Source: Impatiens glandulifera (Eukaryota > Streptophyta > Magnoliopsida > Ericales > Balsaminaceae). From it: 64,000 bases of DNA. The notes beneath the pieces were generated by a model that saw only the letters and a program-made list of their open reading frames with translations, ran no database searches and was not told the origin of the DNA. Below are positions 1 to 64,000 of the stretch, piece by piece (the first letter of the stretch is position 1; the number at the start of each line of letters is the position of its first letter). The position numbers and the translations under genes are program-made. Where the stretch lies: NCBI RefSeq assembly GCF_907164915.1, contig NC_061867.1, positions 46,658,242 to 46,722,241 on the forward strand, written 5' to 3'.

Positions 1-1
1 G

Positions 2-292
2 TAGGGCTGAAAATGAGTCAAGCCTGCTTTGGCTCAGCACGAACGGAATTTTAAATTTAAGTTAGACTTAACTATTTATTTACAAATTCGACTGAAAAAA
101 TTTAAACTAAATTTAATTTTTTAAATATTTGTAAAGAAAAATATTTAGTTAAAATTTTAGATTTTAATATTAAAATAAATAAAAAATATATTATTTATTA
201 TCAAGCTTAGGCATTGAGGAAGTATTATATGAGCTAGATTAGAATTTGATCAAAATCAAACTCCCGAACAACTTAACTCCTTTGCAACCCTA
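2..292. mobile_element. hAT-like MITE, cut by the window edge
   Basis: The left end reads TAGGGCTGAAAATGAGTC and the right end is the imperfect inverse, ending TTTGCAACCCTA. The interior is AT-rich and non-coding. TAGGG-type termini are typical of hAT-derived MITEs. The left target-site duplication would lie outside the window, so the 8-bp duplication cannot be tested here. Confidence 0.45.
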
Positions 293-477
293 ATTAGAAG
301 TCTAATATAATCAAGCTGAAATAGGTTTAAACTACATAGAATAAAAGTTTAACTTCATCCCTATTAAAGTGCGACTACTTCCCACGGATTAAGTACATAG
401 CCCACAAACGTACTTAATCAGACGCAGAACTTGCCGCATGACAGACTCGAATTCAAGAACAAACGTAAAATTTGTCG

Positions 478-555
478 CCTGATGGACTCGAACCCAAGAC
501 CTCAAGGAGGCTGGAGATATTCACCTTTTATTACCACCGCCAGGTTAGAAGATGA
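478..555 (-). repeat. tRNA-derived SINE head (pol III A/B-box-like)
   Basis: On the minus strand positions 494-484 read GGTTCGAGTCC, an exact match to the pol III B-box consensus. About 45 nt upstream, near 545-532, is an A-box-like TGGCGGTGGTAA. A second, weaker B-box-like copy lies near 445-460. There is no tRNA cloverleaf, so this is a tRNA-derived repeat head rather than a tRNA gene. Confidence 0.4.
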
Positions 556-3420
556 GATAATTCAAAGTTTAATTTATTCACTGTCATGACAATCCTACCA
601 ATGATAATGTGTGATTGTAGCCTAATTTCACATTAGAATACATATAGAAATAATTACCATAGTAAAACATTGATTACATTGATTTTTCATCCTACCAAGT
701 TAACATTGATTTTTCTAAATTCTCTAACCTGCAGTAAATCAACATCTTATTAGTTAACTTCTTATATAAAATACTTGATACTACCTCACAAATTTGTTCT
801 ATTTTACATAATGCATTATACCATATTTTCAGTCTAATTCAATAACATATTTTAATAATGTTCTCTTGAGTGATTTAAACTTGCAATGATTTTTATACAA
901 GAGAAGATCGAAATGCAAGCATCATTTGAAAATGAGAGATATATTTTAAGTAGAAAAAAAAGTGTCTGAACTCAATTTGAACAAACAGTCGCACTAGTAA
1001 AACTCTTACAATATTCAGCCAGCCCTAGATTAAACCACTATCCGGAATAATACAAATTGCTACTAAATTTCAAAATATCATGACCAAACCCCGACAACGA
1101 TCGCTTCTCCCTGTAAAAACGACACAAAGATAAATGAAATTAGACACAATTCATACCAACAAGTAATATTGATCCCAAGAAATCATTTATCAAACATATC
1201 TTTCATTCTTAAGACAGATTTCCAATTTCATAGCATTATCAGGTTAAAAAAACCCAGCAATTAGCACCAATCTAATGAACCCATGATATGGTTTCCAAAC
1301 ATAATCTCAACCAGATATGTTTTTGGATCCAAAAGTGTTTCCAAATGGGGCTGGCAGAGAAAGTAATTCTCACAAATATTAATTCCTTTGAATATAAAAG
1401 AGCCAATCACTCATGACATAGGTGTTTTGATAACATCTCAATTTTAACCTAGTCAAATAGTTAGAAGCAGTTACTGGTCATCCTAACTGAGTTGAATGAA
1501 TTGAATAAAAATAGTAACAGAACCATATATTCAAGAAAATTTCGGTGTGAAACAGTAAAAATGTTGGCCGACATAAGAAATCAGAGAGTCATCTCCCCTT
1601 CTAAACCCTGATACTTGAATTGTTTTGTAACATAGAAACAAAACAAAATGAGACAGACAGTTTTGGCACACAAAGGAATCCAACCAAACAAATATTTTGA
1701 CACAACTAAGATGCACAAGTCCCGATACACCAAATTGTATGTACATGAAATGAGTTACAAAATAAGGAAATAACTGAAGGAAATGAGCAAACTAGAACAT
1801 CAAATATAAATGGGACAAAATAGAAGAGAAATGTTTATACTCTTAGAAAAATGAAAATTTAAGATGAATTCACCCTCAGCTACATAAAAGAGAGGAAAAT
1901 TCAATTGATGAGGGAATATGGTGCATACACTTATAAACTACATAAAATAGTAGAAATCACCAAATATACATTCAATCAAATCCTGCAGTTTCAATACAAA
2001 AAATTCTGCCAATATTCTAACAGTTCCATTCTATTAAGCTATGGCATGGTTTTTCAGTAATAACAACTGATTGATTCACTAGTGCATTCCCTGTGTCAAC
2101 ATAAGCAAACGTAAGGACACAAAGGGGCAGTTTATATTCGCTTGGGGATGGACGAGTGTCATGGAACAAAGTTGTCAAAGTAGTATAACCTTAGAGAGTA
2201 AAACTTAATCATTCAATGACTAAAATTATTTAGGCATTTTTTTCCTTCTGTATTTCCTTCTTTAAGCTCTTTTATTTCTGTTTTTTTAAACAATCACTCC
2301 TTGAGATCATTTTATTCTAATGAAAAAGGACAAGAAAAACAAATTATTAAGGCATTTTTGTGTTGAATATTAAACAACATCACGTACCCATTCAATGACT
2401 GACAGATAAAGGGTACAAGAATCTGTCACATCTAAGGAAAATGTTTGGACTAATCTGAGCACACAAAATAGAAGCCTAGACAGTCAAGCAAAATCAATCC
2501 AGAAAATAACACCCAACATTGCAAGATGGCATAAAAGGGGAGGACATGGGCATCTATACCGTAAAACCAGAATGAGAAAGATGTGCATAGAGTAATTTTG
2601 TGACCATCCAATAGGGCCCTATTCAAAATGCATTGATTTGGCTCATGCACTACATAGAGCAAGCTATCAGCGCTACATCCTATTGTTACATGTCTATGTG
2701 AAACCAGCATCATTCTTTTGCAAGAAGGTTAATGGCATGGTAAAACCAACATACTTAAACTTTAACAAAGAATGCATAATCCTAATAAGGGATATTTAGA
2801 GATAACATCTATTTTATTTAGCCATATGTTAGCAGACACACACACACAAAGGTTACCACCTAGCACGTCAATTGGTATCCATCATAAGCCAAGAGGGTGC
2901 ATACGATTGTGATTTCTTCCAACAATTAGGATATAGATTAGCCAGCTTAGTTTAGAGCAGAGACAAAAATGTCATCCAGATTCTCTTTGGAGGTTTTCCA
3001 TTTCTCTTCTCTCTCTTTTTTGTAATTTGTACAATAATGCAAATGAAGTTATGCAAAAAGAGAGGAATTTTCATGATATTGATTTAAAATAACTATTGAT
3101 AGAAGAAAAACAACACATGGTACATAGTGAAATACTCTCTATTTACTCAAGAAACTACAGATGATTCAAATGAAAAATACTTGGGCATGCTAAAGGACAC
3201 ATATAAGCATGGACTATCATTTCTCTTGACGTTCTGATTTGAATATCAAATCTCACGAATAGAGAGGCCAAACACTTTGGTGAATGGAGTTTTCCTACAT
3301 CCACTCTAAGGTGAATGTAATGAAAGGAGATATAGACTATCAAAACACATTTAAATCGAGCTTAGACACAGAACAAAAAGAAGATGTGGGAATTTATAAA
3401 AGATAAAGAATTTTCAAGAT
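556..3420. other. non-coding; 3' flank of SmB
   Basis: I see no gene here. The sequence is moderately AT-rich with no supported long ORF on either strand. The part next to 3420 probably holds the 3'UTR and polyadenylation region of the SmB gene, which runs leftward. I could not place the polyadenylation site. Confidence 0.5.
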
Positions 3421-3515
3421 CTGAAAAATCATGTTATTTAAAGTTAGGATTTCAATGAGAAAGCAATCCTCTGACAGGAATATATAAATGGACAGTCAAT
3501 GTTGAACCCACATAC
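3421..3515 (-). other. predicted 3'UTR intron of SmB
   Basis: On the minus strand GTATGT starts at 3515, four bases after the SmB stop codon (3522-3520). A 95-nt segment follows, ending CCTAACTTTAAATAACATGATTTTTCAG (CTAAC branch-point-like box, then TTTTTCAG) at 3421. Donor, branch point and acceptor all fit a short plant intron. Its position just after the stop would place the exon junction too close to trigger nonsense-mediated decay. It is predicted from sequence only. Confidence 0.55.
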
Positions 3516-3519
3516 CGAA

Positions 3520-4380
3520 TTACTGCTGCTGATTGTGTTGCTGATGCTGATTGGGTGGAGGCGGCATACCAGGACGAGGAGGACCAAAAATAGGAACAGC
3601 AGAGCCACCAGGTGGAGGAGGCATTCCAGGCCGAGGAGGTGGCATGCCAGGCATCCCTGGGTGAGGAGCTTGACCTGGAGGCGGCGGCCCTCTCATCATC
3701 TGTGGAGGAGGAACCATTGGACGTTGCCCAAAAGGTGGTGGAGGCATAGAAAATTGCGGAGGCCCAGTTCCTGGCCTAGGAGGAAATTGAGGCGGCATCC
3801 CAGGTGGTGGACCTCTTGTCATTTGTTGTGGAGGTTGTCCCGGATACCCAGATGGAACCTGTCCAGGAGGACGCATCACCGGAGCAGATGAAGGCGGGTA
3901 AGAAATGGGTGGAGCAGAAAGCTGAGGAATCGGAGGGCGAGCCATCTGTGGCTGCATCATACCAGGAGCTGGGCCTCCAATACCACGTACAGGACCAGAA
4001 AGTCCCGGCTGCGCCTGGATTAAAGGAGCAGTAGGGACACCCCGTCCAGATGCGCGACCAATTCCTGGACCAGCCATAGCTGCAGCTCCAACAGCCTTGG
4101 CACGAGATTCTTCTGGAGGAGGAGGTCCTTCGACGGTCATGGAGATAACTTCTTCACCGCGAACGAGAACAAGACCAAGGGTACGGCGTTCTTCACGCTC
4201 CTCGTTCTTCTTACCTTTAGCAGGTGGAAGCTTGCGGAATTCCTCACAGTCACCGAGAACGAGGTTCATATGGCGGTCGAAAGCCATGAACTTTCCGATA
4301 AGCTGACGACCGTCCTGAATCGTGACTCGCATCCGGTAATTGATGTACTGAAGCATTTTAGAACCCTTGGACATCGACAT
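3520..4380 (-). CDS. SMB: small nuclear ribonucleoprotein-associated protein SmB
   Basis: Core Sm protein B of the spliceosomal snRNPs U1, U2, U4 and U5; it joins the heptameric Sm ring on snRNA in cytoplasm and nucleus. The 286-residue protein starts [19 protein letters not shown]. The frame is open 59 codons further upstream, but the start at 4380 matches the conserved SmB N-terminus. Residues 5-90 form the Sm fold: Sm1 includes [19 protein letters not shown] and Sm2 includes [22 protein letters not shown] follows, then a long Pro/Gly/Met-rich tail with PPPGMPP-type repeats that bind proline-recognition domains. The coding part has no intron and no lesion. A plausible 3'UTR intron follows the stop, and the 5' flank carries housekeeping-type promoter motifs. 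Family assignment is secure from the Sm core and the tail. Confidence 0.96.
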
Positions 4381-4527
4381 CTTGCAGCAGTATGGATGTC
4401 GAGAATGGAAGTGGTAACGATTGAGAAACAGCAATATATAATTGAAGAGACTAGAGAGAGTGAAGGAGCGAGAACTAGGGTTGATCAGCTCCTCTACTGA
4501 CCAAGGAGTGAAACTGATGATGTTTTC

Positions 4528-4548
4528 TAGGGTTTTTGCAGCGCCAAA
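4528..4548 (-). promoter_or_regulatory. telo-box and E2F-type site upstream of SmB
   Basis: On the minus strand TTTGGCGC (4548-4541) fits the E2F consensus TTTSSCGC. AAACCCTA (4535-4528), a telo-box, lies just downstream, about 150 nt before the SmB start codon. This pairing is common in promoters of plant genes for translation, splicing and cell-cycle functions. Function here is inferred from motif and position only. Confidence 0.45.
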
Positions 4549-4560
4549 ACTCTTCAAACG

Positions 4561-4831
4561 TTAAATTTCGGGATAATTAGTGTTTATTTTTCATTCATTT
4601 TGATTTTAGTTCTCTTCAAATTCTCAAATTTAAGACTTCTAATATTATTAGGTCAAACAAAAAGTCTAATATTTTTATTAAAACTCACCATTTGTTTTTT
4701 TTTTTTTAATTATACAAAATTTTGATTTTGTTTTGACGGTTTAAAACGTGATATTTATAAATAAATAAAAGATTATTGTCAATAACTTAATTAACGAAGT
4801 TTAACTATTACTAATTCGCAAAAATTCAATA
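4561..4831. other. AT-rich intergenic spacer
   Basis: Short AT-rich spacer between the SmB promoter and the Helitron; no feature is recognised. Confidence 0.4.
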
Positions 4832-5540
4832 TCTATATATATAATTATGCTTAATTTTTAAAGTGTCCGGATTGCCGAGGCGAGAACTGTGGTTAATTTG
4901 GATATATACGTGAGAGTAAATGAATACATGAGTCGGATTGTGGGTTGACCCGTCCATAAACTTAAAACGATTAAAAATAAAATAAAAAATGTTATAGGTA
5001 TGGTTCGAACTTGCAACATAACAAAACAAGTACAACCCTTTAACCAACTAGGTTAATAACATTTTATATTTTAAATTCAACATCAAATTTGATGAACGCG
5101 GTGGTTCATCAATAATTTTAATCGATCGTAATTCTCTTTTGACTCCGCACTATAAATTTCACTATTATTAGTGAGCAATAATGGAAGAATTCCGTCATAT
5201 TTATAGAGATAGGGGACATAATTTATATGGATATAGTAGTAAGTCTCGCTTGGGTTAATTTAATGATAGTCTTTACATTTTTCTTTTTACTCTAGCATGG
5301 GGAAGAAGTGGACTCTAGAGGTCAAACTAATTGAGTTGAAGAATCAAACTGTATCAATTGTTTTAGAGATCGTTATGCAATGTGAGACTAAATGGATACT
5401 TGAGTCGGATTGTGGGTTGACCCGCCATAAACTTAAAACGGTTAAAAATAAAATTAAAAATGCTATCACATTTTTACCATAATATTTTTTTCACGATTTT
5501 TTATATTATTATTCGTGCAAATACACGTGATACATGCTAG
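4832..5540 (+). mobile_element. non-autonomous Helitron (copy 1)
   Basis: The element starts with TC after a host A (TCTATATATATAATTATGC). It ends with CTAG before a host T at 5541, preceded by a short hairpin CGTGCAAATACACG about ten bases upstream. These are the structural marks of Helitrons: 5' TC, 3' hairpin plus CTRR, insertion between A and T, no duplication. The first 260 bp are shared with the copy at 27274-28000. A partial second copy of the head recurs at 5382-5463. On the minus strand, 5056-5000 holds a tRNA-like stretch with A-box (TAGTTGGTTAAAGG) and B-box-like (AGTTCGAACC) sequences. No Rep/helicase ORF is present. Confidence 0.7.
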
Positions 5541-6129
5541 TTTAAATTAATTATAAATAAATTTTACGTACCTAATAAGTTAAAAGAAAATAAAGAGTCA
5601 CAATTTGATAAGGGAAATTTGATGAAATAACCCTGATAAAGAATAATAGAGGAAATTATATTTTTACAAAATTGACCTTTTGCCCATAGCAAAAGACCAA
5701 TTTACCCTCCTTAATAACTTTTCTCTTCTTCTCACTCAGGGCAACGAGGCAACGAAGGATCCCGACAACGAGTCTGCTTCTACTTCCCCGTCGACATGTC
5801 TTGGCTATTGTGGGACGTCTTCTTATGCTTTCCCATTTGTTACCCCCGGACTGTAGCATCTACGCCGAACTATAGTCCCGACTCCATTAAGCTAGATCTT
5901 CAACAAACGTCGATGGATAAGTTTGATATTGATTGTTATAGCTGAAAACATTTGTTATTAATCAATTGGGATCGCATAGTGCATCTTGCGCCTGCGTAAA
6001 TTGCAATTTGCGCCAACGAAAAATGCATTTGTGCAAGCGCAAAATGAATTTTGTGTTAGAGCAAGATGCATTTTGCGCAACAAAGTCAAACTGCTAGTAT
6101 ACTTCCACTCACCTCTGTAAATTTTTATC
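5541..6129. other. non-coding, unassigned
   Basis: No gene recognised. 5985-6085 contains loosely repeated GCAAGATGCATTTTGCGC-like words. The right part may be the 5' region of the MULE that follows. Confidence 0.35.
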
Positions 6130-7850
6130 AATTGCAGATGACAATATATTTGTGAGTGTTTTTGTCCTCTATGATAGAGAGTGAAAAATTGATAATGTTG
6201 GTGTTAGTTCTTTTGTCTCAAGTTCATGTCAATGTGTGAATCTACCCCGAAATGCTATATATGCCGAATTAGCTAACATCGTCTATGATGCTATTGGTGT
6301 GGACAAATTAAGATATGATTTAGTGGTCAAAATAAAGTATAATATGATTATAATGAATGCTCCTCCTGTTATCAAGCGAGATAGTGATGTGACATTCTAT
6401 TTAAAATTTTTTTGACTTCACTCCCCCATCATCGCACTCCACTGTGTGTTTCTTTAGTAGAGAAGTCACTACCTTCAACTCAAGAAAGCAAAATACTAGG
6501 AAATGTGGTTCTAGGATGTAATCGTGACGTATTCCTGATATTTGACCAGGAAAATGACATATTTGAGTAGCAAGATGTCTTCCCAAGTCAAAATGACATA
6601 TGTGAGCAACAAGATGTCTTCCAAAATGACATATGTGAGCAGAAAGATCTCTTCCCAAGTAAAAATAACATATTGTTAAACCATATAGAAGAAGGAGAAC
6701 AAGGCCCATGTTTGCGTCCGAGTCAAGGGGCTAGTACAAGAGTAGGTCCCATACCAGGAAAACATTCACCTCGGGAACCAAGCACTTACCATACCAGAAA
6801 AATATTCAGTCATATTGAGTGGCTTGGTTCATATGAACCACTCGAGGTTGAAACACCTACTCTATTAACCAATTAAAGTGGATTGGAAGTGGGTACATAT
6901 TTTGATAACAAAAAAGAAATTCAATTGAGGTTGCATAGACATGCGATGGCTAATCATTTTGTCCTCAAAGTGAAGAAGTCAACAAAAGATCTTTAGTTTG
7001 TGAAATGTTTGGCTGAGAACTACAAGTGGAAATTGTGTGCTACGAAAGGAAAATTCTCGCAGATGTTTGAGATTCAAAAATTTGTAACAGAACACACTTG
7101 CTCAATTTTGACGAGGCAAGAGGATGTAAGGCAAGCACCATCATGAGTAATTGGGGAGTGATCGTAAGTACATGGACCATCACCATGAGCACATGCCTAA
7201 GAAAATAATGAAAGACATGCAAACAAGCTATGTGTTAAATCTGACATATAATAAGGCTTGGAGGTCTAAGGAAAATGCCTTAATGGCGGTACGAGGAACT
7301 ATGGAGGATTCCTATGGTAAATTGCCATCATACTTGTAATGTTGTAGAAAAATAACCCAGATACCATAACTGACATCTAGACGGATGAGCAAAGCCACTT
7401 CAGGTATATGTTCATGTCCTTAGGCCTCTCAATTAGGGGTTTCATAAGTTGTTGTCGTCTTGTATTGTGCGTCGATGCCAGTTTTCTTAAGCACAAGGTT
7501 GCGATAGCATTGGATGCGAATGAGAAACTATATCCCGTTGTTTTTAGCATCATTGATTCGGAGAATAATAACTACTAGACATATTTCATGCAACAACTAA
7601 GAGTGACAATTGGCTTAGTCTTGGATCTCGTCTTCGTATCCGATAAATACCCAAATATTGCCAATGCTTGTCCGTGGTTTTCTAGAAGCACATCACAGTG
7701 CATGAACATAGCACATCAAAATAAATATTATGACCAAGCTTAAAACTGATAACTACCACGTTGAGTTTGATTTGGCTTTTCGCGCATATACCGAGTCAAT
7801 GTTTCATCTGCATTTTGAAATGATCAAGACTAAAAACCCTCAGAACTTGT
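6130..7850 (+). pseudogene. MULE (MuDR-type) transposase pseudogene
   Basis: A decayed Mutator-like transposase reads through several frames. Near 6230-6410 is the N-terminal ubiquitin-like/PB1-type region (ATYAELANIVYDAIGVD, then PPVIKRDSDVTFYL). From about 6890 comes the MuDR DNA-binding region (FDNKKEIQLRLHRHAMANHF, then WKLCATKGKFSQMFEIQKFV). At 7370-7570 is the start of the transposase core (SLGLSIRGFISCCR, VLCVDASFLKHK, FSIIDSENN), and LVFVSDKYPNIANA follows near 7620-7670. Many stops and frameshifts break it, and the catalytic core is lost after about 7700. Terminal inverted repeats were not found. Confidence 0.75.
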
Positions 7851-9019
7851 CATAATGATCCTTTTTGAAAAGTCCCTGTTTGCAGTCATATACATTGATG
7901 CACCAATCTTGTAGATGCACCTAACACAAGACTTAATACTTCAACTTCAGGTTCATAGGGATATATATGATATCTACGCTATTCCAACAATTCATGAATC
8001 TGTCAACAGGTTTATAGGGATATTTTTTTTACGTCGCGACGAAAAAGTTAGTTTTAACTAAGAAGTTCTTGTGCTGATTTTGAAAAGAAAAGTGAGGGGA
8101 ATTAATTTTAAAGTTATCGAAAACTTAATGTTTAAAATCGGGGCTTTATAGACGACTCCATAATTTAATATCCCGTTGAATCTGTGAGAGATTGAGATAT
8201 TTAACGGGAAGTCGATATAGGCCTTCTTTAGATTTTTCGATATTAATTAATCTTACGACTAGATAGTCGACACCTAATTTAAAAAATTAGGAAATCAAGA
8301 GATGTGAGTCCGACGTTTGGTTACATTTGAGAAATGATTTTTTAGACACTATGTCCCACAACGTCTCGAAAGTCTCTATTAATTAATTTTGACCATATTT
8401 GAATTTCTTGCACTTTACTTTTTAGAATATTTCCGTTTTAAAAATTTAAGGATTTCATGAAGATAAAGGACAAGGAAGAATGAAGACAAAGACAACCTAG
8501 AAGCTTAGAAAAATAATCCACAAACAAGGTTTTCCTCAAGGATTAATAGGCTAGGCATTTTATTGATCAAGTTTAAGTTAGCATAAATCTACTTTATTTT
8601 TTAAGGGTTTTGTTGAAGTGAATAATTTAATATTATAGAAGCTCTATTTATATTTATATTTTTTAGAGTTTATAAAAATTGAGTTCAAGGAAACTCACAA
8701 AATTAATCATAAGTCTAAGTTAGTACAATATTCAATTTTTAGTTAAGTGTTTGATTTTAATTTTTATTTCTAACCTAGGATCAATCAAACCACAAACTAA
8801 TCAAGAACCAATAAGAGTAAAAAATAAACCTAAATTTAAGGAGCAAAAAAATAAAATAAAAGTAAAAGTACAAATGGGCAATGGTTAAGCCTCCACAGTC
8901 AAAATATATGCCATCGTTTGGTTGCGGGGCATGTTGTTGCTCGGTTGTAGCTAGGAACTGCAGCCAACCTCGGTCATGATCATTTCCTAGGTCGCAAGCT
9001 GCCTCCTCGGTCGAACATA
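7851..9019. other. non-coding, unassigned (probable old repeat)
   Basis: No gene recognised. 8140-8400 has structured, less AT-rich sequence (ATTTAACGGGAAGTCGA and similar) that looks like old LTR or transposon material, but I cannot assign it. Confidence 0.3.
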
Positions 9020-9600
9020 GTGCAACAATGAGGCAACGACTCTTTTCCATTGGTCGAACAAGCAACAACAAAGTTGAAACAGAGAATTTAAAGTCGATAA
9101 AGAAGATTCCAAAACCGATTTGGAGTGTGAAGCTGAAGCCGAAGATAAGGAAGACAAAAACACATAAATTCAAGTTAAAGATAACAAAAGTAAAAACCCT
9201 GAAATTATCAGAAATAATTATTTCTATAAAATCAGAACGAGCTCGTACAAAGAGAGAATTCAAAATGAGAAACAACAATACTCATTATCCTCATCAATAC
9301 AATATATTTTCATTGTAAGAGAAGGGGAAGAGGAAAAAGAAAAGGAAGGGGAGGGAGGCCTCTCAATGAAAACAAATGGCATGCGAAAATGCTAAGTTGG
9401 GATGATTAAGTTTGAATGTAGTCTTTTCTGTTTGTAATCTATGTGTTTTTCTTAGAATGTATAAATTTTACTAATTATTTTTTAAGGTCTTTTGATTGTC
9501 ATCCTTAATCATAGCTAGAGTTTATTTAGCTTTGATTTTTGACCCTCCCACTTTTGAGATTTTAATGAAATGTTTTTAACCGTTTTCCAGTAAAACAAGT
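9020..9600 (+). mobile_element. 3' remnant of a LINE-type element (ORF1 tail plus 3'UTR)
   Basis: The purine-rich stretch at 9316-9350 (GGGGAAGAGG-like, encoding an Arg/Gly-rich tail) and the following 3' region, including ATTGTCATCCTTAATCATAGC and ACCCTCCCACTTTTG, match the end of the ORF1 relic at 43690-43935. The two therefore belong to one repeat family. No reverse transcriptase is present between the ORF1-like tail and the 3' end in either copy. Confidence 0.5.
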
Positions 9601-10216
9601 AGCAACCAACATCATCAGCCACTATCGGGTGCAAAAAGTTAGCCAGCAGTAGGATCTTCGGTCGCAAGCGTCATTAGTATAGGCCAACAACAATGGGAAC
9701 CTATCGGGTGATGATTGTCTAGCCAGTAACTCCCCTCGGTCGGAAGTGTTAGAAAATTAAGCCAGGGCGTTTGACTCTCGATTGGGTAGAAGTTGTTGTC
9801 TAGTGGGTGAAAATCATAGCTACAAGTGTCGATTTATTTAGCTAGATACTAAGTCTCTTGGTCGGGTGACAACTAGTAACCGACATATAAAAATTATGAG
9901 GTTAAGGAGAATTTTCTCAGTCGTAAGCGGTGCTAACAATAAAAACCTGTTCTTTTCCGATTTCTGATCTCGATCCTAAAACCTATCTAGATAGTGGTAG
10001 AGATTGACCCTAATTTTAATGAAACTTTGTACAATTGTTAGGAACATATAAATAAATATAAATAAACAACTATATAAAAGAAAATCCAAGATCTAACATC
10101 AACAAAATCAAGATCAAAGCAATTCATTTTTATTTTTTTGTTTTAGGGCAGATTTTGAGTTTTTGGATAACGTCTCAAATCCAAAATTAAATTTAAAAAT
10201 TTCTTATGCTCAAAAG
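9601..10216. other. non-coding, unassigned
   Basis: No gene recognised. The sequence is less AT-rich than its surroundings and contains recurrent GTCGGGTGA/GGTCGCAAGCG words, suggesting old repeat DNA. Confidence 0.3.
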
Positions 10217-10586
10217 TGTTAGGATTTGAATCTCCCAAATCCGACCTGCTTGAAAACAATCTGTAAAAAAACACAAGATAGAATAACACAAGAACACACA
10301 GATTTATAGTGGTTTACTCAAATTGAGCTACATCCACTTCAGCCACCACCAGATTTCACTATGAAGAAGAAGAAGGAATACATAGTTTTTTGTCTCACAC
10401 TTTATCTCTCTAAAATTCTGTTTTCACCATGTAAATCCTTATTAATCACATATTTATAGGGTAAACATTCAGGTAATAAACCTAAATAACTTTGGTCAGG
10501 CCCAAGCCCAAAATCAAAAAGAAAACCCAATAAACTTTAATTAACAATGTAGAGTTTATTATTAGTGTAGGCTCCATAACTCAACA
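10217..10586 (-). mobile_element. LTR of a Ty1/copia element (3' LTR of the minus-strand relic)
   Basis: The 370-bp block begins TGTTAG and ends CTCAACA, giving TG...CA termini. Directly right of it, the minus strand reads AGTCTCCAAGTGGGAGAT, a typical copia polypurine tract. The copia RNase H relic lies just upstream on the same strand. Only one LTR is present, so the element is truncated on its 5' side. Confidence 0.7.
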
Positions 10587-10619
10587 ATCTCCCACTTGGA
10601 GACTAACTTCATCATCTCT

Positions 10620-11320
10620 CGATCGGTAGCGGCTTTCCATTCGGTGTCTTAACGAAGAAGATCAACTGAAGTTGCACACAACTTCAGTTTCTCATTTGTC
10701 ACAGCTTTCGTCAACATATCAGCTGGATTCTCACTCCCAAGAATTTTCTCAAGAGCTAATACTCCATCTTTTAAAGCTGACCGGATGAAATGATAACGAA
10801 CATGTATATGCTTCATCCTGCCATGATAAACAAGATTCTTTGTCAAATGAATGGAACTCTAACTGTCGCATTACAACACACTTCCCTCGTAATCTTGACT
10901 AAATTCTCGCAAAAAGGGTTGTAACCACATCATTTCCTTAACAGCTTCTGTCACAACAACATACTCTGCCTCACAACTAGAAAGAGCAACAATCTTCTGC
11001 AATTTTGAAACCCAACTGATTGCAGTACCTCTTAGAGTATAAATATACCTTGTTGTGCTCTTCCTACTATCAATATCACCACCATTGTCAGCATCAACAT
11101 ATCTTTCCAAACCCATATTAAACTTTCAAAAACACAAAGCGAGACCCATACTTCCTCTTAAGTATCGTAGTATCCACTTTACTTCTTCCCAATGTTGTCT
11201 ACCCGGATTGCTCATGAATCTGCTAACAACTCCCACTGCATGTGCTATGTCTAGTCTTGTGCAAACCATCGCATACATAATACAGATAATACATGAGGTC
11301 ACTCTAATTTGGAACAATCA
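10620..11320 (-). pseudogene. Ty1/copia pol C-terminal pseudogene (RT end and RNase H)
   Basis: The minus strand encodes, in one frame with two internal stops, the end of a copia polyprotein. The RT-RNase H connection comes first (RLDIAHAVGVVSRFMSNPG, WILRYLRGSMGLALCF). RNase H follows (YVDADNGGDIDSRKSTTRY, WVSKLQKIVALSSCEAEYV). The C-terminus is HIHVRYHFIRSALKDG and ENPADMLTKAVT. Gag, protease, integrase and most of RT are missing. The LTR follows directly after a polypurine tract. Confidence 0.8.
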
Positions 11321-11348
11321 ACTAGAAACGAAAATTGGGCATTGATAC

Positions 11349-11570
11349 GAGAAAATAAACAACAAGGCCTTTTGTTTCAAATGTGATGAGAAATATAACT
11401 AATGTCACATATGTGCTAATCGACAACTATTTAATATCGAATTTGATGACGAATTAAAGGACGGTTGAAGCTTGGGGACAGTGAAGAGGAAGATTCGTTT
11501 ATATGATGTTAAGGAGGAGGTAAGTATAGATTATATTGAGGCCAAAGCATTGGTGAAACATTAAGAGAAA
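11349..11570 (+). pseudogene. Ty3/gypsy gag zinc-knuckle scrap
   Basis: A short plus-strand stretch reads KAFCFKCDEKYN, stop, CHICANRQL. This resembles the CCHC zinc knuckle of plant Ty3/gypsy gag proteins (CFRCDEKYxxGHRC). It has in-frame stops and no intact domain beside it. The sequence to about 11900 may be LTR-derived, but I could not define ends. Confidence 0.4.
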
Positions 11571-13335
11571 GTAAGCTCAGCCTACAAGTAGACTTTTAAG
11601 GAATGAGGATTGTCATGTCCCTCTAAATCAATTTTATTTAGAACATTTCAGTTAGACAATTAGTATTTCAGTTAGTTAGTTGGAACTCCTTAGTATATAT
11701 AGATAGATTACTAATGGTCAGGATATGATTTTTTTTATTAAATCACATTACCTTTCTTCTGATAATAGAATACCTTGAGTGATTGTTTTGGATTTTCTTC
11801 TTCTTCTCTACCAAGACTATTTATTTCTCTTCCTTCTTCTTCTTTACCTGTTCACCAAAATAATTTTAGTTTGAGTTACAAATTTATTGATAACGTGCAT
11901 TAGTGGAAAAGCAAATTATCGGGACACGACAGGATCATCTCCCGCGAGTATGAACTTAGGGACGATGATCCCCTAAATTTTAGTTTTCAATCATATTTAG
12001 GGAAATTTAGTTTATGTTGATTAAATTGATTTAAGTTCAACAAATAGTCTTATTATGTCAATTAAAAGCTAATAGTGCAATCAATTTCGAGAAACATTAG
12101 CAAAATAAGAACACACATAAAGTAAAATGAATGTGCAACCTAAATTAAGGGAAGAATTAGAACTTAAAGTTGTTTGAGAAATACTCTTAGAGACTCTAGG
12201 GAGCTTTTGACTAGGCTAGAAGACTTCTTAGAACTCTCTAAATAGAAAATTCAAAAATTCTAAGTTAGAGCTTTGGTCAACACTTGTCTGGTTCGTCTTA
12301 GGCTATAATTCCTTGTCTAAATTGATTCGCTAACCCTAATTAGAGGTTCTCAAATTTGGTGAAAAATCCCGTATTAATTCAAAATTAAAGGTGTTCGAGA
12401 TTTAATTAAGGTTCTAGAAGGTTCCTAAGACGTTCCTTGTGACTTCTCAACATGTTGCATCTTTTGGGGTCGATTTTCATTGAGAAAAAATATAAAAATT
12501 GGAGAACGGATTAATTATGTAATCAGCAAACACTTAACGCAGATGCACAGCACACATACACAGAACTTTTAGTTTCAAATTAACTAGCATCCTACATTCT
12601 TCATGTTCTTGGCATGGATTCATGGAAGAAAATGACCGTTTGACGATCGCCCAAGCAGTCCGTTGACAACCTCAACGTTCTGGTAGCTTTTGGCGTTTAG
12701 CATTATTTTCGTTTGTCTGTCGTTTGGATTGTCCGTTAGTGGACTTAGCCTCCGCGTTGGCCAAGGCGTTGGCCAAGATCAAGACACGTCTGGGTGCGTT
12801 CCTTTGGTCTGGACAACCCGATCTCAGGTCTGCCCTACTGGTGTCGCCTATCGTCCCTTACTGACTATCTGGTTTTCAACAGTTTTTGCTGATTTTTATT
12901 AATCCTCTGCAAAATAAATAAACATCATATTAATACCAAAAATCACATAAACATATTCTAATTGGTCTATTTATTTATTCTTTTGTTATTTTAGTTTTAT
13001 TTGCCCATTGCCCAAAATTCGATGAATACCATACCTGTTAAATTGTGTCGTTTCAATTTTTTTTTTTAATTATAATAATCCCGGCTCAAAAGGTCTTTGT
13101 ATGAAATCATATTAACTTCCGTTTATTTGAAGTTGTAAAATCCGAGTGTTTGTCTAGACCACCCGTAAATCTAACCGCTTCAATCCATTTTCTCATCAAC
13201 TCATGAATTAAGTACTCAACTCATTTATTCTTACAAATAGACGAACGTATAAAATTTTTATTTGACAAAATTTAACTGAGTACAATATTTATTTGACATT
13301 GTAACACATTACATAAAAAAAATAAAAAACAAAAG
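11571..13335. other. non-coding, unassigned
   Basis: No gene is supported. 12600-12900 is noticeably richer in GC than its flanks and has no conserved ORF. The left part may be old LTR sequence. The last 250 bp are the 3' flank of the neprosin gene. Confidence 0.35.
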
Positions 13336-16202
13336 TTAACGACATAACGCAGAATAACCCGGACCTCCATAAAAGATGGTATCATTTCTAACAACGATTC
13401 GGTAACATGGAAGTGTGCTGGCAACTGGTTGCAGAATATTTCCTTCAACTGGATTTCTGTCTAGGCCAAATAGTCTAATTCCGGTTATATAACTTGCTCC
13501 AGATTGATGGGGATATAGTCCACTTCCCATTTGAGTAGTTGTGTGGTGACCATTATTTTCTCTATTTAAAATCTCTCCACCAAAATCCACTCTTTGAGCA
13601 TATTCACTCAATGAAGTGAAGATATTCTCAGGAAAATATCCTATGTTAACACCATTATAGCTAAGCCACCAGTTTCCACTCCTAGCATCCTTTATTTAAA
13701 AAACCACAACCCATTAGTTAATCTTCTTGTAACCCATCAATCTTATTTGAATTTGATGTGCAATTGAAACCATTTTTTATTATTCAGTTATTTTTTCTTC
13801 TCTATTATTTATATTGAAATTATATAAAATATTTTTCTAATGAATTTATTATTTTTGTTTTTCTAATTAATTTATTACGTTAGTAATAAAATAATATTTA
13901 CATACGTTTTGGATATACGTTTTGGACGTAATTTTTTAAATGAGTATTTTCTTTTGAAATCTAAGCATTTTAATTTATGGAATATGATTTGGGTGACTAA
14001 AGAAATGCATAATCTGATAAGAGAAAAAATTTGAGAGAACTAAAAAAAAATAGTTTTTTTTTTATAAAACTTTATAATGACATAACTTAATGTATAGTAC
14101 TAATTTGAACATATTTTTGTTTTAAATTTTGTATATTTTTTTTGAAATATTAAAATTTAAAATTGTTGAATATGGTTTGAATGACTTATTACGAAAATAA
14201 TAAAAAAGCAATATAGAGAAAATTGTTTATTTTATCAAAGCTAAATTAGTTAAGAAAATAAAAATATTACGAAATTAGACAAACATTAGTTCGAGTGGGA
14301 GAAAACCTCAAAATAACTAAAATTGTGATATTTTAAGTCAAATTTTACACATTCAAAGTTTGAGTCATATTTTATTAAAATGCTAAAAGTTCTATTCTTA
14401 AATAACAATTAAGTTATTACAGATATATTTTAAATTTAAGATAGTCTATTGCAACCCAATACATTTATTATCTTTAACAATGTATTTGATTATTTTTTTT
14501 TTTAAATAAGAGTTTATTATTTGAAGGAAATTAATAAGACTGAATACTTTGTTTTTTTTACTTAAGAGTTAACTTAATAAATTAATTATTAAAAGTTTAT
14601 ACTAGTTTGAATTTGTTTCAAAATACTAGTTAGTCTTACCTTGTAGACCATAATTCTTATTCCAAATATTGGCCCACCAACAGTGGAAATAGTAGAAATG
14701 GGATCACCAAGTTTAATGCTGAAATCAACTTGTACAAATCCAGGGCAATCAGAATTATAACAGCCTGTATTTGTGTAATAATCTCTCTGTTTATAAACAA
14801 TAAAAAAAATTCCATAAATTTAGTGAATATTTGATTAAATTAATTATTTCTTATAACATACGCACTAATACTTACAGTCCAATATACAAAGAATCTTGGC
14901 ATATCATCACCATATTTAGATGGAAAAACCTTGGGTAAGATCAACAACAAATAAATAAATTTTTATCATTCATTTCTAAATTAAATAATAAAATTTGCTT
15001 GAATACTTACTGTCCATCCGACTTCAATGGTATTTATGTTTGTACCATATCCAGAAGAAAGCCATAGTTGAGTTAGACTAAATTCGTTATAGTCAACTTT
15101 TGGTTTCCATAGAGTAAGTGTTGCAGTTGCTCCATAATAGTGACCTTCATCACTTCGGACTAAAGCGTACTATAATAGGCAATAGAAACAATGATAGAAA
15201 TGATCAACATATACAATATTAATATTTTGATTTTGCTAAAACACAATTATATTGTAGGTTTGTATAGTAATAATTCTTATAAAATAACTAAATTTAAATA
15301 TATATGTTCGCCGAATTTTGATTTTTTTTTTTATTTGTAATGATAATATGTTAGAATGTTGTATGAAATGAAAGTTGAGTTTGAGTTATTTGATTACCTC
15401 GTGTTTCAATATTGGGCTTATAACTAAGCTACTATTAAAATGACGACGCGAGAGCGAAGAGTGTTTGCGAGTGATAGAACTTGTACTTCTTCTAATGAAG
15501 ACAGTCCCTTCCGAACATTTTCCGTGCTTATGCCATTCTCCCTTAGATATCGACTTCATTTCTAGTTTCACTGGATAAGAGGTAGGTTCCTGATTTGAAG
15601 TATTAAACAATTTTAAATATTTGTTTTCTTTTTTATACATGAAATTGGGTTTGGATTTTTTTTAAATATATAATATGAATATTAATAATTTAAATTAAAT
15701 AATATTCTAAAACATATATTTTAATATATAAACAGATTATATTAATAAATTTAATAACATTTTTCATTCAAATAAAACTCCTCTTACGTTTTAAGTGTTT
15801 CCAGATAATATATATTTTAAAATATGACTTATTTAAATGATTTTGAATTAAATAACTCAATGAAACATAACTTTTAGAATACCTTTAAATCTTTATTATT
15901 ATAATCTATAGGAGGATGGTTAGATGCAAGTTGCTTATTGGTGTTCGCAAAATCAATCAAATCATTATCACCCTACAAAATAAATTATATAAGAATATAT
16001 AATAAAGATGAAAAATAATCAATATATACATATAATTTAGAATTGGACAAGAATTGTAATGAACCACTATGCTTTTAACAGTGTCTTTATGCTTCAAACC
16101 CCATGATCTCTTTGTTGATCCAGAAACATAGTATATGAATTGCCATGCTATCAAGGTTGCTAGAAATATTGAACAAATAATATTATGTTTCTTGAGAGCC
16201 AT
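13336..16202 (-). CDS. neprosin-family protein (secreted glutamic peptidase family, DUF239)
   Basis: Seven exons, all joined in phase 0: 16202-16068, 15972-15883, 15589-15398, 15169-15011, 14929-14876, 14786-14640, 13689-13336. Every junction has GT and AG. The 376-residue product is close to the usual family length. Residues 1-29 (MALKKHNIICSIFLATLIAW...) form a signal peptide. Next comes the short activation-peptide region (HKDTVKSI, DFANTNKQLASNHPP, CSEGTVFIRRS). The catalytic neprosin domain follows (YALVRSDEGHYYGATATLTL, NTIEVGWT, VFPSKYGDDMPRFFVYWT, TGCYNSDCPGFVQVD, GNWWLSYNGVNIGYFPENIF, VDFGGEI, MGSGLYPHQ, YGGPGYSALC). The likely catalytic glutamates are those in NTIEVGW and GGEI, by analogy with Nepenthes neprosin. 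No lesion is seen. Such proteins are secreted to the wall or vacuole; the substrate here is unknown. Confidence 0.92.
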
Positions 16203-16258
16203 TAAAGAGTTTATACTAAAAAATGGTCTATCTAATGTGCAGACATACATGTTCTTCC

Positions 16259-16270
16259 TATTTATATATA
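16259..16270 (-). promoter_or_regulatory. TATA box of the neprosin gene
   Basis: The minus strand reads TATATATAAATA at 16270-16259, about 60 nt upstream of the ATG at 16202. That fits a TATA box with a short 5' leader. The region is AT-rich, so chance matches are possible. Confidence 0.5.
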
Positions 16271-17994
16271 GATTGATTAAAGAATAAGTAGGGTATTGTA
16301 ATATCTCTTTCTTTAAAAAAAAAAAAAAAACTTTTCTAATTGCTGAAATATTTTTTCTTTTATGATCCCTCCTAGAGTTTAGTTGTTTTTTTCACCTTAA
16401 GATTTGAATTAGTTTTATTATTTATGGTATGCAGTGACTTGTTTAGTCGGATCAGATATATCGTCATTAATTTTTAAAATTTGAATAACATTCCAAATAT
16501 TTAGTGAGTTGTTTTCTATTCGATTGAATTGATAATTATTTTTTTTTTTGTTGAATATGTGTTTATCCTACTTTAATAGTAAATAGGATAAAGTGACAAA
16601 TTTAGTGAATTATATTAGGTTGTCACCATTTTAATTATATATACATAAATTTTACTAACATTGGTTACAAACACTCCATTAAAGACAATTTGGAGAGATT
16701 CTTCTATTTTGTTTTATTGGTTCATTTGAGTTTTTTTAGTTCATCACTTATTTTTATAATATTTATATAGGCACCTCTATAAAATTAACTTTAAAATATT
16801 AACTGATAATTGTATCTTAAATTTGTACATTATTAAACATATAAATTATATAAATTCTAGTTTAGTTGTTTAAATTTTGTAAATATTATTTTATATTATT
16901 TGTAAAGACAATTAATAATATCTATCAAATTATTTGATAGTTTTTTTTGTGTGATTGTTTAATTGATTCATTTCACTTTATTTAGAAAGTTATGAAACAC
17001 AATATATATATATTATTGAAATCAACTTAAAGAAATTTAATGTAAATTGTTGAATATCTTTATTGTCGATTTTTTTTAATTGGCCATACTAGTTAATATC
17101 TTGTGTTTAGTTGTGTAAATTTGGGTAGATATTGATTGTAATTAATTTTAAGAATAAATATTCTTTATACAGTTCATTTAAACATATAAGCTATTAAAAT
17201 TTATTTAGACACATTTATTTTTCAAAATTGACTCATTAAACTTCTGGTTAAAAATATTAGCTGTGTTATTTTATTTTATTTAGTTTCTAACCTCTCTCTA
17301 CCTCCATTAATTATTTAAATTTAATTTATTATTTATTAAAATTTATTTATTTATATATTTATATCTTTTATTTATAAATAATCAAAATTTTATTATACAT
17401 AATTATTTTTTAATTATTGAGTTAATAGTCCATTAAGAAAATTAAGAAAATTAATATATTAATTATTAAATCAAAATTTATTTATTAGTTAATGTTTCAG
17501 TTATATAAATCATTTAAAATTATAATTATATATATAAATTATAGATATTAATAACTACAATATATATATAAATTTAAATTTAAATGATTTATATAATTGA
17601 AAAATAAATAAATTAAAAGTTGATTATTAAAAAATAATAAAATAAATTTAATAATTAATATGTCAATTTTAATATTTTTTTGAGTGACTTATAATGAGTT
17701 ATTAATTTACTTTTTAAATATGTTTTTATAGATAATAAAATTTTGAGTATTTTATAAATTAATAAAAAAATAAAAATATTATAAATAAATGATAAAATTG
17801 AATTTAAATAATTAACAGAGAAAGAGTGAAAAATATAGATATATAATATTTATTTAAGATGAAATAGAAAAAATAACATCATTAATAATTTAATAGGTTA
17901 AATGTACTAATTTTAAATATTATAGATGTCTATATAAAATATTAAAAGTTAATAAGTTGAAATGAACTAGTTAAATACTTACACACATCTGAGT
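16271..17994. other. AT-rich upstream region of neprosin
   Basis: No gene recognised. Very AT-rich sequence. The part from about 16980 rightward is homologous to 27010-27270, part of a decayed duplicate of this locus. Confidence 0.45.
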
Positions 17995-18092
17995 AAGATT
18001 TATTTTTAATTTTATTTTTGTACTACTTATTTTAATTAAATTTAAGATTTATTTTTAATTTTATTTTTGTACTACTTATTTTAATTAAAATT
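17995..18092. repeat. 49-bp tandem duplication
   Basis: The unit beginning AAGATTTATTTTTAATTTTA occurs at 17995 and again at 18044, nearly identical. The homologous place in the decayed copy near 27190-27220 has one unit, so the duplication appears to post-date the locus duplication. Confidence 0.8.
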
Positions 18093-18241
18093 TATGGTTA
18101 ACTCTTGAACCATAATCAGTTTAGCATGATGTATATAATATATTTATTTAATAAAAAGTATCCCACGTAATATTTTTTGATATAACTTTCATTCAAAGGT
18201 ATACATTTAATTTTTATTGCTAGACTCATTTCAAACAGTCT

Positions 18242-20842
<2,601 letters not shown>

Positions 20843-21289
20843 CTATTACTATTACTCTTTGATATAATTTCTCTAAATTTTCTTATCATACAATTCAAAT
20901 ATTGAACATTATAATTAATTATGAATAGTTTAATCATTAAATTAATTAAAATTATTTATTTATATTTATTTGAATTGCATATGGGATAAACAAGTCGAGT
21001 CAATCCAAACAATTTTATACTCGAACTCGGATCAATCTTGTTCAAACTTTTATATTAGAGTTCGAACTCGGTTCGTATATATTTAATTAGGCTCATGAAC
21101 TATTTGAACTCGGCTTGATTATAATTTGTTAAGAGAGATTGTTTACACTCTAGAAAAATGTTTTAGGTTAGAAAAATGTTTTAGGTTAGGGAAAGAGTTT
21201 GACCTTATTTTTTGATATTAAATATTAAGTTATTAATAAATATTAAAATAGTAATAAATATTAAATGATGATGATACTCTAAAGGAACA
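20843..21289. other. AT-rich DNA with GAGTTCGAACTCGG-type words
   Basis: No gene recognised. 20990-21110 and 21690-21760 share CGAGTTCGAGCTCG-like words in opposite sense. This suggests an old inverted-repeat element flanking the insert at 21290-21625. Confidence 0.3.
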
Positions 21290-21625
21290 TATTGTTTCGC
21301 TTACGAGGAGGCGCAATCGCCGTAGCTGCTGGTAGTACTAGTTACAAGAAGAGATCAAGGCGCTATCATATACTTCTTGATCAGGCTCCTCTTCGACAAT
21401 CATAAAATTTATTCTCATACCGGAATATCTCATGAGAATCTCTGGTTTAGCACCAATATATATAGCGGACACCCATCTCAATTAGTAGGATTCTCTTTCC
21501 TGCCTAAGGAGTGTCATTCGGACATTTTGAAAAAAGGAAATAGCCTAAGGTCTGGGCTAGTTCTACGGACTTCTCCTTCAACTCATTCTTAGTCGCAAGT
21601 CAAAGTCGCGAGCCCATTAAGAAGC
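21290..21625. other. possible organelle-derived insert (NUMT/NUPT)
   Basis: This segment is much less AT-rich than its flanks and has the texture of plant organelle DNA (for example CTTACGAGGAGGCGCAATCG and AAGTCAAAGTCGCGAGCC). A 71-codon plus-strand ORF (21377-21592) covers much of it but matches no protein I recognise. The call rests on composition and feel only; a repeat fragment is an alternative. Confidence 0.3.
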
Positions 21626-22289
21626 CTTTAAACGCTGAATAACTAAAAAGTTTTAACTTGACTATTTTAAAATTTAAGCTTTAAGACGAGTTCGAGCTCG
21701 ACTCGTTAAGACTAACAAATGATTTTGAACGAGTTTTTTTATCGAACCGAGATTCGAATATATCACAAACTCGCAAATTGACCGATGTATTGACTTATAA
21801 GTTATCTATAATCATTTATATACGAATAAAAATTCAAATGAATGAGAATAAAATACTTGATTATTAATTAGCATTTTAAATACTAATTATTATTATTATT
21901 ACTTTTTTTTACGTAAATGTTAATCTAGGAGGACCCCCTCAAATATTTTACTTCAAACGTTCAAATAACAGTTGAAGACCCACCCCCTCACTAGATATAT
22001 CATATTTGTCCTTCTAGTGTATTGATAGAACATTTAATTTTGCCCTCTCACATAAATCGAATTTAAAACTAAGTAATTTTGATTCAACCCTTTTCTCAAC
22101 TTAACCTCGGATCTTGACCAGGTCTAACATCCCATTTGTAACTTGTATTATAAATAAAGTAAAATTACATATTTAAAAAGGGAAAAAAAGATAAAATATA
22201 AAAAATTAAAGTAAAAATGAAGTGAAAAATTAAATTATAAAATAATATTTTAAACCTTATATTAAGATAATCTAGTTCTAACCTTATAT
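21626..22289. other. AT-rich DNA, unassigned
   Basis: No gene recognised. It may contain the undefined left end of the CACTA-like element that follows. Confidence 0.3.
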
Positions 22290-23436
22290 TTTCTTATCAG
22301 TAACGGTTTATCTAAAGCCGTTACTGATACTCTAATTTTACCCCGTTACGCCGTTCTCTTTCTTTTTCATTTTTTCTTCTTTCTTCTCCTCCGTTTTCTT
22401 CCTCCGCCGCCGCCGTCGATCTGCAAACAAGAAAGAGTACGTAATTCGCCGCCTTCGATCTACAAACAGGTAAGTTCTTCTTCTTCTCTGCTCTGTCTTC
22501 TTCTTTTCCGGTTCCGCCGCAGGTTCTTCTTCTTCTTCTCTGCTCTGTCTTCTTCTTCTCCGGTTCCGCCGCGGGTTCTTCTTCCTCTTCCGCCGCTGGT
22601 TCAAATAGAATTCTTCCGCCGTCGCTAGTTCTTCTGCATTCAGGTAAGTAAACACTTCTTCATTTGTTTATCTTAGGGTTTTACTTCTTCTGCATTCTGA
22701 TATTTATTTCCTTCCCTTGGCTTATTTATGATATTGTTATTTAGGGTTTATTTTAGGGTTTCATTGAACAAGATAGATGGCAATTTTCCAGTTTTCTTAG
22801 GATTTATTGCCGGTTTTTTTGATGCATAATTTAAGTTGAATCATAAATTTGGAATTTGTTTTTGGGTGTTTTTGGAATCATAGTTTAACTTGAAATTATC
22901 TAAGATGAAATCATCACAGAGTATATTTTATTGATAAGATTATTGATTAGCTTGAATGAATCACAGAGTGTATTTTATGGAATCATCATAGTTTAGCTTG
23001 AATGAAATTATTGATAAATTTTCACACTAGTACTTAAACTGGCCATTAGTTGTGGCTTTCTTTTTTATTTTAAGCTGCCTAAATTTTGAATTATGAAAAC
23101 AATAAACCAAATTTATTTGATTTTGTTTTGATTTGGCAGCAAAACGATTTGAACAGCAAAACGATTTGGCAACAAAACGATTTGGCAGATTTGGCAAACA
23201 ATAAACGTTCAGGTAAGTTCTTTCTTTCAATATTTGACAAAATTTGTTTCTTTTTGAATGTATTTCATAAATCCAGGTTAGTTGATTCGATTTCTATTTC
23301 TCTATTTGGTAGATTTTTTTTAAAATTTTGCCCTGTTTGAAGTTGTCCCTACTGTTGAGTGTCTAACGCTGCTTCTCTTTCAAATCCAGTTTAGTTCTTT
23401 AAAATGAATGTTTGATAGTTAGATTTTATAGCATTG

Positions 23437-23600
23437 TTAGATTATTTGTATGTTAGGCTGCTAGATGATTGAATGTTGGTTTATTTAATGTTAGATTATT
23501 TGTATGTTAGGCTGCTAGATGATTGAATGCTGGTTTATTTGATGTTAGATTATTTGTATGTTAGGCTGCTAGATGATTGAATGTTGGTTTATTTGATGTT
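23437..23600. repeat. 54-bp minisatellite, three copies
   Basis: The unit TTAGATTATTTGTATGTTAG with its following GCTGCTAGATGATTGAATG begins at 23437, 23491 and 23545. Shorter, diverged TTAGATTATTTGAATG words continue to about 23765. Confidence 0.85.
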
Positions 23601-23887
23601 AGATTAAGTGAAATTATTTGAATCTTAGATTATTGGATTGTTAGATTAAGTTAGATTATTTGAATGTTAAATTATTGGATTGCTGGATTAAGTTAGATTA
23701 TTCGATTGTTAGATTAAGTTGAATTATTCGATTGTTAGATGAAGTTAGATTATTTGAATGTTAGGTTTATATAGGTACAAATGAATATGAAATATATATA
23801 TAAAAAACGATTATTATTTAGTAACGGTTTTATGCATTAAAAAACCGTTACTGTAATTTGCTCTGTAACAGTTTAACAAAACAAAAT

Positions 23888-24054
23888 CGTCACAAAAACT
23901 TCTCAGGTATCAATAACGGTTTTCGAAGGCCGTTACTGATAGTCATTGAACAACAGTAACGGTTTTAACTCGGCTAGTACCGTTACTATTGTTCAATGAC
24001 TATCAGTAACGGTTTTCGAAAGCCGTTACTAATACTTGAGAAGTTTCTGTGACG
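23888..24054. repeat. long near-perfect hairpin (76-bp arms, 15-nt loop)
   Basis: Bases 23888-23963 and 23979-24054 are inverse copies differing at eight positions. All eight are transitions that still allow G:U pairs in a transcript of one strand. It lies within the subterminal repeat array of the CACTA-like element. Confidence 0.85.
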
Positions 24055-24172
24055 AGTGTGTCTGTAACGAATGGTAACGGTTTTATTTGCCGTTACTGAT
24101 GGTTTTCAGTAACGACTTTTGATGTTTTCAGTAACGGTTTTCGCCCTTACTAATACCTCTTTTTTTACTTGT

Positions 24173-25326
24173 GTCTGGTGAAGATTCTATACCAATGAAA
24201 CTTCTAAATCTTGGAAAACAGATTTTGCATTATTTTAAAGAATATATATATATATATTATCTTCTTATCTTTCAATTTTATTGTTTACAGGTTTTGTTTT
24301 CAAATAATATTATTTTTAATGTTAAAGTTAACCTGACTCACACGATTATGACACACATTCAAGCATTTTTAAATGAGAATGTAAATTGTAATATTTGGTT
24401 TCTTAAAAACCATTATTGTCACCTAAACTAATTTGGTGGTTATTATGTGATAAAAAAAAAACAGTATTAATAAGAATAAAAATATTATATCTTTCATTAT
24501 TTTTGAGTTGTTCTTGATTGATTGTTAATTAAAATAATTAAAAATTCATTTTTTTAATTATTGTCTATTTCATCTCATATTTATTTAGTTAAAATAAATA
24601 TTATGTATAATATCTAAAAACAATATATCAAATTAATTTATACATTCAATTTGTAGTTCATGATTAAATAAGTGTAAAGACTCAAACTTATGACTAAGGA
24701 GGATAATAAGGTGGTTCGAGAACGAAGAATGATATTCATATCCCCGCCCTGATCACCCAGAACCTTCTCCATTCCTATTGTGAATTTGAATTTTTATTAT
24801 ATATCATCTCTCCCTAGATCGGAACGGAGACTACCCATGATGCACCAAATATTCAATTTTGTTTTCAAAATTATATAAATAAATATTTTCTAATACTTAC
24901 TTTGAATGGCTGAAAAAAGAATGATGAGAAAACAAAAGAATGAAAATATTTGAAAGACTTATAGAAATCATGATTTTATTATTAATGATGCCACCAATAA
25001 CTTAAGTTAAATAGATTAATTTTGTATATTTTATGTATTTGCGATCAGAGTGGTGACCAAGAATTACCATCCCGCCCCTCCCACCGTCAATGTCTTTCGA
25101 ATTTTCTCAATTCGCCCCCAATTTCTGATCGTGTCTCAATCATTAATTGTCATCCTAACTCAATTATTAATTTAATTGTCATCTCTAATCATAAAATAAA
25201 TTTTATGCTCAACTATGGGTCTCAATCACTTTATCCTATTTATAAAAACATCCAAAGTTCTTCTCCATCATTTGGAAAAACCTAGTTTATTTTATCATAT
25301 ATATATATATTATATAATTAGGTAAT
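24173..25326. other. AT-rich intergenic DNA
   Basis: No gene recognised. Patches at 24700-24840 and 25030-25130 are less AT-rich (ATCCCCGCCCTGATCACCC; CATCCCGCCCCTCCCACCG) and may be degraded repeat ends. Confidence 0.3.
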
Positions 25327-25927
25327 AAGGGTGGGTCGGTACGATATACTTTAATGTTTTATCCATACCTTATACCTTAACGAAAATTTTGATATACAAA
25401 AAATTCATACATTTACCTTACCTTGATTTCGGTATACCTTAATTTTGGTATACCTTGATTTCGGTATACCTTAATTTCGGTATACAAAAAATTTATATAT
25501 TTATTTTACCTTGATTTCGGTATACCTTAATTTCGGTACGGTATCGATATTATACTTTTGATACCTAAAAAACATATTAGGTTTAAAAGATCAATTTCAT
25601 CGATAAGGTAGAGATTTCATATATTGAATAATATTTCGGTATAATTATATTTTGATATTATTTAAAAATTATATTTCTATAATTAAATTAATATCAAATA
25701 TATTTAATTATTTACTTATAAGTATAAAATATTTTAATTTATAAATACTATTTCGGTATTTCGGTATATCAAAATTTTAAAAATTTTATACTTTTATCGT
25801 ACCAATAATTTTGGTATCTGTACCATATCTTACATTTTTTTCGGTATACCTTACAAATCGATATTTACGATATATTGCGGTACAGTATTTTCGATATACC
25901 TATAATATCGATAATTTTCTCCATCCA
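25327..25927. mobile_element. hAT-type MITE with 8-bp target duplication
   Basis: Flanks read TAGGTAAT (25319-25326) and TAGGTAAA (25928-25935), seven of eight identical, as expected for hAT insertion. The left end AAGGGTGGGTCGGTACG and the inverse of the right end TGGATGGAGAAAATTATCG are weakly similar. The interior is full of TTTCGGTATACCTTA words in both orientations. There is no coding capacity. Confidence 0.55.
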
Positions 25928-25935
25928 TAGGTAAA

Positions 25936-26829
25936 AAAGAATGCACAAATTTATTAACCTCTCACTGAAAAATATTATTCTTACACTTAACAATTAATAA
26001 TCATATGTTTTGAAATGCTCAAAGAAATATGTAATAACTCCTACAGTTCTTATAAATATAAATTGAAGTAAAAAAAATACAAAGTTTAATATAATTACGC
26101 CGAACGTTTAAATACGTAGTCGTCCGATGCATATTATTCATAATTATATTGTTATGACACTCTCTAAGATTCGTTTCAAAAAGTTTGTGGAGTCGGTTGG
26201 GAAGTCTATTGGGGAGTCTATGTTTTTCTTGAGAATCTACAAACTCGATAACTTGCGGGTAATGTGTTTGTATTTTTTTCTTTTTTTCTTGTCATGCTTA
26301 ATCGTTTTATTTAAAAATTTATTATCATAAGGATCATTTAAAAAAAATAGTATTATTAAAATAAATTAAATATGTATTCGCGCGATACAATATTAATTTG
26401 TACAACTAGCTATTGGTGTCTGATCAACCTATATTTAAAATAATTACAAAATTTTTAAAATTATATAAATGCTTTTATCTATTTTGTTTGGTTGAATTTG
26501 AAATAAAAACTTAGAAAGTTGTATTTATATTGATAAGTTGCAAGTTCAAATTCTTTTTGAAATTTTCTAGACGTGTGTTTATAACTGAATTAACAACCAC
26601 CCTACTAATTTATTATTATAAAATGGGTCATGTAAAGTGAGTTGTGGTGCGAACAATGATTTGTAGTTAAACATTATTATTATTATTTATTTATAATTTT
26701 TATAAGGTTAAAACATATTTATTAAATAATAGATTTTTTATACAGCTGAAATTAGATTACAATTCTAATGTAGATCTGTCTCTAGTTGGACTCTATAATA
26801 CCTATATTTATTCTTATTTATCAATAAAA
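25936..26829. other. AT-rich intergenic DNA
   Basis: No gene recognised. Confidence 0.4.
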
Positions 26830-26892
26830 AAAAATTAAACAACTTATTTGATATTGCAAAGACATTACATCAAAATAATATAATTTAATTAT

Positions 26893-26985
26893 AATCAAGA
26901 ATAACCGGAACATCCGTAGGTACTCTCTCAATTGGATGCATATATTTCCTTTGACTGAATTTTTATCTTGGCCAAAATAAAAAAT
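26893..26985 (-). pseudogene. neprosin 3'-end fragment
   Basis: The minus strand carries a diverged copy of the last neprosin exon. TTTTGGCCAAGATAAAAATTC corresponds to the LFGLDRNPVEG region and CCGGAACATCC to the terminal YGGPG region. It has a shortened middle and stops. It is a non-functional remnant of the duplicated locus. Confidence 0.65.
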
Positions 26986-27273
26986 TTATTGATAGTTTAA
27001 TCTATTGACTTGATTTACTTAATAACTTAGTTATGAAATTCAAAATGTATATATCTTTAAAATCAACCTAAATAAATTATATTGAATGATTGTTGATATT
27101 TTATTTTTTCTAAATTGGTCATACAATTTAATCTATAATTATTTTTTAGTTGTTTAAATTTGATAAATATTGTTTGTAATTTAATTTAATTTTTGTATTT
27201 CTTATTTTAATTAAATTTAGAATTAACTATTCATTAAGAAAAATTGAACCACAATTAATTTAGTATGATGTAA

Positions 27274-28000
27274 TGTATATACATAATGATGCTTAATTTT
27301 TAAAGTGTTCCGTTTGTCGGGTCAAAAACTGTGGTTAATTTGGATATATATGTGAGAGTAAATGAACACTTGGGTCGGATTGTGGGTTGACTCGCCCATA
27401 AACATAAAACGGTTAAAAATAAAATAAAAAATATTATATGTATTTTTTGAACTTGCAAACTAACAAAAACAAACACAACTCTTTAACCAACTAGGTTAAT
27501 AACACTTTATATTTTAAATTCAACAACAAATTAGATGAACGCGAAATATTTTAACAATATAAGTTTAACTTTTTAACTAACTAATGTATATATATAATGA
27601 TGCTTAACTTTTAAAGTGTAATTGAGATGTGGTTTGTCGATGGATAATATGACGGTATCAATTGAAAATAGTTAAAATAATATGAATCAAATATTTGATT
27701 GACAAAATGTGAGGTCACGATGTTAAATATTACAAAATATGAATCAAATATTTGATTAACCAAAGTGAAAGTGTAAGGTCACGAGATGAAAAGTTCATTC
27801 AAAAAATATATGTAATGAGATATGTGAGAAGATGAGTTGTTTTACCGAAGTGAATAAAATGTGGAATGAGAGCGTTCTATTTTTTATTTTAATATATTAT
27901 TCGTGATTTATTAAAAATTTTAAACATTGAATACATATTATTATTATTATTAAATTTATTTATATTTTTATCCGTGTGAATCGCACGAAAATCTTGATAG
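27274..28000 (+). mobile_element. non-autonomous Helitron (copy 2)
   Basis: Same family as 4832-5540: head TGTATATACATAATGATGC (first C mutated), the shared TGGTTAATTTGGATATATA and GGTCGGATTGTGGGTTGAC words and the tRNA-like stretch. A second partial head lies at 27576-27612. The tail has a hairpin CGTGTGAATCGCACG and ends in a mutated CTRR (ATAG) before T. The neprosin-upstream paralogue at 18130-18165 lacks it and supplies the empty site. Confidence 0.7.
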
Positions 28001-28144
28001 TAAATTTAATATACTATAATATATGTAGTTAATAAAAAATATCCTATAATATTTTCAATTCAATTATATACTTTTCATTCAAAGGTATCACAATATTCAT
28101 TTACAATGAATTCTTATTGCTAGACTCATTTCTAATGAGATGGG

Positions 28145-28235
28145 ATCAACTGCCTCACTAAGCTGTCCGTTTACTGTCTCATTTATCAAAAGTTTTGATA
28201 AATGAGAAAAATAAATAAATTATATTATTACATTT
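28145..28235. repeat. end fragment of the 43940-44738 MITE family
   Basis: GGGATCAACTGCCTCACTAAG and TACTGTCTCATTTATCAAAA resemble the left end at 43940-43990. No matching right end was found here. Confidence 0.4.
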
Positions 28236-28700
28236 ATTTTTATTAATTTATCAGTTCTCTCTTTCTCTACTTTTCTACGGCTTTTTCCTACCGCCCGACT
28301 TTAGATCCAAAGCTGCTGTTTCGTCCACCGATCGCCGTCGCCATCTACGACAACCGTCCACAGTTCACCGAACGCTCAATCATCTAGCGACTGTCGACTA
28401 CTCATCCATTGTTACATTCTTCTCCAATTTGCTTCTTATTTCATTCGAATAACCTTTTCAAGTTAAGGTTCGTCTTAAATTTGTTTCCTTCCTTGTTACA
28501 TTCATTCAACGAAAGTTGATTTATTAGTAATATAGGTTTGAAAATATTTTTCTTAGCTTGACTTCACATTAAATTAGAGTTTATATTAGGGAAAGTAGAG
28601 AGTGAACATTATAAATTTGATATGAATCATTTGTTATTGTAATTTAATATGAAAGTGAAACTTTAAATTAAATGCCATTTTGATTCAAAAGGGCCTATCC
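28236..28700. other. leader-like region before gene fragments
   Basis: 28255-28480 is CT-rich with GATCGCCGTCGCCATCTACG and looks like a plant 5' leader. It precedes the LRR and FAR1 fragments but has no ORF. Confidence 0.3.
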
Positions 28701-28707
28701 TAAACAT

Positions 28708-28809
28708 GAGATGGGAAAATTTGTCAATTTGAAAGAACTGAATCTTTGGCGCAATGGCCTCACTGAACCTATTCCAAATGATATTATAAAGAATTTCTCC
28801 TCAATTTGA
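28708..28809 (+). pseudogene. leucine-rich-repeat fragment
   Basis: Thirty-three codons read EMGKFVNLKELNLWRNGLTE then PIPNDIIKNFSSI and stop. This matches the plant extracellular LRR consensus (LxxLxLxxNxLxxxIPxxI). There is no continuation on either side, so it is a captured or residual piece of an LRR receptor-like gene. Confidence 0.6.
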
Positions 28810-29050
28810 TATGAAGTTTGGTTATTTAATTTGATATGAATATTTTCTTACTGTAATTTGATAATTAAGTGAAATTTGGAATTAAATGCTAAATGGACAG
28901 TCTATTAAATGCTTAATTTGACTTACCATTTCATACCATTTTGTTGTTATTATTGTTGTTTTGTTTAACTATCTCTTTAATTAATTGTCTCTATATATAC
29001 ACACATTTCACAACAAATTGTTGATTTATTTTTAGGATCAATATAAAACA

Positions 29051-29530
29051 ATGGAAGGTGAATATATAACTTGTCAATTAATTTTTGAAACAAATGAAGA
29101 TTATCGAGAAGATTTGGGGAATACTGATTTATTTATTATAGAGGATGAACCACATATTGGCTTGGAATTTGAGACTGAAGAAGCTGCCTACCAATTTTAT
29201 TTGTCGTATGCTAAAAGGGTTGGGTTTGTCATAAGAAGATATAAAAGTCACATCGATAAATGTGGTGAAATATTGGATAAAATTTTCTGCTGTTCTACTC
29301 AAGGTAAAAAGGGAAAAAGATAAACGACGAGAGTTTAATGTGAAAAATAGTCGTCCTGAAACAAGACTTGGTTGTGAGGCTAAAATTAAGATTTATAGTC
29401 AAAGAAATGGCAAGTTTAGTGTGATTCAATTTGTAAAGAATCATAATCATTACCTTTCTAGTCCAAATAAAACGCACATCCATAGATGTCATAAAAATAT
29501 ATCTTCTAGGTCGTTAGAAAGATATATGAA
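29051..29530 (+). pseudogene. FAR1-related (FRS) N-terminal fragment, frameshifted
   Basis: The ATG at 29051 opens 90 codons with the FAR1 DNA-binding domain start (GLEFETEEAAYQFYLSYAKR then VGFVIRRYKS). One indel near 29305-29320 moves the match to the frame of 29262-29573 (RPETRLGCEAKIKIY, FSVIQFVKNHNHYL). This restores the WRKY-GCM1 zinc-finger spacing with C, C, H, H. The MULE-like transposase and SWIM domains of FHY3/FAR1 proteins are absent. FAR1 proteins descend from MULE transposases, so a MULE relic is an alternative. It is broken as it stands. Confidence 0.7.
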
Positions 29531-29573
29531 ATATGTCCATTTTTTTCCCTTTTTCGGGATTTTTTTAAAATAA

Positions 29574-30147
29574 AATAACGATAATTCCTTTATTCCCCCC
29601 AAAAAACTATTAAAACCAAAATTGTTTATAAATCTGCTGCAGTAGGTACATTTTGAACTTCCCGACCCATTCCAACATAGCACCCTAGCACCCATCATAA
29701 AATTGTCAATGAAATCTTTACTATTTATGACCCTTGCATATGACTTATTAACCTTCATGCAATTTAGAGTTTAGAGTTTTTGTAAATTCTTTAAGCTTAA
29801 ACAATGCGAATTAACATGCAAGCAGATGCTTCCTGTTTTACAAAAACAAATTACTACAGGAACTTGACTGCTCTTAGTGCAGTAACTCAAATGAAGTCAC
29901 TTCACTTGCGCAATTTTCGTGTAAATTCACCTGGTTAATTAGAGGAATTTTTCAGCTAGATTTACATTACCTCAAAGTACTAGTTCTAAAGTTAGAACAT
30001 TCTTAAACTCTTCCATAAAATGCAGGTCTCTCATAAATTCACAAACATGACTAGTTAAACTCACTACAGGACATATCCAACCTCTTAAAGATAATAAGAA
30101 TGGTTAGAAATTTTGTCTTGAATAACATAAAATATATATACATATGA
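29574..30147. other. non-coding, unassigned
   Basis: No gene recognised. Confidence 0.35.
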
Positions 30148-30940
30148 TGTTACAAATAAATAAAATAAAATGAAATTAAATATACGAAGAACGAAATCAC
30201 CGATTGAGATGTTGATTTGAGGCATGTGCTTAACACATTTCCCTTAAAACAGTTTTATCGTCTCCCGTTTGTGTTGTAACTTATTGCAGATGACTGTCTC
30301 CCAGGGTACAACGAATCTAGTAGTGATTCTGCACTGAAATCACTACGCATCGAACTTGATCAATGTACCTGAACTATCAGCGGATTTCAACGAAAAATAT
30401 CGAGCAAAAACTAGAATAACACTCACAAAACAAGAACAGGGCTTTTGGAATTCTAGTGTGAAAAAATATAAGAGGATGAAGTGTTTTTGTACCTGAGATG
30501 ATGTGGGATAGAATGTCTATTTACATTGTTGAAATAATAAACTTATAATTAAATCATCAATTGATCCAACGGTTGACATTACTTGCCTCTTCATTTTCCT
30601 TAATATTTCTTCTCAATGAAGGGTAATTGCTTCCTAAAATTAATTAAGACATTTATTTTGCAATATTCACGTTACATGGTTTTTTTAATTGTTAATAATA
30701 ATATTGTATTATCAAACAATTAATAGTAATAAACTCATGTAAGTTACACTAGAGATTAACAACATTTTGTTAATTGGTTATCAAAACATTTTAAATTAAT
30801 TAATTCAAATTATACATTTGGATCAAATTTCATCCTTTAATTCACGTTTGAATTTCATGTGAATTTGATTTAATTTTATTAACCACATTCTAATTTCCAT
30901 TCATTAATGGAATTTATATAATTAGTTTAAAATTTTAACA
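30148..30940 (-). mobile_element. LTR of an otherwise non-coding retrotransposon
   Basis: The 793-bp block starts TGTTAC and ends TTTTAACA. The minus strand immediately right of it reads ATTAATGTGGGTGAT, a polypurine-tract-like sequence, as at the copia LTR at 10217-10586. This is therefore probably a 3' LTR of a minus-strand element. No protein domain follows at 30941-33100, as in LARD-type elements or a badly decayed copy. Confidence 0.5.
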
Positions 30941-33106
30941 ATCACCCACATTAATGGAAATTGAAATATTAACCCAGTGAAAGGTTCAATAGTTGAATTA
31001 TACATAGGATAGGTTGGTGTAACCCTTTGAACATTCCCTTATGAAAGTATTTAATTTTACTAGCGATTAGTAGACTCGATGTCCTTGAACTATTCTACCA
31101 TTTCTATAAACAATTACACACTTTCACATAGAATTCTCTCTAATACATGTCAATCTCTCATGGTTGTGTCCGTTTTAACCATGGAACACGCGTCTGGTTT
31201 TGTGAGAGGGTCTAGAATTGAGCCGTGCAATTCCTTCGAAGCGACCCCACTTCTCCCTCACATAGGTGATCTCTTTGCTCACAAAAAATCATTAAAAGTG
31301 ATATGTTTATCCTCGTCAAAATATATAATGTTTCGTTATAGGATTAATTCTTAACAATAACTTTCTAAATCAGTATAATTAGGTTGTCCCATTGAACCTA
31401 GTTCTTGAGATCTCCAGTCTGCATAAGTTTGGTTTTCTTTCATACCAACTTATAGTAGGCTAATGTCTCAAAAGACTTCAAACTAACTCTCTATTCAATA
31501 ATTTGATTAATGGATCCATAATGTTATCTTTGACTAACATAGTCAAATGTGATAACTCTATTAGAGAATATAGTTTAATGATATTATGTCTAAGACATTT
31601 ATGTCTAGACTTGTCATAGACTCTAAGATTATCCAATTTTCAAATTATTATCACAATAATTAGAAATATCTGTTGGTACATTCTTAGATAATCTTAGAAT
31701 ATCGTCTAATAAGAAGCATAATCAATTGTTAATGCTTACCATTTAAACATTTTTTTATGAAAATATTTTTACTTGGCTAATTAATAGACAAAATGTCTTT
31801 GAACTATTCTGCATTCATGTAACGATTATATATTTTGCATAAAAATATTTTATTTTTCAACATAAGTCAAAATTATAGATTATAATGTTAATCTATCAAT
31901 CATAATTTTCTTAGAAGATTTTCATACGTAGATTGCACTTTCAAGTTTAAACATATTCACTTGTAAACGTAAAGTTTTTCATTTAATAATACCAATATAT
32001 TATTTGATAACAACATGATATTTCGTGTAGTGCAATTCACATCCTTAATGGATTTATTTATTTTTCGTAATTTTCAACGATAAAATATCGTACAAAAGAC
32101 ACGTAATGAAACAATTTTTACGGTCTTCATGATATATATAATTGTCACATCCACTTTTTAATAAAAATATGATCAAATTTTCATATCATTATTATAAAAT
32201 TTGTTATAAGTCATATCAAGACTTTATAAACTTTTCTTTTCATTTATTTTATAAAATCCTTTTGAAAACATTGGTTCTTCAAATTTTTATGAAATTAATG
32301 TTAAAATATGACATGTTTCTTGATTTCAAAATCCTCAAATTTAAAATATTGATTTGAGCACTAACTCAACAAATACAAACAAGACATTTTCTTATTATTT
32401 TACTTCTTTTTATAAAGTTGCGCAACCTTATATTTTGTAGAAAACATATTTCTTTAACAATAAATTATCTTTTATTTATCATAATATACACAATTATTTT
32501 GGTGTTATTATTAATAAAAATATTTGCCCCACATTCGCGTTAGTAGTACCATTTTTTAAATCACACACATTTATATGATTTAAATAAATGATTTTCTAAT
32601 CAAAAAATTGTCACACAATCTTTTACAAATTTCTTTTGTTATACTTATCCTATAATGAATAAGATAACTACATTATAAATATTTAATTGAATAAAACATA
32701 ATTTCTATACAAGAGATTATAATGTTTATTCATATATAAATCATTGTTCACATAATCTCTACATAAGAAATTAAAAATATTTAATCAATTAAAATATTTA
32801 TTTCAACACTTAATTTCAATAAAAAAAATTATGATATTTAATCAAATAAATATTCACCATATCACATGATTTATAAAAAGACATAATAATGTTTCAAGCA
32901 TTTTTAACCGAAGTCGCTTAAACATTTATTTTTGGTTGCAAATTTGCAATCCCATAATATCAGCACGTTTACGCAGCTGATCCGTACTGATCTAATGTAC
33001 CTTTGAAAGAATTGGAAAAAATGGTTAGTGTGATAAACAATCATATAAAAAAGAAATAATAAACACACAAAAAGGAGTTGGTTTAAAAAAAATATATCGT
33101 TTTGAG
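30941..33106. other. non-coding interior of the LTR element and AT-rich DNA
   Basis: No gene recognised. 30941-31450 is less AT-rich and probably element interior. The partner LTR was not found in the window. Confidence 0.35.
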
Positions 33107-33917
33107 TAGGGATGACAATGGGTACCCGTATGCCCGATACATGTGGGTACCCAATAGTCAAATTTGGGTATTTTAAATCGTATTTGAGTTCGGGGTCAGG
33201 GATGGAGGGGGAGAATGTACTCGGTCAGGTACGGGATCGGAGATGAGAATTGTGCGAAACCCAATACCCGATACCCGATTTATTAATATTAAAAGTATAT
33301 ATATATATATTTTATTAAAACTTAATATGATTTTTCAAATTCTTCATTATTACAAATATCTCATAATACATCGTTTAAGTTAGTCTTATCCACACTTCAC
33401 TAAAAATATCATCATAAATACACTTCACTCCATCTTTAAATTTTTTATATTACCAAGAACATATTTTCTCTTTAACTTATTTTAATATCAAAATATTACA
33501 TCCTTTAATTATTCATAATATTTAATCTTTTAATTTATTTTCAACTTTCATTTCATTTTATTTTATTTTATTTTATTTTTCATTTTATTTTATTTTCTCA
33601 ATATCTACCAAATAAGTGCGTAGGTAGATAATGTATTTAGTTGTAATTTTAATATTTTGATATTACTAATTTTAAAATTATTTATATTTTTTTTCTTCTT
33701 CAAACTTTATAATCTTATAATTAATTTTTTAGTCGGGTAATAGGGTACCCGTCGGGGATCGGATACCCGACGAATCGGAGATCATGATAGAAGTAAAGAT
33801 ACCCGTCGGATTTGGGTTCAAAATAGGGTAGTAAAATCGAAATCGGGTTCAGGTATAGATACTTCACTACCCGACGGATAAGATACCCGACGGGTAAGAT
33901 ACCCGTTGCCATCTATA
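33107..33917. mobile_element. hAT-type MITE with 8-bp target duplication
   Basis: Left end TAGGGATGACAATGGGTACC, right end the imperfect inverse (ACCCGTTGCCATCTATA). Flanking octamers are GTTTTGAG (33099-33106) and GTTTTGAA (33918-33925). Subterminal GATACCCGACGGGTA palindromes occur at both ends. The interior is AT-rich and non-coding. Confidence 0.75.
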
Positions 33918-34752
33918 GTTTTGAATATTTGATATAGTAACTTTTGTTAAATTATTTATATAAAAGAAAACCTAAGTAATAAGAAAATAGTTGAAAGTTA
34001 ATTGATAAAAATAATTAAAAGATTAACTATAATATAATAAATTAAAATTTAATAATTAGTGTATCATTGTTTTTTTATTTAAATTGTGATGATTTGTTAT
34101 TTGAATAAGAAAAATAAGATGTGAATAATTTATTAAAATATTTATAAATATTAAAGAAAATGATATTTAAAATTTAAATAGTTTGTAAATATATGATTAA
34201 ATATTTTTAATTTAAATAAAATATTTTGTTAATGTTGAAAAAATATATATACATATTATAAATAAATGGTTTTATTAAAATACAAAAGAGAATAGAGATC
34301 AAATATTAGACATAAACATAATTAAATGGTAAATAAAATTTATTAGGTGAGAGATTAAATAAATAAAATTTCAATTTTTAATAATATATATATATTAATT
34401 AATTATATAAATATATACTTATAAATAAGCCAATTATACAAATATATAGTCTAAATTAAATATTTTTCCTAAAAACAAATAATAGAATAAGGACAAAATG
34501 TTATATATACATAATTTTGAATTATTTATTAATTTCCTATTCTCATTGTTGTTATTTAATTTTTTATACCATTCTAAATTTTGTTTTTAATATATATCAT
34601 TTTAGCATTATATTTAATTTCCTTAGATAGAACATTTAAATGAATTAATGAAATTTTTATTTAGTATATAAATGGTAATATATTTAGTTTATGTATTATA
34701 ATTTAATTATTTTAATTAATAATTACAATAGATAAAAAAACATTTAAATTTA

Positions 34753-34799
<47 letters not shown>

Positions 34800-35453
34800 A
34801 AGATGGAGAATTTAATTGTCTAAGTTAATATAAATATATATATTTATTATTGTTTTTCATCATTTTTATTTTATCCTTTTTTTAACAGTGTTACTTAAAA
34901 GTTGGTTATTTACAATCTAACTATTTAGTATATTTTCATTAACTCTTCATAGTTAGTAGTTAGTATCGAGAATGTTAAATATTATATTATCATAATAATT
35001 ATCTTTTGCTATATTTTCATAACAATATTCAGATGATATAAATATTTTGTTAATATTTTTTATAATAAATTTATCATCTAGAATTACTATATATTTGTTT
35101 ATTCTTTTATTAAGAGAAGTTTGGAGAGCATGCATTTTGATAACATTTCTAATGTTACTGGATTTTTTTGTAATTCTTTGTTCATAAATAATTAAAAGTT
35201 TTGTACTTCTTACAAAATAAAATATATGAAACATTCATTTATATCATTCAAAACATTTTAAGAAAATAAAATAAACAATTGACCAACATAAATAAAAGTT
35301 ACCAATAATTTTAAATCTTAAACAAACAGAAGATGAAACTACCATCCTCTTTGTCGACCAAACCAATCCTTTAAAATGAAATAATATGAGCATAACATAT
35401 TTGGACACACCAACCAAAAATAAAGGTAAGACATGAAACTACAATTTTGTCGC
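33918..35453. other. AT-rich intergenic DNA
   Basis: No gene recognised. 34490-34740 is related to the repeat units at 38340-38560 and 39115-39360. A (TA)n tract lies at 34754-34797. Confidence 0.45.
34754..34797. repeat. (TA)n microsatellite
   Basis: Uninterrupted TA run of about 44 bp. Confidence 0.95.
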
Positions 35454-36148
35454 CTATTTTATATGAATAATTTCCATTGCCAAAGTAAGTGCTCCCACCC
35501 ATAGCTTATTGAGGGCCCATTGCACTTGGACCACCAAAATTAAGACCTCGGACACCCATAACACCTTGAGTGCTTTGATTTCCCATGGCTCCGACTTGGA
35601 TGATGTTACCATTGAAAATACTTTCACCACCATTATAGGAGCTAGTACAAGCAAAATATTAGAAACTTCATATAACTTTTGGTCTATAAGGGCCTTCATA
35701 TTCTCCAATGATCCTTTCATCATCTCCACTTGTTGATATGACATATTCTAATGGGTCTCTCCCACCTCCTTTGTTCCCGCCCAGCATGTAAGGCTTGAGC
35801 AATTACCTTTTCACGTTGTTTTTCAATCTCCAACTGCTCTTGAATATGCATGATTTGATTATTCATTGCATTAATGTTGGACATCTGTTGATCCTCCACT
35901 AGTTGCGAAGAAGATGAGTCATGAGCACCTAAAAATCGATTTATAATCTCATCTACAGACCCAAAAGTAAATACTTTCTTTCCCGGGGAGAAGACCATGG
36001 TTAACATCTGGATCCCACAAAGAGTCGTCAGTTCACTGCACTTTTTGAACACTCCAATTCTTCTCTTCGAAAAAGTCACCGGAAAGTTACTCTTATTCTG
36101 TATTTTGGTCGTTGTGATTCTTTGACGCCCTTTACTTATTCTTCGCAT
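35454..36148 (-). CDS. type I (M-alpha-like) MADS-box gene with a C-terminal frameshift
   Basis: An intronless 142-codon frame from 36148 to 35720 encodes a complete type I MADS domain (FPVTFSKRRIGVFKKCSELT, VFSPGKKVFTFGSVDEIINR) followed by RFLG and a Gln/Glu-rich coiled segment, as in AGL62-like proteins. The family usually continues with a W-E-P motif and a Leu/Lys-rich C-terminus. Here WERPI is reached, then the match moves to another frame (35744-35454, starting MSYQQVEMMKGSLENMKALI). One indel near 35745-35755 has therefore truncated the protein. The DNA-binding and dimerisation part is intact. AGL62-type proteins act in endosperm and gametophyte development. Status is uncertain: truncated gene or young pseudogene. 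Confidence 0.75.
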
Positions 36149-36235
36149 AACTAGTTACAAATTCTAACAAGTGAGATGGATTATGCAAGAATGAGAGGTA
36201 AAATTTGTAGATGCTTGAACTAAATGGAGTCTATC

Positions 36236-36245
36236 TATTTATATA
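36236..36245 (-). promoter_or_regulatory. TATA box of the MADS gene
   Basis: The minus strand reads TATATAAATA about 90 nt upstream of the ATG, well placed for a TATA box. Confidence 0.5.
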
Positions 36246-36499
36246 TTTAAGTATTGAAGATTGACAGCTCTATATTTTGTGTGAAATACTTTTCATCAAA
36301 TTTTATATACTATCATGGAAAAAAATCATATGGCAAATTATATTTTATTTATTCTTAATTACTAAATTTATGCATGAATTAGATTTTTTACTTTAATTGC
36401 AGATATTTTACTTTATATAGCTTTTTATTTATTATACATTAATGAAAATTTTAATAATAATGCTTCCACCATTTGTTAAAAAATTAAATATTAATGGAG

Positions 36500-39370
36500 T
36501 TACCTAAAAAAGAATTGGTTGTATTCAACATGTAACTTGAACATAAGTATCTATTTGTTTTACATTTTACTTGTTCTTAAGTTCGATTTTAATAATATAA
36601 CAATTATCTTTCTTGTAACTTTTTTTTCACCCAACAACAAAATTCAAATACAACAAATATTTTTGTATAAATACGACAAATATTTTTGTATAAATTTATT
36701 ATCGGGAGCTATTTTATAATTTATTAATTTTGTTGCATTATTTTAGTTTATACATTTTCTTGTTTATTTAAATAAATGTGTTTATAAAAAAGTTTTTTCA
36801 ATATTTCACATCATCGATTTGCTTGTTAATAAAATGTGTATTTTATTTTAAAAATAATGATAACTGTTTTTATTAGTCATCTATAGCTTTAATAAAATAT
36901 TAATAATGTTACCTAAGAGATTTATTTGTAAGAAAAACTGCTATTTTTAAAAGGGAGCACTAATCTAAAGGAAGTTAACAGACTTATTTTTAAAACTACC
37001 CACCCCTAAACTACCAGCTTTAAAAATCTAACATATGTTTTTTTTTTGTTGCAATCCTACAACATAGAAGGAATAGGTAAAGGAACTGCATAAACATTTT
37101 AAATTTAAAACGGATTAGTCGACCGGTTTACGAATCTATTCTAACTAGCAACAAATTAAGTTTTCGTTCTTCCTAATTTATGAACTTAAAGACAAGTTCT
37201 GAACGCGCATAACATCATCTTCAACTAACCTCCACCGACCTTATCTCCATAGAGTCCGAATATTTATTTGTTTTACTTAGTTGTTTAGTTACCAATTATT
37301 TTTATTTGTTAAGTTGATTATAATAATATACCAATTATCTTTGTTCTAAATTATTCCACTGACCGATATATTTACTTTATATATACGAGCAAGATTAAAG
37401 TACAATAAATATTTTTGTATAAATATAACAATATTTAAATATGACAAATATTTTTGTATAATTTATTATACGGGAAATAATTCATAGTTTACTAGCTTTG
37501 TTGCATTATTTTATTTTATGTATTTGTCTTGTTTATTTAAAAAGATGTACCTAATTCTTTTTTTCTATTTTCATATCATTTATTTTATTTATTAACAAAG
37601 TGTTTATTTTATTTTAAAAATAATGATAAATGTTTTTATTAGTCATCTATCACTTATAAACAAGCTTTAATAAAATATTAACAGTGTTACCTCAAAGATT
37701 TAATTGTATGTAACATACAATTTAATTGTATATTTTTTTTACTTTTGCTTAATTATTAAGTTGATTATAATAATATACCAATTATCTTTCTTCTAATTTT
37801 TTCGTCTATGAGAATATAAACATATTTTTGTATATATAGGACAAAATTTAAATACGAAAAATAATTTTGTATAACTTATAATGCGGGAGATACTTTATAA
37901 CTTACTAACTTTGTTGCATTATTATTTTAGTTAATGTATTTGTCTTGTTTATTTAAAGAGATGTACATATACATTTTTATTTTCAATTTTTCATAACATT
38001 TTTTATTTATTAATAAAGTGTTTATTATACTTTAAAAAATAATGTTAAATGTTTAATTAATCATCCATCACTCCTATAAATACAACAAGATTTCAAATAC
38101 GAAAAATATTTTTGTATTTATTATCTGGAGATATTTTATATAATTTTACTGATTATGTTGTATTATTTCAGTTTATGCATTTTTCTTATTTATTTAAAGA
38201 AATATACTTATAAGAAATTCAATTATTCACATTATTTATATTTTTATAATAAAATTTTTAATTAAAAAATAATAATAAATGTTTTAATTAGTCATCTATC
38301 ACTTATAAACAAACCTTCAATGAAATCTTCATTTCTTATAAGAAAAGATATTTGTGTAATATATTAATAAAATGTCATATTTACCTATTGATTTATTTAT
38401 TATTGTCATTGTTATTATTAAATTTTGTATATTAATATATATCATTAATTTTAGTATTATAATTCATATACTTGATTAGAACATTTACAAAAATTAATAA
38501 GATTTTGATTTAGCATATAAAAATTGATAAATATATTTTATTTATTGTTAAATTCTTTACACTGCAAAATTCTTTATTTATATAACTTTTATATTATTAT
38601 ACATTAATGAAAATCTTATCAATATTGTTTCCACCATTTATGTTAAAAGAAAAATATCAGTAGTGTTGTACTTAAAAGTTTATTTGTATGCCACATACAA
38701 CTGGAGTATGAATATATATTTGTTTACATTCACTTAGTTATTAAATTAAATTATAATAATATAATTATTATATTTCTTTAAGCTATTTTTCTCGATAAAA
38801 ATATTTAAATGTTTAAATATTTTGTATAAAATTATTATCGAGAACTACTTTATAAGTTACAAAATTTAAAAATGCGGCTTTACTAAATTTGTTGCATTAT
38901 TTTAATTTATGCACTTTTTCTTGTTTGTTTAAAGAATTGTTTCAAGATAAAACTTTTTGATATTTTTTATATCATTTATTTTTTATTAATAAAATGTGTA
39001 TGTTGATAAAAAAAAAATTATGTTAATTGTTTTAATTAGTATCTATATATCACTCTTATAAATAAGCTTTCAATAAAACCTTCATTTATTACAAGAAGAT
39101 GTCTGTAATATAATGACAAAATGTCATATTTACCCCTGAATTATTTATTTATTTAATATTCCCATTGTTATTATTTAATTTTTTATATCATTATTTAAAT
39201 TTTATTTATTAATATATATCATTTTAGTATTATATTTAATATACATGATTAGAATATTTACAAAAATTAATGAGATTTTTCTTTTAGCATATAAAAATAA
39301 AAATTGATTATAAATATATTTTATTTATTGTTCAAATTTGAATGTAATTTAATTAGTTTAATTATTATTT
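36500..39370. repeat. decayed tandem repeat block (about five units, 0.3-0.75 kb)
   Basis: The segment with CAAATATTTTTGTATAA, TTTGTTGCATTATTTTAGTTT and TTCTTGTTTATTTAAA recurs near 36650, 37440, 37850, 38105 and 38860. Later words such as TTAGTCATCTATCACTTATAA recur in the same order. A further block (AATGTCATATTTACC through AGCATATAAAAATTGAT) is present at 38370-38540 and 39118-39320. Units share 70-85% identity by eye. There is no coding capacity. Confidence 0.65.
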
Positions 39371-40704
39371 ATTAAATAATTATAATAAATAATTAAAAAA
39401 TAATATATATATATATATATATATATTAAATTGAGAATTTGAATTATAATATTTTTATAAAAAAATTAATACATTAAACATTATTTAAAAAGTGTTACAA
39501 AATACACCCAAAATACAACTGAATTAATAATTTGAAAAAAATAAAAAAAAGATCTTAATATATATATATCATCGCTTAATTATTATTTGAATAGTTATAT
39601 ACATAATTTTTTATTTTTTTATTTTTTTGCATAAAACACAATTAATACTAATTATGCTGGTTTCTAAGATTATAATAATACAGTAACAGTAACGAGTAGT
39701 AACGAGTGACTCATTACTCATATTTCAAATTTATTTATATAATTTATAATAAATTTAGATCAATACTGATAAGTTAAAAAATTAAAGATTTATAGAGGAG
39801 AAATTTTATAGGAGAGAACTTGATAAATTTATTGAAGGAATAAAGAGCTATACATAACATCATCTTACATTTGAAAAGTAAAATAAATTTTCATAAATTA
39901 ACTATTAACTTCTACTAACTACTAAATAAGAACAACTAATTACTTCTAGATAAAGACATCTCCATATACAATAATAAACACACTGCAAATATCACATGAC
40001 GATGAAAATTGGATTAAATAAAAGTTGGTTTTGAATTTCATTGATATTTTTTTTCTTTACTGCTAAATTTATATTTATTATATGTTTTGATTTAATGATT
40101 ACATAATTGATTTAAACTTTGATCAACTGAAGTGAAGTTAAAATCGTTTAGATTTACAAAAAAAAATAGATTTATTGTGTTGAAAAGTTTGATAAGACAT
40201 AATTTGCGATCTAATTAACCGAATGATTTGAAAATTGGTAAAGTTGTAGTTTTATAGGTTTTCTAAGATTTTTTACATATTAATTTCAACATATTGAAAG
40301 TGGATTTTCAATAAAAATAGTGATATTCTGGAATTACATATTATTTCAACATATTGAAAGTGTATTTGCAATAAAAATAGTGATATTCTGGAATTTTGAA
40401 TTCCAATAGTCTGTCCACTTGTTTTCAAATGTTCTAAAATTCTATTTTATATTCTTAGATGAACTCAACTTTTTTTTTTCATAATGAATTTCAATATGCC
40501 GAAAATGATGGGATGGCCTTTATTTATATATATATTCCATCAGTAATATCCTCAATATTTTAAGGACTATCCATAAATCTAAGGATCAGAGTGAAAATGT
40601 ATAATACAATAGTCCGTTGGCACATCACAATCTACGACAAGATCAACACGGTTGGCATAATACAATCGACAACACGAACGATGCGAAGTAAGGGCCGATA
40701 ACCC
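39371..40704. other. AT-rich intergenic DNA
   Basis: No gene recognised apart from a 60-bp tandem duplication at 40274-40393. Confidence 0.4.
40274..40393. repeat. 60-bp tandem duplication
   Basis: TTTCAACATATTGAAAGTG and AATAAAAATAGTGATATTCT occur twice, 60 bases apart, with three differences. Confidence 0.9.
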
Positions 40705-41777
40705 TAAGGGCATGCTTGGTACTGGTTTTTGTACTCAGGAATGGGAAAGAGAATGAATTTAGATGTTTGGTTGATAGTATTAATTCCAAATATTTGATTT
40801 GATTATCGTATACTCAAGTTTCATCCAATCCTTTCTAAATTGAGAAAAATGAATCTCATTTTGGAGCGATACATTTTCTCTCTCATTATCTCCACTAGCC
40901 TATTTTCTCTCTCATAATTATAATTATAATACTATATATATATATATTATTATTATATTATACATTATTTTATAATTAACATAAAAATAAATTTTTATTT
41001 ATTTATTAAATAAATAATTTTAATTATTTAAATAATGAATCATTTAAAATAAAATTTTCATAATAATTACACTAACTAATAATAATATAATTAATTTTAA
41101 ATATTAAATATTAATAATAAAAGTAAAATAAATAAATTAAAATATAAAATATAAAACTAAAAATAAAATATCAATTTTATGTAAAAAATTATTTAAAAAT
41201 TAAATATAAAATATTTTAACAAAAGTTATTATTAAAAATATTATACCATGTTATAATATATTATTAAATAAAATTTTACATTTAATTTAAATGTATTTAT
41301 CTACCATTAATATATAATATTTGAAAGACTTTATCTTATATTATTTATATTTAATAAATAATTATTTATTTATTATTAAAAAATTTGAAACATTTAACAT
41401 TTTTTTGTTTTTATTTTTATTTTGAAAAAATATAATTAATATGATATAATATTAGATGTTTATATTTTATTAAATTATTTTACTTAAATATTTTATATAT
41501 TTTAAACAATTATATTATAAAAATAATAATATTTTATATTTTTAATTTAATAAAAATAATAAAAAATAAATTAAAATATTAATCATAATTTTAATAATAA
41601 AATTATATTTATAATTCTTTTATAAATCCAAACATTATCAATGAGAATGATGAGAATGAGAATGAATAAAACTCTTAATCAAACATTACACTTCTATCAA
41701 TCATACTCATTCTCATTTCACACATCTATCAATCACAATTCTAATCCTATTCCCTTATTTGAACCAAGCATCCCTTA
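40705..41777. mobile_element. non-autonomous DNA transposon with TAAGGG..ATGCTTGGT termini
   Basis: Left TAAGGGCATGCTTGGTAC and right GAACCAAGCATCCCTTA are inverted copies with one indel. Subterminal GAATGAGAATGA-type words occur at both ends. The interior is nearly pure AT without an ORF. The target duplication is not clear, so the superfamily is unassigned. Confidence 0.6.
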
Positions 41778-41799
41778 AATCTCTTAGAATTTCGTTGGT

Positions 41800-43935
41800 A
41801 GCTTTTTATGGATGCTTATTTCCTGATTACGAGCGTTCATGTGTTCTCTAAGCTTTGGTTTTCTTGGAGGTTTCCTTTTGAAACGGTTTTGTCGCTAAAT
41901 CTTTAGGGTTTCTGAATTGTCCTATTTCTGCATTTACTCTATTTTATTATTTGTTCTCTTCTTCAACAATGGGGAAAAAGAAAAGTAATAAAGCTAATGA
42001 AGTCAAAAAGTTTGTTATGGAAGATCTCAAAGATATTGCTGAAGAAGTAATTCAAGAAAAACATGACAAAAGCAAAGGTAAATCAAATGTTATAGAAAAT
42101 TCTGAAGAAAATAATGCAAGAAAGCAGGGGAAGAAGGCTTCTGAAGAAATTAATGTAGGAAAGCAAGGAAATAATGAAGGAGTCTGGAAGGTTGGTTACA
42201 ATGAAAAAAGTAATATGTTTGCCTTAAAAACCAAATCACCAAGCTTTCGAGTCATTCTTAAAAGGAGAGATTTTTCTTAAGGAGAAAATTCAGCATATAA
42301 CAATTCAACTCAATATTCATTATCTTTTTAGAACTGAAGTTTACTGAAGAAGAAAGAATATGAAGAGATAGTAAACTGATTAGTGGTTATAATGAGGGAG
42401 TTGATGAAGACTCTTAAATCAAAGACCTATACTATTAGGAGCAACTCTACCTGAAAAAGTAAATGAGGTATGGAATAAAAATGCAGGAAAGAAAGCTGAA
42501 GACCATTCTTAGGGGATGTTAAAACAAATGTGGGGTACTTAATTCTCCTTTTGAATTTAAACTTCCCAATGAAATAGAAGAAAAGTGCATAAAGGAATGG
42601 GAAAATGTGGTGGTAGGGAATTATATTGAAAAAAATAGAGTATCATTCTCAATCACTAAAGAAGCTTTAATGGAATAGTGGAAGGAAAATGAGCTGGAGA
42701 AGATCTATGCAAATATTCATGATCTCTACTTTCTTCAATTCAAGAATGGGTCGAATCTGAATGACATTCTAGAACATGGAAATACATATATTGGATCAAA
42801 TTGTATGAAGTTGGAAAGATGGTATGAAGATTTGAACCTGTTAAGTAAACCTAAGGAGACAACACAAATATGGTTAAAGCTTTGGAATATCCATGCACAC
42901 ATGTACAAAGTAGAAGTCATTTGTCATTTTGCAGGGTTATTGAGAAAACCATTATATATTGACTCAATAACAAAAGGAGGAGAGCATTTATCCTTTGCTA
43001 GAATTAGCATAGAGGTGAATCCTCGTAGCACATTGCCGAATAATATGACCATGGTCGATAGGAAATGAATATCTAATGTCATGAGAATCACTTATGAATG
43101 GAGACCGGACATGTGTGCATTCTGCAATACATTCCAACATGCCAACACGAAATGTGCTCAAGCTGTGGAAAATGAGTAGAAGATACTGAAAGGCCAAAAA
43201 CAAAAATTAGGAAAAAGAAACAGGGGAGTCTAAAAGCAAAGAGCAAAATGTGGAGGAAAAGAAAAAAACAGAAACCAAGGAGGACTCTAAAAATGAAGAA
43301 AACAATCAAATTGAAGAAATGATATTAAGGAGGTTTCTTTTGAAGAAGAGAATAAATGTATCAATGAAATAGAGAATGAAGAAGATGAAGGAAGTTTATT
43401 CTCAAACAAGTCAAGCTGTAATACAGGAAACCATAAAAGAGGATACTCAAAATAATCAAGCTGAAGTAGATGTTACCAAGGCTGTTGTAGATAATAACAT
43501 TGATGAAGCTGAAAAAAGCAAAAACAAGAATTCTGAGACTTATCTAAAAATTCAAGTTGAGAACAACAAGGTAAAGAACCCAAAAATCCTAGAAAATAAG
43601 TCTTTCTATCAGAACAGGTTAATATAAAAAAGAAATCAAAATGAGAATATGCAGTATTTATCAAACTTTTCAGTTCATCCCCCTTTCATTGCAAGAGGAA
43701 GGGAATGGGAATGACAAGGGGAAGAGGAAGACAATCTGTTGATACAACAGATTAATATGGAAATATAAACCATGATTGGGATAATTATGATTTGATACAG
43801 TTTATAATATTTGTTTGTAATCTTTGTTTGTATGTTTGATTGCTACTAATCATTTTCTTTAGGATCATTGGATTGTTATCCTTAAATCATAGCTAATGTT
43901 TGTCTAACTTTAATCATTAACCCTCCCACTTTTGG
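41800..43935 (+). pseudogene. LINE ORF1-type (DUF4283/zinc-knuckle) relic
   Basis: The ATG at 41978 (in-frame upstream start 41951) opens a Lys/Glu-rich segment to 42280. After gaps and stops, frame 42805-43180 encodes the RNA-binding-like module (WLKLWNIHAHMYKVEVICHF, KPLYIDSITKGGEHLSFARI) and a CCHC knuckle (CAFCNTFQHANTKC). A Glu/Asn/Lys-rich tail and an Arg/Gly-rich end (43690-43730) follow, then a 3' region shared with 9300-9600. This is the ORF1 layout of plant L1-type LINEs. No ORF2 (endonuclease/RT) follows. Several stops and frameshifts are present. Confidence 0.65.
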
Positions 43936-44071
43936 GAGAGGATCTGCTGTCCCAAATTAAGTTATCCCTTGCTGTCTCATTTATCAAAAACGATGTAATT
44001 TTTATAAATTAGACAAACAAAAAATTATATATATAAAATAAACCCTAAATCCTAAATTTTAAACCCTAAAC

Positions 44072-44585
44072 TAGGGGTGTTCAATATTTGGTCTGAACCG
44101 AATATCCGACCGAATTTGAATTCACCGAATTCGAACAAACCGAATTCGAATTTCATTTTCGGTTTTCGAATCGAATTTCAAACCAATTCGAATTCAAATA
44201 TGGTTTTCGAATTGGTTTTCGAGTTTGGGTTTCAACTCGAAAACCAAACCGAAAACCGAAAACCGAATTCATTTTTTATTATTTATTTTTCAATTTTTTA
44301 TTATTTATTTTTCCAAACTTAGATTAAGAAAAAGTTCAAAATAATCAAATTATAATAAAAGAAAAAGAAAACAAAAGTATTAGTGGTCTAGTGGTAGAAT
44401 AATATCCTTCCATAGTATAAACCCGGATTCGATTCCTATCTGGTTCATTTGAATATCGAATTCGGTTCGGTTTAATTAAAATTTATTCAAATTCGGTTCG
44501 GTTTTCGAATTGGTTAAAAAAAAATTCGAATAAACCAAACCGAGGAACTCGAATATCCCGAAAACTGAACCGATGAACACCCCTA
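44072..44585. mobile_element. hAT-type MITE nested in another MITE
   Basis: Perfect 12-bp terminal inverted repeats TAGGGGTGTTCA / TGAACACCCCTA. Flanking octamers CCCTAAAC and TCCTAAAT match at six of eight places, fitting an 8-bp hAT duplication. The body is rich in CGAATTCGG/GGTTTTCGAA palindromic words, so the arms can fold back. It carries a tRNA-Gly-like stretch. Confidence 0.75.
44377..44447 (+). pseudogene. tRNA-Gly-like sequence (anticodon position TCC)
   Basis: 71 nt align end to end with plant tRNA-Gly (GCC). The A-box region AGTGGTCTAGTGGTAGAATA is identical or nearly so, and the B-box reads GGATTCGATTCC. The anticodon loop reads CTTCCAT, so the anticodon would be TCC. The T-stem 3' strand (CCTAT) no longer pairs and the acceptor stem has one mismatch. 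It is therefore a pseudogene or a SINE/MITE-captured head. Confidence 0.7.
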
Positions 44586-44738
44586 TCCTAAATTTTAAAC
44601 CCTAAATCCTAAATCTTAAACCCTAAAAAATTATATATATGACATTTTATTTTAATATTTAATTTTCTCTTTCCTCTCTCTTCTCTCTTCTCTCCTATGA
44701 GACAGCAAGTTGGACATTATCTTTGGGACAGCAGATCC

Positions 44739-45073
44739 GAATTCAAGAAAAACAGCCCTTAGCCTAATTAATTTTCAGTCCATTCATTTTCTAACCTAAT
44801 CACCGACTCACAGATCCTTTCTAAGTATGTTTTAGTCGTTTTCTTCCCCTTACACTAGAGTAGATCTTCATCATTTATCATGAAACCATGTCAATTCCTG
44901 TTATATGTCTTCCTTCCTCGTGGAGCTTTCAAATTCCTCCATCTATCTAAGTAATCACTTACGACTCCTCCTTCTCCTCGACGTCGCAATCAACGCAAAA
45001 CTTACTGAACGAATCTAGAGAGAACAGTGGAGAACTCACCGCTGAGTTTTGATCGACATTTTGTTCGAGCGAT
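44739..45073. other. 5' flank/leader of the E2-like gene relic
   Basis: Less AT-rich, with CT-rich stretches, consistent with promoter and leader of the relic that follows. Confidence 0.35.
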
Positions 45074-48019
45074 ATGGATCGTATTAACCATTTGAAGTTG
45101 CAATCTTACCTTGATTCCATCTCAAACAAGGAAAATCAATATCAGGTCATTTTGTTTACACATTTAGTCAATCGCTTTCTTTAATCACTACTTTTTCTCT
45201 GATCTTGCGGGGGTAATAATCGCTTCAACTTGCGTTCTGAATGTTAGCTAAATTTGGTGTTTTGACGTAATCAAAGCTCTATAGTAAATCTGGAATCTGT
45301 TTTCTTCTCTAGATCCTTTCTAGTAGGTAAGAGTACGCAGTTTTTGTGTTAAGTCAAATTGGATCTAGTAGTTGCATAAACAACTTAATAGATAGATATA
45401 TACTTCTCTTGGTGATTAGATAACCTTTAAACTTGGAAATGTCACTGGATTGAAAAGAAAACTAGTAATGTGTTTCAGTTATGGTAGATGAAACTTAAAT
45501 CTATTGGTTCTCTTTTTTTATACTCATCAAATTCTTCATATTTTCACCATATTTTCTCAATTTGTCCTTATAGAGGCTTATTTTGCACACCCATAGTTTC
45601 ATAGTTTGTTCCTGTTTATGGGTTTTTATGATTTGCTGACAATTGCTTGGCTTGGTGGTGACAACTTTTAATATGTTTTCTTCAGGGACCTATCATTGAG
45701 GAATTGGGGAAATCTGGATCTCATGAAAATAATGATGCTAGTTATCAAGATCTTTCAGATTATGATGACAACGACGGAAATGAATCGAATGATTTCCTCC
45801 CAGCGCTGCAAACTCAAGTAGATAAAGGTCTGGCGATAGTTGCTTTCTCCAATTATACTATTCCTAGTAAGTGTGTGGTTTTTGTCGTATATTGAATCTT
45901 CGATTGAGTGTTGTGCATCTTGTGCTAGTGCAAAATGTGCAGTTATTCATATTTGTAGATGAGCAGTAGATCAGTTTTGGTTCTAACGATTAAATTAAAT
46001 GCAGGTGGCGAAGTCATGACCGAGTTTAAACATTATGGGAGATTTGATTTTGTGGATAGGTTTCCAAATCACTTCTTTGAAACATTGAATCTGCACCAGA
46101 TGAATTTATGTTAATTATCATCTTTGATTGTGTTCATGTGTATGTTGCACATATGCATGCTTATATATGTCAATTTTTTAATGAGCTTCTTTTGTGGCAG
46201 CCTTCGTCGAGATTCCAGGAAGAGTTGAAATTTCTGAACAACATACCAGGTGAGGAGTTTGCTATATCTTCATCTTTTTTTTCTTTTCTAAAATAAGTCA
46301 TTGAATTTAGGTTTTAAATAAAATTAAGAGAACTTACTACAATTGAAGTTGACAAGTTATCAATATTCAATTCTAGGTTATATAGTTGATAATTGAAACT
46401 TGAATTCTAGTTTATGTTCTTCAAAACTGAATATTTAGTTCTAGGTTAGGGTACTTCAGGATTATCTACATTATTACCATATGAATAATATTTTTTACAT
46501 ACCTTAGTGTATAGTTGTCATCAAAAGCTCCTCATGGCTGTAGCGTAAAGCGAATAGCATAGCGAGGGCTATCTGAAAATAAAGCGTAAAAAATATATAA
46601 ATATCAAAAATAAAAACATAAAAAAAATAAAAGTTCAAAACATAAACCATCAATTCTTAAACTATAAAAAGTTCAAAACATAATCTAAAATTCATTGTCA
46701 TCTTTTTCTTCATCAAGATCAAGATCATTTTCTTCATTTGAAATTGCATAATGCTCAACATCATTCTATTCTTCACTTTTTTCATCGATATCAAATTCAT
46801 CTTTTTCATCTAAAAGATCAAATGTGTTTTAGATATTTCTATTAATCTATTCCCCCTAGACTTAGATGTGATTGTGATTGTCTATGAGCGTCTTAAAGGT
46901 TTAAAGGTGTAGATGAAGTTGTATTTGATTGCCTCAATCAATATGGAAAATGTCTATATCTAGTTTCAGAAAGTGTTTCAAATGTCCATAAGTGATTTTG
47001 AGTTTAAAATGTGCCTAAGTGACTTTGTGTTTTCGTAACTCGTTCAAATAAATTTAAAATAATAATAACTGTAACATAAGTTGTTTAATTTATTGACTTG
47101 TCCCTTTTTATGATGTTTATTTTTCTTTTTGATTTGGAATGTGATTTTGGTTTAAAATATTTTGCAATTATTATTAAAATTTGTGCATATCTAGTTCGAT
47201 TTTCCTTCCTATATATCTTACATTTTTTCGAAGTATAGGATATGTGTTGACTCATGTTTGCCTTGAATTGGATTATTACTTTCTCTTTTTGTTGAGCTAA
47301 CTATTTTTCTAACCGTAATTTTTTGAATTTTACATGACTTATAATTATAATTATTTATGTTATACCTTGTATCATAGAGATTTTAAATGATTTTATCATG
47401 AATATATCAATCAACTTTATCTCCATTAACTTGGTTTGTTAAAGAATTAATCATAAGTTAAATATCCATCTTTTGGACTCCATAAATGTTAAAGCATGTG
47501 AAAGCAAGAATGGATCTTATTTAGGCCATCATAGTGGGATCTGCTGGAGCCCTATATCATGATGGTCTCTTTGTCTTTGATCTCGCCTTCCCTCCTTCAT
47601 ATCCAGATGTACTCACGGTATGTAAATGGGTCTCGGGTTTAGTGTTTATCTTTCGTTTACTTTTTAGAAAGAGTCGATACATAATCACATTAAAAGTTAT
47701 TTAATCACACTACGATAAAACGTTTTAAGAAAATAGAAGTCAAATACTTTTGGATGTTAGAGTACTTATACTAATCTGTTCCTTTTGAAAAATACTTTTT
47801 TAGATTGTTTACTACCATTCGGGTGGTCTTCGATTGAACCCAAACATGTCCAAAGATGAGATAGTGCGATTGAACACATGGAAGCTTGAGAAAGGTGAAC
47901 CGATACCAAAAATGTCAACCAATAATATTCCACCGATAAGTAATCATCACTTTGGTTTATCTTCTTCTAATGGTTTGAGAATACACGATCGGAGAAAATT
48001 GATCGAAGACATCTCGTCA
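45074..48019 (+). pseudogene. E2 ubiquitin-conjugating enzyme (UBC23-25-like) pseudogene with introns
   Basis: Exon remnants with GT/AG borders: 45074-45145 (MDRINHLKLQSYLDSISNKE), 45686-45866 (acidic), 46005-about 46110 (EFKHYGRFDFVDRFPNHFF), 46201-46249 (FQEELKFLNNIP), about 47470-47617 and 47804-48019. The fifth carries the E2 fold (LYHDGLFVFDLAFPPSYPD) and the sixth starts VYYHSGGLRLNPN. Both are hallmarks of large UBC23/24/25-type E2s. The fifth exon has a one-base insertion before RMDL and an in-frame TAG in the following MDLI-x-AIIVG. Where the catalytic-cysteine segment (KVCLSLL in the family) is expected, an unrelated sequence follows (MSKDEIVRLNTWKLEKGEPI), so the active site is missing. 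Introns show that this is DNA-level decay or capture, not retroposition. Confidence 0.7.
46515..46860 (-). mobile_element. 3' tail of a hAT transposase gene, in an intron
   Basis: The minus strand encodes an acidic tail (DLLDEKDEFDIDEKSEE, stop, then ENDLDLDEEKDDNEF and stop). An A/T-rich 3'UTR-like region and a GC-richer end follow (CGCTATGCTATTCGCTTTACG). This is the layout I associate with hAT transposase 3' ends. It sits in the fourth intron of the E2 relic. Only the tail is present. Confidence 0.4.
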
Positions 48020-48791
48020 GTATGTATCGATTTCCCTTTTTTTGTCAGCAATTACTACTTAAAACGAAATTTGAGTTTCTTTTTATCTGATGAATTGATT
48101 GAATCAATGAATGAATGAATTCTACTATATCTTCCGATTAATTAGGGTTTATATTAGCTAGGAGGAGAGCGTAAATGTAAAATAGATCCTAGCTATATAT
48201 ATAAAAGAAACTGGATTATGGATTCAGCCTTTGGTAGTAGGTAGTTTAGAAATCAATTATCTTCTTCTAATTGTTTCATGATCAACGTTTAATCGATTGT
48301 GATTTCTAGCCATTGTTGGCCTGAAGGTATTATTCACTACTGGTGTGCATCTAGTCTACTATAATTTATGTAACTAGATGTCATATTTCATGTTTAATCA
48401 TATTAGCATCTTGATCTAAATCTCATCACTAACTTATTGTCTTTTTGCTCGACACTAAACTAAATTATAATATGAAGAAGGCTATTTCTCAATCATTAGG
48501 CAAAAGGACAGAACAGATGTAATGACCATTGATCTTTGAAAAGATAGGAAATAGAGGACATATTATTGATAGAATTATATACCTACATTTGTATATCACT
48601 ATTTTACTCCATATTCAAATAATATTTCATCAAACTCATCTTGTGAACAATACATGAATAGTTACTTCTGATAATGAATATTCCAAACGGTTAATTGTAA
48701 TTAGGAACATCACACCACCCTGTATGGTAAACACATACGCACAAAAAAGATACTAAATTGACGAGTTTTTGTAAATGATTGATCAACGCAG
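48020..48791. other. non-coding between E2 and Ca2+-ATPase relics
   Basis: No gene recognised; presumed intron-like or junction sequence between two unrelated gene remnants. Confidence 0.4.
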
Positions 48792-50073
48792 GATCTTTGT
48801 CGACCTGGTGTTAGAGAAGCTGTTCGGCTATGTACAAATGCTGGATTTAAGGTACGACAGTATTTAGTTTGGTTAAGATAGTGACAAGGGTCATTGTATG
48901 TGAAGTTCATATTTGTGCGCACCACTGTTATATATGGCTAAATTGGTTGAGATTTGTGTTTAAACAGGTGTGCATGGTCACTGGGGATAATATCCAAACA
49001 ACTAGAGCTATAGCCCTAGAATGTGGGATACTAGAATCAGATGCAGACACCACTGCACCAAATGTCATTGAAGGGAAAGATTTTCGGGCATTATCCGATG
49101 AGGAGAAGCTAGAAGTTCCTGAGAAGATATCAGTATGTCATGAGCTGACCAACTCAACTTGGAATTAGTTTGATGTTACTCTTATTATTTAATTAGTTTA
49201 AGTAAGGAAAGAAGTGATTCTAATTCCATGCGTAGGTAATGGGAATGTCGTCTCCCAATGATAAGTTGCTCCTTGTGCGAGCTTTGCGAAAGACAGGACA
49301 TGTTGTTGGTGTAACAGGAGAAGGAACTAATGATGCCCCCACACTGAATGAGGTATGTGTGTCAAACCATTATATTTTCTTTAGGCGGCGTGCTCTTTAA
49401 ATTCTTATCTTTTATTGCTTATTTTTTCTTCATATTATTATGCACGCACCTGACATGAGAAAAAAGATAAAGAAACAAATAGTAGGTAATTAATGGGTTC
49501 TTTTTATTTTGTTTTGTTTGGAAAAAAATTACGGTTGAATTAATTCAGTTTCTTTGGGTTAATCTCATAATGGATACACTTGGAGCTTTGGCATTGACCA
49601 CTGGACCACATACTGATCACCTAATGCATCGACCTCCGGTTGGTCAGAGGTGAGTTTGAAAATTTAATTGATTCAACCATTTTTGTTCATATTAATAGTG
49701 CGATTGCATGAGTATTGTTGTTGTTTTTGTATCTTGATTAGGGAACCGTTGATAAGAAATATAACGTGGAGGAACTTGCTAATTCAGGTATATATTATTA
49801 TTATTGGGAAGTAGGTATAAGTTGTTGTTTGATAACTTACAATTTCTAGTTAGCTATCTTAAACAAGAAATGAATAAAAATATTTTGGTTGGGTAATTTT
49901 GTTGAAACATACATACAACTGCAGACAGCTTATCAAGTGAGCGTCCTGCTCGTTCTGAACTTTCAAATAGAAAATATCTTAACTTGAAGCATGATAATCC
50001 CGACCATGCCAAAAAATTGAAGAACACGCTCATATTGAATGCTTTTGTTATTTTGCAGATATTCAATGAGGTG
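48792..50073 (+). pseudogene. autoinhibited plasma-membrane-type Ca2+-ATPase (ACA) fragment, interrupted by a retrotransposon
   Basis: Six exons with GT/AG borders: 48792-48851 (DLCRPGVREAVRLCTNAGFK), 48968-49132 (MVTGDNIQTTRAIALECGIL), 49236-49352 (VMGMSSPNDKLLLVRALRK), 49549-49649 (LWVNLIMDTLGALALTTG), 49742-49787 (REPLIRNITWRNLLIQ) and 49925-50073 (YQVSVLLVLNF, LNAFVILQIFNE). They cover the end of the P domain through part of the C-terminal membrane region of ACA8/ACA10-type P2B pumps. The actuator, nucleotide-binding and phosphorylation (DKTGT) parts are absent, as are the exons for M5. The hinge motif reads TGEGTND instead of TGDGTND, a change at an invariant Asp. The last exon has a one-base deletion and is cut by the LTR at 50074. 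It cannot encode a pump. Confidence 0.85.
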
Positions 50074-50790
50074 TGTTAGGATCGGGGACGCCCTTGGAGG
50101 ACCGGGGTGTTTTCCGGTTTCGGTAAGGGTGGCCGCTTACGCAACACACAACTCTTTTGGTGATAGTCCGGTTAAAGACTAAAACCTTTCTCAGCACTGC
50201 ACAACCTGTCACAGACTCTTGAACCGGGTTCAAGGGCGGAAATGTCTGTTTCAGGTTGAAGCAACGAATGCGACTTTTAGATGATGTTTTAGGAAGGAGT
50301 CGGTTTAATGGAGGTGAGTGACCGTTTTTGGAAGTATGATTAGTTTGCGGTTTACGTTAAGAAAGCAAAAAATGAAAGCGAAGGAAAGAACACGAGACAG
50401 GAAATTTGTTTATGGATGTTCGGAGCAAACTCTCCTACGTCACCCCTTCTTCTCAGGTTATGAGAAGGATCTCCACTAACTCTTTAGAGTTACAATTACA
50501 CTTCCGGTCGAGCCCAACTTCGCTACTCGCCGGTTACACCAAACTCACACTTTGATGTAATACAACAACTCAACAAAACAACACACACAAAGCTTCCGGT
50601 TTTAAGCACACCGGTTTTTGAATACAGGACTTTATCTCTCTAGAATTTAATGCTTTATGACTTTCAGAATTTATGATGCTCACAACTACAACTGCCGAAC
50701 TGTGTTGAATGAAGATTGCTTCTGGATTTGGACAAGCATGCCTGACAGCTACCTGCTGCCTGAAGATTGCTTCTGGATTTGGATTACTCA

Positions 50791-50901
50791 GTTAATCAAC
50801 CGGAACATTCATGACTGAGCGGCTGCAGTTAATCAACCGGAACATTTATGACTGAGCGGCTGCAGTTAATCAACCGGAACATTCATGACTGAGCGGCTGC
50901 A
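50791..50901. repeat. 37-bp tandem repeat, three copies, in the left LTR
   Basis: GTTAATCAACCGGAACATTC with ATGACTGAGCGGCTGCA starts at 50791, 50828 and 50865. It is not present in the middle LTR. Confidence 0.9.
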
Positions 50902-51118
50902 TTAAGTGTCGGTTGACCGGAGCCTTCTTTCATTAAATGTCTGTTGACCGATCTCCTAACTTAACTCCAGTTGACCAACCGGTTGACTGAACTTCTTGGA
51001 CGAACCGGTTGCTTTTACTTCAAACCGAAGTCAAACAACCGAACGGTATATATATATATTTCCAACTGAATGGATTTTGCTCAATTACCCTGAAATAACA
51101 AAACTTTAAATATTATTT

Positions 51119-51189
51119 GCAGCCAGTGGGATTTGATCCCTGGTCACCTGTGTGACAGACAGAGGCGTTTACCACTACGCTACAACAGG
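51119..51189 (-). pseudogene. tRNA-Asp-like sequence in the left LTR
   Basis: On the minus strand CCTGTTGTAGCGTAGTGGTA and the anticodon region CTGTCTGTCACACAGGTGACC closely follow plant tRNA-Asp (GUC). The anticodon loop CTGTCAC is preserved, with a pairing stem. The T-loop (ATCAAAT) and 3' acceptor strand have decayed. A tRNA pseudogene or SINE head inserted into U3 is likely. Confidence 0.6.
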
Positions 51190-51313
51190 TTCTTGTTATA
51201 TTTAAACCAATTAATATACTTGATATAACTTAGCGGTTTAACATATATTTTTCATAAGTTATAACAATTATTTTCTAACCGGTTTAAAATTAATCTACTT
51301 AATTTTTCTATCA

Positions 51314-51440
51314 ATTTCTCCCCTTTTGATTATTTAGAATAAATATTCAAAACTTGTAATGTGTGTCCGGTTTGAAAATTAACTTACTTAATTTTTCTAT
51401 CAATTTCTCCCTTTTTGATTATTTAGAATAAATATTCAAA
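51314..51440 (-). other. repeated polypurine tracts next to the left LTR
   Basis: On the minus strand AATCAAAAGGGGAGAAAT followed by TGATAGAAAAATTAAG (PPT plus LTR start) occurs at the LTR border and again about 83 bp away (51395-51415). Multiple polypurine tracts are a reported trait of Sireviruses. Confidence 0.6.
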
Positions 51441-51456
51441 ACTTGTAATGTGTGGC

Positions 51457-51880
51457 CGGTTTTTAAAAATCTTATATTTGTTTGGCCGTTTTTTAAAGAG
51501 CTTACACTTGTTTGGCCGGTTTTTGGAAAACTTATATTTGTTTGGCCGGTTTTAAAGAGATTACACTTGTTTGGCCGGTTTTAAAGAGCTTACATTTGTT
51601 TGGCCGGTTTTAAAGAGATTACACTTGTTTGGCCGGTTTTAAAGAGATTACACTTGTTTGGCCGGTTTTAAAGAGATTACACTTGTTTGGCCGGTTTTTA
51701 AAGAGATTACACTTGTTTGGCCGGTTTTAAAGAGATTACACTTGTTTGGCCGGTTTTAAAGAGATTACACTTGTTTGGCCGGTTTTAAAGAGATTACACT
51801 TGTTTGGCCGGTTTTAAAGAGATTACACTTGTTTGGCCGGTTTTAAAGAGATTACACTTGTTTGGCCGGTTTTTGGAAAA
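51457..51880. repeat. 29-30-bp minisatellite, about 14 copies
   Basis: TTTGGCCGGTTTTAAAGAG with ATTACACTTG repeats head to tail without spacers. Early units are variant (CTTATATTTG) and later ones nearly identical. A T-run of about 25 follows (51898-51923). It lies in the non-coding interior of the deleted retrotransposon copy. Confidence 0.95.
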
Positions 51881-51892
51881 ACGGTTTCATTT

Positions 51893-51923
<31 letters not shown>

Positions 51924-52073
51924 GTAAAAACGGTTTGGGTTAAGGAAAACTTCATTTTAACAAATTTTCTTCAAGTTTTGTAATTTAACAATCCTAAAAT
52001 ATTTCTAAGGGAAGAAAACTTAGACTCGAGAAGTGGCTTTGTGAGGATGTTAGCCACTTCATTCTTGTTTCCT

Positions 52074-53117
52074 TCATGTGATGTGTTCGTCAACAGCCGG
52101 CCCGGATGCAATGTTGTCTCTTCCAAGCTTTTGTCTTGATTTACCTACATTCATAGACAATAGAAAATCTGGTCCCCATTTTTCTTTGGGTCCGTGGCTT
52201 ATTAATCCTTTGGGAATCCATACTTTGATTATTTTGATGGATTTTCCGTTGTGTGTATGTATAGTATATCTACCTACTGATGATTTAACTTTAAAGGATG
52301 ATTTTCGGTAAACATCTCTAAACTTTCGGTCAAGTTTTTCTTTTCCATACAAACTGGCTGCCCTTCTCTCAGGTTTCAGCCAGCTTGAAGTTGGTTTTAC
52401 ATAAATTATCGCATCCTTTGAAGTTAAAACATTACAGCTTATAATTTCTTCCTTGAGCTTCTCATTCACAGATGAGATCTCATTTATTGAAACATCAACC
52501 TCTTTAATTTGAGATGAACATTTTGAACTATCAGATTTAATTTTTGAAATAGTTTGATTAAGGGATTTTGACAGTTTTCTATACTTAATGACCATGTCAT
52601 TTAGTGCAGCAATTAGATCATCTCGTGTAAAATCATCAAAAGAGAGATCAAATACCTCAGATTCTTTCTTAGCCGTGAAGTAGGTTTCAACTTTATCATC
52701 ATTGTCGTTGCATGATGAGTCGTCCGAATCGCTATCGGCCCATTTTCCCTTGCTTTCAGCAACCATTAGAACCTTCTGCTCTTTCTGGTTCTCCTTTGTT
52801 TGATCACTACCTTCAAACAGTTGGATCAACTTTTCCCACACTTCTTTTCCCGTTTCGCATTCCATGACTTTCTCGAAAGTGTTGTTATCCAAAGATTTGA
52901 AAATATGTCTCATGCAATGGTTGTCTAGGTTACTTCTTCTCCTATCTTCAGCCGTCCATTCTTCCGTCTCCTTGTTAATCTTTATCGGACCATCCTTTAG
53001 GATGGTGCTCATTTCATCATCCAACGTGATCAGATGTAAATACATCTGAACCTTCCAACTACTAAACGCTTCGCTGTTTAGCATTGGCGGCTTGTCACTG
53101 TGGGTCATGCTTCCCAT
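52074..53117 (-). CDS. internally deleted copia gag (UBN2-type) with pol tail scar
   Basis: The 347-codon frame starts 32 nt after the primer-binding site. Residues 1-110 are a UBN2/DUF4219-type gag (SEAFSSWKVQMYLHLITLDD, GKEVWEKLIQLFEGSDQTKE). The frame then jumps to the downstream acidic region (KGKWADSDSDDS) without the CCHC zinc knuckle. A coiled segment (VIKYRKLSKSLNQTISKIKS) and VWIPKGLISHGPKEKWGP, the gag/protease boundary region, follow. After the stop, another frame reads EVANILTKPLLESKFSSLRN (about 52075-51990), the last residues of copia pol. Nearly all of protease, integrase, RT and RNase H has therefore been deleted. This is a non-autonomous derivative; the frame itself is open and could still be translated. 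Confidence 0.75.
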   Translation of the reverse strand: MGSMTHSDKPPMLNSEAFSSWKVQMYLHLITLDDEMSTILKDGPIKINKETEEWTAEDRRRSNLDNHCMRHIFKSLDNNTFEKVMECETGKEVWEKLIQLFEGSDQTKENQKEQKVLMVAESKGKWADSDSDDSSCNDNDDKVETYFTAKKESEVFDLSFDDFTRDDLIAALNDMVIKYRKLSKSLNQTISKIKSDSSKCSSQIKEVDVSINEISSVNEKLKEEIISCNVLTSKDAIIYVKPTSSWLKPERRAASLYGKEKLDRKFRDVYRKSSFKVKSSVGRYTIHTHNGKSIKIIKVWIPKGLISHGPKEKWGPDFLLSMNVGKSRQKLGRDNIASGPAVDEHIT

Positions 53118-53148
53118 CTTCTTAGGTTGCTTGAGTGCTAAGAACCTC

Positions 53149-53160
53149 GCTCTGATACCA
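53149..53160 (-). other. primer-binding site (initiator tRNA-Met)
   Basis: On the minus strand TGGTATCAGAGC, complementary to the 3' end of plant initiator tRNA-Met, lies two bases after the LTR end (...CCTAACA). It fixes minus-strand orientation and the LTR boundary at 53163. Confidence 0.9.
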
Positions 53161-53162
53161 CT

Positions 53163-54416
53163 TGTTAGGATCGGGGACGCCCTTGGAGGACCGGGGTGTT
53201 TTCCGGTTTCGGTAAAGGTGGCCGCTTACAACACACACACTTTGGTGATAGTCCGGTTAGAGACTATAACCGTTCTCAGCACTGCACAAACTGTCACAGA
53301 CTCTTGAACCGGGTTCAAGGGAGGAAATGTCTGTTTCAGGTTGAAGCAACGTTTGCGACTTTAGATGATGTTTTAGAAGGAGTGGGTTTTATGGATATGA
53401 GTAACCGGTTTTAGGAGTATGATTGGTTTTGAGGTTAAGGTTAAATAAGCAAGAAATGAAAGCAAAGAAAGAACACGAGACACGAAATTTGTTTATGGAT
53501 GTTCGGAGCAAACCCTCCTACGTCACCCCTTCTTCTCAGGTTATGAGAAGGATCTCCACTAACTCTTTAGAGTTACAATTACACTTCCGGTCGAGCCCAA
53601 CTTCGCTACTCGCCGGTTACACCAAACTCACACTTTGATGTAATACAACAACTCAACAAAACAACACACACAAAGCTTCCGGTTTTAAGCACACCGGTTT
53701 TTGAATACAGGACTTTATCTCTCTAGAATTTAATGCTTTATGACTTTCAGAATTTATGATGCTCACAACTACAACTGCCGAACTGCCTTGAATGAAGACG
53801 ATCCGTCTTCCTTTTATAGCTGAAAGTAGCTAACGGCTACTTTCTTCTCTCTCTTGCGGATTGGTCGATCATTATCACGCCTGTTTGCAGAGAGGTTGCT
53901 TGCACGCTTCAACTTCCTCAACACCTGGCATTCATGCAGGTGACTCTGAGCATGTGATGACATACCCGGTTTTCAGATTGAGACACGTGTTGAACATCCG
54001 CTTCCGGTTGTCAGCATCGGATCAACAAAGCATCATTGCTTTCCTCGCATGCTTCTGATCGGATCCGATCTTCTTTTATTCTTTCGAGACACGTTTCTTC
54101 CGTCATGGTACGTCACTCTTGAAATTTGAATCTTCTGACTTTTGATCTGTACTATCCGGTTTCTGTGTCTTGTGCATTATGATCCGGTTGGAGTGTAATC
54201 TTTTGTTCTTCGTTAACCGGTTGCTTTGAAAAGGTAGAACCGGTTCCTCTGATCTTTGACTTGATCACTCGAGGCTGGTTTCTTTGAGGTAGTAACAACC
54301 GGTTTTTGATGCCCAAACCGGTTCATACGGTTTTAGAAGTACCTTCACATGAAGATTAACCTCTGTTTAGTTCGTCTGGCCGGTTCCAAAAATTAATCTA
54401 CTTAATTTTTCTATCA
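53163..54416 (-). mobile_element. middle LTR, shared by two tandem element copies
   Basis: TGTTAGGATC...TTTTTCTATCA, 1254 bp. On its left are a primer-binding site and gag start; on its right are polypurine tracts. It therefore serves as 5' LTR of the deleted copy and 3' LTR of the larger copy. On the minus strand GCTATAAAAGG (53820-53810) is a good TATA box placed for U3/R transcription. Confidence 0.85.
53810..53820 (-). promoter_or_regulatory. LTR TATA box
   Basis: GCTATAAAAGG on the minus strand of the middle LTR; absent from the left LTR, where this segment is deleted. Confidence 0.6.
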
Positions 54417-54720
54417 ATTTCTCCCTTTTTGATTATTTAGAATAAATATTCAAAAATTGTACTGTATGGCCGGTTCCAAAATTAATCTTCTTAATTTTTC
54501 TATCAATTTCTCCCTTTTTGATTATTTAGAATAAATATTCAAAAATTGTACTGTATGGCCGGTTTTAAAGGAATTTGCTTAGTAGCCAGTTTAGAAAAAT
54601 TAATCTACTTAATTTTTCTATCAATTTCTCCCTTTTTGATTATTTAGAATAAATATTCAAAAATTGTACTGTATGGCCGGTTTAAAAACATGAGTTTGAT
54701 TGTTTTTGAAAGAAAAATGT
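54417..54720 (-). other. three repeated polypurine tracts next to the middle LTR
   Basis: The minus-strand words AATCAAAAAGGGAGAAAT plus TGATAGAAAAATTAAG recur at about 54417, 54507 and 54625, each followed by a GGCCATACAGTACAATTTTT-type segment. The unit carries a PPT and a copy of the first bases of the LTR. Confidence 0.7.
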
Positions 54721-54915
54721 TTCAAAAACATGAGTATGATTTTTGAGAGAGATATGTTTCAAAAACATGAGTATGATTTTTGAGAGAGATATGTTTCAAA
54801 AACATGAGTATGATTTTTTGAGAGAGATATGTTAGAACATATTAGAAAGAGCAGAGTAACCAAGTTTCTGAAACAGAATAAAGCATAATTGTTCAAAGTA
54901 AAGAAATAAAGAGGT
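54721..54915. repeat. short tandem repeat and 3' flank of the accessory ORFs
   Basis: TTTCAAAAACATGAGTATGATTTTTGAGAGAGATATG recurs three times in about 110 bp (54719-54830); otherwise AT-rich. Confidence 0.6.
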
Positions 54916-56235
54916 TTAGGGCTTGGATGATCCCCCCTTGTGTTGATCTTTTTCTTGCTCCTTCTCCAACCGTCTTCTTTCTTCTTCTTGCCTTGCTCTG
55001 TGTTCTTTAGCACGTCTTTCGGCATCGATCAGCACACCGGCCCATACACTTGAATGACCGGTGCCCTTATTCTTGAGATCAAAGTTGGCACAAACTGGCT
55101 TTGGTGGTGGAGGCGGTGGAATATTTGGAGGTCTGAAGCTTGGAGTTGCTGTGGATTCTCCGGTTGTCCTTTTCTTCCGTTGATGGAGTTCCTCCGGATC
55201 TTCTTCTTCTTCCTCATCAAGCGGTTGTGCATTTATCACAACTGGTAAGGCTGTTTTCTGTTCTGCCCTCTTCATCACATTCTTAACTGCACTTCGCTTT
55301 TTCTTGTTCCTTGTACTCATGGAGTGGGACGGTTGAACCAGTGAGAGATCCTGGGCGTTGGCCTGCTCTTCCTCGTTGCATTGTTGGGCAAGCGCATAGT
55401 CTTTATCTTCAGTCTCCTTCTGTAACCGTTCCCTTTCGATCTCTTCCTCTTGCAGTTTCTTTGCGGTTTCAGCATCCTTTTCGATTTGCGTCAGAGTTGT
55501 GGTGTCTTGAACCTTGGACATTTCCCCGATTTGAATTGCCATTGCTTGCAGCATGTCAACTAATGGAGCGATTGCGGCTTTGACGGACTCGGCAATCATG
55601 GCTTTTACTGTTGTCTGCATGGTCGTGTCCATCATGGTTTGTAAAGAACTTGACAATTTATCTTCAGCCACTGCAATTCTTTCATCGGTTACGGCTTTGA
55701 ACTTTCCAATGCAAGAGTCAACCGTTTCAGCCATCGCTTGCTTGATTTGATCTATTTCCAGAGCTTTGACCGGTTGAGAGGCTTCTTGTTCCAGGTTTTC
55801 AGAGGTTCCGGATGTCTCACTGCTCATAAAAAATGGCTTACTTTGATATAACTCAGCATTGTTGAATTGACGTTGGCAACTTTTCCACCACTGCATGTCA
55901 AGACGATCAAGATTTCGCACAAGCTGTTCTCGTACCCCAAGGAATCGTTCGGCCATCCTCATTTCGATCGGGTTTAGCGTCTTTCCTTGGGTTCCTTGAA
56001 ACGCATTCTCAACTGCCTGTAACCGAGCATTTTCAAGGATTACCGGAGCTTTGTTAAACGCCGGTTGAATTAGGTTGGTGTTAGCCAAAGTAAGTGCCCT
56101 TTCTTCCAGCTGGATGAGCTTTTCCCATTGTTTGTTTCCACTAAAACCTGGAAGCATGTCGGATAACTTGGTTTCGCATCGGAGCTTCACCCACAAGATG
56201 TATGGCGCTAGCGCATCACTTGCCCCTTTGTTCAT
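54916..56235 (-). CDS. retrotransposon accessory ORF D (coiled-coil, low complexity)
   Basis: 439 codons, in the same frame as ORF C and separated from it only by TAG and four codons (56250-56236). It may be the C-terminal half of one larger product. The N-terminal part (MNKGASDALAPYILWVKLRC, PIEMRMAERFLGVREQLVRN) matches nothing I can name. A helical middle follows (KAMAE/SVKAAIAPLVDMLQ), then a strong charged coiled coil (AETAKKLQEEEIERERLQKE). Next are a basic NLS-like stretch (RNKKKRSAVKNVMKRAEQK), an acidic run, PPNIPPPPPPKP and a Lys/Glu/Arg-rich end. No membrane segment is seen, so it does not look like an envelope protein. It lies between pol and the 3' LTR on the same strand, the place of the extra ORF in Sireviruses. 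Confidence 0.65.
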   Translation of the reverse strand: MNKGASDALAPYILWVKLRCETKLSDMLPGFSGNKQWEKLIQLEERALTLANTNLIQPAFNKAPVILENARLQAVENAFQGTQGKTLNPIEMRMAERFLGVREQLVRNLDRLDMQWWKSCQRQFNNAELYQSKPFFMSSETSGTSENLEQEASQPVKALEIDQIKQAMAETVDSCIGKFKAVTDERIAVAEDKLSSSLQTMMDTTMQTTVKAMIAESVKAAIAPLVDMLQAMAIQIGEMSKVQDTTTLTQIEKDAETAKKLQEEEIERERLQKETEDKDYALAQQCNEEEQANAQDLSLVQPSHSMSTRNKKKRSAVKNVMKRAEQKTALPVVINAQPLDEEEEEDPEELHQRKKRTTGESTATPSFRPPNIPPPPPPKPVCANFDLKNKGTGHSSVWAGVLIDAERRAKEHRARQEEERRRLEKEQEKDQHKGGSSKP

Positions 56236-56247
56236 ATCTTGAATACA

Positions 56248-57777
56248 CTACTCGAAAATCTCATTTTCTTGTTCTATGGTGTAAGGAATATCGTCCCCGT
56301 TTATGGCTTCATGTTGAGGATTGGTTTGCAGCGTGCCTGTTCCGGTTTCCGTTGTTTCTTCAATGAGAATTCCTTTGCCTTTATCTACCTGAGTGGAACC
56401 TTCAGGTGTTGGTGCTGGTTGATTTTCTGTGATCATCTTCCCTCCTGCGGAACCGGGAGGTTCCTGTTCTTCAATATTTCCCTCCTGAGCCGGAGGTGCA
56501 ATTTCTGTTGTGTTGGCCGTCTCATCGACCGGTTGTGCTTCGTTTTGATCAGGTACTTCAACCTGATCATCTGGCTTTCGACGACTTGAAACATCGTCCT
56601 CTTCGGTTTCTCTTGTGATCTCCTGGACCACATTCTGAATTGCTTCTGAGGTATTCAAGCCCACATCGGCCAATACCTCTTCAACTTGCTTACTGGGTGA
56701 CTTGGAGGTTGCAGAGTGAACATTTGCCTCTGCCTCCTCCTTTGAGTTTGACTTGTTCTCCTTGCTCCCCGAAGATTCGGTTTGCCTTGGAGAATTGGAT
56801 GGGATGGGAACTGGAATAACGGTGTTGATTGGGATGGGCTGAAATACATCTGCGGTTCTTTCCGGTGGATTGTCCGAGGAAAGCGTTTTCTCGGAGTCCG
56901 CCGGTTTCTTTGAACTCTTCTTCGCAGCTACCTTCTTCCTCCTCTTCGGTTCTGGTGGTACTTCTGCTTCAACCGCTTTTCTTGACGGTTTCTTCTGTCT
57001 TGTTTCTTCTTCAACTGGAACCGATGAACTGCCTCCCTTAGATGATTTAGTCTTTGAGGATTTTGGTTTGATCGTCTTCTCCGGTTTTTCTATCATTGAC
57101 TCAGAGTCAAGAATGTTGGAGATCGGAAGCGGTATGCCTTCACCTAGTTCCACATTGAGGAACTCAAGAATTTTGACGATTTGCATAGCATAGGCCTGCA
57201 CCCGACCATCTTTCTTTATCACCATTTGACAAAACTCTTCGTATATAACGTATCCCCAGTCCACCTTGTCTCCGCGGACAATGGCCAACAACATTCTGAG
57301 CTTAAATTTTGTGAGGTTATCGAAGTTACCTCCCCTTCCTTGGAGTGATTTGGCGATGACGGTCACTAACCATCTGTATTCCGGTTTTAGCTTGATCTTC
57401 CGGCTGGTGTGAATCACCAGATCCTGACCTGAGAAAGATACAACCAACCGGGCAGCATTTGATTCTGCTTCGGTTAAGTCAATCTTTAGGTCCGAACCTG
57501 TGTTGGGCAGACCAAGGGCTTCCGCAAAGATTTCTTCAGTGATGAGGACGGCCTTCCCGTTGACAGTAGCCGAGATCTTCCTCTTCGACAGCGTCGCCGT
57601 CGCTAAGAACTCCGTCACCGCCGCCGGATGAATGATGAACGGACCAGAAAGGAACTTCTCCAACCCAGATTCTCGTAGAAGTTGAAGAACAGCCTTGTTC
57701 TTGTCGTCAGCGTGCTCTTCAATATCTGCGAAATCTACCTGCAACATCCATTGAAATGGAGCTTTGCCTAGATCCAT
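56248..57777 (-). CDS. retrotransposon accessory ORF C (plant transposon-protein-like domain)
   Basis: 509 codons. Residues 1-230 form a folded-looking domain: VDFADIEEHADDKNKAVLQL, then LLRESGLEKFLSGPFIIHP, GKAVLITEEIFAEALGLPNT, EYRWLVTVIAKSLQGRGGNF, KFKLRMLLAIVRGDKVDWGY. ORFs A and B carry diverged copies of the same domain. I recall such proteins annotated as putative plant transposon proteins in asterid gene sets. The rest is low complexity: Lys/Ser-rich with basic clusters (EPKRRKKVAAKKSSKKP), then acidic and Pro/Glu-rich. A TATA box (57899-57890) and a GGCGCC palindrome lie upstream. The frame is intact; function is unknown. Confidence 0.7.
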   Translation of the reverse strand: MDLGKAPFQWMLQVDFADIEEHADDKNKAVLQLLRESGLEKFLSGPFIIHPAAVTEFLATATLSKRKISATVNGKAVLITEEIFAEALGLPNTGSDLKIDLTEAESNAARLVVSFSGQDLVIHTSRKIKLKPEYRWLVTVIAKSLQGRGGNFDNLTKFKLRMLLAIVRGDKVDWGYVIYEEFCQMVIKKDGRVQAYAMQIVKILEFLNVELGEGIPLPISNILDSESMIEKPEKTIKPKSSKTKSSKGGSSSVPVEEETRQKKPSRKAVEAEVPPEPKRRKKVAAKKSSKKPADSEKTLSSDNPPERTADVFQPIPINTVIPVPIPSNSPRQTESSGSKENKSNSKEEAEANVHSATSKSPSKQVEEVLADVGLNTSEAIQNVVQEITRETEEDDVSSRRKPDDQVEVPDQNEAQPVDETANTTEIAPPAQEGNIEEQEPPGSAGGKMITENQPAPTPEGSTQVDKGKGILIEETTETGTGTLQTNPQHEAINGDDIPYTIEQENEIFE

Positions 57778-57889
57778 GATAGTATTTGAGAGAGGAAAAT
57801 GAAGAGTGATGATGATCGGAGAGAGGAAAGCTTTGAAGTTCTGGAAATTTTAGAGAGAGAAAGCACATGTGTTGAATGGGCTGATTTGA

Positions 57890-57955
57890 GTTTATATAGA
57901 TAGCGGTTCCAAGCGGTTTTGAAGATGAACCGTCAATTTGATGTTTTGGCGCCAA
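57890..57955 (-). promoter_or_regulatory. promoter-like region of ORF C: TATA box and E2F-like palindrome
   Basis: The minus strand has CTATATAAAC at 57899-57890, about 115 nt before the ATG, and the palindrome TTGGCGCCAAAA (57955-57944) about 50 bp further upstream. Beyond it three GGCGGTAAA-type words occur on the plus strand (57988, 58012, 58041). Confidence 0.55.
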
Positions 57956-58292
57956 CTTCCCTCCAAAAAGTTACTGCCGTAACTTTCGGCGGTAAAAGCG
58001 GAAATTCGATGGGCGGTAAATTTTGAGAGGTAAAACTATGGGCGGTTAAGATTTTTCAAATTTTCATCTTTGCTCGAAGTTCCGGTTTCTCTTGAAGTCT
58101 TGTTAACTGGAGATTATTAAGTTAACTTTAAGTTTTTGTATAAGTTTGAAAAACTGGAAAGGGATAATGTGAATGAAAAACCGGAGACTTTTTAAGAGTT
58201 GAAATATTTCATTAATACGGGAAAAGAAATGATTAACATAGGAGCGGTTCTGGTCGTACAACAAAATGACCAGAAACCGGAAAGAAAGAGAA

Positions 58293-59051
58293 TTATTCAG
58301 TAAACCATCCTCCTTCCAACCTCCTTTCATACCACTTCTCCATGGTGTTTTGAGGAGACCGTTCCTGAATTCTTAACACACATTTATAGATCATATCTAT
58401 AGTGATGGTGTTGAAGGATCCAACCGGAACACCTTTTCCAAGGTTGCGACGCTTGGACATGAGAAACCGGGTGATCTGAGGAGCGTAGCTGATCCTTCCT
58501 CTTTTACCGGTCATAAGCTGCTTCAGCTTATTGAAAAGATAGGACGCCCAGTTGATGGCGGTTTCGCGGATGATGGATATCATAATATCGAATGCCTCCC
58601 GGCTGTAGTTCTGATTGGGCATTCAGCCTATGATAGACCTTTGGACCAAATCGTGAAAGACTTGGTAGTGAGGAGCGAGATCTTCTTTCTTCCCAAAGTC
58701 CTTAACAGGAGTGTGTGAAGAAGAGAAGATCTTGAAAAAGGTTTCCTTAGCCGGTAAATACGGCGTCGGAAAATCAGAGAAACCTTCCGTTGGAAGGTGA
58801 AAGAAGGTGGCAAATTCCTCCTCAGAAAACTGGAGGAACTGACCGTCGATGATGGTGCGAATGCTGCCATCATCCAAAACATGACCGTTGTTGTAGAATT
58901 CGCACACCTCCTCCACGAGGATGAGGTCCGAACCCTTGAGAAAGCCTTTCAGGCCAGACTCTATGACATGCTGATAAATGCATTCATAGTCGTCGCTGTG
59001 CTTGATGTCTTCAAAATCAATGATCAGGGTGTTTCTTATCCCGGCAGACAT
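58293..59051 (-). CDS. retrotransposon accessory ORF B, interrupted by one in-frame TGA
   Basis: 142 codons (59051-58623), then TGA, then ATG and 108 more codons in the same frame (58622-58293). The first part shows the ORF C domain pattern: LIIDFEDIKHSDDYECIYQH, VIESGLKGFLKG, FSEEEFATFFHLPTEGFSDF, HYQVFHDLVQRSIIG. The second part continues it (FDIMISIIRETAINWASYLF, NKLKQLMTGKRG, SYAPQITRFLM). The stop falls in the linker between the two halves and is followed directly by ATG. It is either a degraded reading frame, two proteins, or a recoded stop. It lacks the long tail of ORF C. A TATA box lies at 59162-59153. Confidence 0.65.
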
Positions 59052-59152
59052 GATGATGAAGAGAAGAAGATCTTTAAGAGAGTTCTTGAGCTTTCGAGTT
59101 TTTAGAGAGAAGAATGCTTGAAGGCGTGTTTTGAAAAGTGGAAGTTGAGCCC

Positions 59153-59162
59153 CTTTTTATAG
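59153..59162 (-). promoter_or_regulatory. TATA box of ORF B
   Basis: CTATAAAAAG on the minus strand, about 105 nt before the ATG at 59051, preceded by GG as in the ORF A box. Confidence 0.55.
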
Positions 59163-59473
59163 CCTGGAATGAATGAGAGCATTTAATGAGAGGATTTGAA
59201 AATCTAGCCGTTTATGCTTAGTCATTAATGATTTTGTGATTTTCCAAGAGAATAAAGGCAAGTCTTGTCAAATCAAGTCAGGCATGCTTTTTGATAATGA
59301 GAATTTATGTTTCCAAGAGTGATACGATTTATTTTGATACGACGCATTGAATATTTTAGATTTTGACTTGGAAAGGAAAGAAATCTGATTCATTGATTGG
59401 AGTACGAAACCGGTAGTACAGCAAAAGTACCGGTTTTGTAAAGAAAAGATAAAAGAAAAGACGAAAGACAGGT
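59163..59473. other. spacer between accessory units A and B
   Basis: No ORF; AT-rich spacer holding the upstream flank of unit B and the 3' flank of unit A. Confidence 0.45.
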
Positions 59474-60235
59474 TTAGACATTTGATGACTCAGCCGCTTG
59501 AGCATTTGAAGCCTCAGCCGCTTGAATTCTTCTGGCTTTAACCGCTTCCCACCGGTCGATCATCTCTTGTACTCGTTCTTTGGTGAGCACGTGCCTTGGG
59601 TGAAGAGTGACGAAGGCTCCGGAGTGGATGTCCAGACTTGCACAGAAACCGCTCAGCTGAGGGGCGTAGCCGGTTTTGTTGGAGAGAAGCATCTTCTTCA
59701 GGTTACTGAAGATGATCCAGGACCAGTTAACCGGTGTCCCAACCGTTACGGCGATCATCATCTCGAAGACCCTTTGAGTTTAATAGTAACTTTTCTCTCT
59801 GCACAAGACAGATTTTCCCAGAATCTCGCAGAGAATCTGGTACTTGTGAGAAAGTTGACTCTTAGCACCCCAGGGTTTAACCGGGATGTCAGATCCAGAG
59901 AACCGGCGACACATTTCTTCCATTGTCACCGGGGAATAGGTTAGGTCGGTTACCCCTTCATTGGGTAAACCGCAGTATACAACGAAATCCATCTCGCTGA
60001 ATAGGAATTTTTGACCGTAAACCTGTGCAACGAGTATATCTCGATGCACCTCTTTCGCGGTTTCAAACAGTTCTTCGACTACAAGGTAGTCGATGATGAA
60101 CCTGTTTTCAAGAAAACTTCTTAGCCCACTCCTTTCTATGGCTAAGAACATTTCCTTTACTTCATGATCCTCATATTGGTAGATTGATTCAAAATCTGCC
60201 AATAGGATCTTCTTGGATAGGGAGTTGGTATTCAT
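59474..60235 (-). CDS. retrotransposon accessory ORF A, interrupted by one in-frame TAA
   Basis: 151 codons from 60235, TAA at 59782-59780, then the same frame continues for about 101 codons to 59474. The domain pattern matches ORFs B and C: LLADFESIYQYEDHEVKEMF, AIERSGLRSFLENRFIID, FSEMDFVVYCGLPNEGVTDL, KYQILCEILGKSV, then after the stop FEMMIAVTVGTPVNWSWIIF, SNLKKMLLSNKTGYAPQLSG. The C-terminal tail is Ala/Glu/Gln-rich. The stop sits within a few residues of the place of the ORF B stop. A TATA box lies at 60330-60318. Confidence 0.65.
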
Positions 60236-60317
60236 GTTTTTGAGAGAGAGGGGATTTTATCTCAAGAATGATACTTGTGAATAGTGAACTTGTGATGTTT
60301 TGAAAAGGATTAAGGAT

Positions 60318-60330
60318 GGTTTATATAGCC
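60318..60330 (-). promoter_or_regulatory. TATA box of ORF A
   Basis: GGCTATATAAACC on the minus strand, about 90 nt before the ATG at 60235. Confidence 0.55.
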
Positions 60331-60944
60331 CGGGGATTCGGCTTGGTCTTTAATGAGGTTAAGCATGCCTGATGATGTCATCAGCTATTTAATAGACTTA
60401 ACTTGTTGAAGTAACTAATGGTTATTTCCAAGGTAAATCTAATAATTACTAAGATAGCAATGATGAAAAATATCTATTGACAAGATGTAAGTCTTCCTCT
60501 CTTGATGATGGACACATGTCGTCATCTTGATTGTGGTAGACTTGTTTTTAATTAATCACAGGCTTCATTTTTCAAAACATGCACGAAAACTCGGTCAGTC
60601 ATCTCAGGTTAACCGGAAAAGTTCATTTCATCAGACCAGAGTGCATATGTACTAAGCGGTTTTCCATGACCGGTTTTAGTAGGATATTTCCGTTTATGAA
60701 GAACAGTTGATTGATATCAACAATTGTTCAACTTTGGACTTGTTTCATCCACTTCAACCTGGTTATTTCAACCGTATTAGTAAACATACATTTGATTTGA
60801 ATTTTTGAAATAGTCGGGCATAACCGGAGACTTCCTCCCGGTTAGCATATTTGATTTATTGATGGCCTATTTGAATATGGTTTGAGAGGCTTTAGCTTCT
60901 CCCTAAACACATATCCCGGTTTTATATACACGCATGCATTATGA
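60331..60944. other. spacer between pol and the accessory units
   Basis: About 610 bp without an ORF between the pol stop and the ORF A TATA box. It is long enough to hold an independent promoter for unit A. Confidence 0.5.
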
Positions 60945-63900
60945 TTATATCAATTGATTAAGATTAGTGAGACCCAAGATATTTCGAAAATGTGAAAACT
61001 TAGCTTCCTGTAGCGGTTTCGTGAAGATGTCCGCTACTTGTTGCTCGGTCGACACATATTCCAGCCGGATGTGTTTCTCCTGAACATGCTCCCGGATGAA
61101 ATGGTGTCGGATGTCGATATGCTTTGTTCTCGAGTGCAACACCGGATTGTATGTGATCGCTATGGCGCTGGTGTTGTCACAAAATATTGGAGACTCATTT
61201 GCGTTTATTCCGAAGTCCCTGAGTTGCTGTTGAATCCAGAGGAGTTGTGCACAACAGCTTCCAGCCGCTAAGTACTCCGCCTCTGCGGTTGACGTTGCAA
61301 CGGACGTTTGTTTCTTGCTGCTCCAAGTGACTAACCGGTCACCCAGAAACTGACAGGTTCCACTTGTACTCTTTCTGTCGATTTTGCACCCCGCGTAATC
61401 GGCATCTGAGTAGCTTATTAAATTGAAGCTCGAGTCTTTTGGGTACCAAAGTCCCACTTCTTGAGTTCCCTTCAAATATTTTAATATTCTTTTAGCCGCC
61501 GTATAATGAGATTGTTTTGGATTTGCTTGGAACCTTCCGCATACTCCAACCGCAAACAGAATATCAGGTCGGCTTGCCGTGAGATACAACAGCGATCCGA
61601 TCATTCCTCGATATGCTGTGATGTCAACGACTTGACCATCATCATCTTTGTCTAGCTTCACGGAAGGACTCATTGGCGTAGCCGCTTCGGCACAGGTATC
61701 CATCCCAAATCTCTTCAGCAGTTCGGCTGTATACTTTGGTTGGCTTATAAAGATTCCGGCTTCCATCTGTTTAACCTGAAGTCCTAGAAAGAAGCTCATT
61801 TCTCCCATCATACTCATTTGAAATCTATCAGTCATCATTTTCGAAAATTTGTCACATAACTTTGGATCGGTTGACCCGAATATGATATCATCAACATAAA
61901 TTTGAACAAGTAGAATTTGCTCCTTTCTTTCAAATTTAAAGAGGGTTTTGTCTACTGAACCTATTGTAAATTTGTGATCAAATAGAAATTGTGTCAAAGT
62001 ATCATACCAAGCTCTTGGAGCTTGTTTCAAACCGTAAAGGGCTTTATTCAGCCGGTAAACGTGATTTTCATGTTCTGGATTTTTAAAACCTGGAGGTTGG
62101 TTAACATACACCTCTTCATTTACTTTACCGTTTAGAAAAGCGCTTTTAACATCCATTTGATAAACTTTGAACTTTTTGAAAGCTGCGTATGCTAAAAATA
62201 TTCTAATGGCCTCAAGTCTAGCTACAGGGGCGAATGATTCTTCAAAATCAATGCCTTCTTCCTGCTTATATCCTTGAGCCACTAACCGGGCTTTGTTCCT
62301 CGTAACTAAACCGTCTTTATTGAGTTTATTTCTGAATACCCATCGTGTGCCTATAACCGGTTTGTTTTTCGGTCTAGGAACTAGGTACCAGACTTTATTT
62401 CTCTCAAACTCGTTTAATTCCTCTTGCATTGCCAAGATCCAATCTGGATCTGACAACGCTTCATCCACCTTTTTCGGCTCAATGTGTGATATGAAAGCAG
62501 AGTTTCCATAGTGATCCAAATTTTGTTGCCTAGTTCGGACGGGTGAGGATATGTTACCTATTACTAGTTCAAGAGGATGATTTTTGTTCCTTCTGAGGTT
62601 AATCCGAGACGTGTCTACCAAGCTTTCGGTTGGCTGATCAAGGTTAGACTGATCGGTAGGTTGAACAGAGTCAGACCGACCGATTTCTTCAGTAGAAACT
62701 GAAGCGTCAACTTTCTGCGGTAAGGCAGCTTGATCAGGCTGAATTTCAACATCAACCGCTTGGTCCTTGACAAAGCGTCTAAAAACCGGAACCTCGTCTT
62801 CATCATCAGAATAGATATTGAAATTTTCCATTCTGTTGTGAAGGTCGAAGGGTAATGCAGTGTTTCGCTCAACCGATTCATCGAAAATAACGTGTGCGGT
62901 TTCTTCAACTGTTAAAGTCCTAGTATTGTATACTCTGTAGGCTTTACTCACAGCTGAATATCCCAACATTATTCCCTCATCGGATTTAGCATCAAAAGCG
63001 GTCAAGTACTTCTTGCCGTTATTGTGAACAAAGCATTTACTACCAAAAATTCGAAAATACCGTACACTTGGAATTTGATCAAAATAAATTTCAAAAGGAG
63101 TTTTCGAAAACCGTTTAGTTACTAAAGATCGATTTTGTGTATAGCAAGCAGTGTTGATAGCTTCAGCCCAAAACTTTTGAGCGACACCCGAATCGGCTAT
63201 CATTGACCTTGCGGCTTCCTTGAGAGTTCGGTTTCTTCTCTCAGCCAGGCCATTTTGTTGAGGAGTTCTGGCACTAGACAACTCGTGCCTAATACCGGAA
63301 TCATCAAGAAAAGTAGTTAAATTACTATTTATAAACTCAGTTCCTCTATCACTTCTCATTTTGTTTACTTTAATAGATTTTTCATTTTGTATTCTCAAAA
63401 TCAGTTTAATCAAGTTTGGAGTTGCTTGATTCTTAGAAGCTAGAAAAGTAACCCAAGTAAATTTAGAGTAATCATCAACAACCACCATAGTATAATGCAT
63501 TCCTCCTAAACTAGTTACTTTAACCGGACCAAACAGATCCATATGCAACAGTTCTAAACATCTTTCAGATTGATAATTTCCTTTACTTTTAAAAGATGAT
63601 TTCACTTGTTTTCCCATTTGACATGCAGCACATACTTTATCTTTTGAGAATTTAACGTTTGGAAAACCGTGAACTAGTTCCTTGGAACAAATAAAGTTAA
63701 TCGTTTTGAAGTTCAAGTGATTTAGCCGTTTATGCCAAAGCCAGTTTGGATCATTTCCGGCTATCATACACACAGGTTTTTCGAAATCAGTTTTCCAGTT
63801 CACTTTGTAAATGTTTCCTATCCGGTTACCGGTTAACAAAGTGTCATTATTTTGATTTTTGACCAAGCATGAGTTTTTATGAAATTCAACTTTGTAGCCC

Positions 63901-64000
63901 ACGTCACACATTTGGCTTATGCTTAGTAAATTAAAGCTTAATTTTTCTACTAATAGCACATTATTTATGGATAGTTCACCATGGACAATCTTACCCTTGC
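60945..64000 (-). CDS. Ty1/copia (Sirevirus-like) pol polyprotein, 5' part outside the window
   Basis: Over 1000 codons without a stop, running off the right edge. In order are: the end of the protease/linker ([15 protein letters not shown]); the integrase HHCC zinc finger ([19 protein letters not shown]); the DDE integrase core ([39 protein letters not shown]); RT ([52 protein letters not shown]); and RNase H ([69 protein letters not shown]). All catalytic residues I can check are present, so the copy is young. [17 protein letters not shown] is the Sirevirus-type wording. Gag, the start of pol and the 5' LTR lie beyond 64000. Downstream follow the accessory units and the shared LTR. Confidence 0.93.

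What the first reader, a model, noticed from the sequence alone, without database searches (positions are those of the whole stretch)
54916..60330. A Sirevirus-like retrotransposon carrying three paralogous accessory genes, each with its own promoter
Between pol and the 3' LTR lie three ORF units (A 60235, B 59051, C/D 57777) on one strand. All share one domain pattern: F-x2-I, then acidic residues, ESGL-x2-FL, a later FxE-x2-F, LP-x2-G-x2-D, then a second helical half. Identity is low, so the triplication is old, yet the frames are mostly open. Each unit has a TATA box 85-120 nt upstream of its ATG (GGCTATATAAACC, GGCTATAAAAAG, CTATATAAAC) and non-coding spacers of several hundred bases. That looks like separate transcription units rather than one env-like ORF read from the LTR. 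A retroelement with a promoter-equipped, duplicated gene set of unknown function is unusual.
Basis: partly seen in the sequence, partly recalled or inferred. Interest (0 to 1): 0.9.

Follow-up and report, generated by a model that had tools for sequence, protein, structure and literature searches.

The report
Retrotransposon with three conserved accessory genes
A plant jumping gene (retrotransposon) carries a row of three related extra genes, each behind a conserved promoter-like sequence, and comparison of its copies shows that natural selection has preserved all three, although what the proteins do is unknown.

Summary
On the minus strand after pol lie three genes: A (60235-59474), B (59051-58293) and C/D (57777-54916; C and D are one gene). 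They share a ~230-aa domain (E 1e-14 to 2e-8 between units; shuffles 0.12 or worse) distantly related to Pfam PF20167. In this copy each has one in-frame stop. In the host genome (Impatiens glandulifera) 23 of 24 other copies read carry A-B-C-D in the same order. dN/dS is 0.116 (A), 0.155 (B), 0.101 (C domain), 0.269 (C tail) and 0.214 (D); shifted frames exceed 1. The three TATA boxes are kept in all 19 aligned close rows and in 4/4, 3/4 and 3/4 diverged copies; conserved islands lie upstream. So this is a selected accessory gene set with probable internal promoters; transcription is not shown. No transmembrane stretch was found, and C and D carry basic clusters, so nuclear proteins look likelier than an envelope. 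Precedents: SIRE extra ORFs, Grande gene23 (own promoter), an Athila ORF with PF20167. A tandem set of three paralogs was not found in the papers searched. Copies were chosen by similarity, not at random.

The parts
60945..63999 (-). 3' part of pol (integrase, reverse transcriptase), open to the window edge
   Evidence: Pfam RVT_2 E 1e-77, rve, gag_pre-integrs; no stop up to the window end
60855..60860 (-). AATAAA (polyadenylation-like signal) after pol
   Evidence: same hexamer in 19 of 19 rows and 3 of 4 diverged copies
60321..60327 (-). TATA box of unit A (TATATAA), 92 nt before the ATG
   Evidence: 19 of 19 rows, window included; 4 of 4 diverged copies
59474..60235 (-). gene A, about 253 codons, one in-frame stop in this copy
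   Evidence: dN/dS 0.116; intact in 13 of 19 rows
59328..59333 (-). AATAAA between A and the TATA box of B
   Evidence: 19 of 19 rows; 1 of 4 diverged copies
59202..59261 (-). conserved island upstream of B's TATA box, with AAACGGCTAGA near its end
59155..59161 (-). TATA box of unit B (TATAAAA), 110 nt before the ATG
   Evidence: 19 of 19 rows; 3 of 4 diverged copies
58293..59051 (-). gene B, about 252 codons, one in-frame stop in this copy
   Evidence: dN/dS 0.155; intact in 13 of 19 rows
57928..57987 (-). conserved island upstream of C's TATA box with palindrome TTGGCGCCAA (57946-57955)
   Evidence: TTGGCGCCAA in 23 of 23 rows
57892..57898 (-). TATA box of unit C (TATATAA), 121 nt before the ATG
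   Evidence: 19 of 19 rows; 3 of 4 diverged copies
54916..57777 (-). gene C/D, one frame of about 953 codons, one in-frame stop in this copy
   Evidence: dN/dS C domain 0.101, C tail 0.269, D 0.214
57232..57669 (-). PF20167 (Transposase_32)-like part of C, residues 37-182
   Evidence: E 1.4e-7, 32 bits, below the Pfam cut-off of 45
53163..54505 (-). internal LTR (LTR_M), unlike the outer LTR pair
   Evidence: 71-79% to the outer LTRs, which are 99.3% to each other
53149..53162 (-). LTR/PBS junction AGTGG-TATCAGAGC of the Sirevirus type, at the internal LTR
   Evidence: pattern described in PMC2829016
52074..53117 (-). gag fragment behind the internal LTR
   Evidence: Pfam Retrotran_gag_2 E 1e-8
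50074..51402 (-). outer 3' LTR of the composite insertion (LTR_L)
   Evidence: target duplication AGGTG at 50069-50073 and beyond the right LTR

Best explanation
This is a Ty1/copia retrotransposon family of Impatiens glandulifera, probably of the SIRE lineage. Beyond gag-pol it has a module of three tandem, anciently duplicated accessory genes, all read in the sense direction. Most likely each is a separate RNA polymerase II unit: a proximal element, a TATA box, a leader of roughly 60-90 nt and the gene, with A ending at its own AATAAA before B starts. A and B are small single-domain proteins. C/D is the same domain fused to a basic, probably disordered tail and a long predicted helix. I think they act together in the nucleus as accessory factors of the element, either protecting it from silencing or helping its RNA or cDNA, rather than as an envelope. 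Shown: paralogy, conserved order, purifying selection on all three genes, conserved TATA boxes. Inferred: transcription from those boxes, nuclear location, joint action, function.
For: A, B, C homology. 23 of 24 other copies read carry A-B-C-D in order. dN/dS with bootstrap: A 0.116 (0.072-0.177), B 0.155 (0.109-0.215), C domain 0.101 (0.067-0.145), C tail 0.269 (0.193-0.371), D 0.214 (0.165-0.280), pol end 0.047 (0.020-0.089); frame-shifted controls 1.10-1.96. Four diverged copies against one close copy, L009 (dS 0.19-0.58 for A, B and the C domain): A 0.05-0.10, B 0.14-0.21, C domain 0.06-0.07. Shared changes are more constrained than private ones in all five stretches. TATA kept. Between diverged and close copies the 30-nt blocks 150-210 nt before the ATG differ by 3.3% and 2.3% at C (neighbours 10.7% and 13.9%) and by 3.9% and 7.8% at B (neighbours 11.4% and 6.4%); A has low blocks at 210-300 nt (2.8-3.3%). 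TTCAA lies about 23-28 nt after the TATA in 16 of 19 (A), 16 of 19 (B) and 18 of 19 (C) rows; 44 of 5000 shuffles matched the window's pattern. AATAAA after pol and after A in 19 of 19 rows. No upstream ATG in A's leader in 19 of 19 and in B's in 17 of 19 rows. No 19-residue window above a Kyte-Doolittle mean of 1.4, and basic clusters in C and D.
Against: No expression data. The TATA box is changed in 1 of 4 diverged copies at B and in 1 of 4 at C. AATAAA after A is present in only 1 of 4 diverged copies, and none was found in the B-C spacer. C's leader has one upstream ATG in 18 of 19 rows. The 24 bases around the TATA boxes of A and B vary more than the 100 nt upstream of them. The three upstream regions are not clearly homologous: only B-C clearly exceeds shuffles (3 of 500 as good), A-B (68) and A-C (244) do not. 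The nuclear role rests on sequence character alone; B also has one weak basic match. The 20 close copies were the top hits to C on large contigs and the four others came from the B list, so they are not a random sample.
Confidence: 0.62

Rival explanations
1. The three genes are read from subgenomic RNAs that start in the 5' LTR and are spliced, as in retroviral env; the TATA-like boxes are incidental.
For: Splicing of env-like ORFs is reported for barley Bagy2 (review PMC7264820). Leaders are pyrimidine-rich, and an AG lies within 40 nt of the ATG of A and B in 19 of 19 rows.
Against: No AG in the last 40 nt before C's ATG in 19 of 19 rows. TATA boxes at near-fixed distance in 19 of 19 rows at all three genes. 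AATAAA after pol and after A in 19 of 19 rows.
Confidence: 0.18
2. The module is an envelope-like or movement gene set that helps particles pass between cells.
For: Position between pol and the 3' LTR in sense orientation is that of env-like ORFs of Sireviruses (PMC2829016, PMC6317226 passages). D has a long predicted helix, at low confidence. A relation to the SIRE1 or ToRTL1 env-like proteins was not tested.
Against: No transmembrane-like stretch in A, B, C or D; basic clusters in C and D; three genes, two of them small, rather than one large one.
Confidence: 0.08
3. Sequence-specific anti-silencing: one or more of the proteins bind the AACCGG boxes that crowd the LTRs, spacers and even the coding regions of the element, and remove silencing marks, as VANC proteins do for VANDAL transposons.
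For: AACCGG/CCGGTT counts: 21 (0.44 expected) in LTR_M, 15 (0.39) in LTR_L, 13 (0.38) in the linker spacers, 16 (1.84) in the accessory coding parts, 8 (0.85) in pol, 6 (4.4) in window 1-46000. It ranks first of 2080 hexamers in the coding parts taken together under synonymous-codon shuffling (24 against 6.9; z 6.8; shuffled sets reach at most 6.0). A 29-bp array of 14.5 units repeats the box. VANC motifs also spread by tandem repeats (PMC5735166 passages).
Against: Boxes in spacers are not better kept than other CpG hexamers (0.872 against 0.871, P 0.51); in coding parts they are (0.928 against 0.864, P 0.012). Taken singly, neither the accessory set (z 5.5) nor pol (z 4.1) exceeds the best chance hexamer of the shuffled sets. 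The gag fragment has none. CGG-CCG boxes are reported in Sireviruses with and without env, so a host factor may be the binder. No DNA-binding fold could be shown.
Confidence: 0.15
4. Captured or passenger sequence that is simply decaying.
For: Each gene has one stop in this copy, and 5-7 of 19 rows are broken in each part.
Against: dN/dS far below 1 with shifted-frame controls. Stops in the rows lie at scattered codons. By my count 141 of 150 A places, 139 of 150 B places and 50 of 84 C places scored have no stop in the query stretch, though these are top-scoring lists.
Confidence: 0.02

Closest known systems
SIRE/Sirevirus extra ORF (eORF-3'F, 'env-like') of Ty1/copia elements
   Same: Ty1/copia element, sense ORFs between pol and the 3' LTR, Sirevirus-type LTR/PBS junction at the internal LTR, CGG-CCG boxes in the LTR and linker.
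   Different: Three paralogous genes with TATA boxes instead of one ORF; no transmembrane stretch; PPT octamer AGGGGGAG absent. Sequence relation to known SIRE eORFs not tested.
Grande gene23 (maize Ty3/gypsy), nuclear protein from its own promoter
   Same: Accessory gene in a long pol-3'LTR region with its own promoter (review passages and reference titles; the paper itself is not held).
   Different: Gene23 is antisense to gag-pol and in a gypsy element; here sense, copia, three genes.
PF20167 Transposase_32 / Athila ORF1-type 3' aORF proteins
   Same: C's domain matches PF20167 at E 1.4e-7. A sunflower Athila 3' aORF is partly similar to PF20167 and has a predicted nuclear localization signal (PMC11728184 passages).
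   Different: Host element is copia; C is below the Pfam cut-off; the A and B pieces do not hit the Pfam model.
VANC anti-silencing proteins of VANDAL transposons
   Same: Accessory gene plus a short DNA motif multiplied in the same element, partly as tandem repeats (PMC5735166 passages; PMC10398659 abstract).
   Different: VANDALs are not LTR elements; sequence relation not tested; motif here also enriched in coding sequence; activity unknown.

Membership tests
Sirevirus (SIRE lineage of Ty1/copia) | LTR/PBS junction CA-A(T/G)TGG-TATCAGAGC | tested here: inconclusive
   present at the internal LTR_M (CA-AGTGG-TATCAGAGC; pattern); this element's own 5' junction is missing, gag sequence lying next to a truncated LTR
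Sirevirus (SIRE lineage of Ty1/copia) | PPT octamer AGGGGGAG, several copies near the 3' LTR | tested here: not met
   no AGGGGGAG in window 49900-64000; instead AAGGGAGA at 51406, 54420, 54509 and 54627, by the LTRs. PMC2829016 reports only two of its elements with a variant octamer
Sirevirus (SIRE lineage of Ty1/copia) | CGG-CCG palindromic boxes in LTR and linker | tested here: met
   AACCGG / ACCGGT strongly over-represented in LTRs and spacers (description)
Sirevirus (SIRE lineage of Ty1/copia) | inverted repeat around the PPT, polyC integrase signal | not tested
   features named
Sirevirus (SIRE lineage of Ty1/copia) | RT/INT domains group with SIRE elements | not testable with these tools
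   Pfam says Ty1/copia (RVT_2 etc.); no reference set at hand for a lineage tree
PF20167 Transposase_32 | score above the curated cut-off (45 bits) | tested here: not met
   C 32 bits, E 1.4e-7; A and B pieces no hit. Distant relative rather than a member
env-like ORF | transmembrane segment(s) | tested here: not met
   highest 19-residue Kyte-Doolittle mean 1.38; no dedicated predictor was run
Accessory gene with own promoter (Grande gene23 type) | transcription from an internal promoter | not testable with these tools
   only conserved TATA boxes and upstream islands
Accessory gene with own promoter (Grande gene23 type) | maintained in most copies of the family with coding constraint | tested here: met
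   in the 24 copies read and the 19 rows aligned; copies chosen by similarity
VANC-like anti-silencing factor | protein binds the element's repeated motif and removes methylation | not testable with these tools
   motif enrichment only; site conservation mixed

The most novel reading that the evidence does not exclude
An LTR retrotransposon with a self-directed anti-silencing module: three internally promoted paralogous proteins recognise the AACCGG boxes that the element has multiplied through its LTRs, spacers and even coding frames, and so keep the family active. Conserved E2F-like and MSA-like sites (names recalled, from no call) upstream of C and B would tie their expression to dividing cells.
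Probability: 0.12. Interest if true: 0.88.

Novelty: new variant of a known kind. Interest (0 to 1): 0.62.

Why it matters
Extra ORFs of plant retrotransposons are common but mostly of unknown function; [quoted passage not shown] Here three paralogs in one many-copy family show codon-level constraint, A and the C domain within about a factor of two and a half of the pol end, with conserved promoter-like sites. This is a clear case that such ORFs matter to the element, and a tractable one: many open copies, three related genes to compare, and a repeated DNA motif as a candidate target.

Tried and rejected
Readthrough or recoding at the in-frame stops: rejected, because the rows' stops sit at scattered codons and 22 of 23 rows have none at the C/D junction; the window's stop in A is its own, that in B (codon 143) is shared with one row, L023. 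Passenger or captured fragment: rejected on dN/dS. LTR_M as pair of an outer LTR: rejected. An early guess of the LTR ends (51311, 54415), used, was later corrected to 51402 and 54505. Structure prediction: C 1-230 pLDDT 41, D pLDDT 53, too poor for a fold search, so none was run. Protein search with A1+B1: no hits; domain-only search of C: 4 hits, all I. glandulifera. Viral contigs and genome-contig scans: no relatives. PDB: none for C. NCBIfam: nothing credible. Shared ancestry of the three upstream regions: only B-C clearly beats shuffles. AACCGG site conservation: not above control in spacers. Diverged subfamilies (P0007) were asked for in the genome 13 times and never answered. The element's own PBS was sought and found deleted.


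Full report
What is there. The window is from Impatiens glandulifera: the 8 protein relatives found for C are all from that species, and the window maps to contig 6 of a 654-Mb genome; four of the five distinct contig lengths listed for these proteins recur among its contigs. On the minus strand, pol of a Ty1/copia element runs open to the window edge. A and B are each split by one stop in the same way. The half-pieces were searched apart.

Homology. In a set with 140 shuffles of each of seven pieces, A1-B1 scores E 1e-14, A1-C 2e-12, B1-C 2e-8, A2-B2 4e-7, B2-C 2e-7 and A2-C 4e-4; the best shuffle is 0.12. A profile of C is weak against A2 (0.11). tblastn of C on the window aligns A and B over about 230 residues (E 6e-16 and 5e-15). 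C residues 37-182 match PF20167 (E 1.4e-7, below cut-off); the pieces of A, B and D match nothing in Pfam.

Other copies. The genome search scored 84 places for C, 150 for A and 150 for B. The tool says such counts are lower bounds, and the first-look candidates (about 16,500-16,800) are not copy numbers. By my count 50 of 84 C places, 141 of 150 A places and 139 of 150 B places have no stop within the query stretch; these are the best-scoring places and so favour intact ones. I read 20 close copies, the top hits to C on large contigs, and four diverged ones from the low end of the B list. Of the 20, 19 have A, B, C and D in order; in L022 only 16% of A remains. L027 has all four genes but a second B piece where the pol end should be. 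The four diverged copies have all parts. L022 and L027 were left out of the alignments.

Selection. With the window and 18 copies (19 rows), dN/dS is 0.116 for A, 0.155 for B, 0.101 for C residues 1-232, 0.269 for the rest of C, 0.214 for D and 0.047 for the pol end (bootstrap over codons). Reading the same alignment in the two other frames gives 1.10-1.96. Rows intact: A 13, B 13, C 12, D 14 of 19. Changes shared by rows are more constrained than changes private to one row in all five stretches, as expected if selection acts in lineages that transpose. Between the close copy L009 and the four diverged copies A keeps 0.05-0.10 at dS 0.19-0.32, and the C domain 0.06-0.07 at dS 0.31-0.58. Stops lie at scattered codons; two codons of B are hit in two rows each, one of them the window's. 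The values are averages over non-independent pairs and the copies are not a random sample.

Promoters. TATA boxes stand 92, 110 and 121 nt before the ATGs; all 19 rows keep a TATA core at each, at 90-106, 108-113 and 116-122 nt. In the diverged copies A's is kept in 4 of 4, B's and C's in 3 of 4; one of these copies also lacks C's ATG at the aligned place. The bases right before the ATGs of B and C are the most variable of their spacers among close rows and among the most variable against diverged copies. Islands further upstream vary little: 3.3% and 2.3% in the two blocks 150-210 nt before C's ATG, 3.9% and 7.8% in those before B's, 2.8-3.3% at 210-300 nt before A's, against 6-29% in most other blocks of the B and C spacers. 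The 24 bases around the TATA boxes of A and B are not themselves the least variable. C's island holds TTGGCGCCAA in 23 of 23 rows, its only occurrence in the window; B's holds AAACGGCTAGA in 22 of 23. I recall these as E2F-like and MSA-like sites; no call names them. TTCAA lies about 23-28 nt after the TATA in 16, 16 and 18 of 19 rows at A, B and C (44 of 5000 shuffles match the window's pattern; chosen after the fact). AATAAA follows pol and A in 19 of 19 rows, and in 3 of 4 and 1 of 4 diverged copies. The B-C spacer has none. The upstream regions as wholes are not clearly related. Together this favours three transcription units, but no transcript data exist here.

Proteins. No membrane-like stretch by hydropathy; basic clusters in C (near residue 278) and D (near residue 315), one weak one in B. 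The D model has a 140-residue helix at low confidence; the C domain model is unusable. An envelope is therefore unlikely, a nuclear role plausible. In sunflower an Athila 3' aORF with partial PF20167 similarity has a predicted nuclear signal (PMC11728184, passages), and Grande gene23 is described as nuclear and transcribed from its own promoter (PMC7264820, parts 1 and 2 of 3 read).

A repeated motif. AACCGG is the top hexamer in both LTRs, the spacers and pol, and second in the accessory coding parts. Under shuffling of synonymous codons it stays in excess: 16 against 4.9 in the accessory genes and 8 against 2.1 in pol (0 of 1000 each), although the 400 further shuffles did reach 8 in pol. 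Over all coding parts together it ranks first of 2080 hexamers, z 6.8, against at most 6.0 for any hexamer in 200 shuffled sets. Taken singly, the accessory set (z 5.5, rank 1), C/D (rank 2), pol (rank 3) and A+B (rank 17) do not exceed the shuffled maxima of 6.2-6.9. Sirevirus boxes are described for LTRs, the linker and in two elements the start of env; I saw none described within pol. Site conservation is mixed: 0.849 against 0.792 in spacers and 0.892 against 0.788 in coding parts, with other CCGG hexamers close behind at 0.833 and 0.873; by majority sites there is no difference in spacers (P 0.51) and some in coding parts (P 0.012).

The insertion. The outer LTRs (50074-51402 and one ending at about window position 67308, my arithmetic) are 99.3% identical over 956 aligned columns and flanked by AGGTG. 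The right one is truncated: its inner part and the PBS are gone and gag-like sequence adjoins it, so this copy is dead. Between the outer LTRs lies a second, unlike LTR (53163-54505) with a gag fragment and a pol-end fragment. An exon-like ORF 0.9 kb away (48869-49168) matches plasma-membrane calcium-transporting ATPase 8 (E 1e-16; nothing in Pfam); that the insertion point is itself in an exon I read from the flanks by eye.

Novelty. Eight of the ten paper searches bore on extra ORFs, Sireviruses, PF20167 or internal promoters. In their listings (titles, starts of abstracts) and in the passages I read, none described a plant retrotransposon with three paralogous, separately promoted sense genes. 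[quoted passage not shown] The library lacks most subscription journals, so this is weak evidence of absence. I file it as a new variant of SIRE-type accessory ORFs.

Noticed in passing
window 50069-50073 and L029 1251-1255: The composite element carries target duplication AGGTG and sits in a Ca-ATPase-like gene (nearby ORF 48869-49168 matches calcium-transporting ATPase 8, plasma membrane-type).
   Followed up: partly
window 50074-54505: Internal unlike LTR with gag and pol-end fragments inside one insertion: an LTR-int-LTR-int-LTR composite of about 17.2 kb.
   Followed up: partly
L035 1-281 with L029 1-301: The right outer LTR lacks its inner part and the PBS; gag-like sequence lies directly beside it.
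   Followed up: partly
window 50074-64000: AACCGG hexamer over-represented in LTRs, spacers and coding frames, beyond synonymous-codon shuffles.
   Followed up: yes
window 51449-51873: 29-bp tandem array, 14.5 units, consensus with GGCCGG; further 37-bp and 89-bp arrays nearby (50789-50905, 51279-51462, 54377-54564, 54680-54833).
   Followed up: no
window 51118-51189, minus strand: tRNA-like sequence (Rfam RF00005, 33.8 bits) inside the left LTR; not called by ARAGORN.
   Followed up: no
window 57946-57955: Palindrome TTGGCGCCAA upstream of C's TATA box, in 23 of 23 aligned rows.
   Followed up: partly
window 59203-59213: AAACGGCTAGA upstream of B's TATA box, in 22 of 23 aligned rows.
   Followed up: partly
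P0002, P0003, P0007, P0008: Annotated I. glandulifera proteins named DNA ligase 1-like, sesquiterpene synthase 2-like, calponin homology domain-containing-like and acetylajmalan esterase-like contain pieces of this accessory module; P0008 joins the start of B to the tail of C.
   Followed up: partly
window 10685-11269, minus strand: Second Ty1/copia pol fragment, 37% identical to this element's pol.
   Followed up: no
L022 and L027: Two copies rearranged near A: A mostly lost in L022, a second B piece in place of the pol end in L027.
   Followed up: no
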